Made by a program: the position numbers and the translations under genes
Part shown: one piece after another, positions 1 to 64,000 of the stretch
Layout of the letters: each line of letters opens with the position of its first letter
How positions within the stretch are numbered: the stretch's first letter is position 1
The notes under the pieces: generated by a model
Database searches by the model: none
Told to the model about the DNA's origin: nothing
Seen by the model: only the letters and a program-made list of their open reading frames with translations
Assembly: GCA_947302435.1 (NCBI GenBank)
Contig: CAMYVQ010000004.1
Span: 27,783-91,782, forward strand
From: an uncultured Prevotella sp.
Lineage (GTDB): Bacteria > Bacteroidota > Bacteroidia > Bacteroidales > Bacteroidaceae
Direction: 5' to 3'
DNA: 64,000 bases

Positions 1-1032
1 CTGCTGATTGTCTTGCTTCAGTGGCCGTTGCGTCTGTTGGCTTTTCGGATGATGGGAGCCACCCCCGATGTGGAAGAGCTGGTATTGCCTTATTTTAATA
101 TTTGTGTGTGGGGTGCTCCCGCCGTGCTGGGTCTCTACAGTCTGATGGGTTGGTTTGTGGGCATGCAGAACACTCGTGTCCCTATGATGATTGCCATCGG
201 ACAGAACATCATCAATATCCTTGCTTCGCTCATCTTCGTTTTTGTACTCCACATGCAGGTGGAGGGCGTGGCCTTGGGCACCGTAGTGGCGCAATGGACA
301 GGCTTTATATGGGCCATCCTGAGGAGTGAAAAACTGAAAGCGAAGTGTGAAGACGTGCTGTTGAGCGAAAGCGAAAAATCTGCTACCGCTCCGCAGATCT
401 CTACATTTTTCACTCTTCAGTCTTCGCTCTTTCCCCTCTTCCTTCGCACGCTCTGCTTGGTGTGTGTCAACTTCTATTTCACGTCGGTTGGTGCCCAACA
501 GGGTGCGCTGATGTTGGCTGTCAACACGTTGCTGATGCAGTTGTTCACCATCTTCAGCTATTTCATGGATGGCTTTGCCAATGCAGGTGAGGCTTTGGTG
601 GGTCGTTTCTATGGAGCCAATGACAGGAAGTCGTTCCGTCGGGCAGTGCGCCTGTTGTTCGGATGGGGAGCCGTGATGGTCGTGCTGTTCACGGGTCTTT
701 ACGGACTGGGAGGTGAGACTTTTCTTTCGTTGCTCACCAACGACCATACGGTAGTCGAGGCTTCCAGAACCTATTTGCCGTGGGCGGTGTTCATTCCTCT
801 TTGTGGGGTGGCAGCCTTCGTGTGGGATGGCGTTTTCATCGGACTGATGGCTACGCGGGGCATGCTCCTTTCGTGCTTTGTGGCTGCTGTCATGTTCTTC
901 ATCGTGTGGGCAACGGGGGGCAGTTCGATGGGGAATCATGCCCTTTGGCTGGCTCTGCTCGTCTATCTGGCTCTGCGCGGAATCGTGCAGACTGTGATTT
1001 TCCTGTATTTTCCATGGTCGTTTCAGAAATAA
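1..1032 (+). CDS. MATE family efflux transporter (5' truncated by window start)
   Basis: Hydrophobic multi-TM protein with MATE/DinF-like segments (FMDGFANAGEALVGRFYGANDRKSFRRAVR); frame is open upstream of the first in-window Met. Confidence 0.85.
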   Translation: MLIVLLQWPLRLLAFRMMGATPDVEELVLPYFNICVWGAPAVLGLYSLMGWFVGMQNTRVPMMIAIGQNIINILASLIFVFVLHMQVEGVALGTVVAQWTGFIWAILRSEKLKAKCEDVLLSESEKSATAPQISTFFTLQSSLFPLFLRTLCLVCVNFYFTSVGAQQGALMLAVNTLLMQLFTIFSYFMDGFANAGEALVGRFYGANDRKSFRRAVRLLFGWGAVMVVLFTGLYGLGGETFLSLLTNDHTVVEASRTYLPWAVFIPLCGVAAFVWDGVFIGLMATRGMLLSCFVAAVMFFIVWATGGSSMGNHALWLALLVYLALRGIVQTVIFLYFPWSFQK

Positions 1033-1061
1033 GTGATACCTTTGTTCCAAGAATAGAAACT

Positions 1062-1898
1062 ATGAATGAATCATTCAACCCAACTGGAGGACTGCGCCCC
1101 TCAATGGAAGTGCTCAGTTCGGCACAGAATCCCAAGATAAAGCGACTGCTGGCCTTGCAGCAGAAGTCGCAAGAACGCCGCAAGACGGGACTGTTCGTGG
1201 TGGAAGGCCGCCGCGAGCTGGAACACTGTCTTGAGGCCGGTTACGAGGTGGAAAGCATCTTTGTAAGTGAAGAATTAAGAGTGAAGAGTGAAGATTTCTC
1301 GCTTTCGCTCAACAACACGTCTTCACTCTTCACTCTTCACCCTTCACTTTACGAGAAGGTCGCCTATCGTGGCAGTACGGAAGGGGTGATCGCTATTGTG
1401 AAGGCGAAGCAGCATCGTTTGGAAGGCCTGCAGCTACGCGAGAATCCGCTCATCGTGGTCTTGGAGAGTGTGGAGAAGCCTGGCAATTTGGGGGCTGTGC
1501 TCCGTTCGGCTGATGCCGCGCAGGCCGATGCCGTCATTGTCTGTGATCCGCTCACCGATCTCTATAATCCCAACCTTATCCGCTCATCGATAGGTGCCAT
1601 CTTCACCGTTCCCACCGTGGCCTGCACCTCCGAAGAGTGCATCGCCTTCTTCAAGGAACGCCATATCCGGATTCTCACGGCGCAGTTGCAAGATTCCCGC
1701 CTTTACTATGATACGCCGATGACGCAAGGAACGGCCATCGTCATGGGAACCGAGTCGACAGGTCTCACCGACCAATGGCGGCGGGCCGCCGATGCCCATA
1801 TCCGCATCCCCATGCTGGGCCGTCTCGATTCGCTCAATGTCTCTGTCTCCGCCGCCATTCTGCTCTTCGAGGCCGTCCGCCAGCGACAGACCCATTAG
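1062..1898 (+). CDS. TrmH/SpoU family RNA 2'-O-methyltransferase
   Basis: SpoU motifs: VVLESVEKPGNLGAVLRSADA, IVMGTESTGLTDQW, IPMLGRLDSLNVSVSAAILLFEAVRQR; start chosen at ATG 1062 (MNESFNPTGG) rather than the longer 780 start. Confidence 0.88.
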   Translation: MNESFNPTGGLRPSMEVLSSAQNPKIKRLLALQQKSQERRKTGLFVVEGRRELEHCLEAGYEVESIFVSEELRVKSEDFSLSLNNTSSLFTLHPSLYEKVAYRGSTEGVIAIVKAKQHRLEGLQLRENPLIVVLESVEKPGNLGAVLRSADAAQADAVIVCDPLTDLYNPNLIRSSIGAIFTVPTVACTSEECIAFFKERHIRILTAQLQDSRLYYDTPMTQGTAIVMGTESTGLTDQWRRAADAHIRIPMLGRLDSLNVSVSAAILLFEAVRQRQTH

Positions 1899-1926
1899 AA
1901 TTTTCTTTGTGTTCTGTTTGCTTGAG

Positions 1927-3282
1927 TTATTTCATTATTATCTTCACACTCTTCTCACCAATCTTTACGATCGCCACGTTGCCTGTTTGCAGGGTGGTGT
2001 TGATGGATGCAGAGCCATTCTCACTGACGGCAGAGCCTGCCTTGGTGCCATTGATGCTATATACGCTGACTTGCTCGCCATCGTTGCAGCCATGCACCTT
2101 GATTGTGCCTCCCTCGCTCTGTATCAGCACGGCATTGGCAGGGATGTCAGCCACACCATTGGAGAGACCTTCCGTCTCGGGCTGTTGGTCTATCCAGCAG
2201 AGGGTTGCAGTAGCCGTTTCTGAATTATAGTAACCAGTTTTTGCGGCATAGACGCTTATGTTGTAGGTGGCTGTGAGTTGTACCTCGTTGCCACTGCCAG
2301 CTTTGATGTCTGTGTCTGTTATGGAGTATTGGCAGGTAGCTCCTTCCGTTGCACAGGCAAACATTAGTTTGCCGTTCAGATAGCTGATAGTAGGTTTCTC
2401 GCATTGTTGTGGTGTTGGTGTTTCTCCACCACCTGTGCCTTCTTCAATAAACACAAAGTCTTTCCACCCGTCTGTTGCCTTGTACTTGTCAATAGTACCC
2501 TTTGGCACATACAATGTAGCGTTATAAAATGTGTTTTCGGTAAAAGTCCTTTCGAACGAAAATTTACCAAATATATTAAACGGATTCTCTATAAGAGAAA
2601 TTACAGTTGGGATATCTGCTTGAACGAAAGCCCCTTTTCCAATGCTCGTCACACTATTTCCAATAGTGACAGAAGTTAATCCACTACAGCCAAGGAACGC
2701 ATAATCTCCAATGCTCGTCACACTATTAGGAATAGTGACAGAAGTTAATCCACGACAGCTATTGAACGCAGCAACTCCAATGCTCGTCACACTATTTCCA
2801 ATAGTGACAGAAGTTAATCCACTACAGCCCTCGAACGCATAATCTCCTATGCTCGTCACGCTATTTCCAATAGTGATAGAAGTTAATCCACTACACTCCT
2901 AGAACGCAGCATTTCCAATGCTCGTCACGCTATTCGGAATAGTGACAGAAGTTAATCCAATACAGTAATAGAACGCAGATTCTCCAATGCTCGTCACACT
3001 ATTAGGAATAGTGACAGAAGTTAATCCTCTACAGCTATAGAACGCCCGATCTCCAATGCTCGTCACCTTTCGTGTCCGATTCATGTAGGTTACTTCTTCT
3101 GGTATGACTACATTTCCAGAATATTCATCGGAATAACTATCATAATAAGTACCACGATAGGTGACTGCCAATTCCGTGCCATTATTCACATAATTGTAAT
3201 AAATGGTAACGCCGTCAGCATTTTTTACTTCAATGTCATGAGCACTCGCCACCACAGGTAGCGTCATCATCACGAGTAACAA
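1927..3282 (-). pseudogene. BspA-like leucine-rich repeat (LRR_5) secreted protein interrupted by an in-frame TAG at 2899-2901
   Basis: Two collinear ORFs in the same frame (3282-2899 and 2859-1927) with 23-aa repeats ([20 protein letters not shown]); signal-peptide-like N-terminus; T9SS-like C-terminal tail ([10 protein letters not shown]). Confidence 0.85.
2641..3070 (-). repeat. 69-bp tandem repeats encoding 23-aa LRRs
   Basis: 'aatgctcgtcac...aatagtga.agaagttaatcc' recurs every 69 bp. Confidence 0.85.
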
Positions 3283-3486
3283 TAGATTTTTTTCATATTC
3301 GTATCGTATTTAGTTATTGTTTCATTTTTCTCAAAATTGAACTCAAAGATGTTCATGTTGTCATTGCACTGCAAAGATAACCAAATATGAAGAAATTGAC
3401 AAATAAAACCATAAATTTTTTGAAAGGGTAATATATGGTGCTGGCCAAGCACGCTTCTGCTAACGATTATTAATGTCCGAAAATGG

Positions 3487-3715
3487 GTGTCGTTTTGTTT
3501 GGAACGGCACTCTTTCAAGATGCGGGGGCGTATTACCTTGTTGGTCGGTATTAATGGCACAGGAAAGACCTCTATTTTGAAGTTGATAAGCGGACTCACG
3601 AAACCTTCTTATAAGACGCTTGAAGCTATTGAATACTTGTCTGTCGAATTAACATTAACCCATGATACTCGTACATATATTATCTTTAGTATAAAGACTC
3701 TCATTTACCGGTCTA
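3487..3715 (+). pseudogene. Truncated AAA/ABC-type ATPase N-terminal fragment
   Basis: Walker A GINGTGKTS in MRGRITLLVGINGTGKTSILKLISGL; homology is lost where a trmH duplicate begins at about 3719. Confidence 0.55.
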
Positions 3716-3718
3716 ACC

Positions 3719-4007
3719 AGCACCAACGAAGAGCGCATCGCCTTCTTCAAGGAACGCCATATCCGGATTCTCACGGCGCAGTTGCAAGATTCCCGCCTTT
3801 ACTATGATACGCCGATGACGCAAGGAACGGCCATCGTCATGGGAACCGAGTCGACAGGTCTCACCGACCAATGGCGGCGGGCCGCCGATGCCCATATCCG
3901 CATCCCCATGCTGGGCCGTCTCGATTCGCTCAATGTCTCTGTCTCCGCCGCCATTCTGCTCTTCGAGGCCGTCCGCCAGCGACAGACCCTTTAGAATTTT
4001 CTTTGTT
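3719..4007 (+). pseudogene. Duplicated 3' end of the trmH gene
   Basis: Near-identical to 1623-1911 at a constant offset of 2096 bp, including the stop codon and the first bases after it. Confidence 0.95.
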
Positions 4008-4034
4008 CTGCTTGCTTGAATTAAATAAAAGCTG

Positions 4035-4042
4035 TATCTTTG
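4035..4042 (+). promoter_or_regulatory. Bacteroidetes -7 promoter element TATCTTTG upstream of the Rpn-like gene
   Basis: Matches TAnnTTTG. Confidence 0.6.
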
Positions 4043-4065
4043 CACCATAAAAAACAGGAAATAAT

Positions 4066-5082
4066 ATGGTAACAGTAGCGAATCCTATTTACGACATTGT
4101 GTTCAAGTACTTGATGGAGGACGAGCGGATAGCCCGTACCATCCTTTCGGCATTGCTGAAGGAGAACATCACGAAGGTGGAAGTGCGTCCGCATGAGTAT
4201 GCCAACGACAAGCGCGACTCGCTATCGGTGTTCCGTATTGACTTTGGTGCCACCGTGCTGAAGGCCGACGGCAGCGAACAGCTGATACTCATTGAGTTGC
4301 AGAAGACGTGGCTGGAGACGGAAACGCTGCGTTTCCGCCAGTATCTGGGCGTGCAGTACCAGAATCCCAAGAACATCGTGGACAAGAGCAATGACCGTCA
4401 TGCCCTGCCGATGGTGGCCGTCTATCTTTTAGGACACAAGGTGGGCGACATTGAGGAGCCTGTGCTTTATGTGCGCCACCATTCCTACGACTATAACGAC
4501 AACTTGGTGACGAAGGGGCTTCCCAATCCGTTTGTCGACAGCCTGACCCACGACAGCATCATCGTGCAGATCCCCCGTCTGCACGGCCAGATCAACAACC
4601 GTCTCGACAAGGTGCTGAGCATCTTCGACCAGACACACAAGGACATGGGGAACGGACAGGTAATCAATCTGGACGACAGCCTCTATCAGGACGATGCCGA
4701 CATGCAGCATATTCTGCACCGCTTGCTGATGGCGGCCACCGATGCCGACATGCGTCAGGACATGAATGTGGAAGACGAGTATTTCTCCGTCATCGAGAAG
4801 CGTGACACCGAAATCCTAATGCGCGACAGGAAACTGGCCGAGCAAAATGTCCAGCTCACCGAGCAGAAAGCCCAACTCTCCGAACAGAAAGCCCAACTCT
4901 CCGAACAGAAAGCCCAACTCTCCGAACAGAAAGCCCAACTCTCCGAACAGAAAGCCCAGTTGGAGCAGAAGAATGAATTGTTGCGATCTTCCGTTCAGAT
5001 GCTTTTGAAGTCAGGCGTTTCTTTGGAGGCCATTGCCAAGACTTGGGGAATGTCGCTCGACGAATTGAAATTATTAGTGTAA
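4066..5082 (+). CDS. PD-(D/E)XK nuclease / Rpn family putative transposase
   Basis: MVTVANPIYDIVFKYLMEDERIARTILSALL... LIELQKTWLETETLRFRQYLGVQY; C-terminal heptad repeats. Confidence 0.85.
   Translation: MVTVANPIYDIVFKYLMEDERIARTILSALLKENITKVEVRPHEYANDKRDSLSVFRIDFGATVLKADGSEQLILIELQKTWLETETLRFRQYLGVQYQNPKNIVDKSNDRHALPMVAVYLLGHKVGDIEEPVLYVRHHSYDYNDNLVTKGLPNPFVDSLTHDSIIVQIPRLHGQINNRLDKVLSIFDQTHKDMGNGQVINLDDSLYQDDADMQHILHRLLMAATDADMRQDMNVEDEYFSVIEKRDTEILMRDRKLAEQNVQLTEQKAQLSEQKAQLSEQKAQLSEQKAQLSEQKAQLEQKNELLRSSVQMLLKSGVSLEAIAKTWGMSLDELKLLV
4861..4965 (+). repeat. 21-bp tandem repeat (5 units) encoding coiled-coil EQKAQLS heptads
   Basis: gaacagaaagcccaactctcc repeated with near identity. Confidence 0.95.
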
Positions 5083-5147
5083 TTGTTCTTTGCTGAATTT
5101 CTTTGTCACTGTAAATTGACCTGAAAAAATAATATTTATAAATATCT

Positions 5148-5279
5148 AAAGGACGTGATGGAAAAGATGGTGATTCATTTTTTGAGTCGGTCTCTACTGT
5201 TGTGGACTCTAATGGAAACAGGTATGCGAGATTTACACTTAGGGATGGTTCTGCTTTCGTAGTACCTCTTGCTTTTTAA
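5148..5279 (+). pseudogene. Remnant of a GKDGKDG-type lipoprotein domain (DUF4988-like)
   Basis: Open frame without a start: KGRDGKDGDSFFESVSTVVDSNGNRYARFTLRDGSAFVVPLAF*. Confidence 0.5.
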
Positions 5280-5536
5280 TGGTAGTACTTCCTCTTGATA
5301 TACTATCCGAACGAGAGTGAGTCTGAATGACTGCATCGAGACATGACGCAGTAATCTTATCAGAAAAGTTTTCAAAGCATCTGCTCCATCTGCTCCATCT
5401 GTCACTACCTTGACTTTCAGTAAGTTACCTTAGTGTGAGATGGTGGCAGATGGAGCAGGTTTTCTCTTTTTTCGTCATTCTGCTTGCCTAAATTAAATAA
5501 AAGCTGTATCTTTGTACTACAAAAAACAGGAAATAA

Positions 5537-5668
5537 TATTGATATTGTTTGATCCCCCGATTGAATAAGAATGACCACACCATTCCATATCAACAACGGC
5601 GTGATTTGATATAAACAACGATACAATCCAATACAAACAGCGATGTTGATGATTTAACAGCAAATTAA
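5537..5668. repeat. 22-bp-period degenerate array upstream of gyrB
   Basis: tattgatattgtttgatccccc / gattgaataagaatgaccacac / cattccatatcaacaacggcgt / gatttgatataaacaacgatac / aatccaatacaaacagcgatgt / (weak sixth unit). Confidence 0.6.
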
Positions 5669-5703
5669 TGCTGATTTCATTCGTTCATATCGCTTTTTTT
5701 TAG

Positions 5704-5711
5704 TATCTTTG
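5704..5711 (+). promoter_or_regulatory. -7 promoter element TATCTTTG for gyrB
   Basis: TAnnTTTG just upstream of gyrB. Confidence 0.65.
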
Positions 5712-5721
5712 CACCCTATTT

Positions 5722-7704
5722 ATGACTATACGAAAAATGGCAGAAGAACTGAACCAAGTAGAAAATTATTCCGCGAGTAATATTCAGGTGCTCGAGGGAC
5801 TGGAAGCCGTGCGCAAGCGTCCTGCTATGTATATCGGCGATATAAGTGAAAAGGGACTCCATCACCTTGTGAACGAGACCGTTGACAACTCTATCGACGA
5901 AGCCATGGCTGGCTATTGCACGCACATTGAGGTGACGATTAATGAGGATAACAGCATCACCGTACAGGACAATGGCCGCGGTATTCCCGTTGACGAGCAT
6001 GAGAAGATGCACAAATCAGCCCTCGAAGTGGTGATGACCGTGCTGCATGCCGGCGGTAAGTTCGACAAAGGGAGCTACAAAGTGTCCGGCGGTCTGCACG
6101 GTGTGGGCGTGAGCTGTGTGAATGCCCTTTCCACGCACATGCTCTCTCAGGTATTCCGCAATGGCCATATTTACCAACAGGAATACGAAAAGGGAAAACC
6201 CCTTTACGACGTGAAGATTGTGGGCGACACCGACAAGACGGGTACGCGCCAGCAGTTTTGGCCCGACAGCACCATCTTCACCACTACCGTTTACAAGTAC
6301 GACATCATTGCCAAGCGAATGCGCGAACTGGCCTATCTGAATGCCGGCATTACCATCACACTCACTGACATGCGTCCTGACGAGGAAGGCAACTTGCGTG
6401 AACCCGAGGTGTTCCACGCCAAGGAAGGTCTGAAAGAGTTCGTGCGCTATGTGGATCGCCATCGCACCCACCTCTTCGACGATGTCATCTACCTGAAGAC
6501 CGAGAAGCAGGGAACACCCATCGAAGTGGCCGTGATGTACAATACCGACTATTCGGAGAACATCCATTCCTACGTCAACAATATCAACACCATTGAGGGT
6601 GGCACCCATCTGCAGGGTTTCCGCATGGCATTGACCCGCACGTTGAAAAAATATGCTGACGATGACCCCCAAATCTCGAAACAGATAGAAAAGGCAAAGA
6701 TTGAGATTGCCGGCGAGGACTTCCGCGAGGGCCTTACTGCCGTTATCAGCATCAAGGTGGCCGAGCCCCAGTTTGAAGGTCAGACGAAGACCAAGCTGGG
6801 CAATAGCGAGGTGACAGGTGCTGTCAACCAGGCTGTGGGCGAAGCTCTGACCAACTATTTGGAAGAGCACCCCAAGGAGGCCAAGCTCATCTGTGACAAG
6901 GTAGTGCTCGCCGCTACCGCCCGTATCGCCGCCCGTAAGGCCCGCGAGAGCGTGCAGCGCAAGAACCCCATGACAGGCGGCGGACTGCCCGGCAAACTGG
7001 CCGACTGCTCGAACCGCGACCCGAAGACCTGCGAGATTTTCCTCGTCGAGGGTGACTCCGCCGGCGGCTCTGCCAAGCAGGGGCGCGACCGTCATTTCCA
7101 GGCCATTCTGCCGTTGCGCGGTAAGATTCTGAACGTGGAGAAGGTGCAATGGCACCGCGTGTTCGAGGCCGAGTCGGTGATGAACATCATTCAGAGCATC
7201 GGCGTGCGCTTCGGCGTGGACGGCGAGGGCGACCGCGAGGCTAACATCGACAAGCTGCGCTACGACAAGATCATCATCATGACCGATGCCGATGTCGATG
7301 GCTCGCACATCGACACACTTATCATGACCCTCTTCTACCGCTTCATGCCCCAGGTCATTCAGGGTGGCCACCTCTACATTGCCACGCCGCCGCTTTACAA
7401 GTGTACGTACAAGAAGAATTCCGAATACTGCTATACCGACCAGCAGCGGCAGATGTTCATCGACAAGTATGCCGAGGGCGACGAGCGCAATGTGCATACC
7501 CAGCGCTACAAAGGTCTGGGTGAGATGAACCCTGAGCAGCTTTGGGAGACGACCATGAATCCCGAAAACCGCCTGTTGAAGCAGGTAACGATTGAGAATG
7601 CCGCCGAGGCCGACGAAATCTTCTCCATGCTGATGGGCGACGACGTGGAGCCGCGCCGCGAGTTCATCGAGAAGAACGCCACCTACGCTAACATCGACGC
7701 TTAA
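5722..7704 (+). CDS. gyrB: DNA gyrase subunit B (start may be 5737)
   Basis: YSASNIQVLEGLEAVRKRPAMYIGD, EGDSAGGSAKQGRDRHFQAILPLRGKILNVEK, ADVDGSHI, QRYKGLGEMNPEQLWETTMNP. Confidence 0.97.
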   Translation: MTIRKMAEELNQVENYSASNIQVLEGLEAVRKRPAMYIGDISEKGLHHLVNETVDNSIDEAMAGYCTHIEVTINEDNSITVQDNGRGIPVDEHEKMHKSALEVVMTVLHAGGKFDKGSYKVSGGLHGVGVSCVNALSTHMLSQVFRNGHIYQQEYEKGKPLYDVKIVGDTDKTGTRQQFWPDSTIFTTTVYKYDIIAKRMRELAYLNAGITITLTDMRPDEEGNLREPEVFHAKEGLKEFVRYVDRHRTHLFDDVIYLKTEKQGTPIEVAVMYNTDYSENIHSYVNNINTIEGGTHLQGFRMALTRTLKKYADDDPQISKQIEKAKIEIAGEDFREGLTAVISIKVAEPQFEGQTKTKLGNSEVTGAVNQAVGEALTNYLEEHPKEAKLICDKVVLAATARIAARKARESVQRKNPMTGGGLPGKLADCSNRDPKTCEIFLVEGDSAGGSAKQGRDRHFQAILPLRGKILNVEKVQWHRVFEAESVMNIIQSIGVRFGVDGEGDREANIDKLRYDKIIIMTDADVDGSHIDTLIMTLFYRFMPQVIQGGHLYIATPPLYKCTYKKNSEYCYTDQQRQMFIDKYAEGDERNVHTQRYKGLGEMNPEQLWETTMNPENRLLKQVTIENAAEADEIFSMLMGDDVEPRREFIEKNATYANIDA

Positions 7705-7727
7705 AAAACAAAATAATTTACCAACGC

Positions 7728-7768
7728 AAAGTGCCCCAAGAGTCGGATCAAAACTCTTGGGGCACTTT
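7728..7768. terminator. Bidirectional terminator between convergent gyrB and lrp
   Basis: Perfect 16-bp stem AAAGTGCCCCAAGAGT / ACTCTTGGGGCACTTT with a 9-nt loop. Confidence 0.85.
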
Positions 7769-7791
7769 GTATGGAACAAGAAACACTTTGG

Positions 7792-8265
7792 TTAGAGATT
7801 GATACCGTAGTTCTGTTTCACCTCGCTCATGACAAAGGTGCTCTCGATGGAACCGACGGTTTCTATGTCGCCGAGCTTATTGAGCACGAACTCTTGATAA
7901 TGCTTCATGTCAGCGGCGCGCACTTTCAGCAGATAGTCGTAGGAACCAGAGGTGTTGTAGCACTCCGTCACTTCAGGGATGCGCATGATGCGGTGGGTGA
8001 AGGCATTGGCAATTTCGTGGTTGATCTGCTTCAGTTTCACTTTGCAGAACACCAACAGCCCTTGGTTCAGTTTGTCAGGGTCGAGCACGGCCACATACTT
8101 TTTGATATAGCCCTTCTTCTCCAACCGTTTCTGCCGTTCAAACACAGGAGTTGGGGTCAGGTGTACCGCATCGGCCAGTTCCTTCGTGGTCAGTTTCGCG
8201 TTTCTCTGCAGCGTGCGGAGTATTTGCAGGTCAATCTCGTCGAGTGTTTCCATACGTCTCATCAT
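7792..8265 (-). CDS. Lrp/AsnC family transcriptional regulator
   Basis: METLDEIDLQILRTLQRNAKLTTKELADAVHLTPTPVFERQKRLEKKGYIKKYVAVLDP. Confidence 0.93.
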   Translation of the reverse strand: MMRRMETLDEIDLQILRTLQRNAKLTTKELADAVHLTPTPVFERQKRLEKKGYIKKYVAVLDPDKLNQGLLVFCKVKLKQINHEIANAFTHRIMRIPEVTECYNTSGSYDYLLKVRAADMKHYQEFVLNKLGDIETVGSIESTFVMSEVKQNYGINL

Positions 8266-8272
8266 ATAAAAA

Positions 8273-8983
8273 TTAATCTTCCTTGACAATAGGATAAAGT
8301 TCAATAAACTCACCCTGATGGCTTTGTCCGTCGTTGATGAGTTCAGCCATTTTCTGTCCTACTGTCTCGATGTCGTGGAAGCCCGGCAGACTCATGTTAC
8401 CGTTCAGGTCGGTAGTGGTGGGTCCCGGATGTACGGAGAAAATCTCCAATGGCGTACCTGCCTGCTGAAACTCGATAGCCATCACGCCCATCATGGCGTT
8501 CTGGGCGGCCTTACTGGCCACGTAGGCCAATGGATGCCAGTAGGGACTGATTTCCGAAGGAACCGTGACGTTGACGATTCTTCCCTGATTCTCAGTGAGT
8601 TGTGGCATCAGTGCCTTCGTGAGGGCGAAGGTGCCGATGAAGTTTACGTCGAGCGTTTCCTTGATGTCGTTGAGTTCCGTATGCTGACTGTCCATGCTCA
8701 TGTCGCCAGGAATACCGGCATTGTTCACCAACAGTGAAAGCCCCGGATACTGCCCACAAACCGTCTTTGCTGCCTGCTCCAGACTGGCGAGGTCGCGCAG
8801 TTCAATGTGTACCCATCCAAGCACGTCAACACCAGCCGACTTCAGTTCTTTAATGGCTTTCTCAGCCCGCTGTCCGTCACGGGCACCAATCAGCACTTGC
8901 CAACCGCTCAGTCCAAGGTGCTTGGCGATTCCGAATCCGATGCCCTTGTTGGCACCTGTCACTAAAACAATCTTTTCTTTCAT
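8273..8983 (-). CDS. SDR family NAD(P)-dependent oxidoreductase
   Basis: VTGANKGIGFGIAKHL, NNAGIPGD, YVASKAAQNAM. Confidence 0.93.
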   Translation of the reverse strand: MKEKIVLVTGANKGIGFGIAKHLGLSGWQVLIGARDGQRAEKAIKELKSAGVDVLGWVHIELRDLASLEQAAKTVCGQYPGLSLLVNNAGIPGDMSMDSQHTELNDIKETLDVNFIGTFALTKALMPQLTENQGRIVNVTVPSEISPYWHPLAYVASKAAQNAMMGVMAIEFQQAGTPLEIFSVHPGPTTTDLNGNMSLPGFHDIETVGQKMAELINDGQSHQGEFIELYPIVKED

Positions 8984-9204
8984 GTCCTTATACCTTATTA
9001 TATTATAATTAGAATCAACCCATGATTTCGCTTGCAAATATACGAAGAATCTCAAAAAAACAGGTATCGTTTTAGCGTTTTTTTATTTGTACATCCGACT
9101 ATTTGGAGAATCTTTCTTTTTGAAGGCTCTTTACGAAACGAAAACAGAATAATCACACATTAAAATCGCGTTCTATAGGCGTATCTTCTGAATATTAGCA
9201 TAAA

Positions 9205-9236
9205 TTTGGTTGATAACTCCAAATCTTGTAACTTTG
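9205..9236 (+). promoter_or_regulatory. Bacteroidetes promoter TTTG-N20-TAACTTTG for metY
   Basis: TTTG at 9205-9208 and TAACTTTG at 9229-9236. Confidence 0.65.
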
Positions 9237-9269
9237 CACCGTGATAAGAACCCTAAAAAGAAATTAATT

Positions 9270-10559
9270 ATGAGTAAGAAAAATTATCGTTTCGAGACCC
9301 TTCAACTGCATGTTGGACAAGAGCAGGCCGACCCCACTACCGATGCACGTGCCGTGCCCATTTACCAGACAACTTCGTATGTGTTCCGTAACTCACAACA
9401 CGCCGCCGACCGCTTCGGCCTTCGCGATGCCGGTAATATCTATGGCCGGTTGACCAACTCGACACAAGGCGTGTTTGAAGACCGTGTCGCCGCCCTCGAA
9501 GGAGGTGTGGCCGGACTGGCCGTTGCCTCTGGTGCCGCCGCCATCACCTACGCTTTGCAGAACATTGTGCAGGCAGGCGACCATATTGTGGCGGCCGACA
9601 ACCTCTACGGCGGTTCCTACAACCTCATTACCCATACACTCGCCACGCAGGGCATCACGAACACCATCATCAACGTGAACGACCTCGCCGCCCTCGAAGC
9701 CGCCATCCAGCCCAACACAAAAGTAATATATGCCGAGACTTTCGGCAACCCCAACTCTGATGTGCTCGACCTTGAAGGTGTGGCTGCCGTAGCCCACAAG
9801 CACGGCATCCCCTTCATCGTGGACAACACCTTCGGCACGCCTTATCTGATTCGTCCGTTGGAGCACGGTGCTGATATTGTGGTTCATTCGGCCACGAAGT
9901 TCCTTGGCGGTCATGGCACTTCGTTAGGTGGTGTCATCGTCGACGGTGGCAAGTTCGATTGGAAGGCCAATCCCGACAAGTTCCCCACACTGTCCAAGCC
10001 CGATCCCTCCTATCATGGTATTGTCTTTGCCGATGCCGTCGGTGCAGCGGCCTATGTAACTCGCATCCGTGCCGTCATTCTGCGTGACACTGGCGCTGCC
10101 ATCTCGCCCTTCAATGCCTTCATCCTCTTACAGGGCGTAGAGACGTTGAGTCTGCGCGTGGAGCGGCATGTGGAGAATGCCTTGAAAGTTGTCGATTTCC
10201 TCGCTAACCACCCGAAGGTAGCCAAAGTCAACCACCCGGCCCTCGAAAGCCATCCCGACCATGCCCTCTACCAAAAGTATTTCCCACAGGGCGGCGGCTC
10301 CATCTTCACCTTCGAGATCAAGGGTGGACAGGAAGAGGCATGGAAGTTCATCGATGCCCTACAGATCTTCTCTTTGTTAGCCAATGTAGCCGACGTGAAG
10401 AGTCTGGTGATTCATCCCTACACCACGACCCACTCGCAACTCTCGCCCGAGGAACTGGCCGAGCAGCACATCACCCCGTCGACTATCCGCCTCTCCATCG
10501 GTACTGAGCATATCGACGATATCATCGAAGATTTGTCGCAGGCGCTCGACAAAATATAA
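9270..10559 (+). CDS. metY: O-acetylhomoserine aminocarboxypropyltransferase/sulfhydrylase (PLP)
   Basis: FETLQLHVGQEQADPTTDARAVPIYQTTSYVF; VHSATKFLGGHGTSLGGVIVDGG. Confidence 0.93.
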   Translation: MSKKNYRFETLQLHVGQEQADPTTDARAVPIYQTTSYVFRNSQHAADRFGLRDAGNIYGRLTNSTQGVFEDRVAALEGGVAGLAVASGAAAITYALQNIVQAGDHIVAADNLYGGSYNLITHTLATQGITNTIINVNDLAALEAAIQPNTKVIYAETFGNPNSDVLDLEGVAAVAHKHGIPFIVDNTFGTPYLIRPLEHGADIVVHSATKFLGGHGTSLGGVIVDGGKFDWKANPDKFPTLSKPDPSYHGIVFADAVGAAAYVTRIRAVILRDTGAAISPFNAFILLQGVETLSLRVERHVENALKVVDFLANHPKVAKVNHPALESHPDHALYQKYFPQGGGSIFTFEIKGGQEEAWKFIDALQIFSLLANVADVKSLVIHPYTTTHSQLSPEELAEQHITPSTIRLSIGTEHIDDIIEDLSQALDKI

Positions 10560-10576
10560 TGCATAATTCATAAGCG

Positions 10577-11221
10577 ATGGGAAACTATATCTTAGCAGAC
10601 AATCAGGAACTGACGCGCTTCGCACTGGAGAGCATTCTTCAGCAGAACGAAACAGCAGTAGTGTATCGTGCATTCGACAGGGCTGGACTGGTGGACTTGC
10701 TCAGAAAACATGAGAGTGCCATTGTTATTCTCGACTACACCCTGTTCGACTTTGCTGACGAAGACCAGCTCCTGATTGTCGCTGAGCGTTTTGCACTTTC
10801 GCAGTGGGTACTTCTCAGTGAAGAACTGACCTCCCGTTTTCTACGCCGTGTGGTTTACTCGTCACATCAGTTCAGCATTGTGTTTAAGGATGGCCCCTTA
10901 CAGGAAGTGCGCGAAGCTTTGCAGGCCGCCAGTCGTCATAACAGATATATTAGTCAGCGTGCGCTGGAGATGATCATCAGCCAACAGCAGGAGGAAGATG
11001 ATCAACCCAGTGTGCTGACAAATACAGAGACAGAGATTGTGAAGGCCATCGCCCAGGGCAAGACCACGAAGGAGATAGCCAGTGAGCGTTTCTCGAGCAT
11101 CCACACGGTGACGACCCATCGCAAGAACATCTTCCGCAAGTTAGGTGTCAATACGGCTCACGAAGTAGTGAAATATGCGCTGCGTGCGGGACTGATAGAT
11201 GCCTCTGAATTTTATATCTGA
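10577..11221 (+). CDS. LuxR-type HTH response regulator
   Basis: C-terminal LuxR HTH: LTNTETEIVKAIAQGKTTKEIASERFSSIHTVTTHRKNIFRKLGV. Confidence 0.88.
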   Translation: MGNYILADNQELTRFALESILQQNETAVVYRAFDRAGLVDLLRKHESAIVILDYTLFDFADEDQLLIVAERFALSQWVLLSEELTSRFLRRVVYSSHQFSIVFKDGPLQEVREALQAASRHNRYISQRALEMIISQQQEEDDQPSVLTNTETEIVKAIAQGKTTKEIASERFSSIHTVTTHRKNIFRKLGVNTAHEVVKYALRAGLIDASEFYI

Positions 11222-11350
11222 TTATTATTTACGCAAAGCTTTCTGTCCGTTTCGGAAAACACAAAACAATTTCACAAAAACTTTGTGTTTACTTGCAATT
11301 CCACCGAATTGGCAATCATCAGTCTGGTGAATGAAAAAAAACTTATATTG

Positions 11351-11382
11351 TTTGGATATATACTGACTAATTCGTAATTTTG
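11351..11382 (+). promoter_or_regulatory. Promoter TTTG-N20-TAATTTTG for fic
   Basis: TTTG at 11351-11354 and TAATTTTG at 11375-11382; ATG at 11389. Confidence 0.6.
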
Positions 11383-11388
11383 CAGGCG

Positions 11389-12168
11389 ATGTTTGAAACG
11401 GAGATAGAGGAATACGAAAGCGTCCGAAAGGAATATCAGCAGAAAGTGGCTGAGAAAATGGGACGTAAACAGTGGATGGAATACAACGAGATTCTGTTCT
11501 CTGCGCATTCTTGTGCCATCGAAGGAAACTCGTTCACGGTTGATGATACGAGGATCTTGCGAGAGCAGGGCATGGCGATGATTCCTGTAGGACGCTCACT
11601 GTTGGAGTGTACGGAGATGGCTGATCATTTCCGTGCGTTTGATTACATGGTGAGTCACTTGGATGCACCGTTCGACGAGGCTTTGCTAAAAGAGATCAAC
11701 CGATTGGCGACAGAGCATACATTGGCCTATAGGGCACCTGGCGCTGTAGCGGGAGAATATACTACAGAGGATATGGCGGCAGGCGACACCGTCTTTGGTG
11801 ACCATGAAATACTGATTGCACGTGTGCCAAAGCTAATGGAATCGACAGAGAGGGCATTGGCCGAAGGGCAGCATCCGATGGTGGTGGCGGCAAAGTGGCA
11901 TGGGTACTACGAGTACCTGCATCCTTTCCGCGATGGTAATGGCAGAACAGGGCGCTTGCTTTCAAACTTCATACTCCTTCGTGCAGGGCATCCACTGTTG
12001 ATTGTAAAATTGGAAGACCGGGCATCTTATATCTCTGCCCTGACACAGATACGTACAGAGGGAACGGACGAGTTCCTGATCTCGTTCTTTTTCAAGTCAG
12101 CTATAGAACGGATGAAAAGTGAAATGGCTCAGAAAAAGAAAAGCGTGTTACCTCTGGTCTTCTTTTAG
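11389..12168 (+). CDS. Fic family protein (AMPylase-type)
   Basis: HPFRDGNGRTGR catalytic motif; N-terminal SCAIEGN matches the inhibitory (S/T)xxxE(G/N) motif. Confidence 0.93.
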   Translation: MFETEIEEYESVRKEYQQKVAEKMGRKQWMEYNEILFSAHSCAIEGNSFTVDDTRILREQGMAMIPVGRSLLECTEMADHFRAFDYMVSHLDAPFDEALLKEINRLATEHTLAYRAPGAVAGEYTTEDMAAGDTVFGDHEILIARVPKLMESTERALAEGQHPMVVAAKWHGYYEYLHPFRDGNGRTGRLLSNFILLRAGHPLLIVKLEDRASYISALTQIRTEGTDEFLISFFFKSAIERMKSEMAQKKKSVLPLVFF

Positions 12169-12209
12169 GGAAACACGAAAGGACCTTCAAATGAGTGAAC
12201 GTAAAAAGG

Positions 12210-12232
12210 GGGTGTGTCAAAATGACACACCC
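12210..12232. terminator. Hairpin between convergent fic and WG-repeat genes
   Basis: GGGTGTGTCA aaa TGACACACCC. Confidence 0.7.
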
Positions 12233-12235
12233 TCT

Positions 12236-13207
12236 TTACTGATGCTTTTTAACAATCTTGTTCCCCAAAATGCAAAGCATATTAGGCCATGAAAGGTCGC
12301 CTTCTTCCAACTCATAGTTGTTACCGTCTTCACATACAATTGAATAGGGCTTTCCCATTTCCCAACCTATTCGCCCTTGTGCAAACACGCGCCCCTCTAT
12401 AACTGCGAACTTATCTATATAGGCAAACTTAAACGGAATCACCATTCTATTGTGATGGTCTATGACACCCAAGGAATGGGTGACTCCATCCTGAGAACTT
12501 ATAAAGCCAACTACAGCATACCCATCTTTGAAATCACCTGCAATATCATACCTAAAAGGAATCTTCTCCGTTCCATGAATGTTTATATACCCATATTTCC
12601 CATCTTTGCGGGCGGCTATCAGATAATCTTGGGGATCAATAGGTACACGACCAATCCAACTGAAACCACTTTCGAAAGGTATAAGCTCTTTACCACTGGG
12701 ATCAACCAGTTTGGCCATACGACGACCGTTTTCCTCGTGAATGACAGGAATACCTGGGGAGTAGATACCATCGATATCTTCAATATCAGGAACGCCAGGA
12801 CTATAGATGGCCGGTACAATCTCTCTCACATTCACAAGGTCAAACAGCCCACTTTTTCCTTCATTATACAGTTCGATGCATCCGTTCCATGATTTACCCG
12901 CTGCTCTCCAATAGTTACTACTACTAACATATTGTGAACGAGCAATACTGCTACAACCATGCGTGGTTACAATACGACCGTTTTTGTCTGCCAGCCAATA
13001 TTCATACGTGTTGTCTTCCAGCACGATAACATCATAATCCTGATCATCTGAAAACTGGTATATATTCAGATACCTGCAAGGCTGAACCACCTCTCCTTTT
13101 GAATCAATCAATCCAAACAGGCCGTTTTTCTCAATAACCGTACAACAAAGAATTCTTTTCTTCTTGCTGTCCTCGTTTGCGTTGTTAGACTGCTGTTCTC
13201 GTTTCAT
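12236..13207 (-). CDS. WG repeat-containing protein
   Basis: KNGLFGLIDSKGEVVQPCRY, RKDGKYGYINIHGTEKIPFRYD. Confidence 0.8.
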   Translation of the reverse strand: MKREQQSNNANEDSKKKRILCCTVIEKNGLFGLIDSKGEVVQPCRYLNIYQFSDDQDYDVIVLEDNTYEYWLADKNGRIVTTHGCSSIARSQYVSSSNYWRAAGKSWNGCIELYNEGKSGLFDLVNVREIVPAIYSPGVPDIEDIDGIYSPGIPVIHEENGRRMAKLVDPSGKELIPFESGFSWIGRVPIDPQDYLIAARKDGKYGYINIHGTEKIPFRYDIAGDFKDGYAVVGFISSQDGVTHSLGVIDHHNRMVIPFKFAYIDKFAVIEGRVFAQGRIGWEMGKPYSIVCEDGNNYELEEGDLSWPNMLCILGNKIVKKHQ

Positions 13208-13241
13208 CTACTATTGTGGGAACTATGATTAACTGATCGGT

Positions 13242-13291
13242 TCTCCTTCTATGTTGGAAACCAAATAATTGGTCTATAACATAGAAGGAGA
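13242..13291 (-). terminator. Long hairpin downstream of the secreted zinc-ribbon-like gene
   Basis: 14-bp stem TCTCCTTCTATGTT / AACATAGAAGGAGA with an inner ACCAAATAATTGGT palindrome. Confidence 0.6.
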
Positions 13292-13308
13292 TTCTACCTA
13301 TCTGGCTT

Positions 13309-14007
13309 TTAGTCTAAATAGCCTGTTCCGTGACAAGTATTACAACGATCGTGTCGGTGAGTTCTAGAAGAACTTTGGTATCTAAGCCCACATTCTGGGC
13401 AGGTGGAATACCTGATTTGTGTTCCACTATATGGGACAGTGCTTTCATATACACGTCTTCCATTCTTACAATTAGGACACTTGGTACGAGGAATAGTAGT
13501 TGTTCCTGTAGTTCCAGAAGGTGTAGTAGTTGTTCCTGTAGTTCCAGAAGAAAAACCGCTACCACTATATCCGCCACTATATCCACCAGTACTGTTTGAT
13601 GACAGAGTGTTTCCTTTTGTCACTGGGAATAAATACATGTCAGTAATTCTGTCTGTTCTTGGATTGTAATATATATATGATATTTCCATATTGTAATTTG
13701 AGTCAAACATATACACTACATAAAACTCTTCAGACATTTTCATTTTATAACTTTTTCTTATACACCCTGGAGTCAAAGTAGTCTTTCCTGTTTTTATATC
13801 ACAAAAATAATCAACTCTTGTTCCATTAACGACGATATAGTTATTATAAATCTCTATATCAAATAACATTTCCTTTGCATCCATATATTGTCCAGTATAA
13901 GTACTTTGACCTTTTCCCTTTTGTGTGTATTGTCCACTAAAGAGCTGAGCTTTCATTCCACTTGCAAAGCAGATACCAATAAAGATTAGAAATAGTCTTG
14001 CTTTCAT
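13309..14007 (-). CDS. Secreted hypothetical protein with G/S/T-rich linker and C-terminal Cys-cluster (zinc-ribbon/DnaJ-like)
   Basis: Signal peptide; CPNC...CPEC...CNTCHGTGYLD. Confidence 0.7.
   Translation of the reverse strand: MKARLFLIFIGICFASGMKAQLFSGQYTQKGKGQSTYTGQYMDAKEMLFDIEIYNNYIVVNGTRVDYFCDIKTGKTTLTPGCIRKSYKMKMSEEFYVVYMFDSNYNMEISYIYYNPRTDRITDMYLFPVTKGNTLSSNSTGGYSGGYSGSGFSSGTTGTTTTPSGTTGTTTIPRTKCPNCKNGRRVYESTVPYSGTQIRYSTCPECGLRYQSSSRTHRHDRCNTCHGTGYLD
13495..13550 (-). repeat. 30-bp direct repeat encoding the T/G/P-rich linker
   Basis: agtagttgttcctgtagttccagaag occurs at 13495 and 13525. Confidence 0.9.
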
Positions 14008-14283
14008 AATTGTTAATGCATTAAGTTAATACTAAATATATCCACTCCAAATCGGCAGGTCTGCAATCTTAGAGATTATAGATTGAATCCTACAAAAGGC
14101 TCGTTAATAGTTTTCAGTTTTGGTCTGTCTATCAAGATCTACTATTTGAAGCGCTCCCGAAGTTGATGCTACAAAAGTACACAATTATTCTGAATTCACC
14201 AAATGTTCAGATGAAAAATGACCATTTAGCGCTCGGCCTATGGCTACATTGCTTGTCTAAGAACCTCGTCAACGACATTTGAG

Positions 14284-14314
14284 AAGGGAGTAACAACAAA
14301 ACGTTACCCCCTTT
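14284..14314 (-). terminator. Hairpin downstream of 14415-15584
   Basis: AAGGGAGTAAC / GTTACCCCCTT stem. Confidence 0.5.
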
Positions 14315-14414
14315 GTTTCTTGCGAGGCGTTGACTTGTCCAGGTGTCTTTTGTCACTCAAAAATGTGTTTAACACTTTTTGAAAATTATTTTTCCAAGCC
14401 TTTAGAATTGTCTC

Positions 14415-15584
14415 TCAATTCCCGAAGTTGGGATTTTTAAGGAATTTTTTCTCTATCATCCGCTCACAACTCCACAAAGTATATGGATTTTGGTTCGATA
14501 AGATTTTATCTGCCTCATCTTTGTCTGTTATCTTTTGCGCTCCAATTCGTTTAGCAAGAAAAAGGGTTGCTTTTATTGTTCCGTATGATTCGAACTTAGG
14601 ATCTTTTGAATATGTAAAGATGATATCTTTTTTTAATGGAGTGTTTTCTTCTGTGTACACAGTTTCTTCACCTACCGTAATGTCGTGGGTCTGAGGGCCT
14701 CCAAAGGATTCTTCAACAATAATACAGTTAGCATGAGGAGGAATGGAAATAATACGTTCCTTGTATGTTACTGTGGTTGTCGAATTCATGTCTGACTTGC
14801 CAACAGTAATCCCACTCGCCAATGCACCTGTAGGACCACCAACACCTGACGCTCTTGCAACTCCCCCTAGGTTTAATCCTACACTTGTACTGCTACCATG
14901 AGTAGATGCAGTTACCGTATTATCGTAATATGTATGGCACATGCCATCGGGAATGTATTTATAAAGCGAGAACTTAGGATCCATTATGAACGTTTTATCA
15001 GTATGGCTTGTCTGGTTTGTTCTATAGACACAAAAAGAATTCCCTTTATCTATGTAAATTGTTTTATCAGTAAGGTTCGTAAGCATAATTTTAATCCAAT
15101 AATTATAATACAAGCCATACCATTTCTCGCCAGAAGGAATAAAATTCATTTCTAAATCAGTATTGTTAAGAACAGACTCCTTACCAACGTGATTAATAAG
15201 AATTTGAAAATGTGCTTCTTTAGATTGCTTCTTTTGAGTGTAATGATTATCATAATTGTTGTACATAGCAATGAGTTCTGCATTATTCTCACCAACGGCA
15301 GTATTTAACAACTGACGACTGTCGCCTGGTTCACTTCCATTGCTTGTTGAGCTATCATTAGTAAAGTCGTCTTTCTCTCCATTCTCATAATTAATAAACA
15401 TTACTTCAGATCTATTGACAGTATAGGTCGGTCCATTCTGATTCGAGAACTTCTTGTACTTGATATCTGCCGTATTGATTTCAATCACCTTCGAAAGAAT
15501 AGTGCTGCCATCCTTTTTTACAATCACATCTTGTGCACTTGAATGCAGAGCCACAAAAGCTAATAACAATAATAGTTTTTTCAT
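14415..15584 (-). CDS. Secreted hypothetical protein
   Basis: Signal peptide MKKLLLLLAFVALHSSAQDVIVKKDGSTILSKVIEIN; no recognised domain. Confidence 0.7.
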   Translation of the reverse strand: MKKLLLLLAFVALHSSAQDVIVKKDGSTILSKVIEINTADIKYKKFSNQNGPTYTVNRSEVMFINYENGEKDDFTNDSSTSNGSEPGDSRQLLNTAVGENNAELIAMYNNYDNHYTQKKQSKEAHFQILINHVGKESVLNNTDLEMNFIPSGEKWYGLYYNYWIKIMLTNLTDKTIYIDKGNSFCVYRTNQTSHTDKTFIMDPKFSLYKYIPDGMCHTYYDNTVTASTHGSSTSVGLNLGGVARASGVGGPTGALASGITVGKSDMNSTTTVTYKERIISIPPHANCIIVEESFGGPQTHDITVGEETVYTEENTPLKKDIIFTYSKDPKFESYGTIKATLFLAKRIGAQKITDKDEADKILSNQNPYTLWSCERMIEKKFLKNPNFGN

Positions 15585-15672
15585 ATTGGTCTTGATTTAA
15601 TCTTGTTTTTATCTATTTCCTTTTGCCCTATTATGTGTCTTGCACAGCATCTGGCAATTGCTGATGATCGCT

Positions 15673-16600
15673 GGGGACGGTTCTGAATGATCACATTTTT
15701 CTCTCATCTGTTTTCCTTTTTATTTTTTGAACTACACCAAAGCTGATGCCTGTGATACGGGCAATCTGACGAATGTCTCCGCCTGCCAAACACAGGTCAG
15801 CCAAGACAACATTACGCTGCTCCTTTTCCAAGGATTGCAGCTCGTGAGGGTTCCTCATCCCATAAGATTCCTTTAGGATGGTTCGTAGATTTTCATCGCT
15901 AACAGAGAAACGTCCATCGTTTTCAATGTCAAGAATATATAGGCTTTCGTCAACAGGCGTCTCAACAAACGCCTTCAGTTCGGCGAATGGAATATGTTTG
16001 ATGACAGAGCCGATCTTGCATAGGCCGTTGGTCACTGTTGTATGTCGTTCGTACTCCTTCCAGCTACTCCAGGGATAGTCCCGTATATTATTGACGAGTC
16101 CTGCCTTGACTGGATTTTGGTGGATATACCTCATAAATATCAAGAAGTAGGACATCTCGTTGACTGGCTCACTTTTGAAACGGTCTTGAAAGAGGTGGCC
16201 GTTACGGTCATATTTCTTGTTGTAATAACGGGCATAGGAAACGCCTAAACGCTTGATGGTCTCACCGATGCTCTCATCTTTCTCCTGTATAAGCAGGTGA
16301 ACATGGTTGCTCATCAGACAATAGGCATAGATGGTGCAAAGTCCAGGTAGAGGCATGCCATTGTCGTCATGTCTTATACATAGTGCATGCAGACAGCCCA
16401 GCAACCGTAGATAATCCTCTTCATCCTCGAAGATGTTCTGACGATTGATGCCGCGGAGCATCACATGATAGATGCCCGTCCCATCTTGTCTTCGTGCCTG
16501 TCGTGCCATTACATTAACTATATACGACTACAAAAGTACACAATTATTATGCTTCTGCCAAATGTTTGGACAGAAAAATGATCATTCAGTCCCGTCCCCA
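15673..16600 (-). mobile_element. RAYT unit: Y1 transposase gene bounded by inverted GGGGACGG..CTGAATGATCA repeats
   Basis: Left end GGGGACGGTTCTGAATGATCACATTTTT (15673-); right end reads TGGGGACGGGACTGAATGATCATTTTTCTG on the minus strand (16571-16600). Confidence 0.7.
15691..16509 (-). CDS. REP-associated tyrosine transposase (Y1_Tnp / IS200-like)
   Basis: MARQARRQDGTGIYHVMLRGINRQNIF..., YCLMSNHVHLLIQE (HxH), GVSYARYYNKKYDRNGHLFQDRFKSEPV, YIHQNPVKAGLV. Confidence 0.95.
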   Translation of the reverse strand: MARQARRQDGTGIYHVMLRGINRQNIFEDEEDYLRLLGCLHALCIRHDDNGMPLPGLCTIYAYCLMSNHVHLLIQEKDESIGETIKRLGVSYARYYNKKYDRNGHLFQDRFKSEPVNEMSYFLIFMRYIHQNPVKAGLVNNIRDYPWSSWKEYERHTTVTNGLCKIGSVIKHIPFAELKAFVETPVDESLYILDIENDGRFSVSDENLRTILKESYGMRNPHELQSLEKEQRNVVLADLCLAGGDIRQIARITGISFGVVQKIKRKTDERKM

Positions 16601-16745
16601 TTGATTCTTAGGTTTCTATTTAATGCATGAGATTCTACAGCATCGCAAAAGATAAGCGACACTACTTGCATCTCTGTATGCATATTCTTTCATAATACGA
16701 CTCCTTCTCTTTTTACACTCTGATAGAAAGGAGACCTGTTGGTTG

Positions 16746-16807
16746 ATATTGTTTGGATATATACTGACTAATTCTTAATTTTGTAGGCGATGTTTGAAAC
16801 GGAGATA
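16746..16807 (+). pseudogene. 5' remnant (promoter plus first codons) of a second fic gene
   Basis: Near-identical to 11345-11406 (attgtttggatatatactgactaattc.taattttg.aggcgatgtttgaaacggagata). Confidence 0.9.
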
Positions 16808-16856
16808 AAAGATTATGGCCAAGCCTGCCAACGTGAAGCTAAAGATGGCGGTGATG

Positions 16857-18155
16857 TTATGCTAATAGCTGGAGATTGTTTTCTATCTCTGCGATATGGT
16901 TATCCTTTACACCGCAGTCTTGAGCGATGGTGCGCCAATGGCTGACTGCATCGACAATCTCGTCGATAATCTCTGAACTGCGACGGATTCCCATCTTTTC
17001 ACCAACAGTAAGCAGATCCTGCCGCATAAAATCGTCTTGCTTACCATTCAGCGATAACTGATGTTGTCCAACCCATCTTCCCCCTGGCTTGTATGAGTAA
17101 CACAGATCGTAAGCGGGAGCTAACTCCCATTTGCCCTGACGATCCATCAGGAACGAGAAGTTCTTTGTATGGTCGTCGTTGTTTCTGGCTACGACATTAA
17201 ATACCATTCTGCGATACAGTTGCAGCGTGGCATCCATATTAAGATTCATCTTACGGATAATGCCGAAAATCTCCTCGTACGAATGGCGTTGGTCTCTGTC
17301 GAGATGGGCCAGACCGGCAACCGTCTGCATGTGAATCTTTTCGCCATCGTTTGTACGATCAAAGCGGCGAGTCATAAAATGATGATTATCACCTTCGCTA
17401 AGTAATCTGCATTCGGCCATGTTTATACCGCAAGCTTTAGCCATTTGAGAATAAGCATACTCTACATTTCCAATCCCCTGAGGATTTTCCATGATCGATC
17501 CATGTTCAGAATAGGTAACACCATCAAACTTTAGCAGCCAATAGCCAAAACCTTCAGGAGCCTTCACCTGTCCTGAGCGCACTTCGTTTGTCTTCTCGTT
17601 GTAGGCTATGATGGCTTTTGGTTTGGCACCACCAGCCGATGTACCAACGCGCAGAATATCAAGTATAGTTTTGTCTTGCTGGAACATACGCTCCTGAAAG
17701 GCTTCTCGCTTTGTAAAAATGTCCTCGGCCAATCGTGTTAACTCATCGATATAAATCTCGGTCGACTCATTCAGCGCGTCAGCGGCCTTGCTTGGCTCAA
17801 ACTCCAAGGCTCCCATACCTCGCTGTCCAACATAGCACAATCGTTCTAATGGTGTTATCTCGCCTATAGGCAATCCCTGACGAGTAAACCACTCTGTAAT
17901 AATCTGATTACCAAATTTATCGGGTAGCGCGTCGGCTATTAATCCTGGCAGGCCCTTAAAACAGTCTGTTCGATTGGCTGGAAAGGAAAAAGGACGATTT
18001 CCCAAAGATAAAGGCATTGTGAGCGGAGCTGGTTCGATGCCATTACGCCTAAAACTATTATCATATTCGAAAACAGCCATCCCCGTAGCATTGTCCCATA
18101 CTAGCGAGCCTACCATTTGTCCCCATAGTTTAACGTCAACAATTAAGTCGTCCAT
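16857..18155 (-). CDS. hipA: HipA-type serine/threonine kinase toxin
   Basis: NDDHTKNFSFLMD, MTRRFDR, GSPWYxK-equivalent region GTSAGGAKPKAI. Confidence 0.93.
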   Translation of the reverse strand: MDDLIVDVKLWGQMVGSLVWDNATGMAVFEYDNSFRRNGIEPAPLTMPLSLGNRPFSFPANRTDCFKGLPGLIADALPDKFGNQIITEWFTRQGLPIGEITPLERLCYVGQRGMGALEFEPSKAADALNESTEIYIDELTRLAEDIFTKREAFQERMFQQDKTILDILRVGTSAGGAKPKAIIAYNEKTNEVRSGQVKAPEGFGYWLLKFDGVTYSEHGSIMENPQGIGNVEYAYSQMAKACGINMAECRLLSEGDNHHFMTRRFDRTNDGEKIHMQTVAGLAHLDRDQRHSYEEIFGIIRKMNLNMDATLQLYRRMVFNVVARNNDDHTKNFSFLMDRQGKWELAPAYDLCYSYKPGGRWVGQHQLSLNGKQDDFMRQDLLTVGEKMGIRRSSEIIDEIVDAVSHWRTIAQDCGVKDNHIAEIENNLQLLA

Positions 18156-18161
18156 CGTCGT

Positions 18162-18467
18162 TTAATTTTCTTTTTTATGTCGTATTCTCTGTACCTTTTT
18201 ACCTTGCATCTTCCGCATTTGTAGCGGACTGATACTGAGTTCGGGCAGTAGGACTTCCAGATTTTCGAGTAGCCCCATTGTTCTTAATATGCTTATAAAT
18301 AATAAGGTAGAAATAGGATTACCCTGTTCCACTCTTACGATTGTTCCCATACTTACGCCCGACTTTTTAGCCAGTTCGCTCTGGGTCATTTCCATCCTTA
18401 TGCGATAATCACGCATTCTGCGTCCTATCTTCTGCAGGATAGTTGGGTCACTTAATTCTGTCCACAT
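18162..18467 (-). CDS. hipB: HipB-like XRE-family antitoxin
   Basis: XRE HTH RMEMTQSELAKKSGVSMGTIVRVEQG; immediately upstream of hipA. Confidence 0.9.
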   Translation of the reverse strand: MWTELSDPTILQKIGRRMRDYRIRMEMTQSELAKKSGVSMGTIVRVEQGNPISTLLFISILRTMGLLENLEVLLPELSISPLQMRKMQGKKVQRIRHKKEN

Positions 18468-18581
18468 ATCGTTTCTGTTTTTGTTCGCAAAGATAATATA
18501 ATTTCTAATATATTGCAAACAAAACATTAAAAAGTTATTTAATTTACATAGTATTATAAATTACTAAAAAGATTAAGGTGA

Positions 18582-18617
18582 CTATAGAACGGATGAAAAG
18601 TGAAATGGCTCAGAAAA
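18582..18617 (+). pseudogene. 3' remnant of a second fic gene
   Basis: Identical to 12101-12136 (ctatagaacggatgaaaagtgaaatggctcagaaaa). Confidence 0.9.
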
Positions 18618-18705
18618 ATTATAGGTCAAAAAGTTTAAATAGGAGAACAGATTAACGGGTCTTTGATTCTTTTTCGTAAGAAAAAAACCGACAGAAAAAC
18701 GCGAA

Positions 18706-18723
18706 ATACCATGTTTATGGTAT
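18706..18723. promoter_or_regulatory. Palindromic putative operator upstream of cysK
   Basis: ATACCAT GTTT ATGGTAT; an additional GGTATT half-site at 18741-18746 overlaps the -33 region. Confidence 0.5.
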
Positions 18724-18767
18724 GCAAATAACATGCTAAAGGTATTGTGGGTATGGGAAAACTGCCG

Positions 18768-18775
18768 TACCTTTG
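18768..18775 (+). promoter_or_regulatory. -7 promoter element TACCTTTG for cysK
   Basis: TAnnTTTG, with TTG about 20 bp upstream. Confidence 0.6.
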
Positions 18776-18785
18776 CACCATCAAT

Positions 18786-18964
18786 TAGCCCCCTAAGTTC
18801 TTGGACGAGCCAAGCGGCTAAGCCGAGCGAGGGGGATGGGGGTCTGAACAGGCCCAAAAGAAAAAGTGATTATTAACAATATTATTAATAACGGGTGGTC
18901 GTTCAGACCCCCAACCCCCTCGCTCGGCTTAGCCGCTTGGCTCGTCCAAGAACTTAGGGGGCTA
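18786..18964. repeat. MITE-like long inverted repeat in the cysK leader
   Basis: 64-bp arms, one mismatch, about 50-bp AT-rich centre; ends TAGCCCCCTAAG...GGGGGTCTGAAC. Confidence 0.95.
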
Positions 18965-18977
18965 AAAATACAAGGTT

Positions 18978-19925
18978 ATGGCAAAGATTGCAAAGCAGCT
19001 GACTGAGCTCGTCGGCAACACCCCACTTCTGGAGCTCAACAAGTATTCAACGGCAAAGGGGCTGGAGACTCCTGTTATTGCCAAAGTAGAGTTCTTTAAT
19101 CCTGGCGGTAGCGTGAAGGACCGTATCGCACTGGCGATGATTGAGGATGCAGAGGCCAAGGGTATCCTGAAGCCTGGAGCCACCATCATCGAGCCCACCA
19201 GCGGCAACACTGGCGTGGGTCTGGCACTCGTCAGTGCTGTGAAAGGCTACCACCTGATTCTCACCATGCCCGAAACCATGAGCGTGGAGCGTAGGAACCT
19301 TGTAAAGGCCTACGGTGCCGAGGTGCGTCTCACCTCTGGAAAGGACGGCATGCCCGGAGCTATCCGCGCTGCCGAGGAACTGCGCAACGAGATTCCCGGC
19401 AGTGTCATCCTGCAGCAGTTCGAGAACGCCGCCAACCCCGCCAAGCACTATGCCACGACGGGTCCTGAGATCTGGCGCGACACCGACGGACAGGTCGACA
19501 TCTTCATCGGTGGTGTGGGTACTGGCGGTACCATCAGTGGCACGGGCAAATATCTGAAGGAGCAGAACCCCAACGTGAAGGTCATTGCCGTAGAGCCGAA
19601 GTCGAGCCCTGTGCTGAACGGCGGTCAGAGCGGTCCCCACAAGATTCAGGGCATCGGTGCAGGCTTCGTGCCCAAGACCTACAACGCCGAGGTCATCGAC
19701 GAGGTCTTCGATGTGGAGAACGACGATGCCATCCGCACGGGCCGTGAGATTGCCCAACAGGAGGGCCTGCTGGTAGGTATCAGTGCAGGTGCCGCCCTTT
19801 ATGCCGCCATTCAGGTGGCCAAACGCCCGGAAAACAAGGGCAAGAAAGTGGTGGTATTACTGCCCGACACGGGCGAGCGTTATCTCTCCACCGTCCTGTA
19901 TGCCTTCGAGGAGTACCCCCTCTAA
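18978..19925 (+). CDS. cysK: Cysteine synthase A
   Basis: LTELVGNTPLLELNKY, EPTSGNTGVGLALV, GVGTGGTISGTGKYLKE. Confidence 0.96.
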   Translation: MAKIAKQLTELVGNTPLLELNKYSTAKGLETPVIAKVEFFNPGGSVKDRIALAMIEDAEAKGILKPGATIIEPTSGNTGVGLALVSAVKGYHLILTMPETMSVERRNLVKAYGAEVRLTSGKDGMPGAIRAAEELRNEIPGSVILQQFENAANPAKHYATTGPEIWRDTDGQVDIFIGGVGTGGTISGTGKYLKEQNPNVKVIAVEPKSSPVLNGGQSGPHKIQGIGAGFVPKTYNAEVIDEVFDVENDDAIRTGREIAQQEGLLVGISAGAALYAAIQVAKRPENKGKKVVVLLPDTGERYLSTVLYAFEEYPL

Positions 19926-20019
19926 GTTTGTCTTGAGTGATTATTGATTACCCCCCCGTCACCTACAATAGTTTATACATTATTAGAATACGCGAGCATC
20001 CGCGCGAGTTACATCATAT

Positions 20020-20058
20020 CAAAAAAGATGCGCTCCCCAATACGGGGCGCATCTTTTT
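20020..20058. terminator. Bidirectional terminator between cysK and ackA
   Basis: AAAAAAGATGCGCTCCCC aatac GGGGCGCATCTTTTTT. Confidence 0.85.
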
Positions 20059-20081
20059 TAGTCTTTCCATCTGACGGAAGA

Positions 20082-21275
20082 TTACTTCACCAGGGCCATG
20101 GTGTCGGTGGCAATCATCAGCTCTTCGTCGGTGGGGATGACGACAACCTTCACCTTCGAGTCGTCGGCAGAGATGACAGCCTCTTCGCCGCGTGTCTGGT
20201 TCTTCGCATCGTCGAACTTCACGCCGAGGAACTCCATGCCCTCGCAGACAGCCGAGCGCATGCCAATCTGGTTCTCGCCCACTCCGGCGGTGAACACGAT
20301 GACATCGACACCGCCCATAGCGGCAGCGTAGGCACCGATGTACTTCTTGATGCGGTAGGCGTACATGTCCTGAGCCAGTTGGGCGCGCTGGTCGCCAGCC
20401 TTGGCGGCATTCTCCACGTCGCGCATGTCGGAAGAGCCGCCCGTGATGCCTGCCACGCCGCTCTTCTTGTTGAGCAGGTTGCTCATGCCGTCGGCATCAA
20501 GACCCAGTTTCTTCTCCAAGAACGTCACGGCACCGCCGTCGATGTCGCCCGAACGGGTACCCATCATCAGGCCCTCCAACGGAGTGAGGCCCATCGAAGT
20601 GTCCACACACTTGCCATCGACCACGGCAGCAATCGATCCGCCATTACCGATATGGCAAGTAATCACTCGTGTGCCTTTGGCTTCCATTCCAAGGAACTCC
20701 AGTGCGCGGGCCGAGACGTAGCGGTGCGAGGTGCCATGGAAACCATAGCGGCGCACGGCATATTTCTCATACAGCTCATAGGGGATGGCATACATATATG
20801 CCTTGGCAGGCATGGTCTGGTGGAAGGCGGTATCGAACACGCCCACCTGGGGCAGGCCGGGCATCAGCTCCTTCACGGCGTTCACGCCCTTCAGGTTGGC
20901 AGGGTTGTGCAGCGGAGCCAGGTCGCTCACGGCCTCGAAGGCCTGTAGCACCTCATCGGTGAGCAGCACCGACTTGTTGAACTTCTCGCCGCCATGCACC
21001 ATGCGGTGGCCTACGGCATCGATCTCGTCGAGACTCTTGATGACACCGATCTCAGGGTCGGTGAGCAGGGAGAAGATGAACTTCACGCCCTCGGTATGCT
21101 CGGGAATGTCGTGCATGATCTGCTTTTTCTCGCCATTGGCGAGCTTCACCTTCACAAAGGCGCCGTCGAGACCTACGCGCTCTGCGCCGCCACTCGTCAT
21201 CACAGACTTGTCGTCCATGTTGTATAATGCATATTTAATCGAACTGCTGCCACAGTTAAGAACTAAGATTTTCAT
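20082..21275 (-). CDS. ackA: Acetate kinase
   Basis: MKILVLNCGSSSIKYALY; FHGTSHRYVS; GMSNLLNKKSGVAGITGGSSDMRD. Confidence 0.97.
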   Translation of the reverse strand: MKILVLNCGSSSIKYALYNMDDKSVMTSGGAERVGLDGAFVKVKLANGEKKQIMHDIPEHTEGVKFIFSLLTDPEIGVIKSLDEIDAVGHRMVHGGEKFNKSVLLTDEVLQAFEAVSDLAPLHNPANLKGVNAVKELMPGLPQVGVFDTAFHQTMPAKAYMYAIPYELYEKYAVRRYGFHGTSHRYVSARALEFLGMEAKGTRVITCHIGNGGSIAAVVDGKCVDTSMGLTPLEGLMMGTRSGDIDGGAVTFLEKKLGLDADGMSNLLNKKSGVAGITGGSSDMRDVENAAKAGDQRAQLAQDMYAYRIKKYIGAYAAAMGGVDVIVFTAGVGENQIGMRSAVCEGMEFLGVKFDDAKNQTRGEEAVISADDSKVKVVVIPTDEELMIATDTMALVK

Positions 21276-21287
21276 ATCTATTTTTTT

Positions 21288-21441
21288 GCCCCCTAAGTTA
21301 GGGGGTTGGGGGTCTGAACAAGCGAACCAGACCCAGACTGGGGTTTAAATTTATTCTTCAAGGGTGCTGCGCTTGTTCAGGACCCTATTCTTCGGGGGGC
21401 GTCGTCTGTTCAGACCCCCAACCCCCTAACTTAGGGGGCTA
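21288..21441. repeat. Second inverted-repeat element between pta and ackA
   Basis: Perfect 33-bp arms GCCCCCTAAGTTAGGGGGTTGGGGGTCTGAACA; same termini as the 18786-18964 element. Confidence 0.95.
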
Positions 21442-21445
21442 ATTT

Positions 21446-22456
21446 TCACTTCTTCGCGTCCATGGCCTGGCAGGCGGTGATGGCGACGAGGTAGTAGATG
21501 TCCTCGACGGAGCAGCCGCGTGAGAGGTCGTTCACCGGACGGGCGATGCCTTGCAGGATGGGGCCAATGGCCGTGGCACCGGCGAGGCGCTGCACTAACT
21601 TATAGGCAATGTTGCCCACTTCGAGGCAGGGGAATACCAATACGTTGGCGTTGCCGGCGATTTCAGAGCCGGGAGCCTTCTTCTTGCCGACAGAGGGTAC
21701 TAAGGCGGCATCGGCCTGCAACTCACCATCGATCTTCAGCGTGGGATCCAGTTCTTTGGCAAGGCGAGTGGCTTCCACCACCTTGTCGACCACCTCGTGA
21801 GAGGCACTTCCCTTCGTCGAGAAGCTCAGCATGGCCACACGGGGATCCTCGAAACCGGCCACCGACTTGGCAGTCTGCGCCGTGCAGACGGCAATCTGCG
21901 AGAGCTGGGCGGCATCGGGCATCGGCGTTACAGCCACGTCGCCCACGACGAGCACACCGTTCTCACCATATTCGGGCTTGTCGGTAATCATCAGCATGGC
22001 ACCGCTCACGCAGGTGATGCCAGGGGCGCACTTGATGATTTGCAGGGCAGGACGCAAGGTCTCGCCCGTGGTGCTCAAGGCACCCGAAATCTGTCCGTCG
22101 GCACCTTCGGTCTTGATGATCATGCAGCCCAAGTAGAGTGGGTCTTTCACTAACTCGCGAGCCTTCTCGATGGTCATGCCCTTCTTCTCGCGCAGCTTTG
22201 TCAGCAGCTGGGCATACTCCTCGCTCTTCTCACAGTTCAGCGGGTCGATGAGCGTGGCCTTGTCGATGTGGGTCAGTCCCTTCTCTTTGGCCAGTGCATG
22301 CACCTTCTCGGGGTTACCGATAAGAATCAGGTCGGCAATGTCGTCAGCCAGCACGCGGTCGGCTGCACACAGGGTGCGCTCCTCTTCAGCCTCGGGGAGC
22401 ACGATGCGCTGCTTGTTGCTCTTAGCACGCGCAATGATTTGATCAATTAATCCCAT
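21446..22456 (-). CDS. pta: Phosphate acetyltransferase
   Basis: KQRIVLPEAEEERTL; FSTKGSASHEVVDKV; NDLSRGCSVEDI. Confidence 0.95.
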   Translation of the reverse strand: MGLIDQIIARAKSNKQRIVLPEAEEERTLCAADRVLADDIADLILIGNPEKVHALAKEKGLTHIDKATLIDPLNCEKSEEYAQLLTKLREKKGMTIEKARELVKDPLYLGCMIIKTEGADGQISGALSTTGETLRPALQIIKCAPGITCVSGAMLMITDKPEYGENGVLVVGDVAVTPMPDAAQLSQIAVCTAQTAKSVAGFEDPRVAMLSFSTKGSASHEVVDKVVEATRLAKELDPTLKIDGELQADAALVPSVGKKKAPGSEIAGNANVLVFPCLEVGNIAYKLVQRLAGATAIGPILQGIARPVNDLSRGCSVEDIYYLVAITACQAMDAKK

Positions 22457-22573
22457 AGTCTGTTTTTAAATGATAATGTATAAAAGAGTTTATTGAATGC
22501 TATATTAAGATTGTTGAGATTGCAAAAGTAGCAAAAAATATCCGAAAAGCGCGGAAGTATTGGGATAATTAAT

Positions 22574-22727
22574 GTTATTTTATGAATGATGTCGCGATTT
22601 AAACGGAATGTGCCGGTAGTTCATTTTGAATCGTTTTACAAAGTCGTCGAGTTTGTGTTACAAAGTCGACGAGTTTGTCTCACAAAGTCGACGACTTTGT
22701 AAACTCATTTCATTTGAATGCCAGAAT
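22574..22727. repeat. 22-bp-period array in the divergent pta/epimerase intergenic region
   Basis: Seven in-phase units, including three ACAAAGTCG(A/T)CGA(G/C)TTTGT near-palindromes at 22638, 22660 and 22682. Confidence 0.85.
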
Positions 22728-22812
22728 GGCTAATTTTTTATTCAGAAATGATTCTTTATTATCAAGTTTTTTTTGTTAATTTGCAGTCAGAAACCTAAAA
22801 CATTAAATCTGT

Positions 22813-23766
22813 ATGAAAAATATACTCGTGATAGGGTCTACTGGCCAGATTGGCTCCGAACTCACCATGGAACTACGCCGGCGTTATGGCAACGACCACG
22901 TGGTGGCTGGTTATATTGCAGGTTGTGAACCGAAAGGCGAATTGGCTGAGAGCGGGCCGATGGCCGTTGCCGACGTGACACGCGGCGAGGATATTGCCGC
23001 CTCCGTGCGCCAGTATCATATTGACACCATCTATAATCTGGCTGCCCTGCTCTCCGTGGTGGCCGAGTCGAAGCCACGGTTGGCCTGGCAGGTGGGCATC
23101 GACGGACTGTGGAATGTGCTTGAGGTGGCTCGCGAAAACAAGTGTGCCGTCTTCACGCCCAGTTCCATCGGCTCGTTCGGGGTGGAGACCCCCCACGACA
23201 TGACCCCGCAGGACACCATACAGCGACCGCGCACCATCTATGGCGTGTCGAAGGTCACTACCGAACTGCTCTCCGACTGGTTCCATCACAAGTATGGGGT
23301 CGACACCCGTTCTGTGCGCTTTCCCGGCATCATCAGCTACATCACCCCTCCAGGCGGCGGCACCACCGACTATGCCGTCGACATCTATTACTATGCCGTA
23401 CGCGGCGAACTGTTCACCTGTCCCATCAAGGCCGGCACACGCATGGACATGATGTACATGCCCGATGCGCTGCGTGCCGCCATCGAGCTGATGGAGGCCA
23501 ATCCCGACCGGCTTGTCCATCGCAACGGTTTCAACGTGGCGGCCATGAGTTTCGACCCCGACATGATCTATACGGCGATCTGCAAGCACAAGCCCGACTT
23601 CAAGATGGTCTACGACATCGACCCCCTGAAACAGTCGATTGCCGAGTCGTGGCCCAATATGATGGACGACAGCTGTGCCCGTAGGGAATGGGGCTGGAAG
23701 CATGAGTACAACCTGCCTGCCATGACCCGCGACATGCTGGAGAAACTGTCGGCAAGACTCACCTAA
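22813..23766 (+). CDS. NAD-dependent epimerase/dehydratase (L-threonine 3-dehydrogenase-like SDR)
   Basis: ILVIGSTGQIGSELTMELRRRYG; YGVSKVTTELL; RFPGIISY. Confidence 0.9.
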   Translation: MKNILVIGSTGQIGSELTMELRRRYGNDHVVAGYIAGCEPKGELAESGPMAVADVTRGEDIAASVRQYHIDTIYNLAALLSVVAESKPRLAWQVGIDGLWNVLEVARENKCAVFTPSSIGSFGVETPHDMTPQDTIQRPRTIYGVSKVTTELLSDWFHHKYGVDTRSVRFPGIISYITPPGGGTTDYAVDIYYYAVRGELFTCPIKAGTRMDMMYMPDALRAAIELMEANPDRLVHRNGFNVAAMSFDPDMIYTAICKHKPDFKMVYDIDPLKQSIAESWPNMMDDSCARREWGWKHEYNLPAMTRDMLEKLSARLT

Positions 23767-23834
23767 ACAAGCCTTTGTTTTATGCTTTCTTTCGATTTGT
23801 CAGACTTTTTCTTGTCTATTTCAGAGATTATTCA

Positions 23835-23842
23835 TACTTTTG
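23835..23842 (+). promoter_or_regulatory. -7 element TACTTTTG of the signalling operon
   Basis: TAnnTTTG upstream of 23905. Confidence 0.5.
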
Positions 23843-23904
23843 GGCGTTAAAACTGACAAACAGATGGGATTTAAACCAAGTAACATAACAAAACAAATAA
23901 TATT

Positions 23905-25071
23905 ATGGCTGCAATAAAGATTTTAAGCGTTGACGACGAGGCTCCTTTAGAGTTGTTGATGAGACAGTACTTCAGACGCAAGATTCGCAACGGCGAGTAT
24001 GAGTTCTTCTTCGCGCATAACGGCTTGGAGGCTCTTGCCATCCTCTATAACAACCCCGACATCGAGATTATCCTCTCCGACATCAACATGCCTGAGATGG
24101 ACGGACTCACCCTGTTGGCCAAGGTGAACGAGATGCGCAATCCCGCGCTGCGCGTCATCATGGTGAGTGCCTACGGCGACATGAAGAACATCCGCCAGGC
24201 CATGAACAACGGGGCCTTCGACTTCGCCACGAAGCCCATTGACATGGAGGATCTGAGTCTGACCATCGAGAAGGCCATTGAGCAGATAAAATTCGTACAC
24301 GAGTCGCAGAAGGAGCACACGCAGTTGGAGTCACTGAAAAGGGACCTGAATACGGCGAGGGATATTCAGCAGTATATTCTGCCACAGGTGTTTCCGCCTT
24401 TCCCGGAAGACAACGACAAACTGGACATCTATGCCCTGATGGAGGCGGCCAAGGATATTGGCGGCGACTTCTACGATTTCTTCCGCATCGATGACGACCG
24501 CATTGCCCTGGTCATTGCCGATGTTTGCGGCAAGGGCATCCCGGCTGCCTTGTTTATGGCTGTCAGCCGCACCACAATCCACGCGAAAGGCATGCAGTGC
24601 AGCAGTGCCGGAGAGTGTCTGACCGAATCGAACCGTCTGCTGGCCGCCTATTCGGTAGACAATATGTTTGTGACGGTATTCTATGCCATCTACAACACGA
24701 AGACGGGCTTTGTGTCCTTCTGTAACGCCGGCCACAACCCGCCACACATCTTACGCGCTGACGGCACCGTCGAAGAACTGCCCTATCCGAAGAACACCAT
24801 CATAGGGGCTTTCGAAGGCATAGACTACAAGGAGGACACCCTGCAATTAGAGCGTGGTGACTCGTTGGTGATGTTTACAGACGGCGTGACCGAGGCCATG
24901 AACCCGGAAGAACAGGAGTTCGGCAAAGAGCGGTTGGACAACGCCATTAAGGGAATGGCCGACAAGAGTTGCCAACAGGTCATTGGCACCGTCATGGCCG
25001 CTATCAAGGACTTCGCAAACGGAGCCGAACAGAGTGACGACATTACAATGCTGGTACTCAAGAGAAAATAA
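23905..25071 (+). CDS. Response regulator with C-terminal SpoIIE/PP2C-type phosphatase domain
   Basis: REC: ILSVDDEAPLELLMRQYF..., IILSDINMPEMDGL; PP2C: DIGGDFYDFFRIDDDRIALVIADVCGKGIPAALFMA, GDSLVMFTDGVTEAMN, QSDDITMLVLKRK. Confidence 0.94.
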   Translation: MAAIKILSVDDEAPLELLMRQYFRRKIRNGEYEFFFAHNGLEALAILYNNPDIEIILSDINMPEMDGLTLLAKVNEMRNPALRVIMVSAYGDMKNIRQAMNNGAFDFATKPIDMEDLSLTIEKAIEQIKFVHESQKEHTQLESLKRDLNTARDIQQYILPQVFPPFPEDNDKLDIYALMEAAKDIGGDFYDFFRIDDDRIALVIADVCGKGIPAALFMAVSRTTIHAKGMQCSSAGECLTESNRLLAAYSVDNMFVTVFYAIYNTKTGFVSFCNAGHNPPHILRADGTVEELPYPKNTIIGAFEGIDYKEDTLQLERGDSLVMFTDGVTEAMNPEEQEFGKERLDNAIKGMADKSCQQVIGTVMAAIKDFANGAEQSDDITMLVLKRK

Positions 25072-25074
25072 AAG

Positions 25075-26613
25075 GTGAAGAGACACAATATTATCATAGC
25101 GTGCTTGGTTGTCCTGCTCTTGTCATTGGTCGTGTCAGGCTATTACATGCGTCATAGCAATGATGAGCGCATCAGTGAGTTGGAGTCGCAACTTGGCGAA
25201 CTGCGCGAGCAGGAGAAACAGTCGGCTGTGGATCGTCGCGTGAGCAAACAGATGGAGGAGATTGCCTACGGACAGCAGATTCTTTCCGAGGAGCGCAGTC
25301 GCGAGGCAATCCGACAGTCAGAGATTGCTCAGGAGATGACACTCCGCTCTGAGACGGAACGTCAGAAGGCCATCGAGGCGCAAGGCATTGCGGAAATGTC
25401 TGCCCAGGAAGCGTTGAGTGCCTACCAGATGGCAGAGCGCCAACGCATAGAAGCCGAGCATGCCAAGTTAGTGGCTGACACGCTGAACTATATATCGTTA
25501 GGGCGCACGCTTGGTTCGCAGTCGTATTCTATTTATCAGACTGGCGACACAGAGCTGGGCAACATGCTGGCCTACGCCTCCTACCTCTATACCCATGACT
25601 ATGGCGGCGACCTCTTTATCCCTGCGGTGTTTCAGGCACTGACACAGTCTGCAGGCGGTCGTCGTAACTGGAACGTCCACAACGGCAGCATCTCATGCAC
25701 GGAGATTTCGCCTAAGGACAACCATCTGCTGACAGTAAGCACTTACGGCGAGATTTTCAGTCACAGGATGCAGGACGGCCAGATGCAAACTACGCAACAG
25801 ATGAACGACACGCACTATTGCTTTCGCGACGGCTTCGCTTCCAAGAGCGGCAAAGACTACGCCATCAGTCATACCGGCCATTTGGTCGTTGCCGACGACA
25901 ATAAGATGCGCGTCATCTATTTGGAAAAAACAGCCCGTCCTTTCTCCCTTCAAAGTATGCACGACGGCAACCAATTGCTGATTGTCGGCGAGAACAGTGT
26001 AGCCTTGTTTGATATTGCCACTGACAAGGTCGTTGGCACACGCCAACTCGACTTCCATGTGGTGAGTACTGGCAGTCGTGACAACAAGCCTTTGCTTTTC
26101 GACAATCTTGGACACATGCACCTCGTCAACAGCCTTGACGACATGACGGATGAAAAAGTTCCCGTAGCTGGTCAGGTCTCAGCTTTTGCCGTAAGCCATC
26201 ATCACCGACTGACAGCCTACGGCATGGTCGACGGCACTATTTGGCTGACTGATGGAAACGGCAAGACCTATAAGCTTGTGGATCATCTCTCGCAGGTGAC
26301 GATGCTTCAATTTGACGGGAACCGACTCTATTCTTCCAGTTACGACGGCAAACTGCTCTTTTGGATGACTGGCGACCCACAGATTAAGCCCATCACGCTG
26401 TTCCAGTCTAACAGTTGGCTCACCAACTTTACCTTTAGCACAGACAAGAACTACATTTGGACGGGTGAATACAATGGCACCATTACCGAATATCTCATTT
26501 CACTCCCTAAGATTGCACAGCGCCTGCGCCAGAATGTGAAGCGCAATTTCACGCAAGAGGAATGGAACTACTACGTGGGAAAGGGAATACCCTATAGGAA
26601 CGTGAAACAGTAA
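25075..26613 (+). CDS. Single-TM protein with long coiled coil and C-terminal beta-propeller (WD40-like)
   Basis: GTG start 4 bp after the upstream stop; N-terminal TM; Q/E/R-rich helix; repetitive propeller-like C-terminal half. Confidence 0.7.
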   Translation: MKRHNIIIACLVVLLLSLVVSGYYMRHSNDERISELESQLGELREQEKQSAVDRRVSKQMEEIAYGQQILSEERSREAIRQSEIAQEMTLRSETERQKAIEAQGIAEMSAQEALSAYQMAERQRIEAEHAKLVADTLNYISLGRTLGSQSYSIYQTGDTELGNMLAYASYLYTHDYGGDLFIPAVFQALTQSAGGRRNWNVHNGSISCTEISPKDNHLLTVSTYGEIFSHRMQDGQMQTTQQMNDTHYCFRDGFASKSGKDYAISHTGHLVVADDNKMRVIYLEKTARPFSLQSMHDGNQLLIVGENSVALFDIATDKVVGTRQLDFHVVSTGSRDNKPLLFDNLGHMHLVNSLDDMTDEKVPVAGQVSAFAVSHHHRLTAYGMVDGTIWLTDGNGKTYKLVDHLSQVTMLQFDGNRLYSSSYDGKLLFWMTGDPQIKPITLFQSNSWLTNFTFSTDKNYIWTGEYNGTITEYLISLPKIAQRLRQNVKRNFTQEEWNYYVGKGIPYRNVKQ

Positions 26614-26633
26614 AAAGGCAAACAAGCAGGAAT

Positions 26634-29438
26634 ATGAAGCAGTACAACAAGCATTGGATGATTCGTTGGGTGAAGGGTCTCTTGTCCCTTTTCCTTTTCA
26701 CTATTTCGCCTTTGGCCGCTGTTTCCCAAGGCTTTCCACTGATCCGCAACTATACGGCGGAGGAATATGGCGGGCATAACCGTAACTATGACATTGAGAT
26801 AGGCGCGGATGGCACGGTGTTCGTGGCCAACTTTGAAGGATTGCTTTATTACGACCGTGCCCGGTGGCGCATCATCCACACACCCGACATCAGCCGCATC
26901 ACAGTCGTCTATCGCGACAGCAAGGACACAATCTGGGCGGGTGGCTACAACTATCTTGCCCGTCTGCAGAAACGGGCCAATGGCGAATTGTTTTTGGAAC
27001 AGGTGGGACAAGACAGCCAGTTCAAAGGCGAGGTAGTTGAAATCTTTGAGACGGACGGCTTGCTGCAGTTTGTGGCCAGCGACAATAATATTTATCAAGT
27101 CCAAGGCACCACCGTGTCGTTGAAGATGCATACGAATGCCAACTTCCGTCCAGGTGTGGATGCCGATGTCATATCGTTGGAGGCCCTTATGGAGGGTGAA
27201 ACGGATGTCCTACTAAGTGGCATCATCCAGACAGAGGAATTGGACGGCGGACTTCAAGTCAAAGTAAAGCAGAACAGCGGTCTGATTATTGCTGACGACA
27301 AGGGCCGCGACCTCTATACCATCACTGAAGCTAACGGCCTATGCTCTAATCAGGTGGCCTTCGTGGCCTACGACGGTCACGGCATGCTTTGGGGAGCCAC
27401 ATTGCATGGCATTTTTTCCATTGAACTGCCGTCGGTCTACAGTTATTTCCTGGCCAAGGACGGCCTCACGGGCGAGGTGCATGATATCACAGTCTTTGAC
27501 GGCAAGATATACGTGGGCGATACCAATGGCCTTTACATCATCTCCCCCCAACAGTGCAAGCGTATTGCCGACATCAACAATATCTGTTGGATGTTGTGCC
27601 ATGGCCGGGACGCACTGTTTGCTGCCACTTCCAGCGGCATCTATAAGATTGCGCATGGCGGCAGTGTCAGCCGGCTGACCTCAAACTCCACCACAGCGAT
27701 GCTGGTCGACGGTGACAAGGTCTATGCAGGAGAATCCGATGGTGTTTATTGCTATCAGGCTGGCCGTGTACAGAAGGTGAACGACCTCCCGATGGTGACA
27801 GAGATCCGTCAGTCGGCCCAGGGTGACCTTTGGTTCATGAACGTTCACGGTGAGACCAAAGGCACAGATCCCGGCAAGCCCCGTGAACCGATTGCCGACT
27901 TGTCTGACCATCTGCTCAAGCCTGTCAGCGATATTGAGGTGAAGGCCCAGTTCCGCTATGGTAGCCAAGTGTGGATTGGTGGGGACGAGATCCTTGCCGT
28001 TATCGATACCGACAAAGAGGCCTTGACCGCGCTCACCGATAGTGGCAAAGTGCGTTTCTGTTCCATCCTTATGGGCAATGACAGTGTGTTGTGGGGCGGT
28101 TATGGCGATATGCCTAAGGAGTTGAAGCCGTTAGGCAGCGACGAAGGCCATCTGCATTTCTTCTACGCTCTCAACTATGCGCCCCTCTCTGGAGAGACCC
28201 TGTATCGCTACAAGCTGGACGACACGAGTATCTTGGGAACAAATGGCCAATGGAGTGCCTGGACTGAGAAACAGGACATAGAGTTCCTGAACCTGCCTTA
28301 CGGTTCGTACACCCTCAGCGTACAGGCCCGGTTGGCCAACGGTGAACTGTCGGAGGTGGCCTCTGTGGGCTTCCGCATTTCCTATCCGCTGATGATGCGC
28401 TGGTATATGGTGGTGCTTTATCTCATCATCTGTGCCTGCATTGTCTATCAGTTGTTCCGCTACCGTCTGAAGCGGCTGCAGAAGGATAAGATCAAATTGG
28501 AGAGAATCGTCGAAGAACGCACTTCGGAAGTTGTCAAACAGAAAGACGAGATTGTCAGGCAGAAAGACGAAATCGAGGAGAAGTCAAGGAGTCTGGAAAA
28601 AGCCCTTGGCGACCTGAATAACGCCCAAAGCGAACTGATACGTCAGGAAAAGATGGCTACGGTAGGTAAATTGACCGAAGGCCTCATCGACCGCATCCTG
28701 AACCCCATGAACTATATCATCAACTTCTCCAAAATGTCAAACGATTTGTTGAAGGACCTGAAGGAGAACATTGACAGAAACAAGGACAGCATCAACGAGG
28801 ACGACTACGAAGACACCTTAGATGTGCTCGGCATGCTGACAGAGAACCTGCAGAATGTAGACCAGTACGGACAGAACACCACCCGTACCCTGAAGGCGAT
28901 GGAAGAGATGTTGAAAGACCGCACGGGAGGCTATGTCGATATGGACTTGTTGCCTGTGCTTCACCAGAATGAGGAGATGCTCAGTAACTATTTTGCGAAG
29001 GAGAAAGAGCAGTATCATATCCAAACAACATTCACCATGCCTGAAAAGGCCATGCCTCTGCACGGTAATCCCGACATACTCAGCAAGACCGTCATGAGTC
29101 TGTTGGGCAATGCGGTCTATGCAGTGGTTAAAAAGGCAGAAAGAAAACCGGACTATACCCCTGAGATTACTGTCACTGCCAACATTTCCCCAGCAGGAGA
29201 ATCTGGAGAAACGTATATCCTGAAAATCCGTGACAACGGCATCGGTATCGAAGAGAAGATCCTGGATAAAATCTTCGACCCGTTCTTCACCACCAAGACC
29301 ACAGGCGAGGCAGCAGGCGTAGGACTCTATCTGAGTCGGGAAATCATACAGAATCATGGCGGTGAAATCAGTGTTGCAAGTGTGAAAAACGAGTACACTG
29401 AGTTTACTATTACGTTACCAAATAAAAAAACGATATGA
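26634..29438 (+). CDS. Membrane sensor (beta-propeller, Y_Y_Y, TM, coiled coil, degenerate HisKA, HATPase)
   Basis: Y_Y_Y region then TM MMRWYMVVLYLIICACIVYQLF; HATPase boxes DNGIGIEEKILDKIFDPFFTTK; H-box reads GLIDRILNP. Confidence 0.88.
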   Translation: MKQYNKHWMIRWVKGLLSLFLFTISPLAAVSQGFPLIRNYTAEEYGGHNRNYDIEIGADGTVFVANFEGLLYYDRARWRIIHTPDISRITVVYRDSKDTIWAGGYNYLARLQKRANGELFLEQVGQDSQFKGEVVEIFETDGLLQFVASDNNIYQVQGTTVSLKMHTNANFRPGVDADVISLEALMEGETDVLLSGIIQTEELDGGLQVKVKQNSGLIIADDKGRDLYTITEANGLCSNQVAFVAYDGHGMLWGATLHGIFSIELPSVYSYFLAKDGLTGEVHDITVFDGKIYVGDTNGLYIISPQQCKRIADINNICWMLCHGRDALFAATSSGIYKIAHGGSVSRLTSNSTTAMLVDGDKVYAGESDGVYCYQAGRVQKVNDLPMVTEIRQSAQGDLWFMNVHGETKGTDPGKPREPIADLSDHLLKPVSDIEVKAQFRYGSQVWIGGDEILAVIDTDKEALTALTDSGKVRFCSILMGNDSVLWGGYGDMPKELKPLGSDEGHLHFFYALNYAPLSGETLYRYKLDDTSILGTNGQWSAWTEKQDIEFLNLPYGSYTLSVQARLANGELSEVASVGFRISYPLMMRWYMVVLYLIICACIVYQLFRYRLKRLQKDKIKLERIVEERTSEVVKQKDEIVRQKDEIEEKSRSLEKALGDLNNAQSELIRQEKMATVGKLTEGLIDRILNPMNYIINFSKMSNDLLKDLKENIDRNKDSINEDDYEDTLDVLGMLTENLQNVDQYGQNTTRTLKAMEEMLKDRTGGYVDMDLLPVLHQNEEMLSNYFAKEKEQYHIQTTFTMPEKAMPLHGNPDILSKTVMSLLGNAVYAVVKKAERKPDYTPEITVTANISPAGESGETYILKIRDNGIGIEEKILDKIFDPFFTTKTTGEAAGVGLYLSREIIQNHGGEISVASVKNEYTEFTITLPNKKTI

Positions 29439-30253
29439 CTGAGACTGAACAATTAAGGCAACGATTGCTGAAACAGGAGAAGTTGGCATCACTTGGCATG
29501 TTGAGTGCCGGCATCGCCCACGAGATACAGAACCCGTTGAACTTTGTCATCAACTTCTCGAAAATGTCCAACAAGCTTTTGGACGACCTGATCGTTGTCG
29601 TGGAGGACAATGCCGACCGGTTGCCGGAGGCTGACCGTGAAGACCTCAGCGACATTGTGGCCGATCTGAAGGAGAACATGGGGCAGATCATGGAGAGCGG
29701 TGAGCGGGCTGTCAGCATCATACAGGGCATCTTGCTCGTTTCGCGCGGAAAAGAGAACGAGTATGTGCCTGCCGATGTATGCCACATTGTGAAGGAGTAT
29801 GTCCGCCTGTCGTATCACGCCATGCGGGCAAATCATCCAGGCTTCAATGTCACCATACGCGAACAGTATCAGGAAGACCTGCCGCCGATAATGGTGATTC
29901 CGCAGGATTTGAGCCGTGCCGTGCTGAACGTGGTGAACAATGCGTGCTATGCGGTATGGGTCCTTTCCCAAAAGGCAACCGCAGACTACTCGCCCGAAAT
30001 CAGTGTCAGTGTTGCCGCTGTGGGCAATGATGTGGTCATCACCATTGCTGACAACGGAGAGGGCATGACCGACGAAGTGAAACAGCGACTCTTCGAGAAC
30101 TTCTTCACCACCAAGCCGATTGGCCAAGGGACAGGTCTCGGCATGGGCATTACGCGCGACATCATCGAGAACAAACACGGGGGCAAGCTGGCCTTTACCT
30201 CGGCTGAGGGCAAGGGATCTACTTTCACCTTTACAATTCCCATGAAGAAATGA
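29435..30253 (+). CDS. Soluble histidine kinase (HisKA + HATPase)
   Basis: LASLGMLSAGIAHEIQNPLNFVINFSKM; DNGEGMTDEVKQRLFENFFTTKPIGQGTGLGMGITRDIIENKHGG; ATGA overlap with the upstream gene. Confidence 0.93.
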   Translation: MTETEQLRQRLLKQEKLASLGMLSAGIAHEIQNPLNFVINFSKMSNKLLDDLIVVVEDNADRLPEADREDLSDIVADLKENMGQIMESGERAVSIIQGILLVSRGKENEYVPADVCHIVKEYVRLSYHAMRANHPGFNVTIREQYQEDLPPIMVIPQDLSRAVLNVVNNACYAVWVLSQKATADYSPEISVSVAAVGNDVVITIADNGEGMTDEVKQRLFENFFTTKPIGQGTGLGMGITRDIIENKHGGKLAFTSAEGKGSTFTFTIPMKK

Positions 30254-32799
30254 GAAAACTGATATACCTCTTGTTATGGGTTCTCAGCATCGGTGTGGTG
30301 CGCGCTCAGGATGAAACGTACTCTGACCATCGCTCGGAAAACAGTGTCGTCAGCGTGCGCGAGGTGTTGGCCCAGGCCGAGAACGACTACCAGATAGGCC
30401 GCATTGACCAGGCCCGCGATGCGCTGTTGAAGAATCTTGGTGACTTCCATGGCAGTATGCGCCAGAACGCGCTCCGGCTCATCGCCCTCAGCTGGCTGGC
30501 CCGCTTCGACATCGAACAGACGGAACATTACATCTCGCTGATGCTCCAAGAGAATCCGTATTACAGTCCGTCGTCTCGTGATCCGGCAATGTTTGCCGAC
30601 ATCGTCAACAATATCAAGGCTGGCATGACCGCCACCATCACCACCGCCTCCAGCCAGGCCGAGAGCCTGGCCGAGGTGCCTGTCCCCACCACGCTCATCA
30701 CTGCCGAGATGATTCAGACTTGTGGAGCACGCAACTTGCAGGAAGTGCTGGCTGCCTACGTGCCGGGCATGAATATCATCGACTGTAACGACGACATCAA
30801 TATTGCCATGCGCGGCATCTATAGCAATACCCAGGAGAAGATACTCGTCATGCTCAACGGCCACCGCATGAACAGCTATGCCACCAATACCGCCGCCCCC
30901 GATTTCAGCATCTCTTTGGAGAAGGTGAAGCAGATTGAGGTGCTTCGCGGTCCGGCCTCGTCACTCTATGGCGGCGTGGCTCTGACAGCTGTTGTCAACA
31001 TCATCACCAAGCAGGGACTCGACGTGGACGGCTTGCAGGCAAGAGGCGGTCTCGGCAACAACGGGCAGATAAAGGCCGATGCCCTTTTCGGCAAACGCTA
31101 TTTCGACATCGATGTGCTCGTTTGGGGCAGTACCTATCGTAGCAAAGGTGAAAAATACGATGTGACCAACGAGCGCACTGACGAGAGTCCCTACGGCATG
31201 CCTGTCGACCATGTCTACATTGGGCGCATAGGTTCCTACCCCAGCTACGACTTTGGCCTGCAACTTGGCTTCAAGGGGTTGCAGTTCATGTACGACACCC
31301 ATTTCTCACAGGTTGTCGCCCCCTTCACTTTGGCATCGTTGGCCCTCTCCTACGACCACGACCGCTACCGTACCTTCAACGGTCTGTCCCCCAGCTTCGG
31401 TGTCTATTCGCGCCATGCCGACCTGAGCTACAGCCACCAGACAGGCAACCTCAGCCTGAAATATGCCGCCACCTACGACAAGGGGGACATCACCCGCTAT
31501 CAGGTCATCAACGACGAAGCCATGCCCACATTAGGCGTGGCTATCGGACTGCCCGACGATGTTTCTCAGGTGTTTACGCAATACGGCGGCATTTCCCGCT
31601 ATGTCAACGGTCAGGAGCAGAACTACGGATTCCAGTTGAAAGGCAACTACAGCTATACCTTGGGCGACAGCCACAAGGGTAACATCGGCTTCGGAGCCGA
31701 ATACAACCACTTCCAGCTCGATGACATCCGCTACCAGATAGGCTACGACTTCGAACAGGCTTTCTTCGAGGATCCGCTGCTGCGCAATGCGGGCATCGGC
31801 AGTGAGAACAGCGGCGATGCCTACCTGCAACTGAAGCACCAATGGCGGTCAGTCATTCTGAATGCCGGCCTGCGCTACGACTACAAAGAGCGATGCGACA
31901 ATTCGCGCGTGAATGAATTCTCGCCTCGCGTGGCCCTTATTCTCCTACGCCCGAAGTGGAGTGCAAGGTTAAGCTACTCCAAATCGTTCGTCGATGCGCC
32001 CTACATCTATCGCAAGGCCAATCTGCTGTCTACACTGATGGTTGGAGACGATCCGGAAACGGCTGCCAGCTTGTCGCCAGAACGAGTCCACTCTGTTCAG
32101 TTGTCTTTCGCAGGGACAAACTGGGTGCGCGGACTCGACTTTGAGGTGAATGGTTTCTACAACCGTGCCAACGACCTGATCATGACACACGTTATCGATT
32201 ACAATAATGTCAGTAAGAACCAGACCTGTGGCGTAGAGGTGACTGCAAAATACCGTCAACACCGTTTCACCGCCGACATGAACCTGACTTGGACCCACAC
32301 ATTCAAATCGAACCTCATGGGAGTTGAGCTCCCCAGCGAACTAAAAGACTTCTACTCAACAGACATCGATGCCAACAACAACACACCTGCCGTCAGGTCG
32401 AACCTTGTTTTAGGATGGCAGGTGAGCAAAGGCCTCCGTCTGCATAGTCATCTTTTGTTTGAAAGCAAGCAGTCGACTTACAACACTGATTTGGTGAAAC
32501 TCATCCAGGCCACCAAAAACATCCAGATTGCTACCGACTATTATAATCAGGGCGACATGGAACAGGCCACGAACTATGGACTCCAAGCTATGGAGGCAAT
32601 GCAACATCTTGTTATGAAGAAGGACATGCCTGCCCGTGCCATCCTCAACGTCGGTGGTGAATACACGATGGGTGCTGTCACCTTTGGCCTGAATGTCCAT
32701 AATCTCTTGGGCACACACTACTATCGTAGCGGCATGAACACCAACGTCATTCCTCAGCAAGGCCGCTGGTTCATGGGCTGTATCGGCATCCGCTTGTAA
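30250..32799 (+). CDS. TonB-dependent outer membrane receptor with N-terminal helical extension
   Basis: Plug: RNLQEVLAAYVPGMNIIDCNDDINIAMRGIY, EVLRGPASSLYGGVALTAVVNIITKQG; barrel C-terminus; ATGA overlap with the HK. Confidence 0.9.
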   Translation: MRKLIYLLLWVLSIGVVRAQDETYSDHRSENSVVSVREVLAQAENDYQIGRIDQARDALLKNLGDFHGSMRQNALRLIALSWLARFDIEQTEHYISLMLQENPYYSPSSRDPAMFADIVNNIKAGMTATITTASSQAESLAEVPVPTTLITAEMIQTCGARNLQEVLAAYVPGMNIIDCNDDINIAMRGIYSNTQEKILVMLNGHRMNSYATNTAAPDFSISLEKVKQIEVLRGPASSLYGGVALTAVVNIITKQGLDVDGLQARGGLGNNGQIKADALFGKRYFDIDVLVWGSTYRSKGEKYDVTNERTDESPYGMPVDHVYIGRIGSYPSYDFGLQLGFKGLQFMYDTHFSQVVAPFTLASLALSYDHDRYRTFNGLSPSFGVYSRHADLSYSHQTGNLSLKYAATYDKGDITRYQVINDEAMPTLGVAIGLPDDVSQVFTQYGGISRYVNGQEQNYGFQLKGNYSYTLGDSHKGNIGFGAEYNHFQLDDIRYQIGYDFEQAFFEDPLLRNAGIGSENSGDAYLQLKHQWRSVILNAGLRYDYKERCDNSRVNEFSPRVALILLRPKWSARLSYSKSFVDAPYIYRKANLLSTLMVGDDPETAASLSPERVHSVQLSFAGTNWVRGLDFEVNGFYNRANDLIMTHVIDYNNVSKNQTCGVEVTAKYRQHRFTADMNLTWTHTFKSNLMGVELPSELKDFYSTDIDANNNTPAVRSNLVLGWQVSKGLRLHSHLLFESKQSTYNTDLVKLIQATKNIQIATDYYNQGDMEQATNYGLQAMEAMQHLVMKKDMPARAILNVGGEYTMGAVTFGLNVHNLLGTHYYRSGMNTNVIPQQGRWFMGCIGIRL

Positions 32800-32812
32800 G
32801 CGACAACTACTT

Positions 32813-34228
32813 TTACTGACCCGTAGCTTGCTTGTATTCCAGAAGTTTGTTCTGATAGTCGGCGAAGGCATCGGTATACTTATCGAGCGACTGCTGGTAG
32901 AGTAGTTGGGCTTCGAGCAGATCACTCATCTTTGAGGTGCCGGCACGATAGTAGTCACGGTTCAAGCGCAGGTTCTCACTGGCCTGTTCGATACTACGTT
33001 TGGCCAGTTGCAACTGCTGGTAAGACTCCTCTACCCCATTCCAGGCATTCTGCATACGGATTTTGAGAAGTTGGGCATTATCCTCTAACTGCTCAACTGC
33101 TTTCCGATGCTCTATCTTGCGGCGCTTGATCACGTGAGAGCCTCCCCACCAGTCGGAAATAGGCACACTGACGGTGGCAAACACCATCCCAAAAGTAGTG
33201 TTGTTGTCCAGCATATTATGATAGTTGTAACCGGCACCCACGGCAACGGACGGCAGGTTCTGACCGACGGCCAGTTTCTTTTGGAGGGTGGCAGCCTCGA
33301 CCTGTTTACCCAATAACTGATACTCAGGCAGAAGTGTCACCCCCAAACCATCCCCGACGGGAGAGGGGAGTGAATAGGCTTGCTGGTTCATATCCGGTAG
33401 CACAATGTCGAAGGAGTAACTATTCCCCTCTCCGCCGTAGGCTTCCCCCTCGCCCTTTGGAGAGGGGGTTAGGGGGTGAGGCTTGGGATCGGGGGTGAGG
33501 CCAGCATATTGTCCCAGCAACAGACGGGCGATGGAAATGCCGTTCTGCAACTTCAGACGCTGGCTCTCAATGTCGTTCTGACGCAATTGCACCTGAAGGA
33601 GGTCGTTGCGCATGGCCAAGCCAGCGCGTACAGCCACATCTACATCCTTGTGGATGTCGGCCAGCAGGGTATCGACAGCCTCGATGGTCTTCATCTTCTC
33701 CTGCAACGAGGCTAACAACCAGAAATATTGCTCGACAGTCTTCTCCACCTCGTTTTCCGACAGCTGCAACTGCAAGCGACTCACGTCCTCACCTACCTTG
33801 GCAAGTTTATTACCGTTGACAATCTGACCGCCAGCAAAGACGGGTTGGGCAGCCATGAGCGAGCCGATAGTGCCATTCTTCATCATCGAGATGCTGATAG
33901 GGTTGGCCAAGGCTGCAAGAGCTTCAACAGGCAGCATCTGTGCCAGACTGGTTCCCAACTCAGAGGAAATCATCTCAGAAGGATTGATGGTGGTCTGCGC
34001 CATGCCTTTGTTGGCATTAAACCACAGTCCCGTGCCACTCACATTGGGAAAATATTTGGTAAACGCCTCCTTGCGCTGCTGGTGAGCGGCCTCGATGTTG
34101 TATTTGGCACTACGGATGGCGATGTTATTGTGGAGGGCCGAGTCCTTGATCTGCTGCAGAGTATATGTTTGTGCTGCGACAAAGTCGCAGCATACTGAAC
34201 ATGCTATGATTGCAAATATCTTCTTCAT
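32813..34228 (-). CDS. TolC family outer membrane efflux protein
   Basis: Signal peptide, TolC-type helices (YTLQQIKDSALHNNIAIRSAKYNIEAAHQQRKEA), RND operon context. Confidence 0.92.
   Translation of the reverse strand: MKKIFAIIACSVCCDFVAAQTYTLQQIKDSALHNNIAIRSAKYNIEAAHQQRKEAFTKYFPNVSGTGLWFNANKGMAQTTINPSEMISSELGTSLAQMLPVEALAALANPISISMMKNGTIGSLMAAQPVFAGGQIVNGNKLAKVGEDVSRLQLQLSENEVEKTVEQYFWLLASLQEKMKTIEAVDTLLADIHKDVDVAVRAGLAMRNDLLQVQLRQNDIESQRLKLQNGISIARLLLGQYAGLTPDPKPHPLTPSPKGEGEAYGGEGNSYSFDIVLPDMNQQAYSLPSPVGDGLGVTLLPEYQLLGKQVEAATLQKKLAVGQNLPSVAVGAGYNYHNMLDNNTTFGMVFATVSVPISDWWGGSHVIKRRKIEHRKAVEQLEDNAQLLKIRMQNAWNGVEESYQQLQLAKRSIEQASENLRLNRDYYRAGTSKMSDLLEAQLLYQQSLDKYTDAFADYQNKLLEYKQATGQ
33345..33490 (-). 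repeat. Palindromic repeat element inserted in frame in the TolC gene
   Basis: Minus strand CACCCCCTAACCCCCTCTCCAAAGGGCGAGGGGGAAGCC encodes PHPLTPSPKGEGEA; second arm encodes LPSPVGDGLG. Confidence 0.8.
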
Positions 34229-34230
34229 AA

Positions 34231-37200
34231 TTATTTAGTACTTACTTTCCAATAAATGACTGGCAACATGGAGACTACCATGATCAGCGAACCGATACCA
34301 CCGGCGAAGATGGTGACACCGACGGGCATCCAGAACGAACTCTGGGCGATGATCATCGGCACCACACCCACGGCTGTCGTGGCCGTAGTGAGGAAGATAG
34401 GCACCATGCGGCGCTTGCCAGCCTCGTAGGCGGCCTGACGGACGGCATTGTTATAGGCATTGCGATCCACCGTCCAGTCACCATGCTCTTCCACATGCTT
34501 CTTAATCAGATTGATGGCATGCTCGAAGATCAAGATCTCGTTACGCATAATCATTCCCATCAGTGTGATGAGTCCGAAGATAGAGGTCAGACCCAAGGCA
34601 CGATCCATCAGTCCGAGGCCAATCAGCGCACCAGGAATCATCAGGGCAAGTGCCACCATACAAACGATGGTAACGCCATACTTCTTGAAGTTGAACAACA
34701 GGAAGAAAAACACAATGAACTCCGCAATGGCTATTCCACCAAAGATCTGTGGCAAAGCCTCGTTGCCGTATTCTATCTCACCGCCAACCTCAGTGCGAAC
34801 ACCCTGAGGCAGCTCTATCTCCTCCTGCATCACACGTGCTATCTCTTTCTCAACAGGGGCCGTAAACACGCCCTGCGCAAACTGTGCCGTCACGGTGATG
34901 CAGCGCTCGCCGCCACGATGCATGATGCGGCTCTCGCTCCACTTGGGCTGTACTTTTGCAATTTGTCGCAGTGGAACAGTGGTGTTGCCACCCGATACCA
35001 TCGACGCTGGCGATGCGATGCCAAGATTGGCGACATCAGAGAAGGTCATATCGGCATCGTCCTTAACTACAATTGGTAATTCGTAATGACCCTCCCACAC
35101 CTGTCCTACACGCAGGTCGCCCGATGTGGCACTGAGGGCCAACTGGGCAGTGGTACGGGTGACACCTAACTGCGCTGAGGTTACAGGGTCGAGTTCGACA
35201 TTGATGATGGGATAAGGCAGGAAATAGTCGGTATGCACCCACTCCAACTCCGGCATCTGGCGCATACGCTCCATCAACCGCTCGGCCACCACGTGCAGCG
35301 AGTCGAGGTTGTCGCCATAGAAACGGTATTCCAATTCGTTCACCTCCAAATAGTCCAGACGTTTGAACTTCACGTAGGCATTGGGGAACGCCTCGCTCAA
35401 CTGTGGCTGATACTGTGCCAATAGGTCGACCGTGGCCTTGTCGCTCTTGGTATTGACGATGAACTGCGCATAGTTGGCACCAGCCATCTGGGGGGCGTAG
35501 GCATCCATGAATCGTGGCGACGAACAGCCAATAAAGCCTGTGATACTCGTGATGCGTTCGTCCTTTTCGAGAATGTGGCTGACAGAATCAGCCACCACAG
35601 TGGTTTCTGCCAATCCCTTGCCCTCGGGCAGGAATACCTCAACAGCAAACTGGTCACGGTCAGCGTATGGGAACAGGCGAATCTTCAGCGTGGGAGCTAT
35701 CAGACACGACAACAGAATGACAACGATGCCGCCACCGATGGTCATCCATGGGTGGGCAAATGTCCAATCCAGAACGCGGTCGTAGGTTTTCTGCACCCAT
35801 TGGGTAATTTTATTACCATCTGTGCTCACCTGACCAAGTTTGATGATGCGTGTTTCGAGGAACGGGATCACCGTCACCGCCAGCACTAACGATACCATGA
35901 GGTTGATGGTAATCGTGACAGGGAAATCCTCTAAACAGTCATGGAACACACCCTTCATCGTAATGAGGAACGGATAAAAGATGGCACAGATACAGATGGT
36001 GGCCAACAGCATCGGCATGAAGTACTGGCGCGCCGACTCAATGGCGGCATCGTATGGCTTAAAGCCTTTACCCAAATATTCCAGATAGCCGTCAATCACG
36101 ACAATCGAATTATCTACAATCATTCCTAACACCACAATGAGTGCTGCCAATGTCACGATGTTCAGTTCGATACCCATAACATACATCACTGCCACACTGA
36201 CGAATGTGCTCAGTGGAATCGTAATGGCCGCCACAATGGCCGAGCGCAATGGGAAAAGTACCATCATCACCAGAATGATGATCAGCATCGATATCAACAA
36301 GTCGCGCAGGAAATCGCTGATGCTCATGCTCACCACCTTGGGCTTATCGGCAATACGGGTGATTTTCACATCCTCGGGCAATTCCGATGCACGGAACTCA
36401 TCAAGTACCCGCTCCACCTCCTTGCCGTACTGGATAACGTTATTGCCGGGTGTCATCTCCATCGACAGCAACATACATGGGTGGCCATTCTGCTCGATAT
36501 GACTCGAATGAGGTTCATATTCCCGCACCACACGGGCCACATCGCGGACACGGGCCACCTTACCCGTCACAGGGTCGGAGAAAATGATCTGGTTGGCAAT
36601 CTCCTCTTCGCTATTCTCCTGAGCCTCCACGTGGATAGGAATCTGCTGGTCGTCGTCGCTGATGGAACCACTCATCGTGGTGATGCCTTGTGCCTGTAGG
36701 CGTGAAAAGAGCATCTGCTGACCAATGCCGTAGGCCTGCAGGCGCTGACGGTCTATATAGAGCGATATCTGCTCTTTCTGCTCACCGAACAGCTTGACAT
36801 TCGCTACCGACGGGATGCGGCGCAAGCGGTCTGAGAGGTCGTCGCTGTACTGCTTCAGTTCGCGATAGCTGCGCAGGTCGCTCTCGATGGCAATCAATAG
36901 CGCCGAGGTATTACCAAAGTCATCGTTCACCACGATGGCCAGCACACCATTCGGCAACTGCGCCTTAAAGCCGTTCAGACCGTGCTTGATCTTCGACCAC
37001 ACCTCGTCCTTGTTGTTCACATCGTCGTTCAGCTTCACCATCACGATACACATACCGTTCTGCGACTGCGTAGTGGTCTTCAAACGGTTCACCTCGCCGT
37101 ATGTAAAGAGGTAACGTTCCAACGGACGAGCCACCTGCTGCTCCACCTCCTCGGTAGTGGCACCAGGATAAACGGCCACCACCACACCCTGACGGATAGT

Positions 37201-37332
37201 GGCATGGGGAAATTCGTCCTTCGGCATGATGTACATGCCATAGATGCCCATCACAAACAGGATGCCTACAATGAGCAATGATATCGAGTAATGCTCCAAT
37301 GGCCATCGGAGCCAGCCCATTTTATTTCCCAT
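34231..37332 (-). CDS. RND efflux transporter permease
   Basis: AcrB-type permease with repeated TM blocks; MGWLRWPLEHYSISLLIVGILFVMGIYGMYIMPKDEFP. Confidence 0.95.
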   Translation of the reverse strand: MGNKMGWLRWPLEHYSISLLIVGILFVMGIYGMYIMPKDEFPHATIRQGVVVAVYPGATTEEVEQQVARPLERYLFTYGEVNRLKTTTQSQNGMCIVMVKLNDDVNNKDEVWSKIKHGLNGFKAQLPNGVLAIVVNDDFGNTSALLIAIESDLRSYRELKQYSDDLSDRLRRIPSVANVKLFGEQKEQISLYIDRQRLQAYGIGQQMLFSRLQAQGITTMSGSISDDDQQIPIHVEAQENSEEEIANQIIFSDPVTGKVARVRDVARVVREYEPHSSHIEQNGHPCMLLSMEMTPGNNVIQYGKEVERVLDEFRASELPEDVKITRIADKPKVVSMSISDFLRDLLISMLIIILVMMVLFPLRSAIVAAITIPLSTFVSVAVMYVMGIELNIVTLAALIVVLGMIVDNSIVVIDGYLEYLGKGFKPYDAAIESARQYFMPMLLATICICAIFYPFLITMKGVFHDCLEDFPVTITINLMVSLVLAVTVIPFLETRIIKLGQVSTDGNKITQWVQKTYDRVLDWTFAHPWMTIGGGIVVILLSCLIAPTLKIRLFPYADRDQFAVEVFLPEGKGLAETTVVADSVSHILEKDERITSITGFIGCSSPRFMDAYAPQMAGANYAQFIVNTKSDKATVDLLAQYQPQLSEAFPNAYVKFKRLDYLEVNELEYRFYGDNLDSLHVVAERLMERMRQMPELEWVHTDYFLPYPIINVELDPVTSAQLGVTRTTAQLALSATSGDLRVGQVWEGHYELPIVVKDDADMTFSDVANLGIASPASMVSGGNTTVPLRQIAKVQPKWSESRIMHRGGERCITVTAQFAQGVFTAPVEKEIARVMQEEIELPQGVRTEVGGEIEYGNEALPQIFGGIAIAEFIVFFFLLFNFKKYGVTIVCMVALALMIPGALIGLGLMDRALGLTSIFGLITLMGMIMRNEILIFEHAINLIKKHVEEHGDWTVDRNAYNNAVRQAAYEAGKRRMVPIFLTTATTAVGVVPMIIAQSSFWMPVGVTIFAGGIGSLIMVVSMLPVIYWKVSTK

Positions 37333-37362
37333 AACTATGAACTATGAATTATGAACTATGAA

Positions 37363-38514
37363 CTAGAAAATCACCTTCGTTCCTTCGCTCAGTTTCTGAT
37401 AACCTTCTGTGACAATACGGTCACCGATGGTCAGACCGTCAATGACGTTAATATAATTGCCCTGTGTCTGACCGATCGTCACAGTTGTGCGATGAGCCGT
37501 GCTGTCCTTGCCCACAGTCCACACAAACAGACTGCCGTCAGCCGGACGACTGGTGCTCACCGTCGGACGACTGGTACTCACCGTCGGACGACTGCTGCTC
37601 ACCGTCGGACGACTGGTACTCACCGTCGGACGACTGGTGCTCACCGTCGTCTTCTGTACGGCAGTCACAGGAACCAAGAGTCGTCCCGTATGTTGCGACT
37701 GTGTCGCAACAAACTGAACTGATGCCACCATCCCCGGCAGCAGCTTACGATCGCCGTTTGCCACATTAATTCTTATATCATACGTATGCGTGAGGGCATC
37801 GGCCTGCACCCCCTTCTCAATCCGGCCTCCCTGATAACGGCCATTGATGGCCTCTACCAGAACAGTCGTTGGGGTACTGGCATTGACAGCTCCGATCTCC
37901 GCCTCGGGAACTGCCACTTTCACCTTTACTGTCGAGATGTCAAGGATATTCACAACAGCCTGCGACGGTAAAGCTGTCTCACCTGCACCAATCAGTTTCT
38001 TGCCTATGACACCACTGACAGGAGCTAACAGCCGACAGTCGGCCAGGTTCTTTCGAGCCACCTCCAATTGCGACTTGGCCTGAGCCACCTTGCTCTGTAT
38101 TTCCACCCACTGAACCTCGGGCAACGACCCATTGTCGTGCAACATCTTGTATCGCTCCAAGGCATCGTTGGCCTGTGTCATCTGCGCCTCGGCACCGCTC
38201 AGTAAGTTGCGGGCCTGCATGTCGTCCATCTCCGCAATCAGTTGGCCTTTGCTTACGACCTGGCCTTCGTTCACCAGCACGCTTTTTACCACGCCCATGC
38301 CAGTAAAACTCACTGCGGTAGCCTCGCGTTCTTCCACAATGCCCACATACGTCTGGGCATTATCCACCATACCAGGCGACACCACCTGTGTTTTCACTCT
38401 CGTAGGAGCCGTCACGTACTGCTCCTTCTTGTCTCCATCGCTCGGCTTTGCCGCTTGCTTTTGGCAAGAACCCAGCAATATGACTGACAACAGTATCAAT
38501 AATTCCTTTTTCAT
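37363..38514 (-). CDS. RND efflux periplasmic adaptor subunit (lipoprotein)
   Basis: Lipobox LLGSCQKQ; barrel-sandwich/HlyD motifs; upstream of the permease. Confidence 0.93.
   Translation of the reverse strand: MKKELLILLSVILLGSCQKQAAKPSDGDKKEQYVTAPTRVKTQVVSPGMVDNAQTYVGIVEEREATAVSFTGMGVVKSVLVNEGQVVSKGQLIAEMDDMQARNLLSGAEAQMTQANDALERYKMLHDNGSLPEVQWVEIQSKVAQAKSQLEVARKNLADCRLLAPVSGVIGKKLIGAGETALPSQAVVNILDISTVKVKVAVPEAEIGAVNASTPTTVLVEAINGRYQGGRIEKGVQADALTHTYDIRINVANGDRKLLPGMVASVQFVATQSQHTGRLLVPVTAVQKTTVSTSRPTVSTSRPTVSSSRPTVSTSRPTVSTSRPADGSLFVWTVGKDSTAHRTTVTIGQTQGNYINVIDGLTIGDRIVTEGYQKLSEGTKVIF
37543..37647 (-). repeat. 21-bp tandem repeat (5 copies) encoding TVSTSRP
   Basis: cggacgactggtgctcaccgt repeated. 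Confidence 0.95.
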
Positions 38515-38665
38515 GACTAAACATCTTGTTTTGGGTTGCAAAATTAATCCATAATCGACTATCATTCATGTTTGATTTCACTTTATATATTATCTATTCG
38601 GCATCGAGACGGCAAAACAAACAAAATTGACTCCAAATAAAACATGGGATATGGGGAATTATCAG

Positions 38666-38673
38666 TAAATTTG
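38666..38673 (+). promoter_or_regulatory. -7 element TAAATTTG immediately upstream of the araC-type gene
   Basis: TAnnTTTG ends 4 bp before the ATG. Confidence 0.5.
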
Positions 38674-38677
38674 CAGC

Positions 38678-39589
38678 ATGAAACAGCATGAAGAAGTAAC
38701 ATTTCAGACATTAGCCAACAATGAGGACATTCAGATTGGCTATTCCGATAACGACATTGTGGTCGTTGACAGTATTCAGCAATTTACCGAGGTCAATACC
38801 GCCCACGTGGCCATGAATGCTGTCATCATCTGCACCAACGGCAAGGTACAGGCCCAGATGAATGGCATACAAATGGAACTGCACAAGAACCAGGTGGCCA
38901 TCGTACCCCAGAACGTGACGGTGACCGATGTGATGGTCAGCCCCGACTTCGACCTGAAAGGCCTGTTCCTTACCAACCGCATCCTACGTAGTTTCCTGCG
39001 TGAGAAAATCAGCATCTGGAACGACATGATGTATATCCATCGCCAGCATATCGTGACGATGGCCGAAGACGAAATCGTATTCTATACCCACTTCTACGAC
39101 ATGCTGACACTGACCATCGCTAAGGGAAAGGGCAATCCCCTACATACCGATATCGTACAGTCGTTGCTGCGGTCGGCAGTGCTTGGCCTATGTGGCACCA
39201 TGCAACAAATGCTGTCGACAACGGACAACCAACTTTCAACTCCGAACGCCCAACAGTCAACCGGCAAAAGCCATTTCCAGTGTTTTCTTGACCTGCTGCA
39301 TTCTACTGGAGTCAAGCATCGCACGGTGGAAGCTTATGCCAACGAACTCTGCATCTCGCCTAAATATCTTACCGTTATCTGCAAGAAGAATTCAGGTAAG
39401 ACGGCCAACGAATGGATTACGGAACATGTATTAGAGGACATCCGCTACTATCTGAAGCAGACCGACCTTAGCATCAAACAAATTTGCAACCAGTTAGGCT
39501 TCCCCAACCCATCGTTCTTCGGCAAGTATGTAAAGGACCACTTCGGCATGACTCCCATAGCGTTCAGAAACAGCAAAATTCGTGTTTAG
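38678..39589 (+). CDS. AraC family transcriptional regulator
   Basis: Two HTH motifs: VEAYANELCISPKYLTVICKKNSGKTANEWI; LSIKQICNQLGFPNPSFFGKYVKDHFGMTPIAFR. Confidence 0.93.
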   Translation: MKQHEEVTFQTLANNEDIQIGYSDNDIVVVDSIQQFTEVNTAHVAMNAVIICTNGKVQAQMNGIQMELHKNQVAIVPQNVTVTDVMVSPDFDLKGLFLTNRILRSFLREKISIWNDMMYIHRQHIVTMAEDEIVFYTHFYDMLTLTIAKGKGNPLHTDIVQSLLRSAVLGLCGTMQQMLSTTDNQLSTPNAQQSTGKSHFQCFLDLLHSTGVKHRTVEAYANELCISPKYLTVICKKNSGKTANEWITEHVLEDIRYYLKQTDLSIKQICNQLGFPNPSFFGKYVKDHFGMTPIAFRNSKIRV

Positions 39590-39594
39590 CGGAC

Positions 39595-39726
39595 AAACGA
39601 TATTGAATGATGTCGTCGTTGGGCTTGAATGATGTTGTCATTCAATATCAATGATGCCGCCATTCAATATCAATGACGGGATCATTGATATTGAATGGCG
39701 GCACAAAAGAACATCAATGGTGGAAA
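39595..39726. repeat. 22-bp-period array between convergent araC and susD
   Basis: Six in-phase units at 39595, 39617, 39639, 39661, 39683 and 39705. Confidence 0.85.
39655..39703. terminator. Perfect 22-bp-stem hairpin within the array; possible bidirectional terminator
   Basis: TGCCGCCATTCAATATCAATGA cggga TCATTGATATTGAATGGCGGCA. Confidence 0.55.
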
Positions 39727-39731
39727 GGGGC

Positions 39732-41627
39732 TTAGAAACCGATCTTTCCGTTCCAGTTGAGATACCAGTTAGTGCGGTCGCTCAGATCCTTTTTCAGCTC
39801 ACCCTGCACCTCGGCACGCTTGGCCTCGCCGCGACGGGCGGTGATGAGCTTCACCATGGCGGCACCGGGATTGGACTGACGCATGGCGTAGCGCATCAGG
39901 TCGTAGAAACGGGTGCCCTCGAAAGCGAACTCCAGTGCGCTCTCGTTCAGGATCAGACTGTCGACGAAAGCCTGCTGCTCGGCAATGGGCACGGCCACAT
40001 TCTTGGTGGGGTCAGCCGGGTTAGGCACCGAGTCGACGAGCTGATAGTAGGCGTTCATCGGGGTGTAGCCCGAACCGCGCGAGTGCATACCCATCGTATT
40101 GGCAGCATCGGTGGCGGTACCGGTCATGTGCTTGTCGGTGAACAGGCGATAGCTGGCAGGGAACTTCATGTTCAGGTTGACCATCTTCAGCGAGTCTTCC
40201 TTGCTGACGGTGGGATAGACATACTTCTCCATCACCTCGTCGTTCAGGCCCGTGGCGAGAATCTGGAATGCCATACGGGGGAAGCCGGCCATGTTGAGGG
40301 CCTCGGCCATGCGCAGATAGACCATCTGACGGCGCAGGACATGGATGTTGCGGCTCTGATACTTGAGGATGTACTGGTAGTTGTCGATGCGGCGAGTGTC
40401 GCCGTCGCCATAGGACACATAGACGTTGCCATACTGAGGCCATACCGACGACAGGCGCAGGTCGCCCGAACGATAATCGCTCAGACCTTCGGGAGCGTAG
40501 GTGGCAATGGTGGCATCGCGATTGATATTGCAATACTTCTGGGCAGCCGACAGGTTGATCAATCCCTGCGAGGGAACCAGACTGACCTGATAGCTATTGT
40601 TCAATGTGGAATTGAACAAGTCTCTCAAGGCACTGTAGTTCTTGTCGGAGGGCAGCGAGTCACCCGGAATCACCGTGATCAGCTCGCTCTCACGCTCATA
40701 GGTCTCTTCGTTTCTGGAAGCGAACTGCGACGAGAAGGTATTCACGTTCATGAGGTAGTTGCTGGTTCCGACGGGCCAGTAACTGCGGACCGTACCCGTG
40801 GGATAGGCTGTTTCGCTACCATTGCGGCGGCTGATGTAGTTGTAGTACCACAGGGCAGCCTGACGATACTCTTCCGCGCTCTGCGTGGAGCTGGCCAACC
40901 AAAGGTGGAGGTCGCCTAACAGCACGCTCATGGGGAAGAAGAAGAAACGCGAGTCGAGACTCTGGATCTTACCGTACATCGGGGTGGCCGTCGTGATGTC
41001 GAATGCCTCGCTGACGTAAGTGCCCGTAAGCTTCTGCAAATCGTCGATGAAGTAGCGGCAGATGTCCTCAAGCGTATAACGGGGATGTTCGCCCTCGGCA
41101 TCCTCCTGACTGAGGATCGGCTCGGTGACGAAAGGCACGCTGCCATAGTTGAGTGCCAACTGCAGATAGGTCCAGGCACGGATGCCCTTCACCACACCAT
41201 ACTCACGCATGAAGATATAGTCGTTGCGGCTGTTGCGCAGGGCCGTATCGGCATGGGCGATGTAATAGTTACAGTTGTTGATCACGGCATAGTAGTCGCG
41301 TGGGGCATTGTACTTGTTGTCGTCGCCGACATTGAAGACCGACAGGTCCTTCAGGTCGGCATCGGCGATATTGGTCACGTCGACCAGGTCGCCGCGCACC
41401 TCTCCAAAGAGGATGGTGCGGTCGCCCAAGGCCTGCAGCTTCGACAAGATGCCCGTCACGGAATAGAGCGTATCGACAGCATTGTTGAGATGCTCGCTGC
41501 CTGCATAGATGACGTGGTCGGACTCCTGCTCGAAGAAATCCTCACAGGAAGTGAAGAGAAAAGTGGAGAGAGGAAAGAGGAGGGAGAATACTCCTGCTAC
41601 CACCTTGTTATTTATCTTTGTAATCAT
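39732..41627 (-). CDS. RagB/SusD family nutrient uptake lipoprotein
   Basis: Lipobox FTSCEDFFEQESD; C-terminal ALEFAFEGTRFYDLMRYAMR. Confidence 0.93.
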   Translation of the reverse strand: MITKINNKVVAGVFSLLFPLSTFLFTSCEDFFEQESDHVIYAGSEHLNNAVDTLYSVTGILSKLQALGDRTILFGEVRGDLVDVTNIADADLKDLSVFNVGDDNKYNAPRDYYAVINNCNYYIAHADTALRNSRNDYIFMREYGVVKGIRAWTYLQLALNYGSVPFVTEPILSQEDAEGEHPRYTLEDICRYFIDDLQKLTGTYVSEAFDITTATPMYGKIQSLDSRFFFFPMSVLLGDLHLWLASSTQSAEEYRQAALWYYNYISRRNGSETAYPTGTVRSYWPVGTSNYLMNVNTFSSQFASRNEETYERESELITVIPGDSLPSDKNYSALRDLFNSTLNNSYQVSLVPSQGLINLSAAQKYCNINRDATIATYAPEGLSDYRSGDLRLSSVWPQYGNVYVSYGDGDTRRIDNYQYILKYQSRNIHVLRRQMVYLRMAEALNMAGFPRMAFQILATGLNDEVMEKYVYPTVSKEDSLKMVNLNMKFPASYRLFTDKHMTGTATDAANTMGMHSRGSGYTPMNAYYQLVDSVPNPADPTKNVAVPIAEQQAFVDSLILNESALEFAFEGTRFYDLMRYAMRQSNPGAAMVKLITARRGEAKRAEVQGELKKDLSDRTNWYLNWNGKIGF

Positions 41628-41662
41628 AATTTTCAATTTTCAATTTTCAATTTTCAATTCAA

Positions 41663-44600
41663 TTACAGGTTAATCTTCACACCTGCCACGATGGAACGGC
41701 TCTGCGGAAGCTGGCCCAGATCGATGCCCTGACCAATGATGGAGGTCGTCATGGAGAATTCGGGATCGCTGCCCAGATACTTCGAGAAGGTCAGCAGGTT
41801 GTTGCCCTGCACCCAGAACTGCAAGCCCTGAATGTACTCTGACTTGAGCGGCAACGTGTAAGAAAGGGTCACCGTCTTCAGTCGCAGGTAAGAACCATCC
41901 TCAATCCAGCGGTCGCTGAAACGTGCATTCTGCATGGGATCCTGGAAGGATATGCGCGGTATGTCAGTGACCTGACCTTCGGCCTGCCAGCGGCGGTTCA
42001 TGGCCTGAGTCTGGTTCATGAAGCGGCTGCCGCCCTCCAACTGTGAGCGCATGTAGTTATAGACATCGTTGCCAAGCGAATAGTTGAAGTTCACGTCGAG
42101 CTTGAAGCGCTTGTAGGCCACAGAGGTAAAGATGTTGCCATAGATGTCGGGATTCGGATCGCCAATCACCACGCGGTCGGCCTCAGAAATCTGGCCGTCG
42201 CCGTTCGTGTCGGTGAAGTGCATGTCGCCGGCACCGAAATAGTTCTTCTCACGTCCGTTCTCCGACATCATGTAGAGGGCTTCGCCATTCTTGCCGGCAG
42301 CCAATGCGTCGGCTGTGGTAGAGAAGACACCCTCGGTGCGGTAGCCGTAGAAGAGGTTGGCAGCCTGGCCCACCTGTGTGCGGACGGTAGCGCCATAGAC
42401 CTCGTTGTCGATATAGTCGACACCTCCGACCAGTTCGGTAATCTTGTTCTGATAGTGGCCCACGCTGGCACCCACCTGCCACTGCCAGTCCTTGAGGGCC
42501 AGCACCTTCATGGTGGCGGTCACGTCGTAGCCAGTGTTCTCCAGCTTGCCGCCATTGACCCAACTGTCGGGAATGCCGGAAAGGAAGCCCAACGACTGTT
42601 TCATGAGCAGGTCGCTCGTGGTGGAACGGAAGAAGTTGAAGTTGATGCCGAGGCGGTTGTTGATGGCCTTCATCTCGAAGCCGACATTAAAGCGGCGGGT
42701 GGTCTCCCACTTGATCTTGTTGCTGCCAATGCCTTCGAAAGCGAGGGCTGACACCGTGTGCAGGAACTGCGAAGCACGGAAGAAGCTCTGGGAGGCATAG
42801 AAGTCGATGTCGTCGTTACCACTGACATCATAACCAGCCGTCAGACGCAGGTAGTCGATACCCTTCACACCAGCCATCCAAGGCTCGTTGGTCATCACCC
42901 ATGAAGCCTGCACGCCGGGGAAGACACCCCAAGAGACGCCACCCAGCTTCAGGCCGCCGGCATCCTTACCGAAGCGCGACGACGACTCTGCCGTCAGGTT
43001 GGCCTGCAGGAAATAGCGGCCCAGATAGTTATACTCTGCCTGTGCATACCAGGCCATCATGTTCCAGTTCTCGTTGACACCCTCGTCGGAGGCATTCTTC
43101 AGACCAGCACTCATGAACGGGGTCTTGTCATTACCAGTGTTGTAGCCTAACTGGGTGTTCATGGAGTAGCTTTCCCAATTGATGCGCGCACCTCCAAACA
43201 GGTGTACGAAATGGGCGTCGTAACGCTGATGCCAGTCCAAACGGGTGTCGCTCATCACGGAGTTCTGCTTTGAGGCAAGCGAACGCACTTCGTTCTGCAC
43301 GAACTCGTTGACACTGCTCACAAAGTAATCGGGCACACCGTTCACAGGAACGTAGAACTTCTCGCTCGTGTTCACAAGGTTATAGCTGAAATGCTCGCTC
43401 AACGAAAGATTGGGGTTGAACTGATACTTCGGCGTGATGGTCAGGTTCAGCATCGAGTTCTCAAAACGGTTCTTGATGTCGCCGTCACCATATTCAAGGA
43501 TGGCAGCCGGGTTGCTCAACTTCCAGTTATAGCGTGTATAGCTGGCCAAGGCCTCTTTCAGGTAGCTCTCGTCCTCCACATCCAAGTGGTCATTGCTCAA
43601 ACGGCCACGGGCGTAGGTGTAGGGGCTGACGAAGGGGTTCTTGACGTAGGCCAGGAAGGCAGGCGACGTGGGTGTTCCCTCGTCGTAGCCTTCGGGGGCA
43701 CCGTCGTTGCGCAGGTTGCGCGTCTGGTTGGCAAACGAAGCGTCGAAACGCACACCGAGGTTCTTGGTCAGGGTGATATCGGTGTTGAAGCGGATGTTCA
43801 GACGATCCATGTCGTTCTGCTTCAGCGTGCTCTTAGCCGACGTGTAGCCTACCGACAGGTTGTAGTTGGCCACATCGTCACCACCCTCAATATTGATACC
43901 GTAGTTCTGGGTGAAAGCGGTGCGATAGACCTGCTTCTTCCAGTCGGTGTCCTGGTGGTACTGCTCATAATAATAATTGGAGGGATCCTCGGTAAGGAAG
44001 CGGAAATTGGTCAGACGGGTGTTGGTGGTCTTCAGCATTTCCGATGCATAGCCGCGATACTGGTCGGCACTCATCATCGAGATATACTTAGGCTCGAAGG
44101 TCACGCCGGCAGAGAGGCTGGCCGTGATACGGGTGGCCATAGACTTGTTGCGGCGGGTTTCGATCTGAATGACACCGTTGCCGCCACGGGCACCGTAGAG
44201 GGCCGTACCATTGCGGAGGACAGTGACACGCTCAATGTCGGCAGGGTTCAGGTTCGACAGGATGTCATTGTAGAAACCCTCATGGAGCAATTCGCGCGAA
44301 TACTGCTGATCGATGATCACACCGTCGATGACGATGAGGGGCTGGGCATTCAGATTCAGCGAGTTCAGACCCTGCACAAACATCACGGCACCTACGCCGG
44401 GCGTGCCGTTGCGGGCAATGGTATGCACTTGGGCACCCACCTGCTTCTGCACCTCGTCCTTGATGTTGATGGCGTTGGTGTACTGGAAATTCTTGGCCTG
44501 GTACTCGTTGCGTATGTTCGTGTTGAGCTGATAGTCAGTGGCGAACACCGAGGGATAGAGCAGAATGGTCTTCTGCTGCTCGCCCTTCTGCAAGCCCATA

Positions 44601-44923
44601 CGCACAATGTTGTGGTCGGGAGTGGAAGCAACAACTTCGTTGGTGAACAAGGGCACCTTCAGCTCGTAGCTTCCGTCGTCGTCGGTCAACACGCTATAGC
44701 CATCCAGCTCGGCGGCACGCACAATGGCACCGCTGATGGGCTGCTTTGTGGTGGCATCCAGCACACATCCCTTCACGACACGTGTCTCATATTGCTTCTT
44801 TTTGACAGCGAAAGTGCGCACGGTGGTGTCGTCCTCTTCCTCTGTCTCCTCCTGTGCGGCCACATTCAACGGAAAGGCCAGCAGCAGTGAAAGTCCGAAT
44901 AAGATATATTGTTTCATATTCAT
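41663..44923 (-). CDS. SusC/RagA family TonB-linked outer membrane protein
   Basis: Carboxypeptidase-regulatory-like domain; plug IVIDGVIIDQ; C-terminal IVAGVKINL. Confidence 0.95.
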   Translation of the reverse strand: MNMKQYILFGLSLLLAFPLNVAAQEETEEEDDTTVRTFAVKKKQYETRVVKGCVLDATTKQPISGAIVRAAELDGYSVLTDDDGSYELKVPLFTNEVVASTPDHNIVRMGLQKGEQQKTILLYPSVFATDYQLNTNIRNEYQAKNFQYTNAINIKDEVQKQVGAQVHTIARNGTPGVGAVMFVQGLNSLNLNAQPLIVIDGVIIDQQYSRELLHEGFYNDILSNLNPADIERVTVLRNGTALYGARGGNGVIQIETRRNKSMATRITASLSAGVTFEPKYISMMSADQYRGYASEMLKTTNTRLTNFRFLTEDPSNYYYEQYHQDTDWKKQVYRTAFTQNYGINIEGGDDVANYNLSVGYTSAKSTLKQNDMDRLNIRFNTDITLTKNLGVRFDASFANQTRNLRNDGAPEGYDEGTPTSPAFLAYVKNPFVSPYTYARGRLSNDHLDVEDESYLKEALASYTRYNWKLSNPAAILEYGDGDIKNRFENSMLNLTITPKYQFNPNLSLSEHFSYNLVNTSEKFYVPVNGVPDYFVSSVNEFVQNEVRSLASKQNSVMSDTRLDWHQRYDAHFVHLFGGARINWESYSMNTQLGYNTGNDKTPFMSAGLKNASDEGVNENWNMMAWYAQAEYNYLGRYFLQANLTAESSSRFGKDAGGLKLGGVSWGVFPGVQASWVMTNEPWMAGVKGIDYLRLTAGYDVSGNDDIDFYASQSFFRASQFLHTVSALAFEGIGSNKIKWETTRRFNVGFEMKAINNRLGINFNFFRSTTSDLLMKQSLGFLSGIPDSWVNGGKLENTGYDVTATMKVLALKDWQWQVGASVGHYQNKITELVGGVDYIDNEVYGATVRTQVGQAANLFYGYRTEGVFSTTADALAAGKNGEALYMMSENGREKNYFGAGDMHFTDTNGDGQISEADRVVIGDPNPDIYGNIFTSVAYKRFKLDVNFNYSLGNDVYNYMRSQLEGGSRFMNQTQAMNRRWQAEGQVTDIPRISFQDPMQNARFSDRWIEDGSYLRLKTVTLSYTLPLKSEYIQGLQFWVQGNNLLTFSKYLGSDPEFSMTTSIIGQGIDLGQLPQSRSIVAGVKINL

Positions 44924-44948
44924 GATGATTCAAATTTCAAAACAGTAA

Positions 44949-46703
44949 TTACTCTTCACGCGGTTTCAGGATGATGCAGTCAATGCGCATGGTGCGCTGA
45001 TAGGCTCCTGCATTCACTTCGGCATCAGTAACGTAGGTGCTCACCTTCAGTGTCGCCTGAGGATCGCTCTCCGTCACGCCATAGGAACAGACATCGAACT
45101 TGTGTCCGGCTTTCACCAGCAACATATCGACAGAGTCCTTTTGGGTCTCAACGGGAGTATAGAACGTCTCCTTCTTGGCCTTTCCGTCCTTGCCACGATA
45201 GCCCAACTCGAACAAGAGCTTGATGGGAGCACGGTCGATGTCGACGGCGGCCGTATCGCCGGCAAGGCCGGTAGCCGTCCTTACGTAAATGTCGTAGGGG
45301 ACATTCGACATCACTTCGGGAATCCAGAAGATGACCTCATGCTGGGTGTTACCACCGTCGACCAACTGCGTGAACTCCACGAAAGAGTGGCCGGAAATCT
45401 TATTGTAGTAAGGGTTGTCCGAGTCAACCTTCACCGTCGTTGCCAGCACGGTCTCAATGGTATCCTTCTTCACGGTCTTCTTCACAAGCTCCTTGATGGC
45501 CTTCGGGCTTTCAGCCTCCACGATGATGTCGTGCATGAAGGTCTGCTGCGGCTCGAACTTCCAGTTGCTGGTCTTCATCACCTGACCGTTGCTGCACTGC
45601 ACATTGGTGGTGCCGGCCATGATGCCCTGCATAGGCTTCTGATACTGATAGTAGGCCAGCGTGTCGGCTCCCCACTTGTATTCACGCATCTCGTATTCCA
45701 CGGCATTGGTTGACATGGCTGAGTCGGCCAGCATCTTGTCGGTGTTCAGCGTGCGGCTGAAGACGGTACCCTTCATGATGGCCATACGGATATTGGTGTA
45801 GGTCAGCGAATCGACATCGCCCTTGGTGAGGTCCTTTTCAATGGCCTTGTCGTAATTGAAGTAAGGAGTGTACTTCTCGACCAGTGCGTCCCAGACCTCG
45901 TTGGTCGGTGTCACCATCCAGTAGGTACTGTCCTCTGAGTTCAGCTCTGCATCGAGGGCGTCATAGTCGAACAGCGTGTTCTCCTGCACCATCACCGAGT
46001 CGGAATAGACGGTCTCACCGTCGCGGATGCTGTCGGGCACGCTTCGCTCGGCATCGAATTCCAGTCGGTAGTGACGGGAGTTATAGAAGAACTCGCTCAT
46101 GTTCTTCAGGTCGTCGTCCTTCTTCAAGTACTCAAACACGTTCGCATAGTAAGGCACCACCTTGTTCAAGGTGAAGAGCACACCATTACTATAGAGGGCA
46201 TTGCTCGAAGCCAGGTCTATGCCCGAGAACTGTGCATGGTCGAGGGCGTGGTGCTTCCCGTTCATGGTGGTGAGGGTGTCTGTGCGGCCCTCGGCCACCG
46301 AATAGTTATAGAGCGAGATGTGGTTCTTCACGAACTCCTTCACCACGGTATTGTCCTCTTCGCGCACAGAGTTGGCTTTCTCCTGCTGGTAGAGGGCAAT
46401 CATCGACTGGGCTTCTGTCTCGCTGAAAGAGGCATTGGTGGGAGCGAAGACCGTGAACACCTGACTACCCTTGAGCGAACGGTCATAGCCTGTGGCCTCG
46501 ACAACACTGGCAAAATTGCTCAGTTCGGAATTGCCCTTGATGGCTTCCCACAGTGAACCTTGGTTCATGTTCGCGCCTGAAGCCACCCCTTCATAGTGGT
46601 CGTCCCACTTGTCGGAGCATGCCGTGATGACTGCGGCAGTGCCGCAGCCCACGGTAATGGCCATTAGGATTTGTTTTATGCTTTTACTTGTCATATCTTT
46701 CAA
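44949..46703 (-). CDS. Fasciclin (FAS1) domain lipoprotein
   Basis: TACSDKWDDHYEG lipobox; ELSNFASVVEATGYDRSLKGSQVFTVFAPTNASFS. Confidence 0.9.
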   Translation of the reverse strand: MKDMTSKSIKQILMAITVGCGTAAVITACSDKWDDHYEGVASGANMNQGSLWEAIKGNSELSNFASVVEATGYDRSLKGSQVFTVFAPTNASFSETEAQSMIALYQQEKANSVREEDNTVVKEFVKNHISLYNYSVAEGRTDTLTTMNGKHHALDHAQFSGIDLASSNALYSNGVLFTLNKVVPYYANVFEYLKKDDDLKNMSEFFYNSRHYRLEFDAERSVPDSIRDGETVYSDSVMVQENTLFDYDALDAELNSEDSTYWMVTPTNEVWDALVEKYTPYFNYDKAIEKDLTKGDVDSLTYTNIRMAIMKGTVFSRTLNTDKMLADSAMSTNAVEYEMREYKWGADTLAYYQYQKPMQGIMAGTTNVQCSNGQVMKTSNWKFEPQQTFMHDIIVEAESPKAIKELVKKTVKKDTIETVLATTVKVDSDNPYYNKISGHSFVEFTQLVDGGNTQHEVIFWIPEVMSNVPYDIYVRTATGLAGDTAAVDIDRAPIKLLFELGYRGKDGKAKKETFYTPVETQKDSVDMLLVKAGHKFDVCSYGVTESDPQATLKVSTYVTDAEVNAGAYQRTMRIDCIILKPREE

Positions 46704-46753
46704 TGTTGAATGTTGATTGTTGAATTTTCAATTCTCCATTTTCAATTCTCTAT

Positions 46754-48895
46754 TTACAGGTCGTCCTCCATCTGGCCGGCACCGCTGATGTCGTAGACAT
46801 TCTTCGGCACAAGTTCCAGATAGTCGAGCATGAACTCATTGTTGTTACCCTGCTTACCGTCGCTGGCTACGCGAATACGGATGTAATAGGGCTTGCTGCA
46901 ATCCATGTAGTTCTGCGACAGGATTCGGCGATAGGTACGCCAGTTGCCCGTCCAACGGGTCATGTCGTCACCATTGGTGTGGAATGTTCCGTAAGGACCA
47001 CGCACGATACCAAGGTTACGGAAGGCCTTCATGCTCTCGGCCAACTGCTCGTTGTCGCTGCGGATCTTGTTGTAGGCGGTGTTGTTCTGGCCTTCGTCCT
47101 CAGCAGGCATCAGCTCGGTGAGTCCCAGCATTTCGGGGTCGGTGATGAAACGGGTCATATCCATAGGAATGCCCTGCGGAATCATGTGGTTGGGATCGTC
47201 GCCAAAGTAGATCTGGGCCACGCCACGGGTACGGAGGGCACAGAAGCCCAAGCGCACCTGCCACTCGCCACTAAACGGCACGGGCGGCAATCGGAGAATG
47301 AAGTCATAGTCGCCGAAGATGTTGAACTCATCGCCCTCGAACGACCAGAAGTTGATGTGCGGACGACGATAGACGAAGGCGCAGTTGCCTCTCAGCTTGA
47401 TGTGATCCAGATAGCCGTCGGGGAAGTAGTAGTTCTTACCATTCTTAGGACTTGCGGACTCGTCGGCGGTGCCGGATGCGTCGTCAACGGTAGGATTACC
47501 CTTTTGGCGTATATCGTTGGTCATGATTTCAGGGAAGATGGTAGCGAAGTCCATGCGGATTCGCATGTTCTGGATCTTCTCCTGCACGTCCTTGCTGAAG
47601 CAGACGATATCGTCGACGTAGAAGTAGTGGCCGTTCAGGGCATCCTGCTCATACTCAGACTCAACATTCTCGGTAATCAGCTGACCCTTGTTCCAGTCCT
47701 GCTCGTCGGGATATTTGGCATCCACACGACGGTTGATGTAACGCTCACGGGCCTTGCTGCTGCCCACATACTTGGGCACGGTCAGCATCTCGATCTTGGC
47801 CATGGTGTGAGGCAGCATGGTCTCATACCAGTCGATGGGGTTCAGCAAATCCTCGTCGTAGCCCAATGTCTTGCCGTCGAGCTTCTTGCCGGGGAAGTTC
47901 AGAATGAGCGGTGTCAGCTTGTCACTGCCGGGCACATAGCGGGTCAGAATCGTGTACTGAATGAGACGGCGCAGCGGGTTCACGCTGTCGGTGAGATTCT
48001 CATACTTATGGCCCTCCTTGTTCACGTCGGCGGGATAGACGGGGTCGTAAATCTCGCACGCCTTGTCATAGAGCTGGCGCAGCGACTCGATGTTGTACTT
48101 ATCCTTCAGCACGGAGTTCGGCGTGACAAAGAATGTGAAAGCCGTCTTCTTCGTGTCAGGCACCCAGGCAACCTCTTTCCAGAAGTCGGAAGTATAATAG
48201 TACTTCTCATGGGACTTGGGATCCCAAGAGGTGTCTTCGGGGTCGGTATTGGCAATGTCCTCGCCCACGCCCGTAGCCATCAGTGCATCGTAGAACAGGC
48301 TGATACGGTCGTTGTCCTTCAGCACCTCAAGAATACTGCCGCTCGAAGTCTCCAGCACTTGGTTGATGGGCTGCATGATGCCGTTCTCCACTGAGTCGTC
48401 GCGCAGCTCATAATAGATGTGTGCGCCACGGGTGTTGAGGAACACCACGGCATTCTGGTTCTCGTCGAGTCCGGCGATGGTGGGCAGATAGCGGCGCATC
48501 AGGTTGGCATCGTGCAGCTGCGTGCCGTTCATGTCCATCGTGGAATACATATTGTTCACCAAATGCGTACGGGCAATCGTATCACAATCGGCATCGGTCA
48601 GGTCGGCCAGACTTGCCTTGTTGTGTTTCTTCAGATACTCGTCAAAGGCATCGTTGTCTGGCACGAAACAGGTGTAGTGTCCATAGCTGGCAAGCATGTC
48701 CATCAGATTGGCACGCTCCACCACCGTTGCAAAGTCACTGTACTTCGCATTATTCTTCAGATAGTCGCTGGCCATCTCACCGGTGAAGGTGTAGAAGTTT
48801 TCGCTATCCGGCTCGTCGGAGCATGAGGTCAGTCCGCCCCATGCGAGAGCAGTGGTAATAGCAACCAGGGCAAATATATTATTTTTGATTCTCAT
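46754..48895 (-). CDS. Fasciclin (FAS1) domain lipoprotein
   Basis: LTSCSDEPDSENFYT lipobox; YSDFATVVERANLMDMLASYGHYTCFVPDNDAFDEYLKK. Confidence 0.9.
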   Translation of the reverse strand: MRIKNNIFALVAITTALAWGGLTSCSDEPDSENFYTFTGEMASDYLKNNAKYSDFATVVERANLMDMLASYGHYTCFVPDNDAFDEYLKKHNKASLADLTDADCDTIARTHLVNNMYSTMDMNGTQLHDANLMRRYLPTIAGLDENQNAVVFLNTRGAHIYYELRDDSVENGIMQPINQVLETSSGSILEVLKDNDRISLFYDALMATGVGEDIANTDPEDTSWDPKSHEKYYYTSDFWKEVAWVPDTKKTAFTFFVTPNSVLKDKYNIESLRQLYDKACEIYDPVYPADVNKEGHKYENLTDSVNPLRRLIQYTILTRYVPGSDKLTPLILNFPGKKLDGKTLGYDEDLLNPIDWYETMLPHTMAKIEMLTVPKYVGSSKARERYINRRVDAKYPDEQDWNKGQLITENVESEYEQDALNGHYFYVDDIVCFSKDVQEKIQNMRIRMDFATIFPEIMTNDIRQKGNPTVDDASGTADESASPKNGKNYYFPDGYLDHIKLRGNCAFVYRRPHINFWSFEGDEFNIFGDYDFILRLPPVPFSGEWQVRLGFCALRTRGVAQIYFGDDPNHMIPQGIPMDMTRFITDPEMLGLTELMPAEDEGQNNTAYNKIRSDNEQLAESMKAFRNLGIVRGPYGTFHTNGDDMTRWTGNWRTYRRILSQNYMDCSKPYYIRIRVASDGKQGNNNEFMLDYLELVPKNVYDISGAGQMEDDL

Positions 48896-48920
48896 ATTCT
48901 TCTATCTTCTGCGTTCAACA

Positions 48921-51077
48921 TTAATTATTCTGCTCATAGCTTCCGTTCTCACCGCTACCGAAGGCAGGATTCTGCTTCAGGTTCGTGTTCACTTTCAGCT
49001 CGTTGATATTATAGGGCCAGAAGATGCCGTCCATCTTCGACAAGCGCATACGCACGGCTTCTCCTCCACTCGTCATCTTCTTGACGACAGTGGTAGCAAG
49101 TTTCTCGCTGGTACCCTCGCGCCAAGCCTCACGCACCAAGTCGTAGTAGCGCTTTCCCTCGAAGAGCAACTCACGCTGGCGCTCCGACTGTATCAGTTCC
49201 ACCAAGACGGACTTTGAGCGGTAGTTGTCAAGAGCCAATGTGTCGCTGGTCGTGAGCGTACGGGAAAGTATGGCACGCTTGTTCACGGCATTCACCAAGT
49301 CGAATGCTTGCACAATATACGTCTCATTCTGAGCCAGTGCCGTAGCATCCAGTTTCATGCCCTTCATCAGCTTACCGAAGACGATGACTGCATCGCCGGC
49401 CTTGGGGCGCTTGGCACCCGATTTCGCGATAGCCTTGTTGCCAAGACCCATCACCTCGTTGACCAGCAGTGTCTCTGTGCCACTTTCCTGCACCAGAGTG
49501 AAGGTTGCCTTGCCGGTTTCGTCGTCAATGACGATGTCGTCGCCGATCGTACCTTTGATGAAGTAGTACTTCTCCGATGATTTCGAGATTTCCAGTTCCT
49601 CGATCACACGCAAGGCACGCACCACATCGACGGTGTCCTTCTTGTCTTCCAAGCTGGCATCGGCAGAACCCTTTTGTGTGTTCAGTCTCCAGAGATAGCA
49701 TCCCGGGGCGGTCTTCGGCTCAGGAACATCAGTACCTTGCACCATCAGCTGTGTCAGTGCCTCGGCCTTGAGCAGCATGATGTCGGTGAGACGATAGATA
49801 ATCCAATTGCTCTTGTTCAGGCCTTCCGTCCATTTCGTACTATACGTAGCCTTCGGGTCTTCCGAAGTGCTGGTAGCATCGATAGACAGCGACTGATAGA
49901 CGAACTTGGCAATAGCCTCTGAACCTTCGTGGCATGCCTCATAGTAGCGGGCGTCCCGCTTGTTCTCAAACAGCGTGCCGTTGTCGCCCATCACCACGCT
50001 CGAAGGAGCCACATAGCCACGGGCCACATTGCCATGACCATAGAACAGGTTGACAGCCGTATTCGACAAGGTGTTCTTGTTTTCCGTTTCCTTGCCTGAG
50101 AAGGTCAGCTCGAAAATGGCTTCCTGGCTGTTGCCTGTGATGAACAGGCTATTGTAAGCATTGCCAAAACGGTTGCCCGAATACTCGGAGATGAGGGGGT
50201 AGCCGTTGGTACGCTCCGTATCAGTCTGCGTGAGGCCGCTCATGGAACTTCCTGTTTTGCCGCTCTTAGCCTCTTCCTTCTTGGAAGCGATGACGCGGTT
50301 GGCAGCATTGATACAATTCTGGTAGTCCTTGTTCCAGAGATACATGTCGCAAAGGATGGCATCGATGGCATCCTGCGTGATGCGAGCCGTCTGATAGAGC
50401 GGCTGCGTGGAAGGATAACGCTTCACGGCATCGTTGCGCACACTCTCCAAGTCGGCAATCAACATGTTGAGTGCCTCGTTGAACGGTGTGACAGGCAATT
50501 CCATGGCCTGGTCGTCGTCGATGAAAGCCTCAAAGGAAATAGGCACATCACGGAACGTACGGATGAGGTAGAAATAGCAGAGGTCGCGCAGGGCGGACGC
50601 CTCGGCAATCGTGGCACGAAGTTCGCCAGGGGTATAGCCCGGATCCTTCTCGGCCACCTCAGGGGCATACTTGATGATGGTGTTGCAACGGTTAATGACA
50701 TTGTAGAAGCCCTCCCAGTTGGTATAGTCGTTCGAAGCCGTGAGGTTCTCCTTCAACAGGTTGGTGAGGCTGAGATCCTTGTCAGCATTCAGGCCCACAC
50801 TGATGTTGTCGCTGCGGAACTCTCCCCAGATCATCATGCGGCGCACGACATCGTCACTCTGCATTCGCGAGTAGCAGCCCATCATGATTGCCTCTACATC
50901 GGCCTTTTCATTCCAGAACTGATCCAGTGTGATTTCATTCTGGGGTTCAATCTCCAGGAAGTCAGAGCAACCGGAAAAGAGGAAAGTGGAGAGAGGAGAG
51001 AGGAAAGAGATGAGCACCGCTCCCTTCATCTTCTTATATATATATGTTGTTCTCATAACTTTCATTTCAATTTTCAA
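48921..51077 (-). CDS. RagB/SusD family lipoprotein with an inserted OB-fold-like segment
   Basis: SGCSDFLEIEPQNEITLDQFWNEKADVEAIMMGCYSRMQ; ERQRELLFEGKRYYDLVREAWREG. Confidence 0.93.
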   Translation of the reverse strand: MKIEMKVMRTTYIYKKMKGAVLISFLSPLSTFLFSGCSDFLEIEPQNEITLDQFWNEKADVEAIMMGCYSRMQSDDVVRRMMIWGEFRSDNISVGLNADKDLSLTNLLKENLTASNDYTNWEGFYNVINRCNTIIKYAPEVAEKDPGYTPGELRATIAEASALRDLCYFYLIRTFRDVPISFEAFIDDDQAMELPVTPFNEALNMLIADLESVRNDAVKRYPSTQPLYQTARITQDAIDAILCDMYLWNKDYQNCINAANRVIASKKEEAKSGKTGSSMSGLTQTDTERTNGYPLISEYSGNRFGNAYNSLFITGNSQEAIFELTFSGKETENKNTLSNTAVNLFYGHGNVARGYVAPSSVVMGDNGTLFENKRDARYYEACHEGSEAIAKFVYQSLSIDATSTSEDPKATYSTKWTEGLNKSNWIIYRLTDIMLLKAEALTQLMVQGTDVPEPKTAPGCYLWRLNTQKGSADASLEDKKDTVDVVRALRVIEELEISKSSEKYYFIKGTIGDDIVIDDETGKATFTLVQESGTETLLVNEVMGLGNKAIAKSGAKRPKAGDAVIVFGKLMKGMKLDATALAQNETYIVQAFDLVNAVNKRAILSRTLTTSDTLALDNYRSKSVLVELIQSERQRELLFEGKRYYDLVREAWREGTSEKLATTVVKKMTSGGEAVRMRLSKMDGIFWPYNINELKVNTNLKQNPAFGSGENGSYEQNN

Positions 51078-51091
51078 TTTTCAATCTTCAA

Positions 51092-54000
51092 TTAAAAGTC
51101 AACCGTTACACCCAATGTATAAGAACGCGAACGCGGTGTCTGGGCATTGTCCATAGCGGGATCGTAGCCACCCTGCGAGATGTCGGGGTCGACACCCGAA
51201 TACTTCGTGATGACAAACGGGTTGTTCACACTGGCATAGACATTGATACGGTTCAGTCCGATCCACTTCAGATACTTCTTCTTGATGGAGTAGGACAACT
51301 GGGCATAACCCATACGCAGATAAGAGCCATCCTCCACGAAACGGTCGCTGACCAGCGTGTTATACTGTGAGGAAGCACCATACATGGCACGGGGGATCGA
51401 GGTCACGTCGCCATTCTTACGCCAGCGGTAGTTCACGGCCTGGCTCTGGTTGTCGTTGCCGATCATTGCCTCGGAACGAAGGCGTGCCAGATTCAGGATC
51501 TTGTTACCGAAGCGATAGGTGAACTGCGTGTTCAGACGCCAGTCGCCGTAAGTGAAGGTGAAGCCGAAACCACCCGTCAGCTTAGGCAGTGAAGTACCGA
51601 TATAAACGATATCGAGGGCGTTGATCTGTCCGTCGTGGTTGATATCCTCGTAGATGGCATCACCACCATTGAACTGATAGTTCTTACCCGTACCGTCGTT
51701 GGTGTAGTTGTACATCATGCGGAGCGGCTTGCCGTCAGAGCCATAGACAGGCTTGCCCTGTGCATTGAGCACGATAGGAGCGGTCTTGCCGGAAGCCAAG
51801 AACTCGTTCTCCACCCAATTCCTGTACTCTGCCTCAGTGTTAAATTCACGAAGCTTGTTGCCCACATAGTCGTAGGTGTACTGATAGACACCCAATGAAC
51901 GGAAACCGTAGATAGCACCAAGCGGATTCTGCAGCTGTACGCGGCGCAGCCACTCGGCATTGTTATAGGCAAAGGTAGAGTTCAGACCCTTCAGAATGTA
52001 CTCGTCCATCTCCAAGATGGTGTTCTTGTTGTTACCGAAGTTCGCATTCAGGTCGAAGCCGAACTTGCCTGCCTTCACCAGACCGTTGGTGGTGATATGG
52101 AATTCCCAACCCATGTTGCGCATCTTACCCGAGTTGCGGTAAGGCAGCGTAGCGAAACCGGTGTTTGAAGGAATGCGGTAGTTCTCCATCAGCATGTCGG
52201 TAGTGGTCGACGAATAGGCTTCCAACGTCAGGCGTAAACGTTCACCCTCGAAGAAGGCGAGGTCGACACCGGCATTGTAGGACGACACAATCTGCCAGCG
52301 CAGGTCAGTCAGTCGGATGTTGGAAGGAGCCATTGCCGTCTGGTTCAGATAGCTGCTGGTTGTATTATACTTGGAAGTATAGAGATAGTCAGAACGCGGC
52401 TGGTTACCCACACGACCCCAGCTGGGACGAATGGCCAGCATCGAGAGCACGGGCTTCAGTTTTTCCATCCAAGGCTCGTCACTGATGATCCACTTCAGAG
52501 AGACCGAGGGGAAGTAGCCCCAGCGGTTGTTGGGACCGAACTTCGTCGTGCCGTCGGCACGTACCGTGAAGTCGAACACATAACGCTCCTTGTAAGCGTA
52601 GTGGGCCGACAGCGTGTAGTACATGGAACGCCACTCATTGAACCACGACGACAAACCAGTGATGACACCGCCGGCATCGGGGCTTTCGACACCGCCCGAA
52701 GGCAGGCCGCTACCGCTGGCCGACTGTCCGGTGCTGGAACCTGATGTCAGCTCGAAGCGGCCCATGAACATGGCGCTATGGTCTTTATTGGTAAAGGCGG
52801 GAACGAGGGTCAGGGTCTGCTTGGTGTTGATCGACACGCTCTTTGAAGAACCCGAATAGCTGGTGTTCACACCGTCCTGCCAACCCACGCTGCGCAGTTC
52901 CTGCGGATAGAACGAGTCGTCGTACTGATTGAAGACGTTCATATAGACCGATCCGCGCCAGTTCAACTGCAGGTGATCCTCGTCGGTGCCTAAGAGGTGA
53001 TAGTTGATGATCAGCTCAGGCGACATGTCGTAGGTGCGGCGCTGGTTCTTGGCCAGATTAGCCGAAGCCACGGGGTTCACATAACCTTTCTGGTTGTCCT
53101 TGGCACCAGCCTTCGACTCGTTGAACACGGCACTGCCCGACTGTAGCATGGTATAGTAGCGGTCGGTATTGGCACCCGTCACGGGATCCTGCTCGTAGAT
53201 GCTCATGTTCGGCATCTTGCGCATAGCCAGATCCAGCAGACCGTCGCTGTTCATGTCGTTCTTGGTGTAGGTCAGCGAGAAGTTGGTGCTCACACGGATG
53301 CGCTCACTGATGTTATAGTCAAGGGCTACACGGGTAGAGAAGCGGTTCAGCTTCTGCTTGATAATCGTACCTGTCTCATGGTCGAAACCGCCACCGATAC
53401 GGAACGAGGCTTTCTCGCCACCACCCGAGATGCTGACGTAGTGGTTCTGGCGGAGACCCCACTGTGTGACGGCATCGCGCCAGTCGGTGTTGTTGTTATA
53501 CTGCTGATACTCCGAGAAAGTCGGGTCGTACATCAGTTCGGGGATGTTGGCGGCCTCACTGCTCTGCTGCGGGTTAAAGTAGCTCTCCTTGAGCAGCATG
53601 GTGTAGTCGTCACCGCTCAACAGGTCGTAACCCTTCGGCTGATAGGTGCCGGTGAGCTTCAGCGAGTAGGTGAGTTTCGGTTTGCCTCGTACACCACGCT
53701 TAGTGGTCAGCTCGATGACACCGTTACCACCCTGCGAACCATAGACGGCCGTAGCGGCAGCATCTTTCAGCACGCGGATGTCCGAGATGTCCTCCGGGTT
53801 GATGTTCAGCAGTTCGGCGAACTTCTCCTGGTTGGCCGAGGCCATGTCGAAGTTGTCGAGGTTCACTTCACGGATATTGCCGTCGATCACAATCAGCGGG
53901 TTGGCATCGGTGAGCGAGGAGAGCGAGGACACACCACGCAGACGCATGGTAGAACCCGAACCCAGGTCACCAGAATTACCGATAATATCCAGACCGGCGA

Positions 54001-54463
54001 TACGTCCCTGCAGGGCCTCGTCGACCGAGGTGATGCCCAGACCTTCAAACTCCTTCATCGAGATGGTCTGTGAGGCGTATGATATTTCGCGTTCGGGAAT
54101 GGGCAGACCGTTACCCTGTGCGCGCTTCTTCGACTTGATGACGACTTCCTTCAGCTGTGTGGCCGACTCCATCTTCAAGTTATAGGTAGACTTGTTGATG
54201 GGCAGCGTGATGGTCTTCAGCCCCACATAGCTGAAACGGATCTTGTCTTTGTCGTTACGGATCTTCATGGTGAAGTTACCGTCCAAATCGGTGATGGCCG
54301 ACTCAATGATACGGCCCGTAGCATCGATCTCACACACGGTGGCACCCATCAGCGGACCCATATCGTCGCTCAGCGTACCATGAACCGTGGTTATCGTCTG
54401 TGCGCTGGCAGTCACCGAAGCGAGCAGGACCAGCGTCATGATAATGGCTTTTAGCTTTCTCAT
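51092..54463 (-). CDS. SusC/RagA family TonB-linked outer membrane protein
   Basis: VHGTLSDDMGPLMGATV...; SVDEALQGRIAGLDIIGNSGDLGSGSTMRLRG; PLIVIDGNIR. Confidence 0.95.
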   Translation of the reverse strand: MRKLKAIIMTLVLLASVTASAQTITTVHGTLSDDMGPLMGATVCEIDATGRIIESAITDLDGNFTMKIRNDKDKIRFSYVGLKTITLPINKSTYNLKMESATQLKEVVIKSKKRAQGNGLPIPEREISYASQTISMKEFEGLGITSVDEALQGRIAGLDIIGNSGDLGSGSTMRLRGVSSLSSLTDANPLIVIDGNIREVNLDNFDMASANQEKFAELLNINPEDISDIRVLKDAAATAVYGSQGGNGVIELTTKRGVRGKPKLTYSLKLTGTYQPKGYDLLSGDDYTMLLKESYFNPQQSSEAANIPELMYDPTFSEYQQYNNNTDWRDAVTQWGLRQNHYVSISGGGEKASFRIGGGFDHETGTIIKQKLNRFSTRVALDYNISERIRVSTNFSLTYTKNDMNSDGLLDLAMRKMPNMSIYEQDPVTGANTDRYYTMLQSGSAVFNESKAGAKDNQKGYVNPVASANLAKNQRRTYDMSPELIINYHLLGTDEDHLQLNWRGSVYMNVFNQYDDSFYPQELRSVGWQDGVNTSYSGSSKSVSINTKQTLTLVPAFTNKDHSAMFMGRFELTSGSSTGQSASGSGLPSGGVESPDAGGVITGLSSWFNEWRSMYYTLSAHYAYKERYVFDFTVRADGTTKFGPNNRWGYFPSVSLKWIISDEPWMEKLKPVLSMLAIRPSWGRVGNQPRSDYLYTSKYNTTSSYLNQTAMAPSNIRLTDLRWQIVSSYNAGVDLAFFEGERLRLTLEAYSSTTTDMLMENYRIPSNTGFATLPYRNSGKMRNMGWEFHITTNGLVKAGKFGFDLNANFGNNKNTILEMDEYILKGLNSTFAYNNAEWLRRVQLQNPLGAIYGFRSLGVYQYTYDYVGNKLREFNTEAEYRNWVENEFLASGKTAPIVLNAQGKPVYGSDGKPLRMMYNYTNDGTGKNYQFNGGDAIYEDINHDGQINALDIVYIGTSLPKLTGGFGFTFTYGDWRLNTQFTYRFGNKILNLARLRSEAMIGNDNQSQAVNYRWRKNGDVTSIPRAMYGASSQYNTLVSDRFVEDGSYLRMGYAQLSYSIKKKYLKWIGLNRINVYASVNNPFVITKYSGVDPDISQGGYDPAMDNAQTPRSRSYTLGVTVDF

Positions 54464-54471
54464 ATTCTCAG

Positions 54472-57282
54472 TTAATTTTCGTCATCTAATTTTTTCAGTT
54501 CTTCCAGCTTGTCCTTCCACTTCACCAATGGCTTGGCCAGCAGTACACCGTCAATCTGGTGTACCACGGCACTCGACACGAAGTAAAGCGTACCCGTAGC
54601 TGTGGCGCCCTTAAACCAATACTCGCGGCAGAGCAGGTTATAGAAGCCGTTTTCCGTGACTACACGACTGGTTTCTCCCTTCGGATTGCCTTCTTCGTCG
54701 CGTCCGTTGCGTGCATCCGTGATTTCGAGCGAGGTGGCAGTCATATTTGTCTTCAGGCCGTAGAAGCGGTCGGTCTCAACGTCGCGCTGCATCGACTCGT
54801 ACTCCTGTACGGTGGGGTCAGTCACTGATCCGATTGCCAATGCATTATCCTGGATGTGATAGCGCACAAAGTCGATAATCATGTCCTGAAGAATGGTCTT
54901 CGCACTGTCGACCAACTGCTTGGCAGTCAGTCCGCTGTGTCCGTTCTTGGCGGCATCGTTCCATTCCTTGTCAGTAGACTTGAGTCCATTGTAGTCGGCC
55001 CAAGTAGGCAGATAACCAGCATCAATCAACTCACGGATTTTCTCGTTCTTGGGCACGTAGACAGTATAGTTATAGTTGTTGAACAGACGGATGTTGTAGT
55101 TGGCCGAACCACCGGCAGGGGTGCGACGGTTATCGCCGGTACCTTCCGACTGCACAAACAGCTTATGGGAAGCATCGCCACCGTTCATCAGCTCAAAGAA
55201 CTCACTGAACTCGCCGGGATTTTCATAAAGCGTGTTATAAACAGATTTCTCTGCGGTAAGGGGGATACCGTCATTGATCAGGATAGACTTACCGTTGCGC
55301 TTGGGCACCACCTGCTTGGTGTCGTTGGGGTTCACAAGGAAGCCGCCGGCATGGTCGATCTGGAAGGCGCCCTGCACCTTGAGCTGGCCGCCCTCATTGG
55401 TCACGCGGACATAGCTGCCACCCTTGGTCTTATAGTATTCGCGGCCATCGGTGATGTCGCCCAAGACGATGAGCTGGTCCACGAGATCCTTCAGACGGTT
55501 CTGCACGATTGTCTGGTCCAGGTCGCTCTTGGTCAGCGAGCCTACAACAATGTTGCCATTCTCGTCGATGGTCATGTTGTGGCGGTCACCACGCACACGC
55601 TCCTCTTCCTTCTTGGAGGGATCCCAACGGAAATTGATACACATCGGGGTCTTCGTATTATAATAAATAGGATCGGCATAGAGCAGCATAGCATCGTTGC
55701 TGGGCAGAATGAGCGAATAGGTCTGATCCATGGCGAGCAGATAGGGCAGGAAGTTCAACTGCTCGATGGCCCAATAAATGATGCTCATGGTCGAGGGGTG
55801 GGCAGTGGCGGGATAGGCCACAGACGCGAACTCGGCGGGAGTGAACATCTTGTCGACGACATAGACCACACCGTTGCAGCCCATATAGGAAGCCACGATG
55901 TTCTCCTTCTTCACGCCCAATTCTTCCTTGGCATCGTCGAGGATGTTGCTGAACTTGGTGGGCACGGTCTCGATGAAGTTCGACATCATGTTCACGTTCA
56001 CCAATTTCGACATGGTCTTCAAGGGGACGTTCTCCAATTCCCCGTACTCCTCCTTCAGGTCGGAGCCTTCGCCGTTCCACCAAGTCTCAAGGGCTTCGTC
56101 GGTAGGAACGAGCATGGCACCGGCATCATAATAGAGGTCCTGACCGGCGGTATTGGTATAGATGTAGCTGTTCCAGCCCGGATCGAACCGGAGCTGTGCC
56201 TCAGTCTCCTTTTCGCTGTTGGGCGGTGTGGCGTTCAGCTTTCTCTGTGCGCTGGTACCGTCGAGCTGCGAACTGAAATAACGCCATGTGTAGACGGTGT
56301 CGTTGTCCGACATGTTGTACAGGCGCTGCCATTTCTTCAGCTGAGTCTCGTTGTTGTCGCGGGTCTGGGAAGCCGTTTTGTCGTAGGGGGCTGAGAAACG
56401 GTCAATGATACTGGCCCAACGACTGGTAGAATTCGTCAGGTCGTCGGCATGCTGGTGGATGATCTCAGCCATATTGGGCGATGCCTCGATGACACGGTCC
56501 ACCTTGTGGATGTATCCGTTCTTACAGGTGATATCGTAGTCGATGCCCTGACGGTCGGTCTTGTCGGCATTGATAATCTGCGCACCGTTGACCCAGGCTT
56601 CGTTAATGCTCTGTCCGCGACCGTTGGTCAGGTACTTCAAATCCTCGGCGGTGATGCCGTTGCGCTGCATGAAGGCGGGGAGGAAGTGAATGAGCGGAGC
56701 GGGCGTGTTGTCCTTGAAGATGTAGATGGGCGCACCTTTTGCACGCACCTCATCCCAATACTCCGACTGAGGCATTTCCTCTGGCCGCATCACTGTGACG
56801 GAGTCGTAGATGGTGGCCGAACTGGGGCGACGCATGGCCAGACCCGCCTGTGGCTTTCCTTCCGTAGCAGTGGCTTTTACGTTTGACATCAGCTCCAACA
56901 AGTAGGCATTGTCGAGCATTGAATTGTTGAGCAGCACTTTTTTCTGCACAGGCGACAACTGTTCGTAGCTTGAGACTTTCCAGTTGTTGTCGGCAAACCA
57001 GGCAGCGAAAGCTTCGTCGTTGGCGGCAAAAAGGGTCTTCGAGCCGGTAGTGCTCAGCACGTCCTTGTTGTCGTCCACTTCGTCGATGAGCTTCAGCAAC
57101 GTGGTGTAGTTGCCTTCCTTTTGCAGCTGCTCATAGATAGAGTTGCCCAACCAGTCCGGCTGTCCTGTAAGGACGGCCTTCTCGTCGTCCTTACATGATT
57201 GCAGACAGGCTGTCCCTATCAGCAGCGAGCAGGCGACGAGGGCCACCTGTCTTCCTTGCATCAAGATAGTCTTTCGAATCAT
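54472..57282 (-). CDS. Fasciclin (FAS1) domain lipoprotein, large
   Basis: LQSCKDDEK lipobox; GNYTTLLKLIDEVDDNKDVLSTTGSKTLFAANDEAFAAWF. Confidence 0.9.
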   Translation of the reverse strand: MIRKTILMQGRQVALVACSLLIGTACLQSCKDDEKAVLTGQPDWLGNSIYEQLQKEGNYTTLLKLIDEVDDNKDVLSTTGSKTLFAANDEAFAAWFADNNWKVSSYEQLSPVQKKVLLNNSMLDNAYLLELMSNVKATATEGKPQAGLAMRRPSSATIYDSVTVMRPEEMPQSEYWDEVRAKGAPIYIFKDNTPAPLIHFLPAFMQRNGITAEDLKYLTNGRGQSINEAWVNGAQIINADKTDRQGIDYDITCKNGYIHKVDRVIEASPNMAEIIHQHADDLTNSTSRWASIIDRFSAPYDKTASQTRDNNETQLKKWQRLYNMSDNDTVYTWRYFSSQLDGTSAQRKLNATPPNSEKETEAQLRFDPGWNSYIYTNTAGQDLYYDAGAMLVPTDEALETWWNGEGSDLKEEYGELENVPLKTMSKLVNVNMMSNFIETVPTKFSNILDDAKEELGVKKENIVASYMGCNGVVYVVDKMFTPAEFASVAYPATAHPSTMSIIYWAIEQLNFLPYLLAMDQTYSLILPSNDAMLLYADPIYYNTKTPMCINFRWDPSKKEEERVRGDRHNMTIDENGNIVVGSLTKSDLDQTIVQNRLKDLVDQLIVLGDITDGREYYKTKGGSYVRVTNEGGQLKVQGAFQIDHAGGFLVNPNDTKQVVPKRNGKSILINDGIPLTAEKSVYNTLYENPGEFSEFFELMNGGDASHKLFVQSEGTGDNRRTPAGGSANYNIRLFNNYNYTVYVPKNEKIRELIDAGYLPTWADYNGLKSTDKEWNDAAKNGHSGLTAKQLVDSAKTILQDMIIDFVRYHIQDNALAIGSVTDPTVQEYESMQRDVETDRFYGLKTNMTATSLEITDARNGRDEEGNPKGETSRVVTENGFYNLLCREYWFKGATATGTLYFVSSAVVHQIDGVLLAKPLVKWKDKLEELKKLDDEN

Positions 57283-57462
57283 AGTTTTGATTTTAGTTAA
57301 TATTTTATTTGTTAGTATAATTGCGAGTTTGCTATATATGGATGGCCTTGCGGCCAGTAGGTTTCGTATTTGGTGGTCAGGAAGAGCCTGACGGGTGTCC
57401 CGGAAAGGAGTCCTGACAAGTACTGTTGGGGGACGTTTTTTAGATTTGTTGTAGTTGATAGA

Positions 57463-57515
57463 AAAAACGAAGGAACCGGAGACGGCTTTTTATCCGCCTC
57501 CAGTCCTTTTTTTTC
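57463..57515 (-). terminator. Rho-independent terminator downstream of the 57557-61219 gene
   Basis: Minus strand GGACTGGAGGCGG ataaaaag CCGTCTCCGGTTCC followed by T-rich tract. Confidence 0.7.
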
Positions 57516-57556
57516 AGAGATTGGTCAGTCTGTATCGTCTGATCATCAGTAGTGCT

Positions 57557-60500
57557 TTACTTGCGGATCTTTCTTACAACGATGCTGCCATTGCTAAGCG
57601 TGGTCTTCATAATCATGATACCCTTCTGCATGCTGTTGGCACGGCGACCGTCGATGGTGAAGAACTCTCTGCGGAGCACTGAAGGCTCAGCTGCGAGATT
57701 ATCAACTGCAACAACCTGCTCCAAGTCAATCGGAGTAGCAACCTTGGCACTGTTCTCTCCATAGTAGGTCAGTGTCCAGTTGTCGAAGAGCGTCCAGCTC
57801 TTGCCCTGATCGCCCTTCTTTCTCAGACCGATGCGCAGCTTGCCGTTGGCGGGAACCTTCACAATCACGCTGTTGTTCATGTACTTCTCTTCGAGGAACA
57901 CTTCGCTGGCCGTAGCCATGTTGTTGGCCACATAGCGATACTGTACAAGGGTGTCCTGCAGAGCCACGCCAGTCTCCGGATCGGTTTCGCCAGTCGGAGT
58001 GAAGGTGGTGTCAGTAGCACAGAAAGCGTAGCCAGCCATCTCCTCAGGTGCAATATCTGTCCAGTCGCTTGCCTCGGCAGCCAGACGGATCAGCGGAGTA
58101 GCGAAGTAGGTATAATTGCCATCGTCGGTGGGAGAGATAGCAGCATAGAGATATGCATTGTTGCTGTACTCAGTCTGCAACGAATCGTAATCCATCGTAG
58201 GCAATCCATAGCGATAGAAGGCCTGAACTCTCAGCTCGTAGGTACCAGGCTGCAGGTTCACGAGATCCTGATAGTAGTCGTACTTCCTGACGTCGAAAAT
58301 CTCGGCATTGCCATAGTCGCCATTGCGAGCAGCCTGCTGACCCTTCCAGCCGTCATTGTTCTCGTCGTAGTTGGGGTTGTTGATGGCCGAAGTATAATCC
58401 TTTGGATTATCATCGCTAACCAGTTTGGGATCAACCCACTCCACACGCAGGGCAGCAATAGCCTCGTCTACCTTGTCAACATAGTTATCGACATCGGTAT
58501 CCTCAATGCTGTGGGCATTCATCAGAAGACCGATTTCCGACAGCAGATTCTGGGCAGTGGTGATGGCATTTGCAGAAGCAGTGCTCTCGTATGTGCCAAT
58601 AGCCTCTTCGAGCTTTGTCTTGGCATCGGCCAGCTCGCTAAACTTGTTGATAGAGGCAGTGACGAGCGAGTCAACCTTGAACAGGCCAGCCAAGGCGTCG
58701 AACATCTGCTTGCCAGTGATAGGTTGAGAAGGATCGAGCCCCATGGCAGCATTTGCAGAAGCGAGGGCTGTGCTCAGTTCGTTGTAGGCAGTCTTACTCA
58801 TCGGTTCGCCCAGTTTCTCCTGATAGATGGCAATCTGCTCTTCGAGCACGGGCTGAATAATATCCACAGCATAGCCAACCCAAGTCAGCTTGAAGTTATC
58901 GAAAATCACCCAAGAGTCGCCAAGCTGGTTGGAAGAACCCTTCACACCAATACGCAGATCCTGACCCTCGCGAACGAGACCCATAGCCTCCTGCGTGTAC
59001 ATGCCAGCACCGAAAGCTGTAGCGGCATCGACCATGCCATTAGGATAGTACTCTGTTCCGTCTGGGCTTACGTATGCAGCCAGGTCACCAGTAGCCTTAT
59101 AGAATCCTTCTTCCTTAGGTTCGTCGAACACGTTCACGAACGGAGTGGTCTTCTCGTTCAGATAGACGAAGCAGGGAGCGCCACCCTTCTTCACGTAGGG
59201 TTCCACCTGTGCCTTATAGGCATTATAGGCATTGTCGCCACGACCGTAGCGATAGAATCCCTGCACAGAAATCTTGTAGACACCCACGGGAGCTTCCTTC
59301 ACCACCTGATAGATGTCGAACGAGCTGTTGTTCCATGCCTCAGCGCACTTGCTGCTCACAGCCACGTTGCCACCAGAGGCAGCAGTCTTGGTCCAGCCAT
59401 TCCAGCTATTGGTTTCGAAAGCGGGGTTCTCCAACATGTCGGTCATCTCCAAGTCCTTCGCAGTGGGAGAAGGATGCTTCATTGCAACAGCGATTTCAGC
59501 CTTCTTCTCAGCAATCAGGGCGCGGATCTGGTCATTGGTCAGCTGGCGCTCACCCTTCAGCTGCATCACGTTCATGGCCCATTCGCCAAGAGGACCCGTA
59601 TAGGTGTAGTCCAGATTCATATTGGCGCCTACAGCCTCAGCCTGCTTGGCAACCACATCAAGGTCGAGCCACAGCTGGGCGTTGGTGGTCAGCGTATCGT
59701 AGGCTTCCTCCAATGCGTTCAGAGCAGCCACGATGTCGGCGGCAGCGTTAGAAGCAGGGGCAGCCGACTCGAATGCCTGCAGGTAGGGGATAGAAACCAC
59801 ATACTGGTCGTCGGGCAGCTGATAGGCTTCCTTCGTCTTTTCAAACACCATCTGATAGGCATCAGCCTCGTTGCCGTAATAGTTCAGGCTCCAGCTGTCG
59901 AAGAGGGTCCAGTCGTTAGAGAGCTGGGTCTTCTTCTGCAGACCAATGTTCATCTCACCCTCGGGAAGGATAAAATACATGGTGTTGTCATAGTTGGCGG
60001 CGTTGTCGTTGATTTCCTCGTCGAAGAAGACAGCAGCCGTCTGCATGTTGTTGGGCACATAGATTTCCTCATTGATGTTGACAGTACCTTCATAGCCGAG
60101 GTCGTTGTCAGCACCACCGGCATACTGGTTCACCACGGGGAAGCGCACCTCACCGGCAGAGGTCTTGGCATAAAGCTTGGCGTTACGGTTGTTCTGAATC
60201 AGGAATGCCTGATAAGCCTCCTCAATAGAACCCGGACGATAGTAGGCACGCACCTTCACGGAGTACACACCGGGACGGGCACCCTTGATGTTCTGATAGT
60301 AGGTGTAGTTCTTGCCGAAGAACTCGGCATTTCCATAAGACTCGAAGCGAGGTTCATCGCCCGTCCACCCCTCGTTGTTGTTGTTCTCGTAGTCGGGGTT
60401 GACGAGCAGCTCGGTCACGTCGATAGGATCGTCAGCCGTGGCACCCTCGCCAATCAGGCCGTTCATGGCAGTCATAAGAGCCAAGATCTGAGCATCCATC

Positions 60501-61219
60501 TCCTCAATGGTACTCTCCAGATTGTTATACACTTCACAAGCATTCATAATCAGGTTGTCATCTACTTCAGCCTCTACGGCACGGTCGATGGCAGCCTGCA
60601 ACTCTTTCGCCTTGTTGTAGATCACCATGGCAGCCTCATACTCTTTCCAGCCGGGAGCCGAATAGAGTTGCCAGTCGATGTCACCAGAGGCAAGCAGATA
60701 GGTACGGGTGTCGTTCTTGGCAGGATTATAACCGAGGAAGAGGTTGTCTCCCTGAGTTACGCAGCTCAGACGGATATCCTCACCAACAGCAGTCACCTTC
60801 CAGAAGCGGTTGGCTTGACTATTATTGTCTGTCCAAATACCTTCGGGACCGTCAGCAAACGCACTACGGAACTCGCTGAACTTAGGCACGTAGTTCTTCA
60901 GCTCATAGACACCCTCGCCCTTTTCCTTGGCGGCAGAAGTCTGAGTGAAGTAGACCACAGCAGCCTGCTTGTCGTTGAAGCTGGCACGTGTATCCCAGTC
61001 GTTACCGGCGATAAAGAACATGTTGGCACCCTTGTTGTAGAGCACATAGTACTCATCAGCCTGGAATGCCTGAGGAGTTTTGTCCAATGCAGCCAGGGCT
61101 TCCTCATCAAAGGTGTTACCCGGACTTTCTGGAGCTACACGCTCAGTGTAGTCCTGAGCATTTGCGCTAAGACCTAACAGCCAAAGCGCACTCAAAACGA
61201 GTAGTTTTGAAATCTTCAT
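57557..61219 (-). CDS. Large secreted protein with three related beta-sandwich-like modules and T9SS-like C-terminal domain
   Basis: Signal peptide; NPDYENNNNEGWTG / NPAFETNSWNGWTK / NPNYDENNDGWKG modules; C-terminal FFTIDGRRANSMQKGIMIMKTTLSNGSIVVRKIRK. Confidence 0.8.
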   Translation of the reverse strand: MKISKLLVLSALWLLGLSANAQDYTERVAPESPGNTFDEEALAALDKTPQAFQADEYYVLYNKGANMFFIAGNDWDTRASFNDKQAAVVYFTQTSAAKEKGEGVYELKNYVPKFSEFRSAFADGPEGIWTDNNSQANRFWKVTAVGEDIRLSCVTQGDNLFLGYNPAKNDTRTYLLASGDIDWQLYSAPGWKEYEAAMVIYNKAKELQAAIDRAVEAEVDDNLIMNACEVYNNLESTIEEMDAQILALMTAMNGLIGEGATADDPIDVTELLVNPDYENNNNEGWTGDEPRFESYGNAEFFGKNYTYYQNIKGARPGVYSVKVRAYYRPGSIEEAYQAFLIQNNRNAKLYAKTSAGEVRFPVVNQYAGGADNDLGYEGTVNINEEIYVPNNMQTAAVFFDEEINDNAANYDNTMYFILPEGEMNIGLQKKTQLSNDWTLFDSWSLNYYGNEADAYQMVFEKTKEAYQLPDDQYVVSIPYLQAFESAAPASNAAADIVAALNALEEAYDTLTTNAQLWLDLDVVAKQAEAVGANMNLDYTYTGPLGEWAMNVMQLKGERQLTNDQIRALIAEKKAEIAVAMKHPSPTAKDLEMTDMLENPAFETNSWNGWTKTAASGGNVAVSSKCAEAWNNSSFDIYQVVKEAPVGVYKISVQGFYRYGRGDNAYNAYKAQVEPYVKKGGAPCFVYLNEKTTPFVNVFDEPKEEGFYKATGDLAAYVSPDGTEYYPNGMVDAATAFGAGMYTQEAMGLVREGQDLRIGVKGSSNQLGDSWVIFDNFKLTWVGYAVDIIQPVLEEQIAIYQEKLGEPMSKTAYNELSTALASANAAMGLDPSQPITGKQMFDALAGLFKVDSLVTASINKFSELADAKTKLEEAIGTYESTASANAITTAQNLLSEIGLLMNAHSIEDTDVDNYVDKVDEAIAALRVEWVDPKLVSDDNPKDYTSAINNPNYDENNDGWKGQQAARNGDYGNAEIFDVRKYDYYQDLVNLQPGTYELRVQAFYRYGLPTMDYDSLQTEYSNNAYLYAAISPTDDGNYTYFATPLIRLAAEASDWTDIAPEEMAGYAFCATDTTFTPTGETDPETGVALQDTLVQYRYVANNMATASEVFLEEKYMNNSVIVKVPANGKLRIGLRKKGDQGKSWTLFDNWTLTYYGENSAKVATPIDLEQVVAVDNLAAEPSVLRREFFTIDGRRANSMQKGIMIMKTTLSNGSIVVRKIRK

Positions 61220-61467
61220 AAGCTTTTGAAATTAATTAAAAATTTTAGTAAAGTTAGTAAATATTGGAGATTTTCGTCATCACAGTTTGCCTCTTTTTCA
61301 CCAAGGCGCACTATATCGGATGCAAATTTAATCAAAATTTTAGTATTACGCGTTATTTTTCAAAGTTTTTTTCATAAAGCATCAAAAATAGTGTGAAACA
61401 GACACACCTTTATTCCGTTTGCAGAACAATATTCTTCAAAATTTCCCCAAAAATTAGCCCTTTCAGG

Positions 61468-61599
61468 CATTGATATTGATTTATGTCATTATTTATATAA
61501 AATGATGTAATCGTTTGACTTCAATGAGGTGATCATTGAACTTTAATCATGACATCATTTGACTTCATTCCCAACATCATCTATATTGAATGACGGGAA
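61468..61599. repeat. 22-bp-period array upstream of the large secreted protein
   Basis: Six in-phase units at 61468, 61490, 61512, 61534, 61556 and 61578. Confidence 0.75.
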
Positions 61600-61671
61600 C
61601 GTCAACGGGAACCGTTTTTTAGGGTGCCGGACATTCCTCGCATCGCGCGCGTATATAAATAATAAGGTGTA

Positions 61672-61706
61672 AAAAAGCGGCCGGATGTGTTGCATCCAAG
61701 CCGCTA
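61672..61706 (-). terminator. Rho-independent terminator of pnp
   Basis: Minus strand AGCGGCttGGATGcaacaCATCCgGCCGCTTTTTTAC. Confidence 0.85.
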
Positions 61707-61756
61707 TGATAGTCCTTTTTAGCCAGCCCCCCAATGGGGGCTCGGGGAAGGATGGA

Positions 61757-64000
61757 TTAGAAGTCCATGTGGTCGAGGGCATCGCTGAAGCCACGGGGCT
61801 CATGGTCGGCCTGAGGCTCATGATACTCGTCAGCGTGTTCAGGACGGGGACGGAAGTCGGGACGGGGGCGACGTTCGCCACGCTCGGGCCTTTCGCCGCG
61901 CTCCGGACGGGGACGGCGCGTTCCGTCACCATGCTCGGCACGACGCTCGCCGCGCTCGGGACGCTCGCCACGCTCACGACGGGCAGGGCGCTCCACGTAG
62001 CCCTCGGGCTTCGGAATGAGCACACGGTGAGAGAGCTTGTACTTGCCGGTCTTCGGGTCGATCTCAAGCAGCTTCACGGTGATGTGGTCGCCTTCCTTGA
62101 TGCCTGCCTCCTCGACGGTCTCCAAGCGCTTCCAGTCAATCTCCGAAATATGGAGCAGACCGTCCTTGCCGGGCATAATCTCCACGAAACAGCCGTAAGG
62201 CATGATGCTGCGGACCACACCGTCGTAGACTTCGCCCACCTCGGGGATGGCCACGATAGCACGGATCTTGGCCAGGGCTGCATCGATGGCCTCCTTGTCG
62301 GGACCGGCCACCTGCACCTTGCCCACGCCGTCGACCTCGTCGATCGTGATGGTGGTATGGGTGTCTTCCTGCATCTGCTGGATAATCTTGCCGCCAGGGC
62401 CGATGACTGCACCGATGAACTCCTTCGGAATCTCGATCTGGACGATGCGGGGAACCTGGGGCTTGAAGTCGGCGCGAGGCTCGCTGATGGTGTCGGTGAG
62501 GCAGTTCAGGATATGCTCACGACCGGCCTTGGCCTGCATGAGGGCCTTCTCCAAGATGTCGAACGACAGACCGTCGCACTTGATGTCCATCTGGGTGGCG
62601 GTCAGACCGTCGCGTGTACCAGTGGTCTTGAAGTCCATATCGCCCAAGTGGTCCTCGTCGCCAAGGATGTCGCTGAGCACGGCATATTTGTCTTCTCCGG
62701 GATTCTTGATCAGACCCATGGCGATACCCGAAACGGGCTTCTTCATGGGAACACCTGCATCCATCAGAGCCAGTGTGCCGGCGCAGACGGTAGCCATCGA
62801 CGACGAGCCGTTGGACTCCAGAATCTGGCTGACAAGGCGCACCGTGTAGGGGAAGTCCTCGGGAATCTGACCCTTCAGACCGCGCCAAGCCAAGTGGCCG
62901 TGACCGATCTCACGACGGCCTACGCCGCGCTGAGCCTTGGCCTCGCCCGTGCAGAACGGGGGGAAGTTGTAGTGAAGGAGGAAGCGCATGTAGCTCTTGT
63001 CGAGCACATCGTCGACCATCTTCTCGTCGAGCTTCGTGCCGAGGGTACAGGTGGAGAGGCTCTGGGTCTCGCCACGGGTGAAGATAGCCGATCCGTGAGG
63101 CATGGGCAGGGGCGACACCTCGCACCAGATGGGGCGGATGTCGGTGGTCTTACGACCGTCGAGACGGATGCCCTCGTCGAGGATGCAACGGCGCATGGCA
63201 TCGCGCTCCACGTCGTGATAGTAGCGATCCATCATGGCCGAGTACTCGTCGTCGCTGATCTCGGTTTCGTTGTCAGCGACCGAGTCGCTGACCACAGAAC
63301 TGGCGGCTGCCTTGCGCTCTGCGAAGAACTTCTCCTTGAAGTCCTCGAGGAGCTTCTCGAAAGCCTCGGCGCGCTGCTGCTTCTCCAATGCCTGCTTGGT
63401 GATGTCGTAGGCGGGCTGGTACAGCTCCTTGTTCATACGCTCGCGCAGGGCCTCGTCATTGACCTCGTGGTTGTACTCGCGCTTCACGTCCTTGCCAAGC
63501 TCCTTGCTCAGCTCGGCCTGCAGCTCGCACATGGGCTTGATAGCCTCCATAGCGGCCTTCAGCGCACCGAGCAGATCCTGCTCAGAGACTTCCTTCATTT
63601 CGCCTTCCACCATCATGATGTTCTCAGCCGAAGCACCGACCATGATGTCCATGTCGGCACGCTTCATCTGTTCGAAGGTGGGGTCAATGACATACTCACC
63701 GTTGATACGGGCCACGCGCACCTCACTGATGGGGCACTCGAAGGGAATATCCGAGCAGGCCAGGGCTGCCGAAGCTGCAAAACCGGCCAAAGCATCGGGC
63801 TGGTCCACACCATCTGCCGAGAGCAGCATGACGTTGACGAAAACTTCTGCGTGATAGTTAGAGGGGAAGAGTGGACGGAGAACGCGGTCCACGAGTCGCG
63901 ATGTCAGGATTTCATTGTCTGAGGCTTTGCCTTCGCGCTTGGTGAATCCACCGGGGAAACGGCCTGCGGCACTGTACTGTTCGCGATAGTCTACCTGCAG
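61757..64000 (-). CDS. pnp: Polyribonucleotide nucleotidyltransferase (5' end beyond window)
   Basis: Frame open to window end; RNase PH core, KH ([24 protein letters not shown]), S1 ([32 protein letters not shown]), R/G/E-rich tail. Confidence 0.96.

Follow-up and report, generated by a model that had tools for sequence, protein, structure and literature searches.

Intergenic arrays of quasi-palindromic boxes at a fixed 22-bp pitch in Prevotella: candidate platforms for a cooperatively binding dimeric protein

The gap between convergent araC and susD genes in a 64-kb stretch of an uncultured Prevotella genome (the whole stretch analysed, here denoted the window) is filled by an array of 22-bp units. 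The same 22-bp spacing is found in many sampled Prevotella species, whereas the repeated word differs from species to species. Judged from sequence, the array would be one of many duplex-DNA platforms for a putative dimeric protein that binds cooperatively, a reading to which we give a probability of just under one half (about 0.48).

Results

The array is located at 39595–39726 and comprises six units, each made of a 15-bp box and a 7-bp spacer; the boxes belong to what we denote family A, and neither the arrays nor the inverted repeat below are assigned a strand. As the preliminary description had stated, the six 22-mers run head-to-tail and in phase, and the array is flanked by the stop codons of two convergent genes, encoding an AraC-type regulator (HTH_18, 38678–39589, + strand) and a SusD/RagB-type protein (39732–41636, - strand). 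Units 3–5 contain a perfect 22-bp inverted repeat (39655–39703) whose arms, 39655–39676 and 39682–39703, are exact reverse complements separated by a 5-nt loop, again as first described. This hairpin is real, but equally strong hairpins are not general across family A. Three further loci in the window had been said to share both the period and the consensus. This holds for a second canonical six-box family-A array at 61468–61592, 3' of pnp (PNPase), and weakly for a degenerate five-box family-A array at 5537–5639. The third locus (22638–22700), located between pta and an epimerase gene in divergent orientation, shares the pitch only and carries a triplet of 19-bp palindromes, ACAAASTCGWCGASTTTGT, here denoted family B. 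The triplet upstream of pta is common to the Prevotella MAG RGIG3782 (denoted G086).

To quantify the period we used the source genome, a 2.63-Mb draft in 97 contigs, of which 1.25 Mb were read and 953 genes called. A stretch was counted at a given lag when its identity reached 58% or more over 55 bp; such stretches occur at lag 22 in 50 of the 349 intergenic segments and, among the other lags below 44, most often at 21 (9). No lag-22 stretch was detected in the 953 genes (1.13 Mb) or in shuffled intergenic DNA, and this comparison excludes chance. A phase-aware profile scan, in which a symmetric 15-bp box is chained at fixed steps, yielded 24 arrays when the step was 22 and no array at steps 18–21 and 23–26. 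Similarly, the pattern CATTSAWRTTSAATG gave 32 matches genome-wide and none with the reversed control. Distances between intergenic dyad centres peak at exact multiples of 11 bp (188 at 11, 150 at 22, 122 at 33 and 79 at 44 bp, over a background of ~30), a lattice that tandem palindromes at 22 bp must give; the distances in coding DNA are flat. The pitch is exactly 22 bp for unrelated boxes both here and in other Prevotella species, and the earlier suggestion that maintenance acts on the period and not on the sequence is thus supported well beyond this window.

Twenty canonical family-A arrays were found, 17 with six boxes and three with five. The box consensus is ~NATTSAWNWTSAATN and the spacer ~RYRNYRY, and the flanks have no sequence in common (mean 0.26 bits). 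The boxes are quasi-palindromic yet polar, and adjacent polar boxes point in the same direction 33 times versus 10 (p=0.0006). Base pairs within the boxes show no covariation, being at or below independence; the inner pair (columns 7 and 9) is Watson-Crick in 38 cases versus 58 expected. Family B is built of ACAAASTCGWCGASTTTGT boxes, three per copy, set at the 22-bp pitch and separated by free NNN spacers. Searched over the whole genome, its pattern gave 257 matches versus 0 in the control; at ~4 matches per triplet, and with 26 copies in 1.25 Mb, this corresponds to ~55–64 copies genome-wide. In 23 copies the spacers are nearly random, while the boxes are constant except for two S positions and the central W; since copies were selected by their box pattern, with spacers and flanks unselected, this box conservation is biased upward. 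In two thirds of the family-B boxes the S pair is a G-G or C-C mismatch, and most of the 23 exact triplets combine one symmetric box with polar boxes (o<< 10, >o< 6). Some triplets are adjoined by family-A-like boxes in the same 22-bp phase, and further families occur at this pitch in the source genome, among them GATTTAGGCTAAATC, TTTGGTAA..TTACCA and GTGTCTGGCTTTG.

Every family-A chain and family-B copy found is intergenic, and most lie behind genes. Arrays are enriched in convergent gaps (15/49 versus 27/264, p=0.0004), and of the 22 in tandem contexts, 18 are closer to the 3' end of the upstream gene (p=0.004). Divergent gaps also contain arrays (6/26 for family B), and a smaller sample of relatives did not show the convergent enrichment. 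The adjoining genes are functionally mixed and thus do not form an ordinary regulon; together with the convergent enrichment and the 3'-proximal position, this led us to reject an ordinary transcription-factor regulon or promoter operator.

We compared the source genome with congeners and with members of other Bacteroidales families, leaving out other genera of its own family. When 20 congeners are pooled, lag 22 is prominent with 26 stretches, a few of which are runs of N; over 20 genomes from other families there is no peak (2 stretches). Elsewhere in GTDB, in a search from which the source genome's own records may be left out, the exact family-B pattern occurs only in the Prevotella MAGs RGIG3782 and RUI320, and it was not found in 35 congeners and 24 other members of the order. 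Relatives carry 22-bp arrays of their own: CCAGCCCCTGG in G141 (99 matches versus 0 in the control, 65 loci), CAAAAGCTAAG in G146 (483 versus 2), AACGGAGCCTCCGTT in G153, AAAAGCGGTGCTTTT in G211, and more, although some congener samples showed none. The loci of G141 get sparser away from the likely origin (Rayleigh p=0.009), and those of G146 tend more weakly the same way (p=0.10); the origin position was inferred from rRNA strand. A replication polarity of CAAAAGCTAAG in G146 was considered and withdrawn: all of the matches listed (at least 100) were on the + strand, and those listed for the triple pattern were + over the whole chromosome with very few on the - strand, so that the bias is one of the listing.

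Orthologous sites show how the arrays change. At a locus beside an HU-HIG gene (L143/L056), the family-B boxes keep 57 of 57 bases, against 1 of 6 for the spacers, and the flanking DNA has diverged. At another site G086 has a ~220-bp array and the source genome none, with no obvious target-site duplication at this single empty site. Thus arrays come and go, and at retained sites the boxes seem to be under constraint in situ. The triplet conserved between the two species adjoins a gene for an HU-HIG DNA-binding protein (L056:2590-3130). In G153 a different box family adjoins a related susD gene at its 3' end, a suggestive observation from a single case.

Discussion

Architectural protein binding, RNA structure and selfish amplification had all been left open as functions. 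The fixed pitch with changing words, the constraint on boxes over spacers, the polarity of the boxes and the absence of covariation point to a protein on duplex DNA with two-turn spacing, and together with the lack of a sense-strand G-U bias they favour protein platforms among the three. A putative sequence-specific protein would bind as one dimer per 15–19 bp quasi-palindromic box and assemble cooperatively; because the 22-bp distance between boxes is about two helical turns, all dimers would be placed on the same side of the helix, where they could touch. Such assemblies might serve nucleoprotein architecture or insulation at the ends of transcription units, rather than promoter control. The words may differ between species because the binding specificity, or the active paralogue, is replaced over time under an unchanged assembly geometry. 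More tentatively, a system that organises (or insulates) the chromosome might extend across Prevotella as a genus, with the 22-bp pitch alone conserved and the word replaced from species to species at dozens of sites; if true, this would be a bacterial parallel to the fast-evolving pairs of satellites and DNA-binding proteins. Several observations count against the platforms. Family B is absent in most relatives yet present in ~60 copies here, which a copying mechanism pictures more easily; some single arrays are far more stably folded than unit-swapped chimeras; and arrays occur in divergent gaps, with no convergent enrichment in the sample of relatives.

Known systems of scattered or repeated binding sites offer partial parallels. 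Iterons of plasmid origins are head-to-tail protein-binding repeats about two helical turns apart; in contrast, the Prevotella arrays are scattered over the whole chromosome and are not at one origin. SlmA, Noc and MatP, proteins of nucleoid occlusion and macrodomain organisation, each use many palindromic sites scattered over the chromosome. The arrays resemble these sites in that they thin out from the likely origin in one Prevotella genome, and differ in their fixed pitch and in a chromosomal bias that is weak in the two genomes (p 0.009 and 0.10).

The main rival is that the arrays are REP/REPIN- or MITE-like non-autonomous elements, in which the boxes would be recognition sites of a transposase, the arrays would be copied into intergenic DNA and the pitch would reflect transposase geometry; we consider this rather unlikely, though a serious alternative. 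REP, BIME and REPIN sequences of Enterobacteria and Pseudomonas are dispersed intergenic palindromic units that form species-specific families and clusters (PMC3116915, PMC3733652). The arrays are likewise dispersed, intergenic, palindromic and multi-copy, with species-specific families, and the site occupied in G086 and empty in the source genome suits mobility, as does the presence of two Y1-transposase genes in the source genome. One of these, a RAYT-like gene, lies inside the window (15691–16509, - strand; 69 bits to NF047646, below the cut-off of 80, and over the cut-off for PF01797). However, whereas REP repeats also flank their RAYT gene, this gene is flanked by an inverted repeat of its own (GGGGACGG..CTGAATGATCA) with no A or B boxes around it, on which ground we rejected it as the mobiliser of the arrays; at the second Y1 locus there is a single A-like match, and neither gene has arrays nearby. 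As for the GTAG or CGTC tag that marks one end of a REP palindrome, GTAG/CTAC occurs in 1 of 97 spacers and CGTC/GACG in only 19 of 97. REP dimers vary in spacing (PMC3733652), whereas the arrays have 3–6 or more units at a fixed 22 bp, with boxes unrelated between species. Boxes that stay intact in situ while the spacers are near random also argue against mobility, and no obvious target-site duplication was seen at the one empty site. Carriage by mobile elements was rejected as well: the family-A and family-B patterns are absent from viral contigs, and no plasmid matched the family-A array. A HipA/HipB-type toxin-antitoxin pair (16857–18527, - strand) adjoins the RAYT-like gene. A parallel within the Bacteroidales is BrickBuilt, a MITE reported in Porphyromonas gingivalis and P. 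gulae, which is intergenic and multi-copy and has head-to-tail 23-bp repeats with a leader, a tail and IS5-type terminal repeats (PMC4596501). The arrays share its order, intergenic location, copy number and head-to-tail repeats of similar length; in contrast, they run at 22 bp, with no arrays at step 23, have no common leader or tail and comprise many box families.

Hairpins acting in RNA and simple slippage fit worse than protein platforms. Transcribed gene-end hairpins, serving as bidirectional terminators or mRNA stabilisers, would agree with the location behind genes, with the very stable folding of several arrays (z to -10) and with the slightly better folding of canonical tandem arrays on the sense strand (8/10). 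This reading is nevertheless improbable: the stems lack the compensatory changes of a structured RNA, sense-strand G-U and A-C pairs are about equal (30 versus 25), mean folding is barely above that of unit-swapped chimeras and several arrays are worse, the boxes are mostly head-to-tail, and the window has no Rfam match. A whole-array hairpin as a conserved feature was rejected, since self-symmetry at fixed centres equals the symmetry between arrays and folding against chimeras is mixed. Neutral minisatellites arising by replication slippage and template switching would explain the near-identical units of some arrays, such as those of G100 and G161, but give no reason why sequences unrelated to each other should share a unit of exactly 22 bp throughout the genus. 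The lack of such arrays in coding DNA, the recurrence of one box at dozens of loci and the period-specific enrichment contradict slippage further, making it very improbable.

The part of the literature covered holds nothing on point on 22-bp repeats in Prevotella. Conserved spacing combined with freely replaced sequence is unusual and makes the geometry separable from the word. The platform reading predicts a DNA-binding assembly that would be recoverable with array DNA. As dozens of copies are present in Prevotella, which are abundant gut, rumen and oral bacteria, the arrays could bear on insulation of gene ends, on how the chromosome folds or on selfish DNA of a new class, and they could confound ordinary searches for repeats and structured RNAs.

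Other repeats were observed beside the arrays. A longer dispersed element of the source genome combines in-phase 22-bp units with a common internal sequence (GAGTGAGAAACAACTGCAACCG ACTTTTCCCATTCTG) and is present in at least seven copies (L007, L009, L010, L013, L022, L024 and L027). Within the window, a near-perfect long inverted repeat (AGCCCCCTAAGTTCTTGGACGAGCC..., 18787–18963) lies directly upstream of a pyridoxal-phosphate enzyme gene. Tandem repeats of 7 bp, many in or near intergenic gaps, are found at 1266–1348, 37333–37365, 41628–41659, 46702–46755 and 50976–51093 and are possible phase-variable tracts.

Follow-up and report, generated by a model that had tools for sequence, protein, structure and literature searches.

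Intergenic arrays with a 22-bp period in Prevotella: a six-unit array after pnp and its relatives

Background

The REP, BIME and REPIN elements with their RAYT transposase (TnpA_REP) are the described systems that come closest to the arrays reported here. Like the arrays they are short, imperfectly palindromic and intergenic, occur in many copies, often 3' of genes, and form several species-specific families per genome with a mismatched hairpin. The arrays differ from REP and BIME elements in that they carry no GTAG or CGTC tag and no consistent transposase linkage, have a constant unit number and keep a strict 22-bp tandem phase which is common to unrelated sequences. Elements of the ERIC/IRU type, imperfect palindromes of about 130 bp, also lie between genes, but they have no sequence relation to the arrays and we know of no internal 22-bp periodicity in them. 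The sites of SlmA, Noc and MatP resemble the arrays as palindromic protein sites dispersed in dozens between genes. These sites are single and conserved across genera, whereas the arrays are phased, their sequence changes between species and their protein is putative. DNA uptake sequences share species-specific dialects, a perfectly kept core and even spacing with the arrays; they are, however, roughly 1500 single 10-12-mers, while the family called dialect 2 below comprises 57 multi-unit blocks.

Within the Bacteroidales, the BrickBuilt MITE of Porphyromonas gingivalis consists of near-identical 23-nt direct repeats (AGAYCATARTATCCTCTCRTRTG) in variable number, with a leader, a tail and IS-like terminal inverted repeats (PMC4596501). 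It is likewise intergenic, built of tandem short units and present in about 20 copies per genome (PMC4596501). The arrays are not members of this family, given their period of 22, diverged units, different flanks and unrelated sequence. Nor are they CRISPR arrays, which have identical repeats with unique spacers of similar size; here the units are diverged, the variable parts measure 3-9 bp and the loci are dispersed in dozens.

Results

The array after pnp

The window analysed here is a stretch of 64,000 nucleotides from an uncultured Prevotella sp. of gut or rumen. An earlier note on it had described six consecutive 22-bp units in phase between the pnp terminator and the next gene, a description borne out in both parts. 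The sequence is as quoted, and each unit of the array (61469..61600; this and the other arrays are listed without strand) is composed of a 13-bp core RTYNRWNWTNRAY and a 9-bp spacer NRYNNNRYN. Upstream lies pnp (61757..64000, minus strand), which encodes polynucleotide phosphorylase with RNase_PH, KH and S1 domains and extends past the window end. An intrinsic-terminator-like hairpin with a T run (61681..61699, minus strand) is situated between pnp and the array and is distinct from the latter. The gene downstream (57557..61219, minus strand) encodes a predicted protein of 1220 aa without a Pfam or NCBIfam match, so that its earlier label as 'T9SS-type' lacks such support. Syntenic homologues with 28-29% identity follow pnp at the loci L166 and L168. 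Of the orthologous gaps after pnp, that of L166 has no array and that of L168 has one of another dialect, the sequences being too diverged for insertion dating. After pnp of another Prevotella (L214, 2480-2900) we observed a nested palindrome of about 290 bp with direct repeats of about 11 bp (CGTGAATGAC, CATAAATGAC) that invert at its centre, possibly a half-period relative of the 22-bp arrays.

The array was scored with a 22-column unit matrix trained on loci other than the array itself. The six consecutive 22-mers from 61469 onwards reached 16.2, 12.3, 17.5, 22.4, 8.9 and 13.6 bits, and the 22-mers bordering them -30 and -35 bits, which marks out exactly six units with sharply defined edges. 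The six-unit sum was 90.9, whereas 20,000 Markov shuffles of its own AT-rich intergenic stretch reached at most -13.6; sums above 60 were found at 30 of 1.68 million genomic positions. Random AT-rich intergenic DNA, named in the earlier note as the case that would speak against the array, thus does not match its score in a phase-aware profile scan, and unit 1, noted as almost equal to the consensus, is one base off the consensus core ATTGATATTGAAT. Tandem Repeats Finder detects the middle of the array alone (61501-61567) because the units have diverged. As a hairpin the array is weak: it folds at -30/-28 kcal/mol, where the family averages -47/-45.

The matrix scan revealed two further arrays of the same family, dialect 1, in the window. 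One, of six units (39596..39727), takes up the whole space that separates an AraC-type gene from a convergent SusD-like gene and holds a perfect 22-bp inverted repeat; the other, of five units (5538..5647), lies 74 bp before gyrB. A different element, dialect 2, consists of three units of ACAAASTCGWCGASTTTGT with a 22-bp period (22638..22700). It is located between divergent genes, adjoins a gene for an NAD-dependent epimerase and has on its flanks cores of the dialect-1 type that keep the phase of its units. Repeats of other kinds were also seen in the window, namely six copies of a 69-bp repeat in a reading frame resembling leucine-rich-repeat surface proteins (2638-3066) and runs of 7-bp repeats (AATTTTC, TTTCAAT) shortly before SusC/SusD-type genes (41628-41659, 46698-46755 and 51065-51093).

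Dialect 1 in the genome

The source genome is a 2.63-Mb draft, 76% complete, whose pnp has its relatives in Prevotella; about 1.06 Mb of the draft was read directly and the remainder by pattern search. A degenerate two-unit pattern matched the genome 390 times and its reversed control 6 times. In the 1.06 Mb there were 37 dialect-1 arrays, 20 with exactly six units and none with more; those with fewer may have decayed ends. This constant unit number, seen across the arrays of one genome, led us to reject a minisatellite (VNTR). Both neighbours are known for 33 of the 37 arrays, the other four lying at stretch ends. All 33 are intergenic, 18 of them in a tandem, 9 in a convergent and 6 in a divergent gene context, in keeping with the earlier view of one family not limited to a single promoter or terminator arrangement. 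In the tandem contexts the array is closer to the upstream stop than to the downstream start in 16 of 18 cases. The spacing of dialect 1 along the genome is not obviously over-dispersed.

The units, RTYNRWNWTNRAY-NRYNNNRYN, are symmetric about the centre of the core as well as about that of the spacer; each is near-palindromic and the whole six-unit block is mirror-symmetric. The spacers are specific to their position and mirrored, S1 approximating [GC]ATGTCGYC and S5 the reverse complement of S1, while S2 pairs with S4. The block therefore has a defined centre and defined ends. T2, T9 and A12 are near-invariant and positions 4, 7, 10, 14 and 17-19 are free. The inner positions of the core are anti-complementary and the mirror spacers weakly complementary. 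Between loci, units agree at 12.7 of 22 positions in register and at 11.6 out of register.

Dialect 2 and its spacing

Dialect 2 is the largest of several other families and is unrelated in sequence to dialect 1. At 57 loci it comprises three units of ACAAASTCGWCGASTTTGT in 22-bp phase with 3-bp spacers, and dialect-1-type cores stand exactly 22 bp beyond the last unit. In 50 loci all three units match the degenerate consensus perfectly; the 3-bp spacers are hypervariable and the outer ends mostly fixed (46/50 on each side). The S bases facing each other across the spacers agree in every one of 100 cases, a C.C or G.G mismatch if folded as a hairpin, from which it follows that the true module is an oriented CGACTTTGT-NNN-ACAAACTCG in either direction.

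Along the chromosome the copies are evenly spaced. All 19 gaps between copies on the same contig measure at least 12.1 kb, where 10.5 gaps below 12 kb would be expected, and none of 20,000 simulations was as extreme; this holds for 52 placed copies, 50 of which represent every perfect copy on contigs 1-55, with about five imperfect or small-contig copies left out and some contig sizes interpolated. Such spacing suggests a role at the level of the chromosome.

The 22-bp period in other sequences and species

An autocorrelation that makes no use of a particular sequence detected 53 intergenic period-22 arrays and not a single coding one in 1.06 Mb, some stretches of which had been picked for already containing arrays. 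Other periods from 12 to 43 gave at most 7 arrays each, and period 44, twice 22, gave 31. The density at period 22 was 39 arrays per Mb in the own genome (0.5 at other periods), 27-49 per Mb in stretches from other Prevotella (2-7 at neighbouring periods) and, in a small sample from the family's other genera, 15 per Mb (1 at neighbouring periods). The order's other families and 100 kb of E. coli gave values close to zero. Altogether 86 period-22 arrays yielded 83 distinct consensus units, a few of them from the own genome or from duplicate loci. Their palindromy was 0.64, compared with 0.53 in shuffled units, and they folded strongly (mean z -4.6); arrays of periods 18, 21, 24 and 27 from the same sequences showed neither excess palindromy nor strong folding.

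Each Prevotella species spells the 22-bp unit differently. A relative, G086, has a sister dialect, ATTAATATTGAATCTCGCTGCA, with 6-8 mirror-ordered units: half of the array consists of direct repeats, the remaining half of inverted ones. One such array follows the same gene as an array of G000, the downstream gene being different. An array from another Prevotella (L156, 13996-14137) is built of a GC-rich perfect palindrome, TTGGCAGCGGCCGCTGCCAA, which means that the arrays are not united by AT-richness or curvature. Similar period-22 arrays are present in loci of the cultured strains Hoylesella marshii, H. buccalis, H. shahii and Prevotella dentasini (L221, L224, L225 and L238).

These observations suggest a shared and apparently undescribed feature of the chromosome. 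No description of such arrays was found in the open-access literature. The window and six loci gave no Rfam match at gathering score, viral contigs contained neither the dialect-1 nor the dialect-2 pattern, and plasmids, searched with dialect 2 only, gave no match. We regard the arrays as a novel form of intergenic palindromic repeat that may well be a kind of its own.

Discussion

A proposed phased array of binding sites on double-stranded DNA

The reading that we place first, and hold only tentatively, is that the arrays are phased binding sites on double-stranded DNA at the boundaries of transcription units, with dialects drifting between species. The array after pnp would then be one of a genome-wide set of phased addresses. 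We infer a putative protein of two-fold symmetry that would bind as one dimer per near-symmetric 22-bp unit. As 22 bp correspond to two helical turns, neighbouring dimers would come to lie on the same face of the helix and might form a short cooperative filament, which could mark or insulate operon boundaries or organise the nucleoid. Dialects differing at constant spacing might arise if the protein co-evolves with its sites or if paralogous proteins are used.

Dyad-symmetric sites at whole helical turns are indeed present, with a 22-bp period and dyads every 11 bp, and helical phasing of dimers would explain the exact 22-bp spacing together with most of the near-palindromy and its broken centre. 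The specificity of the period over some 80 unrelated units and the exclusively intergenic location count in favour of a DNA address, as do the two unrelated families that share one 22-bp phase within one element. The same is true of the fixed unit number, the mirror-ordered spacers and the sister dialect of G086, and of the over-dispersion of dialect 2. In dialect 1 the strongest dependencies are those between adjacent bases rather than between pairing partners, and these, with the near-invariant T2 and A12 beside free positions, fit DNA recognition or shape readout. On the other hand, the breaking of symmetry is rule-like, in the S bases of dialect 2 as in the anti-complementary core, which argues against the site of a homodimer, and so many unrelated sequences per genus, several of them in one genome, would be unusual for a DNA-binding protein. 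Palindromy, strong folding in unrelated arrays and the modest partner covariation (W1-W3, p 0.0003; spacers, p 0.01-0.03) also fit hairpins. It is rather unlikely that the arrays form a marking system of the whole clade (Prevotella and close genera) in which the geometry is conserved, with phased near-palindromes every 22 bp at the edges of gene clusters, and an evenly spaced address sequence is rewritten genome-wide between species.

Possible mobile hairpins

Second in rank, and somewhat doubtful, is a REP- or MITE-like origin: chains of hairpins of about 22 nt with obligatory mismatches, spread in trans by an HUH (Y1) or another transposase, so that dialects would be successive bursts matched to a transposase. 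HUH enzymes recognise hairpins 20-25 nt long (PMC6006769). Binding of hairpins by such a transposase would account for the mismatches and for copies arising in bursts. The arrays have the intergenic position, the palindromy, the several families per genome and the restriction to few species that such an origin would entail (dialect 2 occurs in 3 of 299 Prevotella genomes), and the copies of dialect 2 are near-identical, with variable loops and the obligatory C.C or G.G mismatch. In addition, a dialect-2 element of G086 separates two genes that stand 13 bp apart in G000; its site shows no clear target-site duplication.

The search for a transposase gave a divided answer. In genome G016, 22-bp arrays of the local dialect lie near all three Y1 transposase loci, on both sides at two of them. 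These loci are, however, copies of one composite, in which a Y1 gene of subclass-1.2 type stands between 22-bp arrays and CCCCACGTNGGCTCACTTCGCTCACCNACGTGGGG palindromes; it was observed in G016 at L307 878-2210, L300, L310 and L127 ~7650-7860, and also without the Y1 gene. Among 398 Prevotella genomes, no more than 67 possess a Y1 gene of the G016 type. Both Y1 genes of the source genome, as far as its 76% complete assembly goes, carry other flanking repeats. The window itself contains a Y1/HUH transposase gene of the REP-associated type (15691-16509, minus strand; 272 aa, YIHQNP motif) that is not linked to 22-bp arrays and is flanked by inverted repeats GGGGACGG(G/T)(A/T)CTGAATGATCA at 15668-15696 and 16580-16600. 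At L135 (contig 80, 352-1500) a RAYT gene (595-1143, 182 aa) has canonical GTAGGGGCAGGCCCTGTGCC REP palindromes on its flanks, and the end of the contig holds a degenerate 22-bp array. Moreover, G026 (99% complete) and G035 (94%) possess arrays yet no Y1 gene. A GT[AG]G or CGTC tag is absent from the consensus of unit and flank, and this, together with the lack of a clear target-site duplication, also speaks against mobility of the known type. We set aside membership of the RAYT/REP system, on account of the own Y1 genes with other repeats and the array-bearing genomes without Y1, and kept mobility as a rival through G016. It would leave unexplained both the exact 22-bp period of unrelated sequences and the even spacing.

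A possible RNA-level role or mutational by-product

We consider it rather improbable that the arrays act in RNA, the transcribed block forming a long imperfect hairpin or a hairpin chain that shields the 3' ends of mRNA or halts transcription arriving from either side. The position of arrays, immediately downstream of genes and between convergent ones, would suit such a role, as would the weak complementarity of mirror spacers and the finding that real six-unit arrays, at -47/-45 kcal/mol, fold better than chimeras of units from the same positions (-41/-40 kcal/mol, p 0.002) and better than versions with shuffled units (p 0.02). The array reported here, however, lies past the pnp terminator and folds weakly, six arrays stand between divergent genes, the leading dependencies link neighbouring bases instead of pairing partners, Rfam offers no match and folding gives no reason for exactly 22. 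An intrinsic terminator in particular was rejected: of 47 array-bearing 3' ends, 39 have an element that does not itself resemble a terminator, a T run at the end of an array is uncommon, canonical intrinsic terminators are neither enriched nor depleted at these ends, and that of pnp is separate from the array.

Least probable is a functionless by-product, palindromic intergenic DNA that multiplies and corrects itself by replication slippage and template switching: although neighbouring units match at 13.2 of 22 positions and distant ones at 12.3, units resemble each other more within an array than between arrays and dialect-2 modules occur in both orientations, as minute palindrome inversions would produce, slippage would not fix a period of 22 across unrelated sequences and species with neighbouring periods empty, cap the units at six or preserve the arms of dialect 2 beside random spacers.

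Significance

Prevotella dominate the rumen and many human guts, and little is known about the organisation of their chromosome and the behaviour of their intergenic repeats. A class of repeats that is defined by a 22-bp period and by symmetry, not by sequence, would be missed by homology searches. Since period-22 arrays are present in cultured strains the question can be taken to the bench. If the arrays are addresses for a protein, they would represent a DNA-binding system that evolves rapidly and sits at the boundaries of operons; if they are mobile, they would be a hairpin repeat that spreads independently of any known transposase.
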